Shown here: one piece after another, positions 1 through 39,577 of the stretch
How the letters are laid out: each line of letters begins with the position of its first letter
Position numbering within the stretch: the stretch's first letter is position 1
From: Lentisphaerae bacterium GWF2_49_21
GTDB taxonomy: Bacteria; Verrucomicrobiota; Lentisphaeria; Victivallales; GWF2-50-93
Assembly (NCBI GenBank): GCA_001804805.1
Contig: MHBH01000021.1
Location: 1 to 39,577 of the forward strand
Length of the DNA stretch: 39,577 nucleotides
Direction of reading: 5' to 3'
Position numbers and translations under genes: made by a program
The notes under the pieces: model-generated
Told to the model about the DNA's origin: nothing
Databases searched by the model: none
The model's input: only the letters and a program-made list of their open reading frames with translations

Positions 1-155
1 CTGCAGTCCTCGGGGATCAGCTTCTGCTGCTCCTTCTGCAGCGCAGTATACGTGTTCTGGTTCACCGCGTCGGGTATCGCAGGATAGTTGTAGCAGCCCT
101 GGAACAGGGCAGAAGACATCAAAAGAATCAAAATTAATTTTATAAATATTTTCAT
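1..155 (-). CDS. Outer-membrane efflux lipoprotein, N-terminal part only (putative)
   Basis: Only the first 51 codons are in the window. The reading frame opens at ATG 155 with a short basic N-region, a hydrophobic core and a lipobox-like LFQGC with Cys21, so this is a likely exported lipoprotein. AGAAGGA lies about 10 bases before the start and overlaps the end of the RND pump gene, whose stop is 16 bases upstream. The position, last in a regulator-adaptor-pump operon, is where the outer-membrane channel (NodT/OprM type) normally sits, and those channels are often lipoproteins. The function is inferred from position and signal peptide; no channel motif is visible in this fragment. Confidence 0.6.
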   Translation of the reverse strand, partial: MKIFIKLILILLMSSALFQGCYNYPAIPDAVNQNTYTALQKEQQKLIPEDC

Positions 156-171
156 GTCATTTAATTCCTTC

Positions 172-3100
172 TCATGATTTCAGGGAACTTTTATTTTTTT
201 CAGACTTGAACATCCCCATGACAAGCATATAGAAAAGCGGGATGTAGAAAATGGCCAGGACTGTTGCGGACAGCATTCCACCGAGCACTCCTGTGCCGAT
301 CGAGTTCTGGGCGCCGGATCCTGCGCCCGTGCTGATAGCCAACGGCATCACACCAAAAATGAATGCGAAGGAGGTCATGAGGATAGGCCGCAGCCTGATA
401 CGGCATGCTTCAAGAGTGGCGTCAAGAAGAGTCGCCCCATGTTCCATTTTGTCCCTTGCGAATTCCACGATCAGAATCGCGTTTTTCGCGGCCAGTCCGA
501 CGGTTGCAAGGAGTCCGACCTGCAGGTATACGTCATTGGACAGTCCTCTCGCATATGTTGCGAGGATCGCACCGAATACCCCCAGCGGGACGACGAGGAG
601 GATCGCAAACGGAACCAGCCAGCTTTCATACAGCGCGGCGAGACACAGGAATACAACAATGAGTGAAATTGCATAAAGTATGTGGGTCTGCCCCCCGGAC
701 ATGCGTTCCTGGTAGGAGAGGCTTGTCCATTCGAATCCAGTCCCCTGCGGAAGTTTCGACACCAGCTTCTCCATCTCATCCATGGAATCGCCCGAACTTT
801 TTCCGGGTGAGGCCTGCCCCATTATCTCGACAGAGGGGAATCCGTTATATCTCTCGAGTCGTGGCGAACCGTAAGCCCAGCTGGTCTTGGCGAAGGATGT
901 GAACGGCACCATCGTGCCCGCCTTGTTCTTCACATACCATCTGTTCAGATCTTCGGGATTCATCCTGAACTGCGCGTCGGCCTGCATGAAGACTTTCTTC
1001 ACGCGTCCCTTGTCGATGAAATCGTTCACATAGGAACTTCCGAGGGCGGAAGACAAGGAGTCCTGTATGTCGGATATGGAGACACCGAGTGCGCCTGCCC
1101 TCTCCCAGTCGATATCGACCTTGAATTCAGGAGTATCGTCCAGGCCGTTGGGCCTTACCATCATGAGGTTCGGGTTCTGCGCCGCCATGCCGAGAAGCTG
1201 GTTGCGCGCCGCCATGAGTTTTTCATGTCCGATTCCACCGCGGTCCTGAAGTTTCAGATCAAATCCGTTCGCAGTTCCAAGTTCGACGACCGCAGGCGGC
1301 GGAAATGCGAATACAAGAGCCTCCTTATAGCTTGAGAACGCCCCCATGGCCCTGCCAGCAACGGCTTTCACCCGGAGATTTGGCTTGTTCCTGAGCTTCC
1401 AGTCCTTCAGCTTTACAAAAGCAAGACCGGCGTTCTGCCCTCTTCCTGCAAAGCTGAAACCCGCAACTGCGAAGCATGCTTCCACAGCATCCTTCTCATC
1501 CTCGATGAAATATTTCTGGACTTTTGAAATTACCTTCAGCGTCTGCTCCTGCGTCGAACCGGGCGGAAGCATGACCTGCACGAAGAGTATCCCCTGATCC
1601 TCGTCCGGCAGATAGGCCTTGGGCAGCTTCATGAAGAGATACCCCGTCCCAGCGACAATCAGGACGTAGATTGCAATATATTTGAAACTGCCGGAAATTA
1701 TTCTTCCGACAATGGACAGATAGCTTTCCCTGAAGCTTCCGAAGGCCCTGTTGAACCATTTGAAGAACGGTCTGAAAAGGAAAAAGCCCTCCTCTGAGGC
1801 AACGTGCCCCTTCCTGACAGGCTTGAGTATTGTCGCGCAGAGGGCAGGTGTGAATATCAGTGCGACAATCACTGACAGTACCATGCAGGTGATTATCGTC
1901 ACGGAGAACTGCCTGTAGATGACGCCGGTCGATCCTCCGAAGAAGGACATGGGGACGAATACCGCAGTAAGAACCATCACGATGCTTATCAGGGCCCCTG
2001 TGATCTGCTTCATGGATTTCCTGGTCGCCTCGACCGGTGACAGACCCTCCTCGCTCATCAGGCGTTCGACATTTTCAATGACGACGATTGCATCGTCCAC
2101 CAGCAGTCCGATCGTAAGCACCATCGCAAACATAGTGAGCGTATTGATTGAGTATCCGCACATCTTGAGGACTGCGAACGTACCGAGCAGGACGACCGGC
2201 ACTGCGATCGTCGGGATGATCGTAGCGCGGAAATTCTGCAGGAAGATGAACATGACCAGGAAGACCAGTACGATCGCCTCGACAAGGGTCTTCAGGACTT
2301 CCTCGATGGATATCCTGACGAACGGAGTCGTGTCGTAGGGATAGACCATGGTCATCCCCTCCGGATAGAACTTTGAAAGCTCGTCAAGCCTTTTCTTTAT
2401 TCCTGCAACAGTGGAAAGTGCGTTAGCCCCTGCGGACATCTTTACGGCAATTCCGGCGGCCGGTCTCCCGTTGAAATTCCCCAATGCGTCGTAGCTTTCG
2501 CTTCCGATTTCGATTTTGGCGACGTCCTTCAGCCGCACGACGGAACCATCGCTGTTTGTGCGCAGGAGGATCTGTCCGAACTGCTCAGGAGTCTGAAGGA
2601 GGTTCTGTACGTTTATGGTCGCATTCAGACGTTGTCCCTTCACAGCGGGCGTTCCTCCGAGCTGGCCGGCCGAGACCTGCACATTGTAGGATTTGACAGC
2701 CTGTCTGACGTCTCCCGGAGTCAGCTTGTAGTTGTTGAGCTTGTCCGGATCCAGCCATATCCTCATCGCATACTGGGCTCCGAAGGTCATCACTTCCCCG
2801 ACTCCCTGCACCCTGCTTATCTGCTCCTGTATGTTTGCGACGACATAATCGGTGATATCATACCGGTTCATGCTGTCGTCCTCGCATATGAAGCCGATGA
2901 CCATCAGGAAGTTCCTCGTCGACTTTGTAACCTTTATGCCCTGCTGCTGGACGATCTGGGGGAGCATCGGCATTGCAAGCTGCACCTTGTTCTGCGTCTG
3001 GACCTGCGCGACGTCGGGATCGGTGCCGGCATCGAAAGTCAGGACTATGTTTGCATATCCGGAGGAATCGCTTGACGCGGAGATGTAGCACAGATGGTCG

Positions 3101-3318
3101 ACCCCGATCATCTTCTGCTCTATTACCTGGGTGACCGTGTCCTCGATGGTCTTGGCGGAGGCTCCGGGATAGTATACGTCTATGGATATTTCAGGAAGCG
3201 CAATAGGCGGATACTGGGAGACTGGCATGGTGAACAAGGAGACTGCTCCGGACAGCATCATCATGATCGCAATCACCCATGCGAATATCGGACGTCCTAT
3301 GAAAAACTGTGACAACAT
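172..3318 (-). CDS. RND multidrug efflux pump, HAE1 family (AcrB/MexB-like)
   Basis: An inner-membrane proton/drug antiporter that works as a trimer with a periplasmic adaptor and an outer-membrane channel. It is 1048 residues, the normal length for AcrB. It opens with the family signature [14 protein letters not shown] and the porter-domain text [19 protein letters not shown]. The proton-relay residues are visible: Asp408-Asp409 in [17 protein letters not shown] (TM4), Lys945 in [14 protein letters not shown] (TM10) and Thr982 in [11 protein letters not shown] (TM11). AAGGGA precedes ATG 3318. The adaptor gene ends 12 bases upstream and the channel gene starts 16 bases downstream, so this is a single operon. 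The substrate range cannot be read from sequence. Confidence 0.96.
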
Positions 3319-3330
3319 CGGAAGGTCCCT

Positions 3331-4512
3331 TCACTTCTTCGCCGGCTGCGCGGCGGCTGCTGGAGGTTTGGACTCGAATGGAACTGCCTTCACCTGGACT
3401 CCAGTCCTTATTCTCTGGCTCCCCTCCATTATCACACGTTCCCCGGGCTTGAGACCGCCATTGACAAGCCATTTGTCGCCTATTGAACGGTCGACCGTCA
3501 GCTTGCGCTGCTCAACCTTGTCAGCGGAGTCGACGATCATCACGACCGGATCCCCGTGCATGTTCCGGGTCACCGCCTGGTGCGGGATGAGGATCGCATC
3601 CTCTATTACGCCCTCCTCAACCACGGCCTTCACATACATTCCGGGAAGAAGCGCTCTTTCAGGATTCGGAAACTCTATGCGCAGATTGTATGAACTGGTG
3701 CTGTGTTCGACGGTCACGTCACGGAATTTCATTTCACCGTCTATCGGATACTGGGAACCGTCCTCGTAGAACAGCTTGACCTTGGCTCCATTGTCATTGT
3801 TCTTCCTGACAAGCCCCTCGGTCATCTTCCTCTTGAGCCGGAGGAAATCGGCGCTGGACTGGGTGACATCCACGAATATCGGATCGAACTGCTGGATGAC
3901 AGCAAGAGGCAGGAGGTGGTTGGCCATGACCAGGGCTCCGACGGTGACATGCGATTTGCCTATGCGTCCTGAAATGGGGGCGACGACCTTGGTATATTCA
4001 AGGTTGATGCGCGCAGTTTCCACGGCCGACTTGCAAACCTGTATGTCGGCATCCGCCGTTAGAAAATCAGATTTGGAATTGTCGAACTCCTGCTGGCTGA
4101 TCGCATTCGATTCGACAAGCACCTTGTGTCTTTCATGCTTGGACTTCGCAGGTATTATTTTAGCTTCAGCCTTTGCCTGCTCGGCCTTGGCCCGGTCATA
4201 AGTCGCCTGATAAAGAGATGGATCTATCTGGTAAAGAAGGTCTCCGGCCTTTACTTCGGCACCTTCCTCGAACAGACGTTCCTTGACGATTCCTCCGACC
4301 TGCGGCCGGACTTCCGCGACCAGGAAAGCCGTTGTGCGGCCTGGCAGTTCGGTGGATATCACCACCTTTTCAGTTTTTACGGTTATCGTTGATACTTCAG
4401 GCATCGGCGGCGGAGGCGCAGACTTGCGAGGTCCGCAGCCGTAAGATAACGCCAGCACCAAGACCAGGATCACCGGCCCGATTATCTGCATACGTTTAAA
4501 ACATGTCTTCAT
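3331..4512 (-). CDS. RND efflux periplasmic adaptor subunit (AcrA/MexA-like MFP)
   Basis: Membrane fusion protein that links the RND pump to the outer-membrane channel. It is 393 residues with a lipoprotein signal ending LSYGC (Cys26). The lipoyl half-motif RPQVGGIVKERLFEEGAEVKAGD follows near residues 70-95 and a coiled hairpin rich in Lys/Ala/Glu runs about residues 105-165. The second lipoyl half, YTKVVAPISGRIGKSHVTVG, comes next, then beta-barrel and membrane-proximal domains ending in LKPGERVIMEG. Its ATG overlaps the stop of the upstream tetR gene (ATGA), which suggests translational coupling. It also ends with a Pro/Ala/Lys-rich tail. The family call is secure. Confidence 0.95.
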   Translation of the reverse strand: MKTCFKRMQIIGPVILVLVLALSYGCGPRKSAPPPPMPEVSTITVKTEKVVISTELPGRTTAFLVAEVRPQVGGIVKERLFEEGAEVKAGDLLYQIDPSLYQATYDRAKAEQAKAEAKIIPAKSKHERHKVLVESNAISQQEFDNSKSDFLTADADIQVCKSAVETARINLEYTKVVAPISGRIGKSHVTVGALVMANHLLPLAVIQQFDPIFVDVTQSSADFLRLKRKMTEGLVRKNNDNGAKVKLFYEDGSQYPIDGEMKFRDVTVEHSTSSYNLRIEFPNPERALLPGMYVKAVVEEGVIEDAILIPHQAVTRNMHGDPVVMIVDSADKVEQRKLTVDRSIGDKWLVNGGLKPGERVIMEGSQRIRTGVQVKAVPFESKPPAAAAQPAKK

Positions 4513-5156
4513 TTCTTCCTTCTCTTTCGCTTGCTCGGTTTGCTGTGATTGATCTTTAGGCCATAACAGGCCTTTTCGGTAATGAAATCTATTATTTTCC
4601 GCATGTTCTCCTCCGGGAATCTCCCTCCCGGAAAACGCATGTCTACTATCGGGCGGTCATGCATGTAGAAAAGGCAGTCGGAAGATACCGAAAACACCCT
4701 GATGCATACGTCTTCGTCTCCGATCCCCGCAGGAAGCACCTTCCTGAAATGCCTGGTCAGCTCGTTGAGCCTCGGTTTCATGAATGACTCGTAGATGTCC
4801 GGAAATATATCTGAAGGATTTAATAATTCCCGTCTGAAAATCATGCTCTTGCACCTGTCGAAGGGTTTCTGGCTGGTTATCTCGCCGAGGATGTTGGCCA
4901 CCCATTCCCTGAGGGATCTTTTCCATCCGGCGAAATCGCCATTCCAGGGCTTGTTCAGTATTTCATGTGCCCTTGAATCCTTGAAGAGGAACTCGAACAT
5001 CTCCTTGTAGAGGGACTCCTTCCCCTTGAAATGGTAGTTGATGGAGGCGACATTCACCCTGGCGCGCCTGCAGATGTCCCTGACAGTCGTCCCATTATAT
5101 CCCTTCATGGCGAACTCCTCTGCAGCCGCCTTCAGTATTTTCTTTTTTGTGTCCAT
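4509..5156 (-). CDS. TetR/AcrR-family regulator, CecR-like
   Basis: Probable local repressor of the efflux operon. Residues 1-47 form the TetR helix-turn-helix: ILKAAAEEFAMKGYNGTTVRDIC followed by ASINYHFKGKESLYKEM. The C-terminal half has the pattern of the CecR/YbiH type (SSDCLFYMHDRPIVDMRFPG). It is 215 residues, with a basic tail KRKRRKK that overlaps the adaptor start codon. GGAGGG lies before ATG 5156. It is the first gene of the operon and lies directly downstream of a perfect 15-base palindrome overlapping a promoter, which fits autoregulation. The ligand is unknown. Confidence 0.92.
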   Translation of the reverse strand: MDTKKKILKAAAEEFAMKGYNGTTVRDICRRARVNVASINYHFKGKESLYKEMFEFLFKDSRAHEILNKPWNGDFAGWKRSLREWVANILGEITSQKPFDRCKSMIFRRELLNPSDIFPDIYESFMKPRLNELTRHFRKVLPAGIGDEDVCIRVFSVSSDCLFYMHDRPIVDMRFPGGRFPEENMRKIIDFITEKACYGLKINHSKPSKRKRRKK

Positions 5157-5179
5157 TCCGCCGCCCTCCCCCCATCATG

Positions 5180-5238
5180 AATGTTTCAAACATTTGTTTA
5201 ATACAGAAGTTTAAATCATTTGTTTGGGAAAGTCAAAC
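5180..5238 (-). promoter_or_regulatory. Promoter and palindromic operator of the tetR-efflux operon
   Basis: On the minus strand TTGACT (5236-5231), a 17-base spacer and TAAACT (5213-5208) form a good sigma-70 promoter. Downstream of it lies a perfect palindrome AATGTTT-c-AAACATT (5180-5194). CATTTGTTT occurs twice as a direct repeat (5191-5199 and 5217-5225), and GTTTG/CAAAC half-sites (5222-5226, 5234-5238) flank the -35. These are the likely binding sites of the TetR-type regulator encoded immediately downstream. Confidence 0.6.
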
Positions 5239-5310
5239 GGGCGAGGAAAGAAAGTTTCCGGATTTTGCCTGAAGGGAGACGCCTGCTATTCGGGCAGCAA
5301 CATCAACTCC

Positions 5311-8061
5311 TTATTTCTTTTCCGTCTTTTCGTTCTTGTTGATGAATCCGGTGCGTTTTCCACCATCTAGTACCTGGCCAGGGACCAGATGTCCAAAAAG
5401 CTTTATGAGAGTTGCGACCGATCCAGTCCAGCCCGTCTGGTGGCTGGCTCCGAGCCCGGCGCCGCAGTCGCCATGGAAATATTCATAGAAGAGGATGTTG
5501 TCGCGCCAGTATGGATCATTCTGGAAAACCTCGTTGCCCCCGAAAACAGGCCTCTTCCCGTCCTTGTTGCGCAGGAATATGGATGACAGTCTCCTCGAGA
5601 GTTCCTTGCTCGCATCGAACAGGGTCATGTATTTCCCCGATCCTGTGGGGCATTCGACCTTGAAGTCATCCCCATAATAAAGGTAATATTGCAGGAGCGC
5701 CCGGATTATCAGGCAATTTACCGGCATCCAGACCGGACCGCGCCAGTTGGAGTTGCCTCCGAACATTCCGCTGTCCGACTCGCCGGGCAGATAATCCACA
5801 CGGAACTCCTGTCCTCCCACATTCAGGACATATGGATTCTTCTCATGGTATTTGGAAAGTGCGCGGATCCCGTAGGGGCCGAAGAATTCATTCTCATCAA
5901 GCAGCTTGGAGAGGATTCGCTTCAGCTTGTCCTTGTTCAGGAGCGACAGCATCCCCCTTTCAGAATTTCCAAGATGATCCGGTCCGGTCGGATGTATGTA
6001 GTCCATAATTTCCGGCATGACCTCCAGGCGCTTCATCATTGCCTGATACACTTCCGGCACCCGTTCCCTCTGGAATTTCCCGATTACAGAAACAGCACAG
6101 AATGGAAGGAGGCCGACCATTGAACGCACCTTCAGGCGCTTTGATTCCCCGTTGGGAAGCCTGAGCAGATCGTAATAGAAGCCATCCTCTTCGTCCCAGA
6201 GGCCGTCGCCGCCCTTGTGGTTGATGCCTGTCGCTATCCAGAGGAAATGCTCCATAAACTTCAGAATCATATCGCAATAAGATCTGTCTTCGGCGGCCAG
6301 TTCCGACGCGATGTCGAACATGTTTATGCAGAAAAGCGACATCCACGCCGTTCCGTCGGCCTGTTCGATGTAGCCTCCAGTAGGCAGAGGCGCGCTGCGG
6401 TCGAAGACCCCGATGTTGTCAAGCCCCAGGAATCCGCCTTCAAAGACATTCTTGCCGAAGCGGTCCTTGCGGTTGACCCACCATGTGAAATTGAGGAGCA
6501 TCTTTGAAAAGCTCCTTTTCAGGAATTCGAGATCCCCCTTGCCTGTCTTCTGCTTCTCCAGATTGTAGAGGAACATGATCGCCCAGGCGTGCACCGGAGG
6601 ATTGACGTCGCTGAAATTCCATTCGTAGGCGGGCAGCTGTCCGCTCGGATGCATGTAGGTCTCCTTCAACATCATGTCCATCTGCTCCTTGGCGAAATCG
6701 ATGTCAACTTCCGCAAGTACTACAGACTGGAAGGCCAGATCCCAGGCGGCGTACCAGGGATATTCCCATTTGTCAGGCATGGAGATGATGTCATCATTAT
6801 TCATGTGGAACCATTCCTTGTTCCTCAACGCCCTGCCCTTGTGTGACAGCGGATCTATGTCGTGCTCCCTGAGCCATTTTACGGCGTCGAAGCAGTAGTA
6901 CTGCTTCGACCAGAGCATTCCTGCGAATGCCTGGCGCATCACCATCGCCTCGTCGGCGCCCAGGGCGGAAGGCGTAAGGTTCCTGTAGAATTCATCGGCG
7001 TCATTGATTCTCGCCTTGAAGATCTCGTCGAAATTACTGCCGAACATTGAAGATGCACCTTCCCCGTCCGCCTTCCTCGTCCCTGCTGGCGCAATATCGT
7101 TCAGCCTCAGGCAGACGGTCCTGCTTTTTCCAGCTTCCACCTTAAGGTTGAAATGCGCGCATGCCTTTGTACCGGTCTTCTTCGGATTTACCGCACCGCC
7201 AGCTCCATCAATGATATAGTTGTTTATTCCATCCTTGACATATGGTGACCTGTTCGGCATTCCGAATAGACGCGCGGTGTTCGTCTCATTCTCTGTAAAG
7301 AGCAGTTCCTTCGGCCCCCTGCAGTACAGATAACGTCTGCCAATGTCCTTATGAACGGCTTCTATGACAGCAGTTCCATTCTTCTCAGCAATCTGCCTCA
7401 TGACCGGTTTTTCAGAGCCCGCGCTCCATGTCCAGGTGTTACGGAACCAGAGGGAGGGGAGGAGATGCAGGGACGTATTCTGCGAGCCCCGGTTGCAGAC
7501 CGTTATCCTTATAAGTATGTCCTCCGCAGATGCCTTCGCATACTCGACAAAGACATCAAAATACCTGTCCTCCTTGAAAATCCCGGTCTCCATAAGCTCG
7601 TATTCCCACTCTTTCCGGCTGCGGCCTCTGCCGCACTTGACAATCTGATCGTAAGGATAGGCGTTATGAGGATACTTGTAGAGATATTTCATGTAGGAAT
7701 GGGTGGGCGTGCTGTCAAGATAGAAATAGTATTCCTTCACGTCCTCGCCATGGTTGCCCTCGGTGTTGTCAAGACCAAAGAGACGTTCCTTGATGATCGG
7801 ATCTTTTCCGTTCCAGAGGGCCAGGCAGAAACAGAGCTTCTGCTTGTCGTCTGAAATTCCTGCAATCCCGTCCTCGCCCCAGCGGTATGCACGCGAACGG
7901 GCCTGGTCATGTGTGAAATAGACCCAGGAATTGCCGTGGTCGCTGTAGTCCTCGCGTACAGTCCCCCACTGCCTCTCGCTCAGGTAAGGCCCCCATTTCT
8001 TCCAGGAGATCTTCTTCTCCCGGGCTTCGGCCAGACGTATTTGCTCGACAGCGGTGGACAT
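5311..8061 (-). CDS. GH63-like (MGH1-type) glucosidase
   Basis: Large cytoplasmic glycoside hydrolase of 916 residues with no signal peptide. It resembles bacterial proteins annotated as glucosidase with an (alpha/alpha)6 barrel of the GH63/MGH1 type. The N-terminal beta domain (about 1-330) starts with WGPYLSERQWGTVREDYS. The barrel carries WEYPWYAAWDLAFQS, whose Asp441 sits where GH63 enzymes have the general acid. Later motifs are NSNWRGPVWMPVNCLIIRAL and SHQTGWTGSVATLI near the C-terminus. AAAGG precedes ATG 8061. The most likely substrate is an alpha-glucoside, possibly a storage or compatible-solute sugar, but specificity cannot be read. No other sugar gene is adjacent; a GH13 enzyme lies 7.5 kb away. 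Confidence 0.85.
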   Translation of the reverse strand: MSTAVEQIRLAEAREKKISWKKWGPYLSERQWGTVREDYSDHGNSWVYFTHDQARSRAYRWGEDGIAGISDDKQKLCFCLALWNGKDPIIKERLFGLDNTEGNHGEDVKEYYFYLDSTPTHSYMKYLYKYPHNAYPYDQIVKCGRGRSRKEWEYELMETGIFKEDRYFDVFVEYAKASAEDILIRITVCNRGSQNTSLHLLPSLWFRNTWTWSAGSEKPVMRQIAEKNGTAVIEAVHKDIGRRYLYCRGPKELLFTENETNTARLFGMPNRSPYVKDGINNYIIDGAGGAVNPKKTGTKACAHFNLKVEAGKSRTVCLRLNDIAPAGTRKADGEGASSMFGSNFDEIFKARINDADEFYRNLTPSALGADEAMVMRQAFAGMLWSKQYYCFDAVKWLREHDIDPLSHKGRALRNKEWFHMNNDDIISMPDKWEYPWYAAWDLAFQSVVLAEVDIDFAKEQMDMMLKETYMHPSGQLPAYEWNFSDVNPPVHAWAIMFLYNLEKQKTGKGDLEFLKRSFSKMLLNFTWWVNRKDRFGKNVFEGGFLGLDNIGVFDRSAPLPTGGYIEQADGTAWMSLFCINMFDIASELAAEDRSYCDMILKFMEHFLWIATGINHKGGDGLWDEEDGFYYDLLRLPNGESKRLKVRSMVGLLPFCAVSVIGKFQRERVPEVYQAMMKRLEVMPEIMDYIHPTGPDHLGNSERGMLSLLNKDKLKRILSKLLDENEFFGPYGIRALSKYHEKNPYVLNVGGQEFRVDYLPGESDSGMFGGNSNWRGPVWMPVNCLIIRALLQYYLYYGDDFKVECPTGSGKYMTLFDASKELSRRLSSIFLRNKDGKRPVFGGNEVFQNDPYWRDNILFYEYFHGDCGAGLGASHQTGWTGSVATLIKLFGHLVPGQVLDGGKRTGFINKNEKTEKK

Positions 8062-8074
8062 AGCTTCATACCTT

Positions 8075-8341
8075 TTATATTAATCTCACTCTGTATGGGA
8101 GATATCTTGAACCGCCCCAACTTGAGGTCGCAATTTGCGACCTCAAGTTTGCAAGCTCCTGCCTGGTAAGCTGAAACATGAAGTCTTCGGGGAATCTTTT
8201 TGCATTCCTCCTGGTTTGTTCAAGAAGCCTCTTCGTTTCAACTCCGTACAGTTCGGCCAAATCGTGGGCGAGCATCACCTTGTGGCCACGAATGAGCAGA
8301 ATCTTGCTTTCTATGCGTTCAACCGGTATCAGTTCCTTCAT
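8075..8341 (-). CDS. Truncated ORF6N-domain protein
   Basis: ORF6N is a DNA-binding domain found in phage and mobile-element proteins. The 88-residue product shows the domain start (LIPVERIESKILLIRGHKVM, then DLAELYGVETKRLLEQTRRN and RFPEDFMFQLT). Complete proteins continue past the SSWGG-RYLPY motif with a phenylalanine/threonine/glutamate-containing stretch and further sequence. Here the frame runs into RVRLI and stops, 13 bases before the next gene's start, so the 3' part appears deleted. AAGGAAG precedes ATG 8341, so the start is intact. I read it as a decaying remnant. A 27-base palindrome lies inside its coding region. Confidence 0.7.
   Translation of the reverse strand: MKELIPVERIESKILLIRGHKVMLAHDLAELYGVETKRLLEQTRRNAKRFPEDFMFQLTRQELANLRSQIATSSWGGSRYLPYRVRLI
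8121..8147. repeat. 27-base perfect palindrome within the ORF6N gene
   Basis: Thirteen bases starting CTTGAGGTCGCAA are followed by one central T (8134) and their exact reverse complement. In the coding frame it specifies LRSQIATS, a motif typical of ORF6N proteins. It could form a strong hairpin near the 3' end of the remaining message. Confidence 0.8.
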
Positions 8342-8679
8342 TATACTTCCTTATGCTGTCGTGTTTCCAAACTTATATCATACAACAGTGTTTTCAACTT
8401 GGGGAAATCTTTAAATTACGTTATGCATCGGCGGCCTTAGGTGATAGATTAAATTCCGATAATTCGCGGTTTCAGCGTGTCTTGTTCTTGTTGGAGTTCA
8501 CAGCTTTAGCGTGTCTAGTTATTCAACAGGTTACACACGCTAATCCTCCTCTGGAGCCTGTCGGATTTAGACGCCTGTTTTGTTATAAATGCTTTATAAC
8601 CAAAAAAGAAGCCTTAAGGAAACGTTCTCATAGTCCTATTTCTGAAGATATTTTGATCTTACCAATCAGTCAGCTGATT
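8342..8679. other. Intergenic region with a dispersed repeat, no gene seen
   Basis: This 338-base gap between the ORF6N remnant and the cyclase has no frame with coding character. It holds one copy of the GTTGGAGTTCACRGC repeat (8490-8513), a partial upstream copy (about 8466-8483) and a partial inverted end (ACACACGCTAA near 8534). Confidence 0.6.
8490..8513 (+). repeat. Dispersed repeat, GTTGGAGTTCACRGC family, single arm
   Basis: This 24-base segment starts GTTGGAGTTCAC and ends TTTAGCGTG. It differs by one or two bases from the two arms at 15486-15509 and 15568-15591, where they form an inverted pair. Confidence 0.75.
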
Positions 8680-9822
8680 TCAGAGCCCTGAAATCGGCTC
8701 ATCCATGAAATACATCTTCATCCTTCCCTTGCCCTTTACTTCCATCTCACCCCTGTCGGTGAAACGGAACCTGTCCTTGACCAATTTATAAGTGGCCTCG
8801 GAGACATTGATCTTCATCGGTTCGCTGCAGGATTCCATCCGGGAAGCGGTATTGATCGTGTCCCCGAAGATGTCATAGATATATTTCTTCACACCGACAA
8901 TTCCCCCGACCAGGGCTCCGGAATGTATTCCGATCCTGACCCGCCATTTCAATTCCGCGGTCTCATTCCTCCTATGCAGATATTTGACAATCTCGGACGC
9001 AGCACTCGTCAAATTATATGCGTGGTCATTGTCCTTCATGGGCATTCCGCACACTGCGAGATAGGCATCACCGATCGTCTTTATCCTTTCACAGGAATTA
9101 TTTTCCATGATCTCGTCGAAGCTTGTAAAAATATCGCTCAATTCGGATATCAAAATTTTCGGTTCGAGATCCGCCGAGATACTTGTAAACCCCACCATGT
9201 CCGAAAAAAACACAGTCACATTTTCAAACAGCTGCGGTTCGCTTTTCCCGAATTCCTTCAGCTCAACAGCCACCTTCAACGGCAGTATGTTCAAAAGCAG
9301 TTTCTCGGATTTTTCCTTTTCAACGGTTATGATCTCATTGGCATTCTTCAATTCGATGTTCTGCCTTTCAATTTTTTCAAAGGCGTCCTTCAGCTGCTGG
9401 GTCATCTTGTTGAACGCCTCCGAGAAATCACCCATGAAGCTGACCTTGTGCTCGAAATCACCGCTGGATATCCTCTGGGTGACATAGGCAAGGTGCCGGA
9501 GGCTTGACTGGAGGCTCTTGAAGGACTGCGCCACGACCATCTTGCTCCTGGGCGGACTGTAGTCCAGATCCCCCCTGGCCATCGAATACATGAAATCAGA
9601 AAATGAATTATATTCCTCTACAAAATTATTCACATAGTCAACCAGCTGCCTGAGCTCATTTTTCGGATGGTCTTTTGGAATCTCAATGACTTCCAGCTTT
9701 TTCCCTTTAAGCACATTGTAAAGGGTCTCGGTTATCTTGTCGATAACTGCAATTTTGGCGACAACATCCTCTCCCGGCTGGAACCCGGGAACGGAATCGT
9801 TATTTATGGAATCGTTGCTCAT
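8680..9822 (-). CDS. Class III adenylate cyclase, soluble, with HAMP-like and coiled-coil N-terminus
   Basis: Makes cAMP from ATP. It is 380 residues with no membrane segment. Residues about 65-130 look like HAMP or signalling-helix repeats (FMYSMARGDLDYS and QRISSGDFEHKVS), followed by a coiled coil to about 175. The cyclase domain (about 200-375) keeps the two metal-binding aspartates, Asp208 in FFSDMVGFTS and Asp252 in KTIGDAYLAV. Lys248 and Asp317 (YDIFGDTINTASRME) are the adenine-specifying pair, and Asn324 and Arg328 are the transition-state residues. The catalytic set is therefore complete and predicts ATP, not GTP. ACAGGA precedes the start. It may take its signal from a partner such as the neighbouring V4R protein; that is inference. 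Confidence 0.9.
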   Translation of the reverse strand: MSNDSINNDSVPGFQPGEDVVAKIAVIDKITETLYNVLKGKKLEVIEIPKDHPKNELRQLVDYVNNFVEEYNSFSDFMYSMARGDLDYSPPRSKMVVAQSFKSLQSSLRHLAYVTQRISSGDFEHKVSFMGDFSEAFNKMTQQLKDAFEKIERQNIELKNANEIITVEKEKSEKLLLNILPLKVAVELKEFGKSEPQLFENVTVFFSDMVGFTSISADLEPKILISELSDIFTSFDEIMENNSCERIKTIGDAYLAVCGMPMKDNDHAYNLTSAASEIVKYLHRRNETAELKWRVRIGIHSGALVGGIVGVKKYIYDIFGDTINTASRMESCSEPMKINVSEATYKLVKDRFRFTDRGEMEVKGKGRMKMYFMDEPISGL

Positions 9823-9873
9823 TTATTCCTGTCTTATCTTAACGGTAAAGCAAAAACATATCTCGCACTAAGT

Positions 9874-9979
9874 CGAAGATCCCGGCCCATAGGCGTCGGG
9901 AGCACCAAGCCACTGAGTAAGGATTTTCTGGTTTTAAAGAAATATATAGCTTTGTGTCTTTGTGCCTCTGTGCGATAAA
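9874..9979. repeat. Short dispersed repeats between cyclase and V4R genes
   Basis: Positions 9874-9901 (CGAAGATCCCGGCCC to GGCGTCGGGA) match 28408-28437 almost exactly and can fold as a small hairpin (TCCCG/CGGGA). Positions about 9948-9974 consist of a CTTTGTG-type short repetition of a kind I recall from other environmental bacterial genomes. Confidence 0.65.
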
Positions 9980-10507
9980 TCATCCTTTCTTCTCGGCGGT
10001 GAAACGGCAGACCCTGTCGCCCGAACACCAGCAGTCCACTTCCTTCACTTCAAACTCAGCTCCGGTAAATGATGAGAGCAGTCCGCTCAAGAATCCTTCG
10101 TCATAGGTGCATATCTCCTCGCCGGAGACAGGCAGTCCCGAACAGTCAAGATCCTCGGCCACGACTATTGTGAATTTCATATTTTCAAGATCAGCCTTTT
10201 CAATCCTCATTATGCCAATCTTCAGTTTTTCCAGCAAATCCTTGAGTTCCAGGACAAACTTATTGAAATCTGTCTTTTCGGTTATGAGATTCTTAAAAAA
10301 TTCCTTCCCCGCGCATTCCCCGGCCTTGAAATAGATTTCGTCCGCTTCCTTCACGCCATATTTCTGGATGAGGACATCCCTGAGGGTGAACTGCATCAGC
10401 CTGTAGACGGCAACATCCATCGTGGCGCCGAGATTCGGCCTTCCAGCCTGGATATCCCCGAGCATTCTCCATTCGAATTTTGATTCGGTCCGTTCTTCCT
10501 TGAACAT
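9980..10507 (-). CDS. V4R-domain (4-vinyl reductase-like) small-molecule-binding protein
   Basis: The 175-residue protein consists of one V4R domain, a sensor-like fold related to haem-NO-binding domains that is used in signalling proteins. Visible features are the helical N-terminal part (LMQFTLRDVLIQKYGVKEADEIYFKAGECAG), the EDLDCSGLP stretch and the closing motif VDCWCSGDRVCRF, which matches the family's Cys-x-Cys-x-Gly-Asp-x-x-Cys pattern. The cysteines may bind metal. AGGAGG lies before ATG 10507. It sits between two adenylate cyclases on the same strand, so it may modulate one of them. No direct evidence for a ligand. Confidence 0.82.
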   Translation of the reverse strand: MFKEERTESKFEWRMLGDIQAGRPNLGATMDVAVYRLMQFTLRDVLIQKYGVKEADEIYFKAGECAGKEFFKNLITEKTDFNKFVLELKDLLEKLKIGIMRIEKADLENMKFTIVVAEDLDCSGLPVSGEEICTYDEGFLSGLLSSFTGAEFEVKEVDCWCSGDRVCRFTAEKKG

Positions 10508-10534
10508 GGTATTTCCTCCTAAATTAAAGTTGAC

Positions 10535-10608
10535 AGGATAACTGGATTGGCAGGATAAATTGAATTCAATAAAATCATGAAAATCCTGTAATCCTGTCTA
10601 TAATTAGA
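10535..10608. repeat. AGGAT-rich short repeat
   Basis: The gap between the V4R gene and the second cyclase is built from repeated CAGGATAA / ATCCTG units in both orientations (for example GACAGGATAACTGGATTGGC and ATCCTGTAATCCTGTC), giving an imperfect inverted repeat. Similar text recurs in many environmental genomes. Confidence 0.5.
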
Positions 10609-10616
10609 TATTCTTG

Positions 10617-12719
10617 TTACTTTGAATCCAGCCGGGTGATTCCGTTCCAGGACTCGTCCGGCTCGCTGGCGATATACTTGTCACATCTTGCCGTGTAGAA
10701 AACAGAAACCTTGTCCTCCGGGAAATCGCGGAGTATGGACTGGAACATGTCCCTGGCGGCCCTCCATTCCCTTTTCATATATAGATTGTAGGCCTCCTGG
10801 AAACTGTCCGAGAGCCCTTTTAATTTCCCGGATTCCGGCGAATTGTTCTCCGCAAGAAGCTCGTATATCACAACGCTCTGGCTGTACCCTTTGACGGCTA
10901 TCTGGTCCAGGATCCTGCATATGAAATGGTTCTGGACATACCTGTGGGTCGACTTGCTGATTATGACGCTTGTGCCGTAGATCCTGTTTACGCCCTCGAG
11001 CCTGCTCGCCAGATTCACGCCTTCACCCAGGGCGGTATAGTTCATGCGCTGCGTCGACCCCATGTTACCGACCACATTATATCCTGTGTGAAGGCCTATC
11101 CTGGTATGGAACGGTTTCTTGCCCGCCTTTTCCCATTCCCTGTTGAGGGCTTCAATCTCCTTCTGGCATCTCAAGGCCGCCCGGCAGGCCATTATCGCAT
11201 GTTCCTCATTGGCTAGCGGCGCACCCCAGAAAGACATGACCGCATCTCCGATGAACTTGTCGACAGTGCCCTTTTCGTCCTCGATGATCCTTGTCACCAC
11301 ATCAAAATATTCCGAGAGCTGGAGCATCAGATCCTTGGGCGATATGCTTTCCGAAATCGGAGTGAAGTCGACGATGTCCGTGAAGAAAAGCGTCAGTTCG
11401 CGCTCCTTGCCTCCGACAGTCACGCTTTCACCGGATTCGATGAGCTGTTTTACAAGCGTTGAGGGAACGTAGATCTTGAAGGCCTTCAGGCTGTTCTTCA
11501 TGGCTTTTACAGCATCATCCATCGTCTGGATCTCGTGGATGTGGGATTTTATCTCCAAATGCGAGTCCAAGTTGAAATTCTTCACTTCGAGCACCTCTGC
11601 GGCAAGGCGCTCGATTGGCCTCGATATCTGTCTCGCCATGAGGATGCCCGCAAGGACTGAGATGATGAGTATGAAGAGGGAAAGGAGAAGCGTCTTGCGG
11701 AACGTGCTTTTCATAGGCCCTAAAAAATCATCTTCCGGAGCGATGATCGAGAACATCCATTTCTTCCCGAATTCAGGGGGGAATTTGGCGAAGCAGGCGA
11801 GATATCTATTTCCGGACGCCTCATATGAGAACATCTTCTCCCCTTTGTCCTCATAATTCCTCACGGCCTCCGTTATGAACGGGATCTTGAGCTCGCTGGG
11901 CTTCAGGCTGCGGGCTTCTCCGTTTTCAACCCTTACTATGCGCCTGGGATCGGGATAGGCGATCAGCTGTTCCTTCTCGTCCATTATGAAAACCAGCCCG
12001 TTTTTGCTCACGTTTACACTCTGCAGGAATTTCGAAAGCCCTCCAAGGATGATGTCGGCTGCCACGACTCCCCTGAGCGACTTGTCCTTGTTGTAGATTG
12101 GACATGCCACCGTTATCCCCGGTTCCCCGTTCTCGAAGAAGATGTACGGCTCGGTCCAGAAGGTTTTTCCTCCAGCCTTCGCCCCTTTATACCAGGGCCT
12201 TGCCCGGGGATCATACTTGGTGTCCGGATTCTTTTCCTCGCGGAGCATATTGAGATTCCTGTCTAGATAGCGGAAATCAGTGACGGCCTTTCCGTCGATC
12301 TGGCGGATATGCTTTGTATAAATCTCATCTCCGAGCAGTGCCGCCTGGAGGAAGTTCCCCTGCTCGTCCCCGTAATAGAACAAGCCGACCTGCGAATACG
12401 TCAATACGATCTTGAGGAAATATCTGGCCTCCTCTGTGTCCAGTCCCAGCTGCGGTTCGCCTCCATCGAAGAGCTGGGTGGCGATTTCGGCGGCAAGCTG
12501 GGCGGACCGCAGGTAGTTGTCTGTCTTGCTGATCACGGCCTTCGCCTCCTCCTCGAAGTTCCCATCTATCAGTTCCAGGGTGGACTTCCTGTTTTCAAAA
12601 TAGGAGAAGCAGGACAGCAGCAGGACCGTTGCGACGATCAGCGAGGTGAATACGAACACTATGTCGACCTTGAAGGTCCTCTTCTGCAGAAACTCAAAAA
12701 TGGACTTCCTTATACCCAT
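10617..12719 (-). CDS. Membrane adenylate cyclase with dCache sensor, HAMP and C-terminal extension
   Basis: Receptor-type cyclase of 700 residues. TM1 is at about 19-41. A periplasmic dCache domain spans about 42-335 and includes the hallmark YDPRARPWYKGA (169-180). TM2 is at about 342-362, HAMP at 363-415 and a class III cyclase at about 436-620. Metal aspartates are Asp448 (FFTDIVDFT) and Asp492 (DKFIGDAVMSFWGAP). The purine-specifying pair is Lys488 and Thr562 (NYTALGEGVN); Thr in place of Asp is the mark of class IIIb cyclases, of which some respond to bicarbonate. Asn569 and Arg573 are present. The last 60 residues resemble a TPR-like helix pair (SFQEAYNLYMKREWRAARDM). No good ribosome binding site is seen. 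Confidence 0.92.
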   Translation of the reverse strand: MGIRKSIFEFLQKRTFKVDIVFVFTSLIVATVLLLSCFSYFENRKSTLELIDGNFEEEAKAVISKTDNYLRSAQLAAEIATQLFDGGEPQLGLDTEEARYFLKIVLTYSQVGLFYYGDEQGNFLQAALLGDEIYTKHIRQIDGKAVTDFRYLDRNLNMLREEKNPDTKYDPRARPWYKGAKAGGKTFWTEPYIFFENGEPGITVACPIYNKDKSLRGVVAADIILGGLSKFLQSVNVSKNGLVFIMDEKEQLIAYPDPRRIVRVENGEARSLKPSELKIPFITEAVRNYEDKGEKMFSYEASGNRYLACFAKFPPEFGKKWMFSIIAPEDDFLGPMKSTFRKTLLLSLFILIISVLAGILMARQISRPIERLAAEVLEVKNFNLDSHLEIKSHIHEIQTMDDAVKAMKNSLKAFKIYVPSTLVKQLIESGESVTVGGKERELTLFFTDIVDFTPISESISPKDLMLQLSEYFDVVTRIIEDEKGTVDKFIGDAVMSFWGAPLANEEHAIMACRAALRCQKEIEALNREWEKAGKKPFHTRIGLHTGYNVVGNMGSTQRMNYTALGEGVNLASRLEGVNRIYGTSVIISKSTHRYVQNHFICRILDQIAVKGYSQSVVIYELLAENNSPESGKLKGLSDSFQEAYNLYMKREWRAARDMFQSILRDFPEDKVSVFYTARCDKYIASEPDESWNGITRLDSK

Positions 12720-12926
12720 GCCAATGGCCCGAACCTGTCTTTAGAGAAGATTTTATGGATATAGAATAATATCGAAGCATCATGGTTTCAAAGCGTTTGA
12801 GAATAAAAGGATAATCCTAAAATATCATAGGATCCCTCGAATATTATGTTGTTTTGGCATTAAGGACATAATATGTTACCTGGCGAAAAATGCAGGAACA
12901 CCTTGCAACCAGGAGGACAAGTCCGG

Positions 12927-14150
12927 ATGGAAATGGAAAAATATCTTCAGAAGATCGTCCAGATAAGCCTCAGCAGCACGCCCGAGGACATGCTGAAAAC
13001 CTCCCTTGAGATCTGCATCGAGATATCGCAGGGCTCGTCCGGATCGATCCTCGGCGAGGAAGGACCATACCTCCAGTTCCTCTTTTCCGAGGTGCCGGAA
13101 CTGATCGGTGTCAGGGTGCCCTTCGACAGCATCGCAGGATCCGCCATGACGAAGAACCTTGTCATCTACACGCATGCACCTTCGGACAAAAGGCATTTCG
13201 ACGGGATTGACAAGCAGCTGAAAAAGGCGACGAACTATCTGCTGAGCATACCCATACCCTCGATCCACAGCGCCAAATCCTCCGGCGGGGAAACTAAGAA
13301 CGCCGGGACATTGCAGATACTTTTCGACAGGGACGTCTTCCCGGATCTAGGCGTAGAGAAGGGTCCCAGGGAATTCAAACTCGGCGACTTCAAGAAGAGC
13401 GGAATGAACAACGAGAGGATCAGCAACATCTTCATCATCCTGCCCCTTATCGCATTCGGGATCGAGGTCATGAGGCTGAGACAGACCTCATACCAGGTGA
13501 TCCATGAGCTCAAGAACAAGATGATATCCGCCGGCTCCTGGATCGGCTGCCTCAAGGAGGACATCACCGACAAGTCTCCTGATCTTGCCGAAGACGAGGG
13601 CATAAAGGAGGACTTCACGCTTTCCGAAAACGCGATCCGCGAGGGTGCCGAGATGGCGAAATCATATCTCCAGCTCACAAAGCTCTACACTCCCAACTTC
13701 AAAACGGCGGACATCAACGCAGTACTGAAGGAGACGGCGGCGTCCTTGAAGGCGCTCGCTGGCGAGTTTGGAATTGCGAATCTCGCAGTTGAAACGAACC
13801 TGGACAAAGGCATCGGTCCGAAGGAGCTTGACGAGGAGAAGCTCAAGATGGCATTCTTCAACCTCTGCAAGAACGCGGCGGAAGTCCTCCGTGAGCGCGA
13901 GGTCGAAAACCCAAAGATAAGGATCTCCTCATCGCTGAAGGAGGATGGCCGCATGGAAATAACGATCGGTGACAACGGCCCAGGAATGCCGCCAGAGATA
14001 GCCGACAACCTTTTCATCCCGTTCAAGACGAAAAAGGAAGGAGGTACCGGACTCGGCCTGACTATCACGAAGAAGATCATAGACCTGCACGCAGGTAGCA
14101 TATCCTGCCATACGGGATCCGGCGGCACTGAGTTCAGGATGACATTGTAA
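12927..14150 (+). CDS. GAF-like sensor histidine kinase
   Basis: Cytoplasmic two-component kinase. I choose ATG 12927 because AGGAGG (12911-12916) lies 10 bases before it; an in-frame ATG at 12873 would add 18 residues but has no such site. The 407-residue product has a GAF-like N-terminal half (about 5-180). An H-box IHELKNK follows with His193, then the N-box FFNLCKNAAEVL (Asn316), the G1 box DNGPGMP (Asp349) and a GGTGLGL box. It has no membrane segment, so the signal is intracellular. The response regulator gene starts 153 bases downstream on the same strand and is the likely partner. Confidence 0.88.
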   Translation: MEMEKYLQKIVQISLSSTPEDMLKTSLEICIEISQGSSGSILGEEGPYLQFLFSEVPELIGVRVPFDSIAGSAMTKNLVIYTHAPSDKRHFDGIDKQLKKATNYLLSIPIPSIHSAKSSGGETKNAGTLQILFDRDVFPDLGVEKGPREFKLGDFKKSGMNNERISNIFIILPLIAFGIEVMRLRQTSYQVIHELKNKMISAGSWIGCLKEDITDKSPDLAEDEGIKEDFTLSENAIREGAEMAKSYLQLTKLYTPNFKTADINAVLKETAASLKALAGEFGIANLAVETNLDKGIGPKELDEEKLKMAFFNLCKNAAEVLREREVENPKIRISSSLKEDGRMEITIGDNGPGMPPEIADNLFIPFKTKKEGGTGLGLTITKKIIDLHAGSISCHTGSGGTEFRMTL

Positions 14151-14177
14151 GGAGATTATTGCAAGTTTGATGAATTT

Positions 14178-14246
14178 AAGGTAGGGACGGTTCTCCGAAC
14201 CGTCCGTATCTTTAGGCGGCGCTCTCGGAGAGAGGCGCCCTACCTT
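14178..14246. repeat. AAGGTAGGG/CCCTACCTT palindromic element, copy 1
   Basis: A 69-base element bounded by AAGGTAGGG and CCCTACCTT. It contains two hairpins: GACGGTTCTCC/GAACCGTC and GGCGCTCTC/GAGAGGCGCC. It is closely related to copies at 23223-23315 and 34351-34418. It fills the gap between kinase and response regulator, where it might act as a transcript stabiliser or attenuator. Confidence 0.85.
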
Positions 14247-14303
14247 CGCAATTACCTAAATTATGATTAAAGAATTATATAACAATTCAATGGAGGACAG
14301 ATC

Positions 14304-14855
14304 ATGGCACAGGAACGCTTTGATATCGGAGGAGTCGAAGGGACGAACTATTCGGATTTCCTCGAGGTCATCAGGAAGAAGATGGATCCGGAGAGCAATT
14401 ATGTGATTCTTATCGACGACGAGGTCGGGATAAGGAAGAAGGTCGCAAGAGACATAAAGTCCTTCGATCCGAGCATCCAGATCCTCGAGGCGAGCGACGG
14501 GCAGCAGGCTCTCCATGCCCTGGAAAAGGGGCGCAAGAAATACGCCAAGGATCCTCTCTTCATGGTGGTCGACCTGAACATGCCTGTGATGGACGGATGG
14601 ACTTTCATAGACAGGATGAGGAAGGAATACGAGGGAGAAGGAAAACCATATGGCATTCCAATAATTGTCCTTTCATCGACCAGCGGTGAAAAAGGAGTGC
14701 TGTTCATGAAGAAGAGCGTACACGGCGACAAGGCGGGATACCAGCCGCTCGTGGCGATCGCCAAGGAAAACTGCACGGACAGCAAGAAATATTCCGGCAT
14801 AGGCGAGAAGAACCTCATCTCATGGCTCAGGCATTTCGCCAGAGAGAAGGAATAG
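14304..14855 (+). CDS. Single-domain response regulator
   Basis: CheY-like receiver of 183 residues with no DNA-binding or enzymatic output domain. The acidic pair Asp38-Asp39 (VILIDDEVG), phosphoacceptor Asp90 (MVVDLNMPVMDGW), Ser124/Ser125/Thr126 and a candidate conserved Lys154 are visible. Before the last helix there is an unusual insertion (about 133-170). GGAGGACAG precedes ATG 14304. It lies between the kinase and the HD hydrolase genes on one strand; phosphorelay with the kinase and output by protein contact are inferred. Confidence 0.88.
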   Translation: MAQERFDIGGVEGTNYSDFLEVIRKKMDPESNYVILIDDEVGIRKKVARDIKSFDPSIQILEASDGQQALHALEKGRKKYAKDPLFMVVDLNMPVMDGWTFIDRMRKEYEGEGKPYGIPIIVLSSTSGEKGVLFMKKSVHGDKAGYQPLVAIAKENCTDSKKYSGIGEKNLISWLRHFAREKE

Positions 14856-14881
14856 GAAAGGCGTTGTCCTCAAGCAGCCCA

Positions 14882-15457
14882 ATGGATTATTCCAAAGCAA
14901 GACAATACATACTCGACCGCATGGAGAAGGAGCTCCCCCGGGATCTGCTTTACCATAAGCTGGAGCATTCCCTTGACGTTTTGGCGGCTGCGGAAAGGAT
15001 CGCGTCCGCTGAAGACATCTGTGGAAAGGACCTAGAGCTCCTGAAGACTGCGGCCCTGTTCCATGACTCCGGGTTTATCTACCAATACAAATGCAATGAG
15101 AAGGTTGCCTGCGAGATCGCCAGGCAGTCCCTGCCGGAATTCGGATACGCCAGTGGAGATATCGAGAAAATATGCGGCATGATCATGGCGACATCCATCC
15201 CGCAAGGCCCGAAAAACCTGCTTGAGAAGATACTCTGCGACGCAGATCTGGACTATCTCGGCAGGGATGACTTTGAAGGAATTGCGGAGACCCTCCGCAG
15301 GGAGATGAAGCTTCATGGCAGGGAATTCACGGATGAGGAATGGCTGGCCTTCCAGCTTGATTTCCTTGAGATGCATAGTTATTTCACGCAGTCGGCAAAA
15401 AAGATGCGCGATGCGAAGAAACAGGAGAACATCGACAGGCTAAGGAAGAAATGCTAA
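14882..15457 (+). CDS. HD-domain phosphohydrolase
   Basis: A 191-residue metal-dependent phosphohydrolase. It shows YHKLEHSLDV (first His), ALFHDSGF (His61-Asp62, the HD pair) and ILCDADLDYLG (distal Asp). Proteins of this form hydrolyse nucleotides or phosphate esters; the substrate is not evident. I place the start at ATG 14882 because similarity begins there; a frame start at 14822 would overlap the response regulator by 34 bases. Neither start has a strong ribosome binding site, so the two genes may be coupled. The cyclase and kinase neighbourhood makes a nucleotide-signal role possible. Confidence 0.8.
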   Translation: MDYSKARQYILDRMEKELPRDLLYHKLEHSLDVLAAAERIASAEDICGKDLELLKTAALFHDSGFIYQYKCNEKVACEIARQSLPEFGYASGDIEKICGMIMATSIPQGPKNLLEKILCDADLDYLGRDDFEGIAETLRREMKLHGREFTDEEWLAFQLDFLEMHSYFTQSAKKMRDAKKQENIDRLRKKC

Positions 15458-15485
15458 CATCCCTGTTTGGTGCGGAAATCTTCCT

Positions 15486-15591
15486 GTTGGAGTTCACGGC
15501 TTCAGCGTGTCTTCTCTTCTGAATTTGATATAAAGGAAACAGGATGAGATTGAGATGAATTTAAGAGCACGCTAAAGCCGTGAACTCCAAC
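15486..15591. repeat. Inverted pair of GTTGGAGTTCACRGC repeats
   Basis: The 24-base arms 15486-15509 and 15568-15591 are imperfect inverted copies (GTTGGAGTTCACGGC... against ...GCCGTGAACTCCAAC) around 58 bases of AT-rich sequence. The single arm at 8490-8513 belongs to the same family. The size and structure fit a miniature element or a large hairpin between the HD gene and the GH13 gene. Confidence 0.85.
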
Positions 15592-15638
15592 TTAAGAAAT
15601 CCCATCAAAATAGGTAATTGCCTCAGAAAGGTACTTTC

Positions 15639-17126
15639 ATGAAATCCTGGCCGAAATATCCTGTCGTATACGAGATAAACACGTTCGTATGGCTCAATGA
15701 GCTCAGTGGGAAATACAAAACCCAGATGACACTGGGAAATGTCCCGGTCAAGGAATGGGATTACATCGCATCTCTTGGGTTCGATGCCGTCTGGTTCATG
15801 GGCGTCTGGGACAGAAGCCCTGCAGGAATCAAGATAGCTTCGGGGAACAATGGCCTGATGTCAGAATTCCGGAACGTCCTACCAGATTATCAGGACAAGG
15901 ACCTTGTCGGTTCTGCTTACTGCGTCAGGAACTATGTTGTCGACAGGAAGATAGGCGGTCCCGAAGGGCTGGCCCATGCCAGGGACATGCTCGCAAAACG
16001 CGGACTCAGGCTCATACTCGACTTCGTCCCCAACCATGTCGCCCCCGATCATCCCTGGGCCTCGTCCCATCCTGAATATTTCATACGCGGCTCCGAGGAA
16101 AATCTTAGGAATGATCCTTCGTCCTTCGTCAAAATTGGGAACAATGTCATCGCACTGGGCCGCGATCCGTATTTTCCTGCATGGCCGGACGTCCTCCAGC
16201 TTAACGCCTTCAACTTGGATTTAAGAAAGGCTGTCCTGAACACTGTTTCCGAAATTGCGGAGCAATGCGACGGGATCCGCTGCGACATGGCGATGCTCAT
16301 GATGAACAATATATTTGAGCGCACCTGGTCATCACGTGCCGGGGAAAAACCCTTTGAAGACTACTGGTCGGCACTCATCCCCGCCATCAAGAGCAGATAT
16401 CCCGGATTCCTGTTCATCGCCGAGGCTTACTGGGATCTCGAATGGGATCTCCAGCAGCAGGGCTTCGATTTCTGCTATGACAAGAAACTCTATGACCGCA
16501 TGGAACACAACAGCGCCGAGGACGTCAGACAGCATCTTCTCGCCGACATGCCATATCAGGACAGGCTGATACGTTTCATCGAGAACCATGACGAGCCGCG
16601 TGCCGCAAGTTCATTCTCCTGCGAGAAGGCAAGAATGGCCGCCGTGATCTTCTCGACGCTGCCAGGAGCCAGACTTTTTTACGAAGGGCAGTTCGAGGGT
16701 CGTAAAGTACGCGTCCCGGTCTTCCTCGAAAGACGTCCGAAGGAACAGGAAGATCCTGTGCTCCTCAAATTCTACCAGACCCTCCTGTCCGCGATCGACA
16801 AGGATGTGTTCCGCAACGGCTGCTGGCAGACCTGCGAAATCCGCGGATGGACTGACAACGGCAGCTGCCGGAATATTCTTGCCTGGACCTGGCGGAAGGA
16901 CAATGAGCGTTATTTGATCATCGTCAATTTCAGCGGTTCAAACGCCCAGGGCATGGTAAGGCTGCAATGGGACGAGATCTGCGGAAAGAATCTGCGTCTG
17001 ACAGATTTGCTTAATGGCGAAAAGTATGATCGTCCCGGCAGCGATATGATTGACAACGGGCTCTACGTCGATCTCAAGCCGTGGAGCTGCCACTTCCTAA
17101 GGATTGAGACGCAGAAGAGAAACTGA
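15639..17126 (+). CDS. GH13 alpha-amylase family enzyme
   Basis: Cytoplasmic alpha-glucan or oligosaccharide-active enzyme of 495 residues with no signal peptide. All GH13 regions are present: region I LILDFVPNHVAP (Asp128, Asn132, His133), region II DGIRCDMAML (nucleophile Asp216), region III FLFIAEAYWDLEW (acid Glu262) and region IV RFIENHDEPRAA (His317, Asp318). The C-terminal beta domain follows from about residue 385. I choose ATG 15639, which has AAAGG about 9 bases upstream, over an in-frame TTG at 15618. Specificity (amylase, transferase or sugar-phosphate enzyme) cannot be fixed. Confidence 0.9.
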   Translation: MKSWPKYPVVYEINTFVWLNELSGKYKTQMTLGNVPVKEWDYIASLGFDAVWFMGVWDRSPAGIKIASGNNGLMSEFRNVLPDYQDKDLVGSAYCVRNYVVDRKIGGPEGLAHARDMLAKRGLRLILDFVPNHVAPDHPWASSHPEYFIRGSEENLRNDPSSFVKIGNNVIALGRDPYFPAWPDVLQLNAFNLDLRKAVLNTVSEIAEQCDGIRCDMAMLMMNNIFERTWSSRAGEKPFEDYWSALIPAIKSRYPGFLFIAEAYWDLEWDLQQQGFDFCYDKKLYDRMEHNSAEDVRQHLLADMPYQDRLIRFIENHDEPRAASSFSCEKARMAAVIFSTLPGARLFYEGQFEGRKVRVPVFLERRPKEQEDPVLLKFYQTLLSAIDKDVFRNGCWQTCEIRGWTDNGSCRNILAWTWRKDNERYLIIVNFSGSNAQGMVRLQWDEICGKNLRLTDLLNGEKYDRPGSDMIDNGLYVDLKPWSCHFLRIETQKRN

Positions 17127-17141
17127 CCGAGAAACATCCAA

Positions 17142-17163
17142 TCCGCCAAGGCGGAAACTTTTA
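17142..17163 (+). terminator. Hairpin terminator after the GH13 gene
   Basis: TCCGCC-AA-GGCGGA is followed by AACTTTT, 16 bases beyond the GH13 stop. The next gene is convergent. The stem is short and the T-tract modest. Confidence 0.5.
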
Positions 17164-17182
17164 ACATTGACTGTTGCGTTCG

Positions 17183-19474
17183 CTACTTCGTTTCTTCGGA
17201 CTTGCCGACGACTATCTTCTGCCCGGCAACAGGCGTGTCCGCCTGATTTTTCAACTCGCCAGCCAATGAAGCCAGCTTATCCTGGGATCCGGCGAAATAA
17301 AGCTCTCCGAGATGCCCTCCCCCATTATAGAAGACGCATCTGTCGCCCATTGTCTTCTTGAGCCATTGGCGGCCTGCGGGATTATCCAGAAAATCGTTTG
17401 CCGAATGAATGACAAAAACATTCTGCCCGTCCCGCAGGAAATCCTCAATAGACTTGAGCCTGGACTTCTGATCGATCTCTTCTTCAGAGACTGCGCGTTT
17501 TTCAATATCCGAATGGTATTTGACCAGTAAAATCTTATTGTAGTCGTCAAAGGACAACTGGCTCACCTCTCGATAGAATTCAGTCCTGTTTCCCCAGGAA
17601 CACTTGTTCTTGAAACGGTTCAGCGCCTCGTTGTTCCTGACAATGCTGACAATCATTTCCTCCAAAGTAATCTTATAATTGAAGGAAATCAGCACCTGTG
17701 CTTCAAGGTCGGTAAACGGAAGAGGATCGCACTTTGCCTGCTTCACGCCGATGGCCGCCTGCTCTTTTTCATCTGCTGCAGGTGCAGGCGGGGGTACGCT
17801 TCCTCTGACGACTGGATCTATTCCGTCCTTCTCCTTTTCCAGCTCCAGCTCTCCATAAGGCTTATATTGTCCCGTGGTCATGGAAAGGATTTTCCCTGCT
17901 GCAAAAACCCCGCGGTCGAAAATCTGCTCGCGCGGCCATTTTTTCCATGCGAGTGATGTTTCATCGACAGCCGAAACCGATTTCCCCGTATCGACAAGAG
18001 GATTGATTGCCACGAAACGGTCAAATTTCAGCTTTGGATCCGCCTTCTCCTTTGCCCCGATGAACAGCGCATGAGTTCCCCCAAGCGAATAGCCGACCAG
18101 GATTTTCTTCTGGAAGTGGAGCCCCTTGCCCTCCAGATGACTGATTACTGCAGCAGTGGCCACCCTTACGTCCTCGGCATCCAAAGGAACATAGCCAGGC
18201 ACGGGAGCAGATCCTGCAGTGCTCATGAACTCCCAGTTGAACGCACTGTTCAATAAGGCTACCGTGTACCCCTGGTTGAAAAGGATTTCGGAAATTCTGG
18301 AAGCATGAGTACTTGTGAAATGCGTGCCGAAACCGGGGATCACAACGGCCAGAGGTGCGTCATCCTGCTTCTGATACCATACCTTGTAGGGCATATCGGG
18401 CTTGCCCTTGATCACTTCAACGGAACAGATGGAGCCCTGGTTGAAAAAATCGGTGTTCCAGAGGGATAAATCAACCCACATGCTCCTATTGTCGTTCTGG
18501 ATATCCACCATTCCGACCCTCAGCGTGTCGATGTATGCCCCCTGCGACTTGAAGCCTTTGACGACGATCTCGTTAATCAGGGGATCCGGTTCGGGCAATA
18601 CAATTTCCTTCTCATCTGAAAGGAATTTCTTCTGATATTCCTCTATCCTCTCCTTCCGGTCATAATCGTTGATCTTAAGATGGCGTTCCGCAGCATAGAA
18701 TCTCTTGAGAAGCTCGTATGGATCATAGTTTGCCCGGAAGAAAGTGTCAATGTCGCGGTAGCGGTGTGCGCTATCATTAAGCATCGTGAAGCCGAACACC
18801 CCGGGAAAGGGAATATATGTCTTAGGGTCAAACGCATAATCGAAAATCTTGCCGACCCCGTCGCGGATATTGGACGGACCCAGAACCGGCAGATGGAGCA
18901 CGCATCCGGACCCGATACCCCAGACTGCAAAAGCCTGGCCAAAATCCTCATCCTGCACTTCCATGTCGAACCAGTCAAGCGCAGGATCATAGAAACCGGC
19001 GATACCAAGGGTCACATTGATAAGGAAACGGGATGTGTCAATCCCGGCATATTTGAATTTCGCCTGGCAGATCGAACTGAACGTACGTCTGGGGAATGCG
19101 ATATTGTCGGCGAGGCGTCTGAAACCTTGTATGCCATGTCGCGGAATCAGAGATGCCCAGAAGACAACTACCGGCTGCACCATGTATCTCAATCCGAACT
19201 CGTTCAGCGCAAACATAGAACGGTTAAACCCTTCCATGGGATCGCTGCCTCCGTATTCCTCTGTCAAATCAGGGAATCCTGGTTCTGTACCGGACAGGCT
19301 ATCATTCTCTCCGCCAGCAGGAGCGGCTGCCGCGGCGACTCCTATTCCGTTGCCACCGGCGGCAGGCTCAGTCGCCGCAATCTTACTTCCAGAAGTGCTG
19401 CCGCATCCGGCAACAGCCAGAATGACGAACAGCAGGATGGCATTACTGATAGTGATAGGGGTTTTGATTTTCAT
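17183..19474 (-). CDS. MlaA (VacJ) lipoprotein fused to a C-terminal alpha/beta hydrolase
   Basis: The 763-residue protein joins two families. The signal ends LAVAGC (Cys24), followed by a Gly/Ala/Pro-rich linker. Residues about 75-270 are MlaA, the outer-membrane subunit that removes misplaced phospholipid: DPMEGFNRSMFALNEF, LGIAGFYDPA, DEDFGQAFAVWGIGSG and LPVLGPSNIRDGVGKI. Residues about 370-740 are an alpha/beta hydrolase: oxyanion loop VIPGFGTHF, nucleophile elbow GYSLGG (Ser463), Asp694 in IHSANDF and His721 in GGGHLGE, a full triad. I use ATG 19474; a TTG at 19483 would add three residues. E. coli MlaA has no enzymatic domain. A periplasmic lipase or phospholipase role is inferred. Confidence 0.88.
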   Translation of the reverse strand: MKIKTPITISNAILLFVILAVAGCGSTSGSKIAATEPAAGGNGIGVAAAAAPAGGENDSLSGTEPGFPDLTEEYGGSDPMEGFNRSMFALNEFGLRYMVQPVVVFWASLIPRHGIQGFRRLADNIAFPRRTFSSICQAKFKYAGIDTSRFLINVTLGIAGFYDPALDWFDMEVQDEDFGQAFAVWGIGSGCVLHLPVLGPSNIRDGVGKIFDYAFDPKTYIPFPGVFGFTMLNDSAHRYRDIDTFFRANYDPYELLKRFYAAERHLKINDYDRKERIEEYQKKFLSDEKEIVLPEPDPLINEIVVKGFKSQGAYIDTLRVGMVDIQNDNRSMWVDLSLWNTDFFNQGSICSVEVIKGKPDMPYKVWYQKQDDAPLAVVIPGFGTHFTSTHASRISEILFNQGYTVALLNSAFNWEFMSTAGSAPVPGYVPLDAEDVRVATAAVISHLEGKGLHFQKKILVGYSLGGTHALFIGAKEKADPKLKFDRFVAINPLVDTGKSVSAVDETSLAWKKWPREQIFDRGVFAAGKILSMTTGQYKPYGELELEKEKDGIDPVVRGSVPPPAPAADEKEQAAIGVKQAKCDPLPFTDLEAQVLISFNYKITLEEMIVSIVRNNEALNRFKNKCSWGNRTEFYREVSQLSFDDYNKILLVKYHSDIEKRAVSEEEIDQKSRLKSIEDFLRDGQNVFVIHSANDFLDNPAGRQWLKKTMGDRCVFYNGGGHLGELYFAGSQDKLASLAGELKNQADTPVAGQKIVVGKSEETK

Positions 19475-19716
19475 ACGTTGCAACGATAGTTAGTGAGACA
19501 GGAAAATCAAATCAATTATTGAAGGAATTCGACTTTTACCTTACATGTCGGGATGGCATTCGGACAAGATCCATGGAAGACGGAAAAAAGGATATTGCCT
19601 GATCCCGCGCGTATCCGATTTCCTGAGCCTTATATTCGTGATTGAGTCTTGTAATTACGATGGGTCGGCCTATCCTAAACATTTTGACCTAAAAATAACT
19701 CCAATCCTAAGATATC

Positions 19717-20847
19717 ATGCGAAACAAGAAGATCCTTTATCTATTTTCTGAAACCGGTGGCGGCCATCGGAGTGCGGCCAACGCCTTGGTTGAAACCATA
19801 AAAGAGTTGATGGGCGATGATGCGCCTAAGCAGGAGCTATCTGATGTTTTCGCCTCCTCGAACAAATTGATAAGCCTTCTGGCAAACATGTATGCTCCAA
19901 TTACAAGGCATTTCCCTCTCCTGTGGGGTGGCTTGTATCATGCTACCAACAGCAACTTGTCCATCGCAATCATGGCCAAAGTCTCCGCCCCCTTTGTAGG
20001 GAAAAAACTTCAGGCGCTCATAAGGGAAAAGAAACCGGACATAATTGTGTCGGTGCATCCCATGACGAACCATATCGCCGTGATGGCAATGAGGAAGATC
20101 AATCACAACGTCCCGATCATAACCGTCGTGACCGATCCCGTGACATTTCACCGTGTCTGGATATCCCCCCTGGTAGACAAGATCGTTCTCGCCACTGAAG
20201 ATGCGAAGGCACTTTGCGGAAAGTATGGATATTCCGTTGACAATATCGAGGTGCTGGGATTTCCCATAGAACCTAAATTCTTCAAGGATTCAGCTTCCAA
20301 GAAAGAGTTGCGCCGACCCATGGGAATTGCCACTGACAGGTTCACCTTACTGTTCATGGGCGGGGGTGAAGGAGGGGGTAATATCTATGAATACATTGCC
20401 GCGCTAAACAAAGGCGACCTGGACATACAGCTCATAGTGGTGACCGGAAGAAACAAGTCTCTCAAAAAGAGACTTGAGGATAACATCTCCAGATTCAGCT
20501 TCCCTATGAAAGTTTATGGGTTTACCGACAAGATATCAGACATCATGGGCGCTTCTGATCTTATCATTACCAAGGCGGGGCCAGGAACAATCAGGGAAGC
20601 CGTCTCGAAAAGCCTGCCGATAATCCTTACAAGCTTCTTGCCTGGACAGGAAAAAGGAAATGTCGACCATGTAATTAAAATGCAGCTCGGTGTTGTGGTG
20701 ACGGACTTTAAGATGATAGTGCCTGCCGTGCGTAATATCATGCAGCCGGAGACATACAGCCGCCACGTATCGGCACTGCAGAAGGAAAACAACCCGGAAG
20801 CTGTATATAATATTGCAAAACTGATACTTGGCTACAAGGACAAATGA
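19717..20847 (+). CDS. GT28-family glycosyltransferase, MGDG synthase/UgtP-like
   Basis: The 376-residue protein has the two-domain GT-B layout of diacylglycerol glycosyltransferases. The N-terminal MGDG-synthase motif FSETGGGHRSAANAL is followed by TDPVTFHRVW. The C-terminal nucleotide-sugar part shows LLFMGGGEGGGN and then TKAGPGTIREAVSKSLPIIL and LPGQEKGNVDHV. It would transfer a sugar to a membrane lipid at the inner leaflet. MurG is related but has different motifs. It is transcribed away from the MlaA-hydrolase gene. A TTGACC/TAAGAT pair lies so close to ATG 19717 that the message might be leaderless. Confidence 0.85.
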   Translation: MRNKKILYLFSETGGGHRSAANALVETIKELMGDDAPKQELSDVFASSNKLISLLANMYAPITRHFPLLWGGLYHATNSNLSIAIMAKVSAPFVGKKLQALIREKKPDIIVSVHPMTNHIAVMAMRKINHNVPIITVVTDPVTFHRVWISPLVDKIVLATEDAKALCGKYGYSVDNIEVLGFPIEPKFFKDSASKKELRRPMGIATDRFTLLFMGGGEGGGNIYEYIAALNKGDLDIQLIVVTGRNKSLKKRLEDNISRFSFPMKVYGFTDKISDIMGASDLIITKAGPGTIREAVSKSLPIILTSFLPGQEKGNVDHVIKMQLGVVVTDFKMIVPAVRNIMQPETYSRHVSALQKENNPEAVYNIAKLILGYKDK

Positions 20848-20900
20848 CAGCATATGCCGCTTCAGGGAAATGAATTCGGCCATGAGTGCAGGCGTGCCAT

Positions 20901-21356
20901 TTAATTTGAATTTTCGTGCAACCTCCTGAGAACTGCATCGACCGACTTGTCCTTCAACGCCTCCGCTTCAAGGAATGAAGCCAGCTTCCTGTCCTTGGTC
21001 CTTATGTGATTGACGAACCAGTTGACAACCAGATAATTCAGCCTCAGGAAGACAGGTTCGAGGGATTCCTCCTGGAGCCGGGGTTCAAGCTTGTCCAGTT
21101 CAGCAATGAAATTGTCATGGAAAGCCTTATGCTGCTTCATGTCTGCATAGCTATATTTTCCCATAAGTTTCTCTTCAAGCCCGAAATGCTCGAGGATATA
21201 GTTTTTCAGGAAATCGAACGCCTTCAGAATAAGCTTCTTGTCGTTTTCAGAACCTTCAAGAAGATCGTTGGTGAGCTTGAAGAAGGTCTTGTGCTGCCGG
21301 TCAATGACAGCTATGCCGGTGCAGAGATTTTCAGTCCATTCGATTCCACTCGGCAT
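20901..21356 (-). CDS. Bacteriohemerythrin
   Basis: Di-iron oxygen-binding protein of 151 residues. All seven ligands are present in order: His22 (IDRQH), His57 and Glu61 (EHFGLEE), His76 and His80 (QHKAFH), His117 and Asp122 (NHIRTKD). It has no signal or extra domain. TAGGAGT precedes ATG 21356. It follows the STAS gene by 23 bases on the same strand and probably shares its transcript, suggesting a link between oxygen level and the partner-switching pair. That link is inferred. Confidence 0.92.
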   Translation of the reverse strand: MPSGIEWTENLCTGIAVIDRQHKTFFKLTNDLLEGSENDKKLILKAFDFLKNYILEHFGLEEKLMGKYSYADMKQHKAFHDNFIAELDKLEPRLQEESLEPVFLRLNYLVVNWFVNHIRTKDRKLASFLEAEALKDKSVDAVLRRLHENSN

Positions 21357-21379
21357 ATTAGGACTCCTATAGGAAAGCT

Positions 21380-21730
21380 CTAGATATTTTCAAGTGCGTG
21401 CGACTCTTCCGGATAGATCTTGAAATAAGACCCGAGCCCCATCATGTCGAAACCGGCCCTTATCGTCGGAGAGACATTGCAGAATGCCATGACCGCCTTT
21501 TTCTCCTTCGCCTTCTTGCCGGCAATGATGAAGGAACGGAAGAAGAGGCTGGACATCCTTGTCACATTGGAGATGTTAACGATGACTTTCAGGGCTCCTG
21601 AATCAAAAGACTGTGTGAGGATACTGGTCATCTCATCCGCCATCTTGGGATCAAGCAGGACCGCATTCCCAATCCTCATTATATAGATGCCGTTCCTGTT
21701 CTCCTCGATTATCTGAATTCTCTCAGGCAT
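21380..21730 (-). CDS. STAS-domain anti-sigma factor antagonist
   Basis: A 116-residue single STAS domain of the SpoIIAA/RsbV type. In partner switching, the kinase phosphorylates a serine on this protein; here the site is Ser60 or Ser61 in NVTRMSSLFFRSF. AGGAGGGG precedes ATG 21730, which overlaps the end of the upstream kinase gene by 8 bases. No sigma factor or PP2C phosphatase gene is nearby, so the target is elsewhere or is not a sigma factor. Confidence 0.88.
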   Translation of the reverse strand: MPERIQIIEENRNGIYIMRIGNAVLLDPKMADEMTSILTQSFDSGALKVIVNISNVTRMSSLFFRSFIIAGKKAKEKKAVMAFCNVSPTIRAGFDMMGLGSYFKIYPEESHALENI

Positions 21731-22145
21731 TTTCCCCTCCTGTCTTTTTTATCAGAATAAAATGATTGGCTCCGTCCCTGTGGTAGTATCTGGTCTCATC
21801 AGTGAACTTCCTCACGAGCTCGACGCCCATCCCTCCGGCCTTTCTTTCCTCAATTGGGACATTAACGTCGAGTTCTGGATACCTTGTAGGATCAAATTTC
21901 ACTCCGCTGTCTATCAGTTCCACGGTCACACAGTCATTTACCCTGTCAATTATGATTTTTACGTTTCCCTTTTTCCCGGAGTATCCATGGAGTACGATAT
22001 TGGTTATGGCCTCGTCCAGCGCCATCATGAGTTCCTGCCGCGCCGTCTCCGGGATATCGAGCTTCTTCAAGGCAAGGTCGGAAAGGTTGCTCATTTCCTC
22101 GATGTCCGCGGGAAGCACTTTTTTTTCAATGATGCATTTGCTCAT
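21723..22145 (-). CDS. RsbW/SpoIIAB-like anti-sigma serine kinase (HATPase)
   Basis: A 140-residue GHKL ATPase. The N-box is ELMMALDEAITNIVLHGY, followed by IDSGVKFDP and AGGMGVELVRKF. I choose ATG 22145. The frame stays open to 22295, but a strong promoter at 22249-22277 lies inside that extension and the extra 50 residues look non-coding. It overlaps the STAS gene by 8 bases, the usual order for such pairs. No strong ribosome binding site is seen before 22145. Confidence 0.82.
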   Translation of the reverse strand: MSKCIIEKKVLPADIEEMSNLSDLALKKLDIPETARQELMMALDEAITNIVLHGYSGKKGNVKIIIDRVNDCVTVELIDSGVKFDPTRYPELDVNVPIEERKAGGMGVELVRKFTDETRYYHRDGANHFILIKKTGGENA

Positions 22146-22248
22146 GTTTTCAACATTGCCTTTAAAGTTATCAAAAACCTTCTCCCGGAGGTATTCATGG
22201 GAAAGGATACCAGCAACTGAAAAAGAATACAAAGCCCTGCAAAAATAA

Positions 22249-22277
22249 AAATTAATCTTGTAAGCGGATAAAGTCAA
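22249..22277 (-). promoter_or_regulatory. Promoter of the kinase-STAS-hemerythrin operon
   Basis: On the minus strand TTGACT (22277-22272), a 17-base spacer and TAATTT (22254-22249). The transcript would begin about 100 bases before the chosen start of the kinase gene. Confidence 0.6.
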
Positions 22278-22588
22278 GACTGTCGCCTCGCCCAAATCTG
22301 TTTATTTTACCTTCATCAACAGGAAATTTAAATGTTTGAAATTTCGAAATCTTAATAGTCTGGTTCCCCTGCGAGATTCGCAACAGCCCTCTTTAACGTC
22401 GGAAGCTTTGGCCTGTCCGGGAATGTCTGCCCGGTTGTTTATCACAGATCGCCGACAAACAAACGCATAGCCGACGCTTTTCAATATGGCACAACATGTT
22501 CAGCGCGCATTATAACACATTGCCAGCTAAGCACTTGAGATCTGACTTTCAATACAGGCGCAATCCTCGTGAGACGTAATCTTTGACA
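22278..22588. other. Intergenic region without a recognised gene
   Basis: About 310 bases between the kinase promoter and the PqiC hairpin. It has no frame with coding character and no clear repeat from the families found elsewhere. An AT-rich stretch (22320-22350) holds GAAATTT/AAATTTC half-palindromes. Confidence 0.5.
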
Positions 22589-22626
22589 GATACTCTCGTG
22601 CGGAAGGACTTCCGCACGAGAGTATC
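22589..22626 (-). terminator. 18-bp perfect hairpin at the end of the lipid-transport block
   Basis: Arms 22589-22606 and 22609-22626 are exact reverse complements around a 2-base loop (start GATACTCTCGTGCGG). The hairpin begins at the first base of the pqiC stop codon. No T-tract follows on either strand, so it may block 3' exonucleases or terminate weakly rather than being a standard intrinsic terminator. Confidence 0.55.
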
Positions 22627-23360
22627 TACGGCTTCCTATCGGCTTCCGCCCGGATTGCGGCGGCGATATCGCTGCTCACCTTCGCCAATGCGCGGCTGTG
22701 TGCGGCGGCAAGTACGTCGAAGCCTTCTTCAGTCACTTGCTCTGTCACGGACGTGCGACCTGAAACAGGCAGTCCAGCAGCCCCCTTGCGGATCACCCAT
22801 ACTGCTTCAATCTGAACCGATTTGCCTGGCGCTGACTCGAACTTCTGGATGTCGATCGTCACGCGATAATTTGGATCAAAATTCGCCAGCGGCACCGCGA
22901 CCACTTGAGTAGTTCCAAGCAGTATTGCAAGATCGCCGGCAACGACACGCGCGATATTGCTGTCCAGCGGCTCCGCCCAGCGGTTGAATTCATCAATGCC
23001 CACACGGTTCGGCGCGATAAGAACGGTGAACTGCGGACGGTCGACCTCCGCCGGAATGGAAACCGGGCCGACGGCTACGGAGCAGTCCGCTACGGACTTG
23101 CCGTCTCCTTTCGCCGTGGAGCTGAGGGTGTAGAACTTCGACGAGGCTGAGGCGCAACCGGCCATGAACACGGCGACGAACGCGACTGCGACGAGACAGT
23201 TGAGGCAATTGTATAATTGCCGAAGGTAGGGCGTTTTCTCCGAAAGCGCCGCTTCAGAACGGACGGCTTCCCGATGCATTTCAGGATCGGGATAAACTCG
23301 AGCCATCCCTACCTTGAATTTACCAGTTTTAGAATTGTTTCGACTAATGTGTTTTTTCAT
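22626..23360 (-). CDS. pqiC: PqiC-like ABC-type transport auxiliary lipoprotein with a repeat inside its signal peptide
   Basis: Outer-membrane lipoprotein partner of PqiB. The mature part has the family pattern: VAVGPVSIPAEVDRPQFTVL, NRWAEPLDSNIARVVAGDLA and then beta-strands to residue 244. The lipobox is FMAGC with Cys69, far from the start. The reason is visible: codons 16-46 are a copy of the AAGGTAGGG repeat (23223-23315) inserted in frame, before the hydrophobic core NCLVAVAFVAV. AGGAG before ATG 23360 lies in the end of pqiB and supports this start. Without the insert Cys would be residue 38. Whether the long signal still works is unknown. Confidence 0.85.
   Translation of the reverse strand: MKKHISRNNSKTGKFKVGMARVYPDPEMHREAVRSEAALSEKTPYLRQLYNCLNCLVAVAFVAVFMAGCASASSKFYTLSSTAKGDGKSVADCSVAVGPVSIPAEVDRPQFTVLIAPNRVGIDEFNRWAEPLDSNIARVVAGDLAILLGTTQVVAVPLANFDPNYRVTIDIQKFESAPGKSVQIEAVWVIRKGAAGLPVSGRTSVTEQVTEEGFDVLAAAHSRALAKVSSDIAAAIRAEADRKP
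23223..23315. repeat. AAGGTAGGG/CCCTACCTT element, copy 2, in frame within pqiC
   Basis: The core is 93 bases, exactly 31 codons, and starts on a codon boundary of pqiC. It is bounded by AAGGTAGGG (23223-23231) and CCCTACCTT (23307-23315) and keeps the GCCGTCCGTTC and CGGCGCTTTCGGAGAAA parts of the family. Flanking bases after CCTT (CGGCAATT) also resemble copies 1 and 3, so the true border may be a little further out. Confidence 0.85.
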
Positions 23361-23365
23361 TATCT

Positions 23366-24889
23366 TTATTCTCCTGTTTTACCACGTATAAGTGCTTCGG
23401 GATGACGTTCGAGATAATCGGCAAGCACGCGCAGCGCCCGTGCCGCACCACTGCCCTGCTTGAGCATGTTGTTCAGTTCGGAGCTCATTACCGAGTTCGG
23501 TTCTATGAGCTGGTTGGCGCTGTCAAGCAGCTTGTCGGCATTGCTTATCGTACTGCGCGCACCCACAACCGTCTGGTTCATATTCTTGACCAGGATTTCA
23601 ACGCTGTCTTCAAGCGAAGCAAGCTTGTCAAGCACGGTAGGCAGCTGCAGGGGATCCTGCGACCAGTCCAATACCACCGCCGGTGCATCAGGATAGAAAC
23701 CAAGGGACACCAGCAACGATCCGGTAAGCAGGTTTGCCATATCCAGCTCCGCCCGCATGCCGCGGGAAACCAGGGTTTCAATAATTTTCCTGTGGAAGTC
23801 CTTGGCATCCTTGCCTTCCGCCACGTCCATGAACTTGACTCCGTATCGCTTCGGATCCAGGCATATGGTAACATGCACTGAGCCTTCAAGCGTCTTCACA
23901 TCCAATTCAGTGCTGATACTGGTGACTTCGCCGATGGTTATGCCGTAGAACTGCACCGGCGCACCCACGTTCAAGCCGCGGACTGACTGCTTGAAGACAA
24001 GCAGATAGTCGTAGGGTTCGCAGACGGGCGGTTTGAAGGCTTCGGTGCGGTCGCCGAACAGTTCGAACGTGGTTTCGGCTGCGGAGGGCGGCAGTATCGG
24101 ATCGTTGTCGGGCGTTTCGAACGCCACGCCCCCGGCCAGTATGGACATCATTGATTCGGTTTTTACATGGATGCCGCTTGCGGTGAGTGAAACATCAATC
24201 CCGCTGGCCTGCCAGAACCTGGTGTCCGCATTGACGTATCCATCATAGGGGGACTGCACGAATATCTTCACGTTCAGGAACTCGCCTCCCTTGTCCAGTT
24301 CATATGATAAAACCTGTCCGGCCTGCAATTGCCGGAAAAATACCGGCACACCGACATCCAGCGAACCCAGAGCCGGAGTCTTCAGCGTGAAAACGCGTCC
24401 GGGAACATCGCCAGTCAATGGCGGTGTTTCAAGCGCGACGAAACTGAACTCCTTTTCCTCGGACCGGCCAAGCTGCATGCCGATGTAGTTTCCAGAAATC
24501 AACGTGCTGAGTCCCGAGACGTTCAGGCCGGAGATGCGCGGACGCACGATCCAGAACTTGGTATCCTTGACGAGAATCTCAGCCGCGTCGGGGCTCATCT
24601 GCGCGGTGGCGATTATGCTCTTACGATCTTCTGAGAGACTGATAGTCTTGAGAACTCCCATGTTCAGCCCATTGTAGTTGATCTTGGTCTTGTTGGCTTC
24701 GAGGCCGTCGGCGGAGAGGAACACAATTGTGATCTCCGGCCCCTTGCTCAAGATGTGCGTCACGGCAACCCAGACACCTGCGATGGCGGCCACGAAGGGA
24801 ATGATCCAGACCAGGGGTATCCGCATACGCTTCTTGACGACTACCTTGGAACTGGGAACTTTTGGAAATGATTTGTCCTTGTCAGGCAT
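23366..24889 (-). CDS. pqiB: PqiB intermembrane lipid transport protein (three MCE domains)
   Basis: Inner-membrane-anchored protein whose MCE domains form a periplasmic tunnel for lipids. It is 507 residues with one N-terminal TM (about 23-45, IPLVWIIPFVAAIAGVWVAV). Three MCE repeats follow: about 50-140 (NGLNMGVLKTISL), 160-265 (DVGVPVFFRQLQAGQVLSY) and 285-420 (RGLNVGAPVQFYGITIGEVTS). The coiled-coil tail ends YLERHPEALIRGK. It overlaps the PqiA gene upstream by 8 bases and is followed by pqiC after 5 bases. The length and domain count match E. coli PqiB. Confidence 0.94.
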   Translation of the reverse strand: MPDKDKSFPKVPSSKVVVKKRMRIPLVWIIPFVAAIAGVWVAVTHILSKGPEITIVFLSADGLEANKTKINYNGLNMGVLKTISLSEDRKSIIATAQMSPDAAEILVKDTKFWIVRPRISGLNVSGLSTLISGNYIGMQLGRSEEKEFSFVALETPPLTGDVPGRVFTLKTPALGSLDVGVPVFFRQLQAGQVLSYELDKGGEFLNVKIFVQSPYDGYVNADTRFWQASGIDVSLTASGIHVKTESMMSILAGGVAFETPDNDPILPPSAAETTFELFGDRTEAFKPPVCEPYDYLLVFKQSVRGLNVGAPVQFYGITIGEVTSISTELDVKTLEGSVHVTICLDPKRYGVKFMDVAEGKDAKDFHRKIIETLVSRGMRAELDMANLLTGSLLVSLGFYPDAPAVVLDWSQDPLQLPTVLDKLASLEDSVEILVKNMNQTVVGARSTISNADKLLDSANQLIEPNSVMSSELNNMLKQGSGAARALRVLADYLERHPEALIRGKTGE

Positions 24890-25535
24890 GTTGAACCTCT
24901 TTTTCAGTTTCTGTTGAACTTGCAGAATCCCATATGAGCCGCGGATCGAAAGAATCGACCGCCATCATTGTAAACACCACTACAGCCGCAAAGAAAAGCA
25001 GTCCCGGTCCCGGCTCCACGGACATGAGCGGCTGCAGCTGGATCAACGCCACCGTGAAGGTGTCCACGAACACATCCACCATGGACCATCGTCCAATGAT
25101 ATCGATCATCCGGTATAGCCTGTTTTTCTGGATGTTGTTCCTGATCGAGCCGCGCTTCACTGAAATGACCAGGTAGAGGAGACCCGCGATCTTCGCGCTC
25201 GGAATCATGATGCTGGCGAACAAAACGATGAGCGAAAGCGGCCATCCCGTCGGCGACCACAGCAGGACAACGCCCTGCATGATGGTGTCTGATTCCCTGC
25301 CGGCGCTGGTGATGGTCGTCATCACCGGCAGGAAGTTGGCGGGAATATAGCAGATCGACGCCGCAACCAGATAGGCTATGGTGCGCTGGAGGCTGTCCTT
25401 CTTGCGGAAGACAAGTTCCTCGTCGCAGCGCGGACAGCGCCCTTCTTCCGCGCCGGATGCCGGATGTGAAAGCAGGCCGCATGCTTCGCAGCACTGCAGC
25501 CCTTCCTTCATTGCGGTAGGGGTGGATGTGCTCAT
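24882..25535 (-). CDS. pqiA: PqiA-family membrane protein, second half
   Basis: A 217-residue inner-membrane protein with one PqiA domain. An N-terminal Cys-rich zinc-ribbon-like region (CCEACG and CPRCDEELVFRKKDSLQRT) precedes four predicted helices, with the family motif PANFLPVMTT and a second motif DIIGRWSMVDVFVDTF. I choose ATG 25535. The frame continues to 25589, but those 18 residues come from the edge of an inverted-repeat element. E. coli PqiA has two such domains in one chain; here the other domain is the separate gene upstream. It overlaps pqiB by 8 bases (ATGCCTGA). Confidence 0.87.
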   Translation of the reverse strand: MSTSTPTAMKEGLQCCEACGLLSHPASGAEEGRCPRCDEELVFRKKDSLQRTIAYLVAASICYIPANFLPVMTTITSAGRESDTIMQGVVLLWSPTGWPLSLIVLFASIMIPSAKIAGLLYLVISVKRGSIRNNIQKNRLYRMIDIIGRWSMVDVFVDTFTVALIQLQPLMSVEPGPGLLFFAAVVVFTMMAVDSFDPRLIWDSASSTETEKEVQHA

Positions 25536-25558
25536 GTACCACCATAGAGGATAATTAT

Positions 25559-25666
25559 GAATATCCAATGACCAACAAGGAATTTCCAATATCCAACGAA
25601 TTCAACTCCTGTTGATTTCTTCCTATACTTCGTCATTGGACATTCCTTGTTGGTCATTGGATATTC
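25559..25666. repeat. 25-bp perfect inverted repeat element between the two PqiA genes
   Basis: Arms 25559-25583 and 25642-25666 are exact reverse complements (starting GAATATCCAATGACC). The inner 58 bases contain further TCCAATATCC and GTCATTGGACATTCC copies. The right arm runs into the 3' end of the upstream PqiA gene and supplies its last codons and its TGA stop. This looks like a mobile miniature element inserted in an operon. Confidence 0.85.
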
Positions 25667-26322
25667 CTCGCTTCCTCCTCCGCCCATTCGACCCTGCTCC
25701 ATACCTCATGCGGATCAAAGCACGACTGCATCGCGGCGAGCAGGAAAACCAGCGCGAACAGGCAGAACAGGGCAAATCCCGGAATGACCGTTGCGTATTC
25801 CGCAATCTTCGTCAACGACACCAGTACTCCGAGAAGCATGACCTCTATCATGCTCCATGTCCTGGTGAAGTTGATGTGCCTCAGCAGCAGGCCGACCCAG
25901 GCAGGCGGACGTCTGCGGGCACAGCCAATCAGGATCAGAAACAGGAAGCCGATCTGAAGGGCCGGGGAGATCACTGCGGTGAATAGGACAAGTACTGCAA
26001 CAATCTGATGTCCGTTGATCCAGAGCTTCTCCGCGCCGCCGGTTACCGTGGTAAAGGCCTCGCGTCCGACGGCGTTGAGCCCGAGCATGGGGACGGTGTT
26101 CGCAACGATGTACAGTATTATCGCCGCAACCGTCAGCGCAAAGGTGCGGTTGAACGAATCCCTGCGGTGGCGCCACAGTTCCTTGTCGCAGCGCGGACAG
26201 CGCACGGCCGCGCCCGGCTCAACCTCAGGAATACGCTGCAGCAGATCGCAGTGGGGACAGGCGATGATCGACGCGTCCGCCAATGGCCGGTTGCAGTCAG
26301 AGTGGTGATTTTGTATCTGCAA
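25654..26322 (-). CDS. pqiA: PqiA-family membrane protein, first half
   Basis: A 222-residue inner-membrane protein with one PqiA domain. Paired CPHC and CPRC motifs (about 22-25 and 41-44) suggest a zinc ribbon. YIVANTVPMLGL is the family's first-helix motif, and RTWSMIEVMLLGVLVS is the second. There is no in-frame ATG; TTG 26322 or TTG 26283 must serve, and neither has a clear ribosome binding site. The final residues NIQ and the stop lie in the inverted-repeat element, so the original C-terminus has probably been altered. PqiA proteins are thought to feed lipid to the PqiB tunnel. Confidence 0.85.
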   Translation of the reverse strand: MQIQNHHSDCNRPLADASIIACPHCDLLQRIPEVEPGAAVRCPRCDKELWRHRRDSFNRTFALTVAAIILYIVANTVPMLGLNAVGREAFTTVTGGAEKLWINGHQIVAVLVLFTAVISPALQIGFLFLILIGCARRRPPAWVGLLLRHINFTRTWSMIEVMLLGVLVSLTKIAEYATVIPGFALFCLFALVFLLAAMQSCFDPHEVWSRVEWAEEEARNIQ

Positions 26323-26453
26323 AATTATTCTTACTGATAGGAGTTTTGATCTTTTGTTTGTGGAAATGTAGCCAGCCTGGGAGCATAAATCAAGCAGAAC
26401 GCATCTTCATCATAGGGTATCTGAAGTAAAACCAGCTGGAAAACCTGGCTTCC

Positions 26454-27506
26454 TCATTCCGGATCGACGACCGGCCTTTCCTGCTTGCCGGTGATGAGGG
26501 CGCTGGGATTGCGCTCGAGATAGTCAAGAAGCTGTTTCGCGGACTGCAGGGTTTCATTGAAGTCAAGCATGTTCTTCTTGAACTCGGCGCGGAGGGCGTC
26601 GATGTTCCTCACCGTCTGATCTGAATTATCGACCAATGTCTTCGCTTTTCCAGAGAGCTCGGAAATCTTCGCATCCTTGATCTCCTTGCTGGTCTCGTCG
26701 GCGAGTTTGCTGATCGTATCAAGGGTCTTGTTGAAATTGTCGAACGATTTCTGCAGGTTCTGCACCAGATCATCGATGCGCTGCTTGCTCATTGCATCAT
26801 TCACCCTGGCGGAAAGATCCTTCAGGCTGGTGCTGATCGAATCAATCTGACCTACAATTTCCTTGATCTGCTTCTCGTCGATGATCTTGTTCGCCTTCTC
26901 AAGGAACTGGTTGAGCTGGTCGGAGATCTTCTGAAGATCCATCTTCGCTACGTTCTGGGTGGCCTTGTGCACCTCGGTTATGATGCTTTCTATGCTGACC
27001 GTCGGAATTGACGGGATATACGGGGGATGATCATCCGGAAGATCGTAATCACCTATCGGATTCTCCTTGGGATCGAGGATCGTGATATCAACAAACAATG
27101 TCCCGGTTATATCACCGTACTGGAGCTGGCACCTCAGGCCCTTGCTCACATGATCATCGATACTGTCGCTGAAACTCTCCATCGCCTGTTTTTCCGACAT
27201 GAGCTTCAGCTCATTCTTCTTCTTTGTCGCCTTGCAGAAGGCGTCCGGATCAAAGTTCATGTAGATCAGTATCTCCTTCATCTCAGGCCCAAGCTGGATC
27301 TTATCGACGCTGCCGACCGTCACGCCTTTGATCTTGACCTTCGCACCTTTCTCAAGCCCCTGGACCGAAGCCGATACAATGGTCATGAATGCATATGTCT
27401 TCTTGAAATACTTGAATGATCCCAGCGCCACCAGCCCGATTACAAGGAGAGCGAACGCCACCACGGCAAGAACCCCCACCTTGTATTTATTTCCAATATT
27501 GCTCAT
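26454..27506 (-). CDS. mlaD: MlaD-family MCE protein, substrate-binding part of the ABC lipid transporter
   Basis: A 350-residue inner-membrane-anchored protein. The TM is at about 10-32. The single MCE domain (about 35-150) shows ASVQGLEKGAKVKIKGVTVG. A long coiled coil with repeated Ser/Lys/Asp heptads spans about 185-330, ending LDYLERNPSALITGK, nearly the same tail as PqiB. It is longer than E. coli MlaD (about 180) because of the coiled coil. It follows the MlaF stop by 3 bases. It probably forms the hexameric ring on MlaE. Confidence 0.92.
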   Translation of the reverse strand: MSNIGNKYKVGVLAVVAFALLVIGLVALGSFKYFKKTYAFMTIVSASVQGLEKGAKVKIKGVTVGSVDKIQLGPEMKEILIYMNFDPDAFCKATKKKNELKLMSEKQAMESFSDSIDDHVSKGLRCQLQYGDITGTLFVDITILDPKENPIGDYDLPDDHPPYIPSIPTVSIESIITEVHKATQNVAKMDLQKISDQLNQFLEKANKIIDEKQIKEIVGQIDSISTSLKDLSARVNDAMSKQRIDDLVQNLQKSFDNFNKTLDTISKLADETSKEIKDAKISELSGKAKTLVDNSDQTVRNIDALRAEFKKNMLDFNETLQSAKQLLDYLERNPSALITGKQERPVVDPE

Positions 27507-27509
27507 ATT

Positions 27510-28280
27510 TCATCCCCTCATGTTTGAACGGTTTAAAAATTGCCTTACCCATCCGTTGCTGCTGTTTTCACGCAGCTTCCTCGGATCCCCCTCCTCGATG
27601 ATCCCCTTCTTCTCCTTGTCAAGGATGATGCCCCTGTCAGCCACGGAATATATGCTGTCCAGCTCGTGTGTCACGATCACCATCGTGCATCCGAGCGTGT
27701 TCCTCAGTTCCAGTATCAGATTGTCGAGATCCGCGGATGAGATCGGATCAAGGCCCGCGGACGGTTCATCGAAAAAGAGGATTTCCGGATCAAGGGCCAT
27801 CGCCCTGGCGAGGCCCGCCCTCTTCTTCATTCCGCCGCTCAGCTCGGAAGGCATGAACTGTTCGAAGCCTTCGAGCCCGACCAGGCTGAGCTTGTGCTTT
27901 GCAACAGAGGAGATCATGTCTTCGGACAGCTCCGTGAACTCCCTCAGCGGGAGCGCGACATTCTCCTCGAGCGTCAAGGAGCTGAAAAGCGCTCCGGACT
28001 GGTATAGCACCCCGAAAAGCCTGGTCAGATCCTCCTTTTCATCATCGTCGGCATTCACCATGCTCCTGCCTTTGATGAGTATGTCCCCGGACAGCGGCTC
28101 ATAAAGTCCTATCATATGTTTGAGCAAGGTGCTTTTTCCGCATCCCGACCCTCCGAGTATCACGAAGATCTCGCCCTTGTACACATCGAAGGTCAGATCC
28201 TCCAGCACGACAAGATCGCCATAGCCTATGTCCAGGCTCCTGACCTCTATCATCGCCTTGCCTTGTTCTCTTGAATCCAT
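27510..28280 (-). CDS. mlaF: ABC transporter ATPase, MlaF-like
   Basis: Cytoplasmic ATPase of the lipid transporter, 256 residues. Walker A is GGSGCGKST (43-51), the Q-loop is Gln94, the signature LSGGM is at 147-151 and Walker B plus catalytic Glu are ILFFDE (167-172), followed by PSAGLDPIS. The LSGGMKKRAGLARAMALDP text is typical of MlaF. AAGAAGG precedes ATG 28280, and MlaD follows at once. MlaE lies 301 bases upstream on the same strand, separated by repeats. Confidence 0.94.
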   Translation of the reverse strand: MDSREQGKAMIEVRSLDIGYGDLVVLEDLTFDVYKGEIFVILGGSGCGKSTLLKHMIGLYEPLSGDILIKGRSMVNADDDEKEDLTRLFGVLYQSGALFSSLTLEENVALPLREFTELSEDMISSVAKHKLSLVGLEGFEQFMPSELSGGMKKRAGLARAMALDPEILFFDEPSAGLDPISSADLDNLILELRNTLGCTMVIVTHELDSIYSVADRGIILDKEKKGIIEEGDPRKLRENSSNGWVRQFLNRSNMRG

Positions 28281-28581
28281 ACCCGGTCAACCTTCTTAAG
28301 AATTCATTTCTTGTCGTCATGTCTTTTATGTCAGGCGTCTCCGCCTGACCTTGGCCTGTCGCGCCGTAGCATCTCAGCGAAGGCGGAAGCTTGCGTAACC
28401 TGTTGTCGAAGATCCCGGCCCCAACGGGCGTCGGGAAAACAAACTAAAGTTTGGACTCCAACTGGCATATTTCCGCGACAACAGTTTTATTATATTATTG
28501 AAATCAGCTCATCAAAAAGCTATTTCAATCCAGAACAATCAATCTTTCTTCGATTCTTGCCATCCATTCATCCGGCTTCTA
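28281..28581. repeat. Repeat-filled gap between mlaE and mlaF
   Basis: No gene is seen. It contains a GTCAGGCG/CGCCTGAC hairpin (28330-28349), of the same family as 34167-34186, and the CGAAGATCCCGG repeat (28408-28437) shared with 9874-9901. The remainder (28440-28560) is AT-rich without clear structure. The gap sits inside what is otherwise one operon. Confidence 0.65.
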
Positions 28582-29724
28582 TTAATATTTTATCCCGAAA
28601 ATCAGTACTATCTGGGGGAATATGAATGTGACGAAAAAATCCGCCACGACAACCAGGAAAATTCCAGTGACGACAGAAGATGTCGCCGCCTTTCCCACGC
28701 CTTTCGCATCCTTGTCCGACTCGAAGCCGCGGAAACAGCCGACGCAGGCGATTATGCAGGCGAACACCAGTCCTTTCACAAGTGATTCTGCGATATTCGC
28801 AGGAATCATGGACTCTATGGTCCTGTTCACGTATTCGATCACGGTCATGTCCGTCATCCCGATGCTGATGATAAGTCCTCCCATGATCCCGCTGAAATCC
28901 CCGATCAGGACCAGCATCGGCATGACCACTGCAAGGGCGATGAGTTTTGGAATGACAAGGAAACGGGCGGGCTTGAGCCCCATCGTATCCATCGCGTCAA
29001 TTTCCTCGGCCACGTTCATTGTCCCAAGCTCCGCGGCATATGCCGAACCGGCACGCCCGATGCAGATCATCGCGACCATCAGCGGACCAAGCTCCCTTAC
29101 AAGCGCGAGACCGACAAGATCCGCTATGTAGATCTGCAGGCCGAACCTTTCCATCTGCGTGATTCCCTGGAATCCGAGGATGACTCCTATGAGGAAGCAT
29201 ATCAGCATTACGATCGGGATCGCGTCCGCACCGCTCTTGTCCATGTAATATACGACCTCCCGGAGATCAAGCTTCCGGGGATGGGTGAACAGATAGAATG
29301 ATTTGCAGATCTCTCCGATGAAACCAAGGCACTTCCTTGCGTCACCATAAATCTTATAGCATGCGTCTCCTGACGAGAGGAAGACGGACTGTGGTTTTTC
29401 CCTGCGGAACTCCTTGGGATGGTATCTTCCTTCCTTGTCAAACCCGAGCTTTGCGAGATTCGCAGCCAGAACCTCATCGGAAATCCCCTTGAATTCAATC
29501 TTCACGTCATTCCTGGAGCAGAGCTCTCCGCAGCCTATGATGAAGGTGATCACCGAGAAGTTCGAAGACACGATCTTGCTGAGATCTACTGAAAGGAGAT
29601 TTATATCATTCTTAAAAAGCACCTTGACCTGCTCGTATGAGGACTCCATCTCCTGGAATGACATCCCCTGCCCAGGCAGATCCTTTATCTCAAGCATTTT
29701 TCCATTTTGATTCAGCGAAGGCAT
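28582..29724 (-). CDS. mlaE: MlaE-family permease with N-terminal STAS domain
   Basis: Inner-membrane permease of the phospholipid ABC transporter, 380 residues. Residues about 1-105 resemble a STAS domain (LLSVDLSKIVSSNFSVITFI), the role played by separate MlaB in E. coli. Residues about 130-380 are MlaE, with VILGFQGITQMERFG, VRELGPLMVAMICIGRAGSA and AEEIDAMDTMGLKP followed by four or five helices. The start at ATG 29724 has a weak site; ATG 29697 is an alternative. Fusion of STAS with MlaE occurs in several phyla. Confidence 0.92.
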   Translation of the reverse strand: MPSLNQNGKMLEIKDLPGQGMSFQEMESSYEQVKVLFKNDINLLSVDLSKIVSSNFSVITFIIGCGELCSRNDVKIEFKGISDEVLAANLAKLGFDKEGRYHPKEFRREKPQSVFLSSGDACYKIYGDARKCLGFIGEICKSFYLFTHPRKLDLREVVYYMDKSGADAIPIVMLICFLIGVILGFQGITQMERFGLQIYIADLVGLALVRELGPLMVAMICIGRAGSAYAAELGTMNVAEEIDAMDTMGLKPARFLVIPKLIALAVVMPMLVLIGDFSGIMGGLIISIGMTDMTVIEYVNRTIESMIPANIAESLVKGLVFACIIACVGCFRGFESDKDAKGVGKAATSSVVTGIFLVVVADFFVTFIFPQIVLIFGIKY

Positions 29725-29762
29725 TTATTGATCCGTATTTTTAAGACAAATTGTACGTATTC

Positions 29763-29782
29763 AGTAAACTATGTCGTTTACT
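29763..29782. promoter_or_regulatory. Inverted repeat upstream of mlaE
   Basis: AGTAAAC-tatgtc-GTTTACT, a 7+6+7 inverted repeat 39 bases before the mlaE start. Size and place fit a repressor site, but no cognate regulator is apparent. A loose TTGCAT promoter lies upstream on the minus strand. Confidence 0.35.
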
Positions 29783-29958
29783 TAATCCGTACTAAAAATA
29801 AAATGCAAAATCATTCTTTTTATGATTTATTAGATGTAAATATTTACGGCAAATTCCAATTTTTCATGTATTTGTTTGTAGTCAATGCCGTAAGGCATGT
29901 TCTTATTGAAAACTATTCCATTCTCTCAGGCAGCAGAACTTGGGTTACCTATAGTTTA

Positions 29959-30510
29959 TCACGGGCTCTTCTGGATATCTGCCGTAATCTCCTCAAGGAT
30001 CTTTGCGGCGGCGGTGGCGGCGCCCCTGGCGAAACTTTCACCTGTTATTTTCTCCACCGGCACTTCCTGCATGTAGGTCTTGCTGAAAAGCGGTTTCCCC
30101 GACGAACGTTCCTCGAAGGAAACCTGTATTATGAGTTTCACAGATGATTTGACCATATCCGCCTCGATCTGGAATATCTCCGCCTTCAGGAGGCAGACAA
30201 CAGCCTTTTCATTTGAAGCACCGGTTTCATAGGCGAGTGAAAGATATTTCTTCAGCATGTCGGCGGGAGAGCAGCTCCAGCGGTTGTATTCATCAAGCTC
30301 TATGCGGTTCTCTGACATCCTGAAGACCATCTTCTCCAGATAAGGCCTGCTCGCATCGACATCGGCGACCAGCACCCGCCTGCCGCCGACATCCTGCACG
30401 GCAGGAGACCCGATGTCAAAATACGAGGACTTTATATATGGCTCCTTCCTGAATATCCCGCATCCGCAGATAAAAAGGATCAGGACTGCGCAGGTCAAGA
30501 TTCTGATCAT
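29959..30510 (-). CDS. PqiC-like ABC-type transport auxiliary lipoprotein
   Basis: A 183-residue lipoprotein with signal ending LFICGC (Cys17). The mature part follows the PqiC pattern: YFDIGSPAV, RMSENRIELDEYNRWSCSPADML and LKAEIFQIEAD, closing with an amphipathic helix (GAATAAAKILEEI). It is the first gene of the lipid-transport block and 234 bases before mlaE. It is a second, diverged relative of the PqiC at 22626-23360; by position it likely serves the MlaFED-type complex. AAAGGAG precedes ATG 30510. Confidence 0.85.
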   Translation of the reverse strand: MIRILTCAVLILFICGCGIFRKEPYIKSSYFDIGSPAVQDVGGRRVLVADVDASRPYLEKMVFRMSENRIELDEYNRWSCSPADMLKKYLSLAYETGASNEKAVVCLLKAEIFQIEADMVKSSVKLIIQVSFEERSSGKPLFSKTYMQEVPVEKITGESFARGAATAAAKILEEITADIQKSP

Positions 30511-30555
30511 TGGAGAGTCTCCTTTGGAAAATATTTTTTTTGAAATTAAGTCGAA

Positions 30556-30584
30556 AATATATATCTTTCATCATATACTTGCAA
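30556..30584 (-). promoter_or_regulatory. Promoter of the lipid-transport block
   Basis: On the minus strand TTGCAA (30584-30579), a 17-base spacer and TATATT (30561-30556). The AT-rich leader and a good ribosome binding site before ATG 30510 fit a strong promoter. Confidence 0.6.
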
Positions 30585-30665
30585 AACAAAACCGGGGCAA
30601 ACATGAAAACAACTCAGGGTCATCCCTCAGGATGACGGATGGATGGATTGCTGGATGACCCGCCT

Positions 30666-30694
30666 TGCACCGTCGCCAAGAGGCTATGGTGCAC
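30666..30694. repeat. GTCGCCAAGGCTATGG-type hairpin repeat
   Basis: TGCAC...GTGCA stem around CGTCGCCAAGAGGCTATG. Related units follow at about 30696-30722 and occur at 36507-36532, 36764-36792 and, inverted, at 37071-37092. Confidence 0.7.
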
Positions 30695-30743
30695 ACGGTC
30701 GCTAAAAAGCTATGGCGCGGCAAGATGGATGGTTGGTTTTGAA

Positions 30744-31808
30744 TCAGTCCTGCCCTCTGGAAGCGCTGCCGGAGGCTGCAATGTCCATTTCCAATTCCGA
30801 TGAATATTTCCCCTGGGATGCCAGGCTGTTCATTTTGGCGCGGTGAAGCAGTACCTTCTGCGCGGCTTCCAGGTTTTCAGGCTTTCCTGCCCAGGTTCGT
30901 GTTGCTCCGTCCTGCAAGGCTCTTGCGAAGGAAAAAGTCAGCGGCCAGGACTGCGGGCCTTTCTGGTTTATGGCGTTCAAGTTGGCGGTTGCATCCAGTT
31001 CAGTCTGGCCTCCTGAGAGAAAGACTACTCCAGGCAGGTTCACCGGCAGCACTTCATCCAGCAGCGCCAACGTCTCCTTGGCTACCTGCTCCGGTGTGGC
31101 GGTCTGCCCGGATTTCTTTCCCGGCACAACCATGTTCGCCTTTAGGATAATCCCTTCAATGGCGACGCCCATGTTTTTCAGTTCTTCAAACATGGTGCCC
31201 AGGATCATCCCGCTCGCATCCCTGCACCGATGCTGATCATGCTCCCCGTCCATCAGCACCTCCGGCTCGACGACCGGCACCAGCCCGTTTTCCTGGCAGG
31301 CCAGTGCGTACTGCGCCAGATCCTTTGCGTTCTGACTGATGTTGCCGGCGCTTGGAAGGCTTGGACCAATTGCGATCACTGAACGCCACTTTGCGAACTT
31401 CGCACCCCTGGACACGTATTCCTTAAGTCGCCCGTCAAGCCCGTCCAATCCTTTTGTAAATTTCTCACCGGATGATCCGCCGTAGTCGGCAAGGCCCTGG
31501 TCAACTTTGATCCCCGGCAGGATCCCCTCATCCTGGATCACCTTGAGGAAGCTCCGTCCGTCCAGGGCGTTCTGCCTTATGGTTTCATCGAACAATATCA
31601 CTCCCGATATGTACCGTCCTTCACCCGGCGCGGCCAGAAGCATGTTCCTGAAGGCCCTGCGGTTCCCTTCAGTGTTCTCCAGATTTATGGACGCAAACCT
31701 CTTCCCCACCGTGTTCACGCTTTCGTCCGCAGCCAGCAAACCCCTGCCTTTCGACACCATCTGGTTTGCGACAGAGTTGAGCGCCCGGATCTTTTTCAGT
31801 TCAATCAT
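30744..31808 (-). CDS. Class I fructose-bisphosphate aldolase
   Basis: Glycolytic and gluconeogenic enzyme splitting fructose 1,6-bisphosphate; 354 residues, of the animal/plant-like class I type. Landmarks are LLAADES (Asp28), KVDQGL (Lys101), FAKWRSV (Lys140), PVVEPEVLMDGEHD (Glu181, Glu183) and the Schiff-base lysine Lys223 in GIILKANMV. The C-terminal tail lacks the usual terminal tyrosine. I choose ATG 31808 (AAGGG before it); an open frame to 31874 would cover the promoter. Confidence 0.94.
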   Translation of the reverse strand: MIELKKIRALNSVANQMVSKGRGLLAADESVNTVGKRFASINLENTEGNRRAFRNMLLAAPGEGRYISGVILFDETIRQNALDGRSFLKVIQDEGILPGIKVDQGLADYGGSSGEKFTKGLDGLDGRLKEYVSRGAKFAKWRSVIAIGPSLPSAGNISQNAKDLAQYALACQENGLVPVVEPEVLMDGEHDQHRCRDASGMILGTMFEELKNMGVAIEGIILKANMVVPGKKSGQTATPEQVAKETLALLDEVLPVNLPGVVFLSGGQTELDATANLNAINQKGPQSWPLTFSFARALQDGATRTWAGKPENLEAAQKVLLHRAKMNSLASQGKYSSELEMDIAASGSASRGQD

Positions 31809-31845
31809 AGTGTTCCCTTTCGGTTTAGAACTTCCCTGCATGAGA

Positions 31846-31874
31846 AATATAAGTGTATAAAGGGGAAATGGCAA
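31846..31874 (-). promoter_or_regulatory. Promoter of the aldolase gene
   Basis: On the minus strand TTGCCA (31874-31869), a 17-base spacer and TATATT (31851-31846), placing the transcript start about 30 bases before ATG 31808. Confidence 0.6.
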
Positions 31875-31907
31875 TGTGAAGCCTATGGGGTAAAACCCTC
31901 ATGGAAT

Positions 31908-32029
31908 AAAGAATCTCCTGACGGCCATCCTATCCCCGCCGCATCCGGTTTCGCAAGACTACGCCGTGACAAGAGCAACGGGGTATTACGGACGCCCTCC
32001 CTCATCTCGCGGCGGGCCGGAGATTCTTT
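31908..32029. repeat. Structured 122-base inverted-repeat element
   Basis: Outer arms AAAGAATCTCC (31908-31918) and GGAGATTCTTT (32019-32029) are exact reverse complements. An inner pair CCCGCCGC (31935-31942) and GCGGCGGG (32009-32016) stacks on the same axis. The loop is GC-rich and distinct from the neighbouring AT-rich text. It has no coding character. It may be a miniature mobile element or a structured RNA. Confidence 0.65.
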
Positions 32030-32049
32030 ATAACAAAAGAAATTAAAAG

Positions 32050-32065
32050 CCGACCCAAGGGTCGG
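32050..32065 (-). terminator. Orphan terminator-like hairpin on the minus strand
   Basis: CCGACCC-tt-GGGTCGG on the minus strand followed by CTTTTAATTTCTTTTG. No minus-strand gene lies directly upstream, since the ABC-F gene is on the plus strand, so it would end an unrecognised transcript or belong to the adjacent repeat. Confidence 0.4.
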
Positions 32066-32173
32066 GGAATTTGACCCAACTAAGATTAAATCCATAACGC
32101 AGAGTTCTCCGATGCGTCGCTGTGAATTTCCGGAAACGGGAATATAATATGGCTCGCGTTTTGAATACCTTGG

Positions 32174-34081
32174 ATGAATGGATTTTCAATGAACAACCAG
32201 ACAGTCATAGTGAACGCCTCGGGACTCGATGTCCAGATCGGACGCCAGATCATCCTCAAAAAGGCTGAACTGACAGTTTTCGAAGGCGAGCGCGTCGGGC
32301 TTGTCGGGCGCAACGGCGCAGGCAAGTCCACTCTGCTCAGCATCCTCGCCGGCACATTGAAGCCGGACGACGGGATACTGGCTTTCAAGCGCGAAACGCA
32401 GGTCGCGTTCCTCCCGCAGGACCTTCCGCTCGATCCTGAAAAGACTGTCCGTGAGAACGTCCTCGACGGCGCTTCATACGTCCTGAAAATGATCAGCCGC
32501 TACGAGCAGATGTCACACGACAATCATGAGGCGATGGCATTGGAACACACAATCGCCCAACATGGAGGATGGACCCTTGACAGGCGCGTCGACGAGGCGA
32601 TGACACGCCTGCATTTGCCACCACCAGACCGATCGTCCGCAAACCTTTCCGGGGGCGAGCGCCGCCGCGTCGCGCTCTGCCGTACGCTTGTCTCGCTGTC
32701 GGATCTGCTCCTGCTGGACGAGCCGACAAACCATCTTGACACCGAAGCGATCGAATGGCTCGAACAGTTCCTCTCACGTTATCCCGGCACCTGCATCATG
32801 GTAACCCATGACCGTTATTTCCTCGACCGGATTGCCGACCGCATACTCGAACTGACTGACGGCGTCATATATTCGCATCCCGGCAACTACACCGCCTACC
32901 TCACCGCAAAATCGGATCGCGAGGAGCAGGATGAAGCCAAGGAACATAAGCGCCAGTCGTTCCTGCGCCGTGAGCTGGACTGGGTCCGCCGCGGCCCGAA
33001 GGCGCGCACCACAAAATCAAAGTCGCGTCTAGACCGCTATTATTCCGCCGAGTCCGAATCGGGTCCTAACCGCGAACTCGACGTCGAACTCATCCTGCCG
33101 GTTCCTCCGAAGCTCAGCGCCAGAGTTGTGGACTTCAGGGAACTGGGACTGTCACTCGGTGGCAAGACGCTTTTCAAGGATTTCTCGTTCAGTTTCTCCG
33201 CAGCCACCTGCATCGGAGTCGTCGGCCCGAACGGCGTCGGCAAGACTTCCCTCATCAAGGTGATGATTGGCGAACTGGAGCCGGATTCAGGGGAACTTGT
33301 CATCGGCAACCAGACCGTCTTCAATTATGTGGACCAGCACCGCGTCCATCTCAACGACGACAACACCGTCTTCAATGAGATAAACGACGGCAAGGATTTC
33401 ATCCAGTTCGGTGGCGAGGAAGGCGGACGCGTCTCGACCTGGACATATCTCAGGCGATATCTTTTCGCCGAAGAGCGGATATTGACGCAGGTGCGCTGTC
33501 TTTCCGGCGGCGAGCGCAGCCGTCTGATGCTGGCGAAAATCCTGAAGGATGGCGGAAACTTCCTGATCCTCGACGAACCGACAAACGATCTGGATCTTCC
33601 GACGCTCCGCGTGCTCGAGGAGGGACTCATCCGATTTGCGGGATGCGCGATGGTTGTCAGCCATGACCGTTATTTCCTGAACCGCGTCTGCACGGGAATC
33701 CTCGCTTTCGAAGGTGATGGAAAAGTCTACTATCAGGAAGGCGACTACGATTATTATCTGCAGAAAAAAGCTGAACGCCAGCCTGTTGCAAGCAAACCGG
33801 AGCCGGTCGCGTCCAAGGTTGCGAAGTCCGCAAAGACATCTTCCTCTGATGACAAACCGAAGAAGCTCACCTGGAAAGACCAGAAGGAGCTGGATGGCAT
33901 GGAGGAGAAAATAAACAAGGCGGAGGCGGCTGTCGCCGAAATGGAAACCCAGTTCAACGATCCGGACTTCTACATCAAGAACGGCCCGAAGGTGAAGGAG
34001 CTGATAGCGGAGCTCGAACATCGCCGCAGGGAAGTCGAGAAGCTATATTCCCGCTGGCACGAACTGAGCAGCCAGAAGTAG
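32174..34081 (+). CDS. ABC-F family ATPase (Uup-like)
   Basis: Soluble tandem ATPase that acts at the ribosome, not a transporter; 635 residues. The first domain has VGRNGAGKSTLLSILAG, signature LSGGERRRVALCRTL and LLLLDEPTNHLDTEAI. A linker with Arg/Lys-rich helices (about 245-300) follows. The second domain has VGPNGVGKTSLIKVMIG, LSGGERSRLMLAKIL and LILDEPTNDLDLPTL. The C-terminal coiled coil (about 565-630, LTWKDQKELDGMEEKI) is typical of Uup, which also binds DNA junctions. ATG 32174 or ATG 32189 may be the start; neither has a strong site. Confidence 0.93.
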   Translation: MNGFSMNNQTVIVNASGLDVQIGRQIILKKAELTVFEGERVGLVGRNGAGKSTLLSILAGTLKPDDGILAFKRETQVAFLPQDLPLDPEKTVRENVLDGASYVLKMISRYEQMSHDNHEAMALEHTIAQHGGWTLDRRVDEAMTRLHLPPPDRSSANLSGGERRRVALCRTLVSLSDLLLLDEPTNHLDTEAIEWLEQFLSRYPGTCIMVTHDRYFLDRIADRILELTDGVIYSHPGNYTAYLTAKSDREEQDEAKEHKRQSFLRRELDWVRRGPKARTTKSKSRLDRYYSAESESGPNRELDVELILPVPPKLSARVVDFRELGLSLGGKTLFKDFSFSFSAATCIGVVGPNGVGKTSLIKVMIGELEPDSGELVIGNQTVFNYVDQHRVHLNDDNTVFNEINDGKDFIQFGGEEGGRVSTWTYLRRYLFAEERILTQVRCLSGGERSRLMLAKILKDGGNFLILDEPTNDLDLPTLRVLEEGLIRFAGCAMVVSHDRYFLNRVCTGILAFEGDGKVYYQEGDYDYYLQKKAERQPVASKPEPVASKVAKSAKTSSSDDKPKKLTWKDQKELDGMEEKINKAEAAVAEMETQFNDPDFYIKNGPKVKELIAELEHRRREVEKLYSRWHELSSQK

Positions 34082-34166
34082 ATGCTGAAGTAGGTACTGG
34101 CTTTCTGCGTCCGGCATAGCATTTGGGCGAAGCCGGAAGCCTGTACCATTCTTGGATTATCTTTAC

Positions 34167-34186
34167 GTCAGGCTCCTTGGCCTGAC
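34167..34186. repeat. GTCAGGC/GCCTGAC hairpin
   Basis: GTCAGGC-tccttg-GCCTGAC in the 468-base gap after the ABC-F gene. It is of the same family as 28330-28349. Confidence 0.6.
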
Positions 34187-34303
34187 TCCCGCCGGCAATG
34201 ATTATTCCCATGGTGTAGTTCCTCTAGCCTTCGTTTGTAGTTAACGCATTTTTGCGTGTTCTTGTCTTAATGTCTTAAAAAAGACACAGCCAACAATGGC
34301 TTA

Positions 34304-34446
34304 CTAATAGTCTCGAAATAGTATTGACATTATGCCAATTGAAAATTGGCAGGTAGGGACGGCTCTCCGAGCCGTCCGCGGCGCTCTCGGAGAGAGCGCC
34401 GAGAGAGCGCCCTACCTTTTCGTCAATTCAATTGTGGAACTATTAG
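34304..34446. mobile_element. 143-bp TA-flanked miniature inverted-repeat element (nested)
   Basis: Imperfect terminal repeats of about 25 bases start CTAATAGT and end ACTATTAG (19 of 25 match by eye, closing on ATTGAC). TA occurs directly on both sides (34302-34303 and 34447-34448). Removing the element and one TA restores GGCT-TA-ACTACAAAC, the exact reverse complement of the uninterrupted copy at 36866-36975. This is the footprint of a mariner-like, TA-specific insertion. No transposase is in the window. Confidence 0.75.
34351..34418. repeat. AAGGTAGGG/CCCTACCTT element, copy 3
   Basis: A 68-base copy of the family seen at 14178-14246, with GACGGCTCTCC/GAGCCGTC and GGCGCTCTC/GAGAGCGCC hairpins and a duplicated GAGAGAGCGCC unit. 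It lies inside the TA-flanked element, making a three-level nest. Confidence 0.85.
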
Positions 34447-34549
34447 TAACTACAAACAATGTAGAAAAATGAAGAGGCTGGAATATATTCCATCCCTGCA
34501 GGACGTTTCATTTTCCTATATACATCTCGAAGGAAAATTACAGGCTATG

Positions 34550-35206
34550 CTATTTCGAAAGCTTCTCGAAGTCCGCCTGGCCGCCCTTGAATGCCTTCGC
34601 CTTTTCACCGACACGGACGATCGTCAGCTTGTTGATCTTGTCGCCCTGTGCAATGGCGTCGACTACGGACTGCCCTTCGATGACGTGTCCGAAGATGGTA
34701 TGCTTGCCGTCGAGATGCGGAGTAGGAACATGGGTGATGAAGAACTGGCTGCCGTTCGTGCCCGGACCGGCATTGGCCATTGAGAGGATTCCGGGCTTGT
34801 CGTGCTTAAGGTCGTCACTGAACTCGTCCTTGAACTGATATCCCGGTCCGCCGCGGCCGGTGCCCGTCGGATCGCCGCCCTGGATCATGAAGTCCTTGAT
34901 CACGCGGTGGAACACGAGACCGTCGTAGAAAGGATCCTTCTGGACCTTGGGCGCGGACTTATCCTTCGAATAGTTCTTGGTGCCCTCGGCGAGACCGACG
35001 AAGTTGGCGACCGTCAACGGAGTTTTCTCAAACTCGAGCTGGACGATGATCTTGCCCTTGGTGGTGTCAAACTCGGCGTACAATCCATCCTTCAATTCGG
35101 CGGCATTTGCCATTGGTGCGGCACCAAGCAGCACAGCGGTGCCCGTCAAGCCGAAAATAAAACCCATTGTCTTCTGCCAAACGCCCAGATTCATGAATGC
35201 TTTCAT
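34550..35206 (-). CDS. Exported cyclophilin-type peptidyl-prolyl isomerase
   Basis: Periplasmic folding catalyst of 218 residues. The Sec signal (about 1-35) ends PMANA-AEL. The cyclophilin domain keeps the active-site text [39 protein letters not shown] and [13 protein letters not shown], so all main catalytic residues are present. An extra loop [15 protein letters not shown] lies before [16 protein letters not shown] precedes ATG 35206. It stands alone between repeat-rich gaps. Confidence 0.94.
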
Positions 35207-35587
35207 TCTATATCTCCCTTTATGTTTTTACATTTTATAATTCCGGAAAGATAATCCGGAGACAGCGAAGAATCAAGTGTTTTCTATTGGGTGGACGGGG
35301 GAACCTAATGTCTATGTTCTCATTCGAAGTTGGATCTTCGACCTGTCCCCCGCAGCCAAGGCGGATTTGCGCGTTAAGTAGGTCGGGCTTTCCAGCCCGA
35401 CAAGATGGCGGCCAGGAATGACCGCCTTACTTTTTGAATGCAACTCAGCATTAGGCTGTCTTTATGATTATAACCTTAACTTATCTTCATTCTATCCAGA
35501 CCTTGTTGCTCCCTTGTATTTGCCACCTTGGACCATATCTTATCGTGAAATTTATGGAAATCTTATGAAAGGACATGCATAAACCAT
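35207..35587. other. Intergenic region with small hairpins
   Basis: The 381-base gap holds the hairpin GTCGGGCT-ttcc-AGCCCGAC (35382-35401) and GGCGG/CCGCC just beyond it. No coding frame of substance is visible. The first 80 bases include the AT-rich upstream region of the cyclophilin gene. Confidence 0.55.
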
Positions 35588-36484
35588 ATGAAAATATTGC
35601 TCACCGGAGCCGCGGGAAACCTTGGCTCGACCGTCTGCAGGAAACTGTATGAGGAAGGGTTCGAGATAGTCGCCACCGACCAGCACATGCGGAAGGATCT
35701 GCCGGTCAAGCTGCAGGTCGCGGATCTGACTGACCGGATCGTCTGCTACGGGCTTATGGAAGGCGCCGATGCCATCGTCCATCTGGCGGCCCACCCCAAC
35801 GACGGGCTTCCTATAAAACAGGATCTTCTGAACGACAACCTGTCGATTACCATGAACCTTCTCCACGCCGCCTGGGAATCCGGCATAAACAAATTCCTCT
35901 CCGCCAGTTCCGTGCAGGCCATGACACAGGACCGGAGAATGGCCGATGACGGGACGGTTCCCAAGTCATCATTGAAATATCTGCCTCTCGACGGGGAAGC
36001 TCCGGCGAATCCGGGCAACGTATATGGATTGAGCAAGCAGCTATGCGAGGAACTGCTGAGTTTTTATGCCCGGGAAAAAGGCATGTCCTGTATCGCATTC
36101 CGTTTCCCCTTCCTCTTCAATCCTGAATATCTCAAATATTACAGGCGATATCGCATGAGCTGGAAGATATATGTGAGCCAGCAGACAAATCTTGAAGAGT
36201 GCTTTGCAGCCCTGTCAGTCAACGATTCAGCCCGTCTTATCTCAGCAGTCCTCAAGGCGGATATTTCCGGATACAGGTGCTATTATCCGGCAAGCCCGAT
36301 CCCTGTCATCAACGAAAGCATACCCGTGCTGCTGAAGAAATATTACAAGGGCGTTGAGCTCAGGAAGCCGCTTGCGGAACTCAAGTCCCTGGTCGACATC
36401 TCAAAGATCACCAAGGAGACCGGATGGACTCCAGAGGACAATGTATACAGGATGATCAAGGAAGGACTGAAGGAGAAGGCGTGA
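35588..36484 (+). CDS. NAD-dependent epimerase/dehydratase family protein
   Basis: Extended short-chain dehydrogenase of 298 residues. The Rossmann motif TGAAGNLG is at 6-13, the acidic Asp31 after the second strand favours NAD, and the catalytic set is Ser107/Ser108 with Tyr146-x-x-x-Lys150 (VYGLSK). The C-terminal half is typical of nucleotide-sugar epimerases but too general to name a substrate. AAAGG lies 17 bases before ATG 35588, so the start is only fairly sure. No sugar-biosynthesis neighbours. Confidence 0.85.
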   Translation: MKILLTGAAGNLGSTVCRKLYEEGFEIVATDQHMRKDLPVKLQVADLTDRIVCYGLMEGADAIVHLAAHPNDGLPIKQDLLNDNLSITMNLLHAAWESGINKFLSASSVQAMTQDRRMADDGTVPKSSLKYLPLDGEAPANPGNVYGLSKQLCEELLSFYAREKGMSCIAFRFPFLFNPEYLKYYRRYRMSWKIYVSQQTNLEECFAALSVNDSARLISAVLKADISGYRCYYPASPIPVINESIPVLLKKYYKGVELRKPLAELKSLVDISKITKETGWTPEDNVYRMIKEGLKEKA

Positions 36485-36865
36485 TTTAAGTCTTGAACAT
36501 CGAACATCCGCCGTCGCCAAGGCTATGGCGGACACAGTCCAACTTCGAACTTTCAACTTCGAATGAATTTATGGAGCGCCGGCATCTTGTCGGCAACAAG
36601 AATGTGGTACAGGCGTTTGCCACGTCGAATGACTGTGGTCTCGCCTGTAATTAAGTTCCAAGTTCCAAACCTCCAAGTTCCAGACAAGTTCCAGCATTCA
36701 AACAAATAAATTCCCAACCATACACGTAAACAATTCAATCAAGAACACGTCTTGCGACGTTAATCCGCCGTCGCTGGGAAGCTATGGCGCGACATGCTAC
36801 AAACGAATTCATAAGAATTTAATTGCATATGTTCGTAGCCTGTACCACGCTCTCAAATTTCCAGA
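36485..36865. repeat. Repeat-rich gap, left part
   Basis: No gene is seen. It includes TCCGCC...GGCGGA hairpins around GTCGCCAAGGCTAT (36507-36532) and GTCGCTGGGAAGCTAT (36764-36792), a GGTCTCGCCTGTAATT unit (36638-36652) repeated at 37028-37044, and an AAGTTCCAAGTTCC short repeat (36653-36695). Confidence 0.7.
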
Positions 36866-36975
36866 CTTCGTTTGTAGTTAAGCCATTATTGGCTGTGGTT
36901 TTCAAATCCGGGAACACGCAAGAATGTTTACCCGCCTCTGGCGGCGCCGAAGGCGACCAGGGCGTTAACTACGAG
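36866..36975. mobile_element. Miniature element with CTTCGTTTGTAGTTAA end, second copy
   Basis: Left end CTTCGTTTGTAGTTAAGCC followed by ATTATTGGCTGTG; right end GGCGTTAACTACGAG. It shares GGAACACGCAAGAATG with the copy at 34229-34461 and has its own GC-rich insert CCCGCCTCTGGCGGCGCC. It is uninterrupted at the TA where the other copy carries the 143-bp insertion. Confidence 0.65.
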
Positions 36976-37121
36976 CAAAAACAGGAAAAAACACTCACAG
37001 ACCTCCACCTTCGATATTCGTATAACGGCGTCTCGCCTGTAATTCCAGAGTTATTAACCACTAACCTGTCCTCCATAGCCTTGGCGACGGAGGATCTTCA
37101 CTTATCTTGCACTAATAATAT
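36976..37121. repeat. Repeat-rich gap, right part
   Basis: No gene is seen. It carries the second GTCTCGCCTGTAATT unit (37028-37044) and an inverted copy of the GTCGCCAAGGCTATGG hairpin (37071-37092). Confidence 0.6.
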
Positions 37122-37166
37122 TTTGCCGTGAGATTGCCTTTGTCCCAATGGAAATCTCACGGCAAA
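37122..37166. terminator. 14-bp inverted repeat downstream of the integrase gene
   Basis: TTTGCCGTGAGATT (37122-37135) and AATCTCACGGCAAA (37153-37166) are exact reverse complements around 17 bases. It lies 65 bases beyond the integrase stop and ends in an A/T-rich border on both sides, so it may terminate transcripts in either direction. Confidence 0.45.
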
Positions 37167-37230
37167 TGATTTCTATCTTTAATTCCCATTAGTGTCAGAT
37201 TAGCGTGGATTAGTGGTGAAGATTCTTGCT

Positions 37231-38514
37231 TCATGCACTTAACTTGTCCAGCGGACTTTCCACCACCGCCAGCTTCTTCTGGGCAACATGAGTATAGATC
37301 ATGGTTGTCTCCAGGCTCTTATGCCCGAGTAGTTCCTGTATCACTTTGACATCCGTCCCGTTTTCAAGAAGATGTGTCGCATAGCTGTGCCTGAACGAAT
37401 GACTCGTTCCATGTTTGTTCACCTCGGCCTTCTCTATTGCAACCTTCACCATTTTCTGAACCGTATTGTCAAGGACGTGATGCCTCATCACCTTGCCTGA
37501 ACGTGGATCTACGGATGGCTTCGCCATCGGGAAAAACCATTGCCATCCAAACTGTTTAGATGCATTCGGATATTTCCGATCAAGCGCCTCCGGCATATGG
37601 ACTTCCCCATAGCCATGAGATATGTCCTCCTCATAAAGCCCCTTCAACCTCTCAAGATGCTTCTTCAAATCTTCCCTAAGCGACACAGGCATGGGCACCA
37701 TCCTGTCCTTGTCGCCTTTCGCCGCCCGAATATGCAATAGCCCTCTTTCCAGATCGATGTTGTTCACCCTGAGGCGCATGCATTCGTTCAGCCTCAGCCC
37801 GCATCCATACATCAGCTTGACCATCAGCGCCGCAGTCCCTTCAAGGTAAGATATGATCTTTGCGACTTCCGCAACACTGAACACCACAGGCAGCCTCAAC
37901 GGTTTCTTCGCCCTTACATTCCCACTCATGTCTCCCATCTCCCTCAAGAGGACATTCCTGTATAGAAATAAGATCGCACAGAACGACTGGTTCTGGGTCG
38001 AGGCCGAAACATGCATCTTAACAGCCAGATAAGCCAGATAATTCCTTACATCCTCGTCTGTTATCCCCAGCACGTTCTCCTTCCTGACATATTCAGCGAA
38101 TTTCCCGATGCACTCGAGGTATGTCCTCTCCGTGCTGTATGCATAATGCCTCAGCCGCAGGCACTCCTTGTACTTCAATATCGCCTCCTCCCAGGAAAGC
38201 CGGACGGGGGCCGGCTTTTCCACCGTACCCGTTGGAACCTGCGGCTTGAGATTCATCTTAAGGAAATTTGTCACATACATCCTGACAGCGTTTTCAGCCT
38301 GGCGCACCTGCCAGTCCTGATACCTGTTATCCTTGCTCATGGCATTAATGAAAGCGGCAATTGTGCGTGGATCTATGGCCTCCGACCTGTAATTAATGCC
38401 ATGAAGGTATTTGTCCGCCCAGTTGACGTAATATTTGGCCTTGTCCTTCTGCACCATCCTGCTGTCTATCAGGAACTTCTCAAACTCCATCAGTTTCGCG
38501 CAGTATGTGTCCAT
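37231..38514 (-). CDS. intI: Integron integrase (IntI) with extra N-terminal domain
   Basis: Tyrosine recombinase that inserts and excises gene cassettes at attI and attC. It is 427 residues, against about 340 for IntI1. The catalytic set is Arg241 (GCGLRLNE), a Lys at 266-269 (KGDKD), His372 and Arg375 (HSFRHSYATH), His398 (LLGH) and Tyr407 (TMIYTHV). Residues about 306-347 carry the insert that marks IntI and is absent from XerCD: MPEALDRKYPNA, QWFFP, DPRSGKVMRHH. The core-binding domain is about 105-195. Residues 1-90 form an additional SAM-like domain. AGGAAAGGCAAGG precedes ATG 38514. It is divergent from the cassette array, the usual arrangement. Confidence 0.95.
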   Translation of the reverse strand: MDTYCAKLMEFEKFLIDSRMVQKDKAKYYVNWADKYLHGINYRSEAIDPRTIAAFINAMSKDNRYQDWQVRQAENAVRMYVTNFLKMNLKPQVPTGTVEKPAPVRLSWEEAILKYKECLRLRHYAYSTERTYLECIGKFAEYVRKENVLGITDEDVRNYLAYLAVKMHVSASTQNQSFCAILFLYRNVLLREMGDMSGNVRAKKPLRLPVVFSVAEVAKIISYLEGTAALMVKLMYGCGLRLNECMRLRVNNIDLERGLLHIRAAKGDKDRMVPMPVSLREDLKKHLERLKGLYEEDISHGYGEVHMPEALDRKYPNASKQFGWQWFFPMAKPSVDPRSGKVMRHHVLDNTVQKMVKVAIEKAEVNKHGTSHSFRHSYATHLLENGTDVKVIQELLGHKSLETTMIYTHVAQKKLAVVESPLDKLSA

Positions 38515-38621
38515 ATTACCTTGCCTTTCCTGTTTTAGCGGTTATATTATAACTAAATATTTCAGTTATCATGAATTCCTGATAATACTGATAACTACCA
38601 GTAAAAGATGACTTTATCTAA

Positions 38622-38650
38622 TATATATTAGCATTATATTGCAATTTCAA
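38622..38650 (-). promoter_or_regulatory. Candidate intI promoter
   Basis: On the minus strand TTGAAA (38650-38645), a 17-base spacer and TATATA (38627-38622). The -10 lies in a 12-base palindrome TAATATATATTA (38619-38630). I see no match to the LexA boxes known from Proteobacteria, but the LexA site of this lineage may differ. Confidence 0.5.
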
Positions 38651-38738
38651 GCGATGTTTTGCATTTTTTCACAAATAATAACCTAGAGGAAACTCTGTTT
38701 TTCTTAAAAACAGGAATTCCTTATAAATACAGTTATGC
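38651..38738 (+). other. Probable attI site and leader of the cassette array
   Basis: The last bases before the first cassette. The core site GTTATGC (38732-38738) fits G|TT at the crossover, so the boundary is 38732/38733; it is fixed by complementarity with GCATAAC in the attC of cassette 1. A TATAAAT box (38722-38728) 6 bases upstream of the cassette ATG could serve as a -10 for a leaderless transcript. The left border of attI is not determinable by eye. Confidence 0.65.
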
Positions 38739-39032
38739 AAAAAATAAAATTAATAGAACTGGGAATAGGCTTACTGTTTTTAACGGTATTATATTTTGTG
38801 TTCTTAATGCCTATGACCACATCATTTATGAAAAATCCTAGTTATGAACTAAAATACAAGGAACAGGTCGAAGTAACAAGTCATACAGGGATCTGTGCAT
38901 TTTTTGCTGGCCTATCTATTGCTCTTATCATTTCTGGACTTATTGCAAAAGAAAATAAATAAACAGACAAGAAATAGAGGCATAACCAATGCGGCCTCAC
39001 CGAACCGGAGTACCGTTCGGTAGGCCTTGGCG
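38733..39032 (+). mobile_element. Integron gene cassette 1
   Basis: A 300-base cassette. It begins TTATGC and ends at the G of the attC core site. One open reading frame fills it. AT-rich compared with the genes to the left of the integrase. The borders follow from G|TT at both ends and from pairing of its first bases with R'' (GCATAAC) of its own attC. Confidence 0.85.
38735..38962 (+). CDS. Cassette 1: small two-helix membrane protein, unknown function
   Basis: A 75-residue protein I do not recognise. Two hydrophobic segments, about 8-27 (ELGIGLLFLTVLYFVFLMP) and 52-69 (GICAFFAGLSIALIISGL), are joined by a polar, lysine/glutamate-containing loop. Both ends are short and basic, suggesting a hairpin in the inner membrane. 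The ATG is at bases 3-5 of the cassette, inside the recombination core site, so no ribosome binding site travels with the cassette. Codon use is AT-rich, unlike the chromosomal genes, which fits acquired DNA. Confidence 0.75.
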   Translation: MQKIKLIELGIGLLFLTVLYFVFLMPMTTSFMKNPSYELKYKEQVEVTSHTGICAFFAGLSIALIISGLIAKENK

Positions 39033-39038
39033 TTCTAC
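38980..39038 (+). other. attC recombination site of cassette 1
   Basis: A 59-base attC. R'' is GCATAAC (38980-38986) and R' is GTTCTAC (39032-39038). The stem pairs GGCCT-c-ACCGAAC with GTTCGGT-AGGCC, leaving one extrahelical base, and the loop is CGGAGTACC. CCAA/TTGG adds an outer pair and leaves an unpaired spacer. These are the defining structural marks of attC. Confidence 0.9.
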
Positions 39039-39494
39039 ATGAAAATAATTAAACCCATAATTTTGTTTATATTCCTCATCTTGATTGCGGGGTGTGAAAA
39101 GAAAAAAATATCGCCTTCAGCGCTTACGGGAGAAAAACTTTTGACACAGCTTAAATCTGATTTGTCCAAAGCTAATATAATTCTCAATGGAGAGAGCATA
39201 AATATTGAAGTTAGATGGATGCCTCTTCCAGATGCACAAAATTGCCAGCGTCGGCTCGATATATATCTTGCCGATAATCGGATTGGCGCATTCTTAAATC
39301 CAATTCGGCTTGAACCTAAAGGGTGGCATCAAGAAATGACAAAAGAAATCAGAAAAAATGTTGATAGATATTTAAGAGATAATAGAATTGTCGAGACTCA
39401 AATACAAGTAGGGCAAGAGATTGAAAACTATTATGAATAGGTCGTAGAACTATCGGCCTCACCGAACGGAGTACCGTTCGGTAGGCCTAATACG
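39033..39494 (+). mobile_element. Integron gene cassette 2
   Basis: A 462-base cassette beginning TTCTAC and ending at the G of the second attC. Its first bases complement R'' GTAGAAC of its own attC exactly, as expected for a cassette that once circularised. It holds one open reading frame. Confidence 0.88.
39039..39440 (+). CDS. Cassette 2: lipoprotein of unknown function
   Basis: A 133-residue protein with a lipoprotein signal: basic start MKIIK, hydrophobic core and lipobox LIAGC (Cys19), then a lysine-rich stretch. The mature part is polar and probably alpha/beta (about 55-75 NIEVRWMPLPDAQ, 75-95 RRLDIYLADNRIGAF, C-terminal helix EIRKNVDRYLRDNR). I do not recognise the family. The ATG is base 7 of the cassette. 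An in-frame TTG at 39027 within the attC of cassette 1, behind GGTAGG, could be used instead and would add four residues. Confidence 0.78.
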   Translation: MKIIKPIILFIFLILIAGCEKKKISPSALTGEKLLTQLKSDLSKANIILNGESINIEVRWMPLPDAQNCQRRLDIYLADNRIGAFLNPIRLEPKGWHQEMTKEIRKNVDRYLRDNRIVETQIQVGQEIENYYE

Positions 39495-39500
39495 TTCTCT
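39444..39500 (+). other. attC recombination site of cassette 2
   Basis: A 57-base attC. R'' is GTAGAAC (39444-39450) and R' is GTTCTCT (39494-39500). The stem-loop is the same as in the first attC apart from one base fewer in the loop (GGAGTACC), with the same extrahelical C on this strand. The spacer bases differ, as usual between cassettes. Confidence 0.9.
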
Positions 39501-39521
39501 AAGAAAATATGAACGGATCAT

Positions 39522-39577
39522 ATGGATAAGACAAAAGAACACAAGACATCAAGAAATAGAAAGAGAACCATGCCCCT
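39522..39577 (+). CDS. Cassette 3: start of an open reading frame, cut by the window end
   Basis: The third cassette starts at 39495 (TTCTCT). An ATG at 39522 opens a frame that stays open for 18 codons to the window edge, with a lysine/arginine-rich start (MDKTKEHKTSRNRKRTM). ACGGA lies about 8 bases before it, so here a ribosome binding site may be present. An ATG at 39509 stops after six codons. The product cannot be judged. Confidence 0.4.
   Translation, partial: MDKTKEHKTSRNRKRTMP

Follow-up and report, generated by a model that had tools for sequence, protein, structure and literature searches.

The stretch of DNA analyzed here, referred to as the window, comprises 39,577 nucleotides of contig MHBH01000021.1 from Lentisphaerae bacterium GWF2_49_21, whose genome measures 5.9 Mb and is 95% complete. 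On its reverse strand lies one uninterrupted open reading frame of 763 amino acids, counted from its ATG, in which an MlaA domain is followed by a predicted alpha/beta hydrolase; an alternative start codon, TTG at 19483, is possible. The features of this gene, together with a neighboring cluster of transport genes, are the following:

17183..19474, minus strand: complete mlaA-hydrolase fusion gene, ATG at 19474, stop codon ending at 17183
19403..19474, minus strand: signal peptide and lipobox (LAVAGC, lipidated Cys24), from the sequence and a motif scan
18680..19246, minus strand: MlaA domain (PF04333), residues 77-265, from a Pfam search
18620..18679, minus strand: junction after the MlaA C-terminal helices, equivalent by alignment to E. 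coli MlaA residues about 223-242
17186..18619, minus strand: C-terminal segment holding the MlaY-type alpha/beta hydrolase domain, from sequence and profile comparison
18086..18088, minus strand: codon of the nucleophile Ser463 (GYSLGG), from alignment and motif scan
17393..17395, minus strand: codon of the acid Asp694 (SANDFL), from alignment and motif scan
17312..17314, minus strand: codon of the catalytic His721 (GGGHLG), from alignment and motif scan
22626..30510, minus strand: Mla/Pqi cluster of eight genes without mlaC (PqiC, a PqiB with three MCE domains, PqiA, PqiA, a long MlaD, MlaF, MlaE and a PqiC-like protein)

The N-terminal half had been recognized as MlaA from the letters alone, and this was borne out by a near-full-length match to the Pfam profile PF04333 (E 1.6e-46, 162.7 bits against a cut-off of 25, profile positions 2-193 of 195). 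The lipoprotein signal was called by a crude motif, and its VAGC is not universal among the homologues. A domain search of the full chain returned the complete MlaA, then a weak Abhydrolase_1 match of 24.3 bits, under the cut-off of 25.8; when the C-terminal half was scanned alone, the score rose to 26.2 bits, over the cut-off. The triad proposed in the sequence-only reading, Ser463 in GYSLGG, Asp694 and His721, was found at exactly the positions given there.

The fusion is not confined to this gene. A second, paralogous fusion of 830 amino acids, 56% identical to that of the window, is encoded on another contig (C40) of the same genome, and a scan of named genome contigs returned four relatives, all in Lentisphaerae or Victivallis MAGs and with full-length homologues present; a scan of viral contigs for further relatives returned none. 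The search for the same fusion in related genomes, suggested along with the initial observation, was successful: the profile of the hydrolase half matched 106 of the 387 genomes of the phylum that were searched, and in 94 of these 106 the hydrolase lies within an open reading frame of at least 600 amino acids. It forms a separate frame beside MlaA in ten genomes (G040, G052, G055, G132, G197, G213, G218, G275, G367 and G382) and is broken up or at contig ends in two (G156 and G361), a split counted by hand from the tables of hydrolase and MlaA matches. Eight of the ten separate pairs were read, and in all eight MlaA comes first and on the same strand, and for most of the hydrolase frames a start codon lies no more than a few tens of bases from the end of MlaA. 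Several of the separate hydrolases begin with a signal-peptide-like stretch of their own (read by eye), which suggests that the hydrolase domain works in the periplasm.

To place the hydrolase half, plasmid records were searched by tblastn with the fusion, and 65 of them matched. In records of Pseudomonas aeruginosa, Skermanella and Fusobacterium, the fusion matches two neighboring genes, which are annotated, where annotation is present, as ‘alpha/beta fold hydrolase’ and ‘VacJ family lipoprotein’; the Fusobacterium stretch (L045) is unannotated, and its reading frames were read directly. Compared with the P. aeruginosa hydrolase beside VacJ, here a plasmid-borne copy, the C-terminal half gave a blastp E of 1e-28 at 25% identity and an hhalign probability of 99.8% (E 6e-28), with the homology covering its catalytic domain. 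In the P. aeruginosa protein, positions 187, 388 and 415 are S, D and H, and these residues align with S463, D694 and H721, the spacing from Asp to His being 27 residues in both. The triad of MlaY is given as S187, D388 and H415 in the available sections of PMC11977310. Because the residues match those published and align with the triad of the window, we take the P. aeruginosa hydrolase to be MlaY; it is presumably PA3238, judging from its triad positions and its VacJ neighbor rather than from an accession.

The MlaYZ system of P. aeruginosa (MlaZ, PA3239; MlaY, PA3238) was described by Guest et al. (2023, PNAS), cited here through later papers. According to the accessible parts of PMC11131202 and PMC12569750, MlaZ is an MlaA homologue that hands mislocalised phospholipid over to MlaY to be degraded, or is proposed to do so. 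MlaY, a periplasmic lipase proposed to act with MlaZ, is treated as a lipase or phospholipase in the same parts and in those of PMC11977310. The idea put forward from the sequence, that MlaA extracts lipid and the attached hydrolase cleaves it, is supported by the homology of the C-terminal half to MlaY, for which this MlaZ-to-MlaY hand-over has been proposed.

Conservation of the triad was assessed over 55 aligned hydrolases, 44 fused and 11 separate, with three of the separate ones from outside the phylum. This set consists of the best profile matches plus 19 of 20 chosen places, rather than of all 106 hydrolase genomes; duplicates (L001, L047, L048 and L049) were dropped, and L005, which is truncated, and L093 (G332), with its odd gaps, contributed to the triad count and were excluded from the trees. 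Serine and histidine are present in 55 of 55 sequences and aspartate in 54 of 55, the remaining one, from Fusobacterium, having glutamate. This last sequence belongs to a hydrolase-MlaA gene pair of a different phylum (L045, 3797-5873).

AlphaFold models built from a five-sequence input were poor, with a mean pLDDT of 34.3 for the full chain and 41.5 for the C-terminal half. In both, a strand precedes each of S463, D694 and H721, as in the alpha/beta hydrolase order. The structural matches of the C-terminal model (mean pLDDT 41.5) are alpha/beta hydrolases, including lipases and esterases, with Z up to 9.9, an rmsd of 5.0 and 206 aligned residues, and Foldseek with the same poor hydrolase model returned no match at E up to 0.001. 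These low-confidence models and their matches are consistent with an alpha/beta hydrolase fold and are no proof of the triad geometry. A close PDB relative of the hydrolase half was rejected: phmmer of the C-terminal half against the PDB gave chance matches only, and a profile of the hydrolase gave weak alpha/beta hydrolase matches, the best at E 0.0013.

Next, the history of the two halves was examined in trees. A branch supported at 93/87 divides the 88 MlaA domains of the tree: the 50 domains of the phylum that are linked to a hydrolase fall together on one side, the 35 standalone MlaA and three MlaZ on the other. The MlaA half of the fusion does not group with P. aeruginosa MlaZ, and a tree holding MlaZ with the hydrolase-linked group was borderline rejected (AU p 0.039). 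A single clade of all fused MlaA was rejected as well (AU p 0.005); fusion therefore happened at least twice, or happened once and was followed by splitting. In the order to which the window belongs, the separate pairs fall outside the group of fused chains, which suggests that two closely coupled genes merged into one there. The hydrolase tree recovers the clade of the window at 100/98, the P. aeruginosa-type trio at 100/100 and, weakly, the other clade of the phylum at 73/64.

The distribution of the Mla partners across the phylum was then compared. A search for MlaC (PF05494) gave no match in the window genome, 95% complete, while the same search was positive in an E. coli control and in 47 of the 387 genomes. 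Across the 387, MlaA was detected in 153 genomes, MlaC in 47, the MlaY-type hydrolase in 106, PldA in 28 and MlaE in 359, and every one of the 106 hydrolase genomes has MlaA. The co-occurrence table, built by hand from the match lists of the five proteins, divides the 153 MlaA genomes into 105 with the hydrolase and no MlaC, 44 with MlaC and no hydrolase, one with both and three (G268, G271 and G308) with neither (Fisher p 1.4e-33, a statistic that ignores shared ancestry). The sole sampled genome with both, G172, has them on two different MlaA genes. MlaC lies within 500 bases of MlaA and on the same strand in 44 of the 47 MlaC genomes, and in other genomes the hydrolase occupies the MlaA-side neighborhood that MlaC holds in these. 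Given this adjacency and the near-exclusive occurrence, the direct partner of MlaA in this phylum is therefore, as a rule, either MlaC or the hydrolase. By a hand count of family codes, 13 families have the hydrolase and 21 have MlaC, and two (f19 and f39) hold both kinds of genome, so the contrast recurs, although in few instances. Few independent events underlie the exclusion of MlaC, because all hydrolase-linked MlaA of the phylum fall on the same side of a tree branch. As a separate observation, the G172 loci L090 and L036, with MlaC-linked MlaA and fused MlaA, offer a natural case for comparison.

The sequence-only reading had allowed that extracted lipid is cleaved instead of, or as well as, being sent back. 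Cleavage instead of return is favored over cleavage in addition to it, because the window genome has no MlaC match and hardly any genome of the phylum sample has both MlaC and the hydrolase. The junction bears on the same question. In E. coli, according to the accessible portions of PMC10719372, MlaA recruits MlaC through an acidic tail (227-251), and its C-terminal helices (residues 195-226) provide the docking site for MlaC at the periplasmic base of the channel. In our alignment, E. coli MlaA residue 226 corresponds to residue 269 of the window protein and residue 243 to residue 286, and the hydrolase segment starts there; the chain would thus carry a lipase where MlaC would bind. This argument turns on the position of the hydrolase and not on loss of the tail. 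Loss of the acidic tail as a mark of hydrolase-linked MlaA was tried and failed, since most MlaC-linked MlaA of the phylum likewise have a short tail or none.

The domains, the conservation of the triad, the MlaY-type homology and the near-exclusive occurrence with MlaC are directly supported by these results. We consider it likely that the protein is a single-chain MlaZ-MlaY, in which the MlaA half extracts phospholipid from the outer leaflet and the predicted lipase cleaves it in place of a hand-over to MlaC. The MlaA half, as a lipoprotein, would sit in the outer membrane, and mislocalised outer-leaflet glycerophospholipids would pass through its channel. The hydrolase, joined directly after the MlaA C-terminal helices, would receive the lipid at the periplasmic mouth, where the Ser463/Asp694/His721 triad could cleave an acyl ester beside the pore. 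The lipid would then be destroyed on the spot rather than shuttled by MlaC. The phospholipid substrate, its hydrolysis, the direct hand-over and the fate of the products are what we infer within this model.

The Mla/Pqi cluster, encoded on the same strand as the fusion and about 3 kb away, is probably the inner-membrane partner of the fusion. Its MlaD is elongated (350 amino acids), its two PqiC-type proteins are lipoproteins, and its MlaE has an N-terminal stretch ahead of the permease domain, which we take to be a STAS domain. In G323 and G284, too, MlaE is no more than about 3 kb from the fusion; clustering of the transporter with the fusion is thus seen in the window and in these two genomes and is not general. 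The window genome has LpxC, consistent with an LPS-containing outer membrane. A promoter scan gave 5 matches against a mean of 2.7 in shuffled sequences, little above chance.

This proximity, in the window as in G323 and G284, would fit a single pathway, in which the fusion cuts the lipid and the MlaFED/Pqi machinery then takes the resulting lyso-lipid or fatty acid inward, and the retention of MlaE in 95 of the 106 hydrolase genomes points the same way. MlaE is, however, found in 359 of the 387 genomes whatever their MlaA, and the 11 hydrolase genomes with no MlaE match include some of 94-97% completeness (G014, G031 and G058), so a genome can retain the fusion when the Mla transporter is missing. 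There is moreover no MlaC to cross the periplasm. A single pathway is compatible with cleavage at the MlaA channel but adds a further step to it, and we regard it as rather unlikely. Somewhat more plausible to us, and proposed tentatively, is that in Lentisphaerota-type bacteria MlaA-MlaC recycling has been replaced by destruction of the lipid through a channel joined to a lipase, with neither MlaC nor PldA kept and with MlaFED/Pqi freed for another task, for example to supply phospholipid outward or to take up the cleavage products.

Against the lipase reading stand the identity to MlaY, only about 25%, and the wide range of substrates among alpha/beta hydrolases. As an alternative, the hydrolase half could act on another substrate of the envelope (lipid A, lipoprotein, cardiolipin or glycolipid) as an acyltransferase or esterase, with MlaA as acyl-chain donor and no lipid disposal. 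Acyltransferases and thioesterases do stand beside lipases among the structural matches of the poor model, and a diacylglycerol-glycosyltransferase-like gene adjoins the fusion in the window and lies near it in L005. The MlaY-type homology with its aligned triad argues against such a role, as does the treatment of MlaY as a lipase or phospholipase in the consulted parts of PMC11131202, PMC12569750 and PMC11977310, and we judge it improbable. A frameshift or assembly chimera joining two neighboring genes, named at the outset as what would overturn the fusion, is rejected: relatives do have adjacent-gene versions of MlaA and the hydrolase, but the frame has no internal stop, the same genome holds a paralogous fusion, full-length homologues occur in named MAGs, and fused chains are found in several lineages of the MlaA tree and, as frames of at least 600 amino acids, in 94 of the 387 genomes.

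The preferred reading, extraction by MlaA and cleavage by the attached lipase, was set beside the known systems. MlaYZ likewise pairs an MlaA-family protein with an alpha/beta hydrolase whose triad aligns, and extraction and degradation have been proposed for it. It consists, however, of two proteins with the lipase gene first, as also in Skermanella and Fusobacterium, whereas the fusion is one chain with MlaA first and its MlaA half lies off the MlaZ branch; P. aeruginosa also has the canonical MlaA-MlaC route, whereas the fusion genome has no MlaC match. With the canonical E. coli system (MlaA, MlaC, MlaFEDB) the fusion shares the MlaA channel domain and, nearby, homologues of MlaE, MlaF and MlaD. 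It differs in the missing MlaC match, in the hydrolase attached where MlaC would dock and in its score against the MlaA equivalog of NCBIfam (NF011672), 85.8 bits, below the cut-off of 375.

The sequence-only reading had further seen the Mla and PldA-type routes combined in one chain. This holds for the presumed outcome, destruction of outer-leaflet phospholipid, and not for the enzyme, which has no match to PldA. PldA, the outer-membrane phospholipase A, is a beta-barrel with a Pfam family of its own (PF02253), and the search with this family matched none of the 106 hydrolase genomes. The window genome has no PF02253 match either, and membership of PldA was rejected on this ground. Finally, the MlaEFD-only system of Veillonella parvula is similarly MlaC-less with an elongated MlaD, but such systems also lack MlaA, which the fusion genome has (available text of PMC10665443). 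The same text reports no MlaD beta-barrel in PVC bacteria and maps MlaA-F over 1083 genomes by Pfam, and the word ‘hydrolase’ is absent from it.

The partnership of a lipase with an MlaA-family protein is already published, as the two proteins of MlaYZ. A literature search covering titles and the beginnings of abstracts, with Guest et al. (2023) outside its reach, found no publication on an MlaA-hydrolase fusion or its exclusion of MlaC, and the word ‘fused’ is absent from the available text of PMC11131202, PMC10925693 and PMC10665443. The new part is genomic, the near-exclusive occurrence of the hydrolase and MlaC. The sources as available describe MlaYZ from one species, in which it runs in parallel as a second path; here, a large group of genomes seems to depend on a degrading version without MlaC, mostly as one polypeptide. 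If the proposed mechanism is true, MlaA would be an interchangeable front end that feeds either a carrier or an enzyme. The fusion would then be a natural covalent complex in which to view the lipid hand-over from MlaA, and the lineages that carry it would test whether recycling through MlaC is dispensable for outer-membrane asymmetry. Their genomes also constrain what MlaFED does without MlaC.

Several further observations concern the surroundings of these genes. The gene adjoining the fusion encodes an MGDG-synthase-like diacylglycerol glycosyltransferase (window 19717-20847, plus strand), and a similar gene is close to the fusion in L005 (2971-4161, minus strand), a possible glycolipid link. 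Between the fusion and the Mla/Pqi cluster lies a small cluster of hemerythrin, STAS and RsbW-like ATPase genes (20901-22295, minus strand). Elsewhere in the window, two proteins with adenylate/guanylate cyclase domains, one with a HAMP domain and one with a Cache sensor, are encoded at 8680-9822 and 10617-12719 (minus strand), near a V4R-domain protein. Among the plasmid records, three of P. aeruginosa (NZ_CP137508.1, which is L044; hits H1 and H4) match both halves of the fusion, and in L044 the mlaY-mlaZ pair is close to a recombinase gene and may be a chromosomal segment carried on the plasmid.

Follow-up and report, generated by a model that had tools for sequence, protein, structure and literature searches.

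The integron at the contig end

At the right-hand end of the DNA analysed here a recombinase gene points away from a short run of reading frames separated by hairpins, and the locus raises two questions, namely whether it is a true chromosomal integron and how its integrase relates to the cassettes scattered through the same genome. The window, by which we mean the whole stretch of 39,577 nucleotides, is the whole of C21, one of the 91 contigs that make up a 5.9-Mb draft genome, and its features are collected in Table 1.

The encoded protein matches the NCBIfam integron integrase model TIGR02249 at 395 bits (E 2.4e-118, curated cut-off 265) over residues 113-425, and its closest relative of solved structure is VchIntI4, 2a3v (E 2.9e-66). 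In the alignment the catalytic set R241/K266/H372/R375/H398/Y407 is complete and, like IntI1, the protein has the IntI-specific insert, which seven Xer proteins, among them E. coli XerC and XerD, lack; both features had been claimed in a preliminary description of this DNA, and the TIGR02249 score agrees with them. A tree of 20 proteins places the integrase with 12 other IntI and apart from Xer, so that the grouping with XerCD that would have spoken against that description did not appear; support for the branch between IntI and Xer is 88/96, the split being recovered in 87% of bootstrap trees. When the window IntI was used as a query against viral contigs no relative was found.

A home-made palindrome finder missed one attC site of the window, and we used a covariance model instead. 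This model, R1, was built from eight sites on three other contigs of the genome and on locus L016, with the window sites excluded, and it matches the window on the plus strand at the two attC intervals of Table 1 and nowhere else, at exactly the coordinates first predicted. A second model, R2, was made from the R1 matches with the window sites included; it finds 59 attC in the genome, its E-values being rough and the weakest matches possibly due to chance. Both window sites have the R''/R' and L''/L' stems, an extrahelical base and the conserved AAC...GTT, and their bottom strands in the excised form fold at -18.2 and -20.2, compared with shuffled means of -7.5 and -5.5. An Rfam search of the integron region gave zero matches, a result that says nothing on attC.

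The three G/TT core sites expected from the preliminary description were found at 38732, 39032 and 39494, in an array divergent from the integrase. The start of a cassette complementing its own R'' is what integron biology predicts, and the two complete cassettes of the window do so at 7/7 positions, as had been proposed from the letters. This argument for the borders is valid because the complementarity holds across the genome: among 34 testable attC sites (those whose R'' contains AAC and for which 1 kb or more of upstream sequence was available), 23 are preceded, 150-1500 bp upstream, by a 7-mer exactly complementary to their own R'', whereas permuting R'' 2000 times gave a mean of 3.1 and a maximum of 9 exact borders. 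The third cassette leaves the right end of the window, which is also the contig end, and the array thus continues as anticipated. We considered joining the contig to C88, C80 or C17, but the cassette start found there resembles that of the window without being identical to it.

That the gene might instead encode an Xer-type or phage tyrosine recombinase, with hairpins that are chance repeats, draws what force it has from the broad superfamily to which all of these proteins belong. The TIGR02249 score above cut-off, the insert and the position in the tree argue against such a recombinase, as the match of both sites to an attC model trained elsewhere and the border permutation test do against chance hairpins; together they rule this reading out, and we give it practically no credence. 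We are highly confident that the window locus is a sedentary chromosomal integron. The word chromosomal, used already in the preliminary description, is supported by the genome assignment and by flanking reading frames that look housekeeping (an ABC-F ATPase, a peptidyl-prolyl isomerase and an epimerase, as read from the ORFs).

The integrase, both attC sites and the exact cassette borders can be read directly from the DNA, and the working of the locus would follow by analogy with the integron family, from which we infer the single-strand mechanism, the function of attI and the expression of the cassettes. On an excised cassette IntI would cut the folded attC in its bottom strand and join it at the G/TT of attI, so that new cassettes would enter at 38732 and older ones would be pushed to the right. 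A promoter-like match at 38521-38550, near attI, is weak and at chance level, and Pc-like matches in the window are no more frequent than chance. Both cassette ORFs begin a few bases past the border (38732-38740 and 39032-39042), which leaves no room inside the cassette for a ribosome-binding site; the ORFs of several cassettes elsewhere in the genome, at the platforms described below, likewise begin very early.

Table 1. Features of the integron at the right-hand end of the window (R1 and R2, attC covariance models)
Feature	Position	Strand	Description	Basis
intI	37231..38514	-	Integron integrase, 427 aa; divergent from cassette array	TIGR02249, 2a3v, catalytic residues, IntI insert, tree
N-terminal extension of IntI	38230..38514	-	Residues 1-95; probable second SAM-like core-binding domain	PF13495, AF2 helices, Foldseek
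attI region	38569..38732	+	Extent approximate; ends in TTATAAATACA before GTT; crossover expected after G 38732	Position between intI and first cassette
Gene cassette 1	38733..39032	+	300 bp	GTTATGC at 38732 exact complement of R'' GCATAAC at 38980
Cassette 1 ORF	38735..38962	+	75 aa, hydrophobic, no family	
attC 1	38980..39038	+		R1 24.5 bits, E 2.7e-4; R2 E 1.3e-8 (R2 includes attC 1); fold
Gene cassette 2	39033..39494	+	462 bp	GTTCTAC at 39032 exact complement of R'' GTAGAAC at 39444
Cassette 2 ORF	39039..39440	+	133 aa, lipoprotein-like signal (ILIAGCE), no family	
attC 2	39444..39500	+		R1 22.4 bits, E 1.2e-3; R2 E 5.6e-7 (R2 includes attC 2)
Start of cassette 3	39495..39577	+	ORF from 39522 running off contig	GTTCTCT core; similar cassette start on contig C88

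The lengthened integrase

Residues 1-110 of the window IntI fall outside the integron model TIGR02249, and several lines of evidence, each weak alone, agree on what they may form. PF13495, a SAM-like core-binding family, gives weak matches in five of eight relatives (the best, E 3.7e-5, in a relative), and in the AF2 model the extension helices 4-17, 23-39, 49-61 and 67-84 repeat those of the core-binding domain at 108-121, 126-143, 153-166 and 171-188. Predicted alone, the extension has a pLDDT of 62. With the extension as query, Foldseek returns 2a3v (VchIntI4) and XerA as its top matches with a probability of 0.99-1.00 but an E of just 0.015-0.10, and when compared profile to profile with the core-binding domain of the IntI set it scores weakly, at a probability of 58%. 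Since sequence, predicted fold and Foldseek point the same way, the extension is probably a second core-binding domain, one that might make additional contacts with DNA or protein, either at attI or within the synapse, and it offers a concrete target for studying how IntI recognises attI.

The profile has matches in 37 of the 289 genomes from the window's own phylum, chiefly in open frames of 400-570 aa. The intI copy on contig C52 is also N-terminally extended, its extension aligning poorly with that of the window IntI, and an integron integrase of Ca. Thiodictyon aligns with the window protein from residue 15 on. The extra length is not new, because an IntI clade of the Deltaproteobacteria (clade 15), longer by about 120 aa and termed a gene fusion, was noted by Nemergut et al. 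in 2008 (PMC2426708). Our integrase resembles that clade in being lengthened by about 110-120 aa; the passages of the paper that concern the clade name no domain.

Other integron loci in the genome and its relatives

The genome contains four intI loci, on C21, C52 and C78 and, truncated, on C35. An array of about 10 attC sites lies at the end of contig C17, and further arrays stand at the starts of C80, C88 and C77. Broken intI genes occur on C35 and in G004 (Lentisphaerae bacterium GWF2_50_93, a congener of this genome) and G006. Repeats of the type TTCTCGCACAAAGGCACGGAGGCAC interrupt intI at L014:2040-2510 (C35) and L027:4770-4822, they flank a GxxExxY-like ORF on C35, and similar ones adjoin attC on C76, C80, C88, C28 and C66. 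Two integrons of the genome have the same cassette end (L013:1-75 on C78 and L014:20-95 on C35), which suggests exchange between them. A cassette on C80 (L063:84-690) resembles a RelBE-type toxin-antitoxin pair, and a similar, antitoxin-like gene follows the first cassette of an attI-like repeat of family alpha (see below) on contig C10 of G004 (L183).

The 3.9-kb contig CABMIA010000005.1 (L016), titled uncultured archaeon LFW-280_1_1, encodes an IntI 73% identical to that of the window. We set aside an archaeal origin for this integrase; contamination of an archaeal MAG by Lentisphaerota DNA is the probable explanation from sequence comparison, because the contig is closely similar to C35 in its attI and intI 5' region and carries the same type of attC site. 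The case calls for caution in claims of archaeal integrons.

Dispersed attI-like platforms

The sequences to the left of isolated cassettes fall into families, and the two largest, alpha and beta, amount to 26 dispersed attI-like repeats in the genome that have no intact intI, most of them followed by a cassette. We refer to these repeats as platforms. Family alpha has 14 copies in the genome, six in G004 and two in G005, with no copy in other genera of the taxonomic family, and every alpha match stops at most two bases from the GTT where the cassette starts. A site of the form TTGA-N17/18-TATTTT, promoter-like in its sequence and directed at the cassette, lies about 116-160 bp before the GTT in 19 of 22 copies. 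An attC follows 16 of the 22, always in the same orientation, with eight exact borders and six of one mismatch; the remaining six have no detectable attC, three of these being shortened by contig ends. By eye, many alpha copies (e.g. L138, L143 and L153) have a short inverted repeat between the promoter-like site and the attI core that others lack, and its arms covary between copies, as in TAGGGT/ACCCTA, TATGGT/ACCATA and ATGCGG/CCGCAT, in an uncounted comparison.

Family beta has 12 copies in the genome, eight of which are followed by an attC (one partial and one weak), again all in the same orientation, and several borders have at least three mismatches or involve an attC that is partial. 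The attI of the intI gene on G004:C78 belongs to beta, as does that of an intI remnant on contig C61. Smaller sets also exist: copies of the C52 attI lie on C89 and at C5:178531, and the sequence at C17:1113 is similar to the C35 attI. The window attI has no close second copy in the taxonomic family, and none that is dispersed. In loci of about 3 kb the upstream side of the alpha and beta platforms gave no attC match, and the platforms matched no known RNA in Rfam.

The 66-residue intI remnant beside the beta attI on C61 brings up the reading that the platforms derive from complete integrons which decayed with the loss of intI and are now inactive, as ordinary CALIN-like remnants. CALINs have been described as arising in this way (PMC8618304), and the broken intI genes on C35 and in G004 and G006, together with the mismatches in some platform borders, fit such decay. 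Against this reading, apart from the C61 remnant and G004:C78 no intI similarity was found near platforms, and of the 26 alpha and beta loci of the genome 25 have flanks free of it (at least 1.5 kb per side, contig ends permitting). In alpha the promoter-like site and the attI core are conserved while the cassettes vary, exact borders are kept at many platforms, and one syntenic alpha locus (C26:47k in this genome, G004:C44 in the congener) has different cassettes in the two species between conserved flanks on both sides. We regard decay as possible but rather unlikely.

In a second reading single cassettes were inserted off-target at ordinary genomic GTT, as at attG-like secondary sites, and the common flanks are an unrelated repeat. 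IntI can indeed use secondary sites with little beyond GNT/GTTRRRY (PMC2426708, PMC10127599). The platform flanks are nevertheless multi-copy families of about 80-190 bp, all ending at the same GTT, and those of beta and of a further family, gamma, match the attI of intI-bearing loci; random secondary sites would have neither long flanks nor a promoter in common. Off-target insertion is accordingly an improbable source of the platforms.

A model for the use of the platforms

We propose, with a confidence slightly above even, that the genus runs a distributed integron, in which a few IntI serve dozens of dispersed attI-plus-promoter platforms, each a slot for the expression of one or two swappable cassettes, in place of one linear array that expresses only its first cassettes. 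IntI made elsewhere would insert cassettes into the alpha and beta platforms in trans, and the conserved alpha promoter would express the cassette of the platform. We infer this use in trans from the anatomy of the platforms and the one syntenic comparison. Because the window attI is without dispersed copies, it is through close relatives of the window IntI, the intI of C35 and G004:C78, that this integrase is linked to the platforms. Taken alone, the window integron, with its lengthened integrase, is of an ordinary sedentary kind.

The usual view of classical integrons is that expression is mainly of the cassettes beside attI, the rest being stored silently. If the model is true, many dispersed slots of attI plus promoter would allow the simultaneous expression of many captured genes, and capture would be separated from position in an array. 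The genome offers a direct test of IntI acting in trans on scattered sites in nature, as well as of how integrase-less cassette loci arise.

Comparison with known systems

In the scattered platforms a known system is arranged in a new way, and in the literature covered, which is limited and leaves most subscription papers outside, we found no earlier account of dispersed attI copies. The window locus resembles the sedentary chromosomal superintegrons of the Vibrio cholerae type in its divergent intI, the core GTT beside it, the tandem cassettes with folded attC, and cassettes that are mostly hypothetical and in some cases toxin-antitoxin-like, the latter elsewhere in this genome. It differs from them in the extra N-terminal domain of IntI, and its genome differs in having attC of several sequence types, four intI loci and many integrase-less attI-like platforms. 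With CALIN elements, which are attC clusters lacking an integrase, the platforms have in common cassettes with attC away from intI; unlike CALINs, a platform locus opens with an attI-like element that is repeated in the genome and that in alpha includes a conserved promoter-like site, and the number of cassettes is usually one or two. Finally, they are like attG or other secondary-site insertions in being single cassettes outside an array, joined at GTT, but their targets are repeat families, some of them homologous to intI-linked attI, and not arbitrary triplets.
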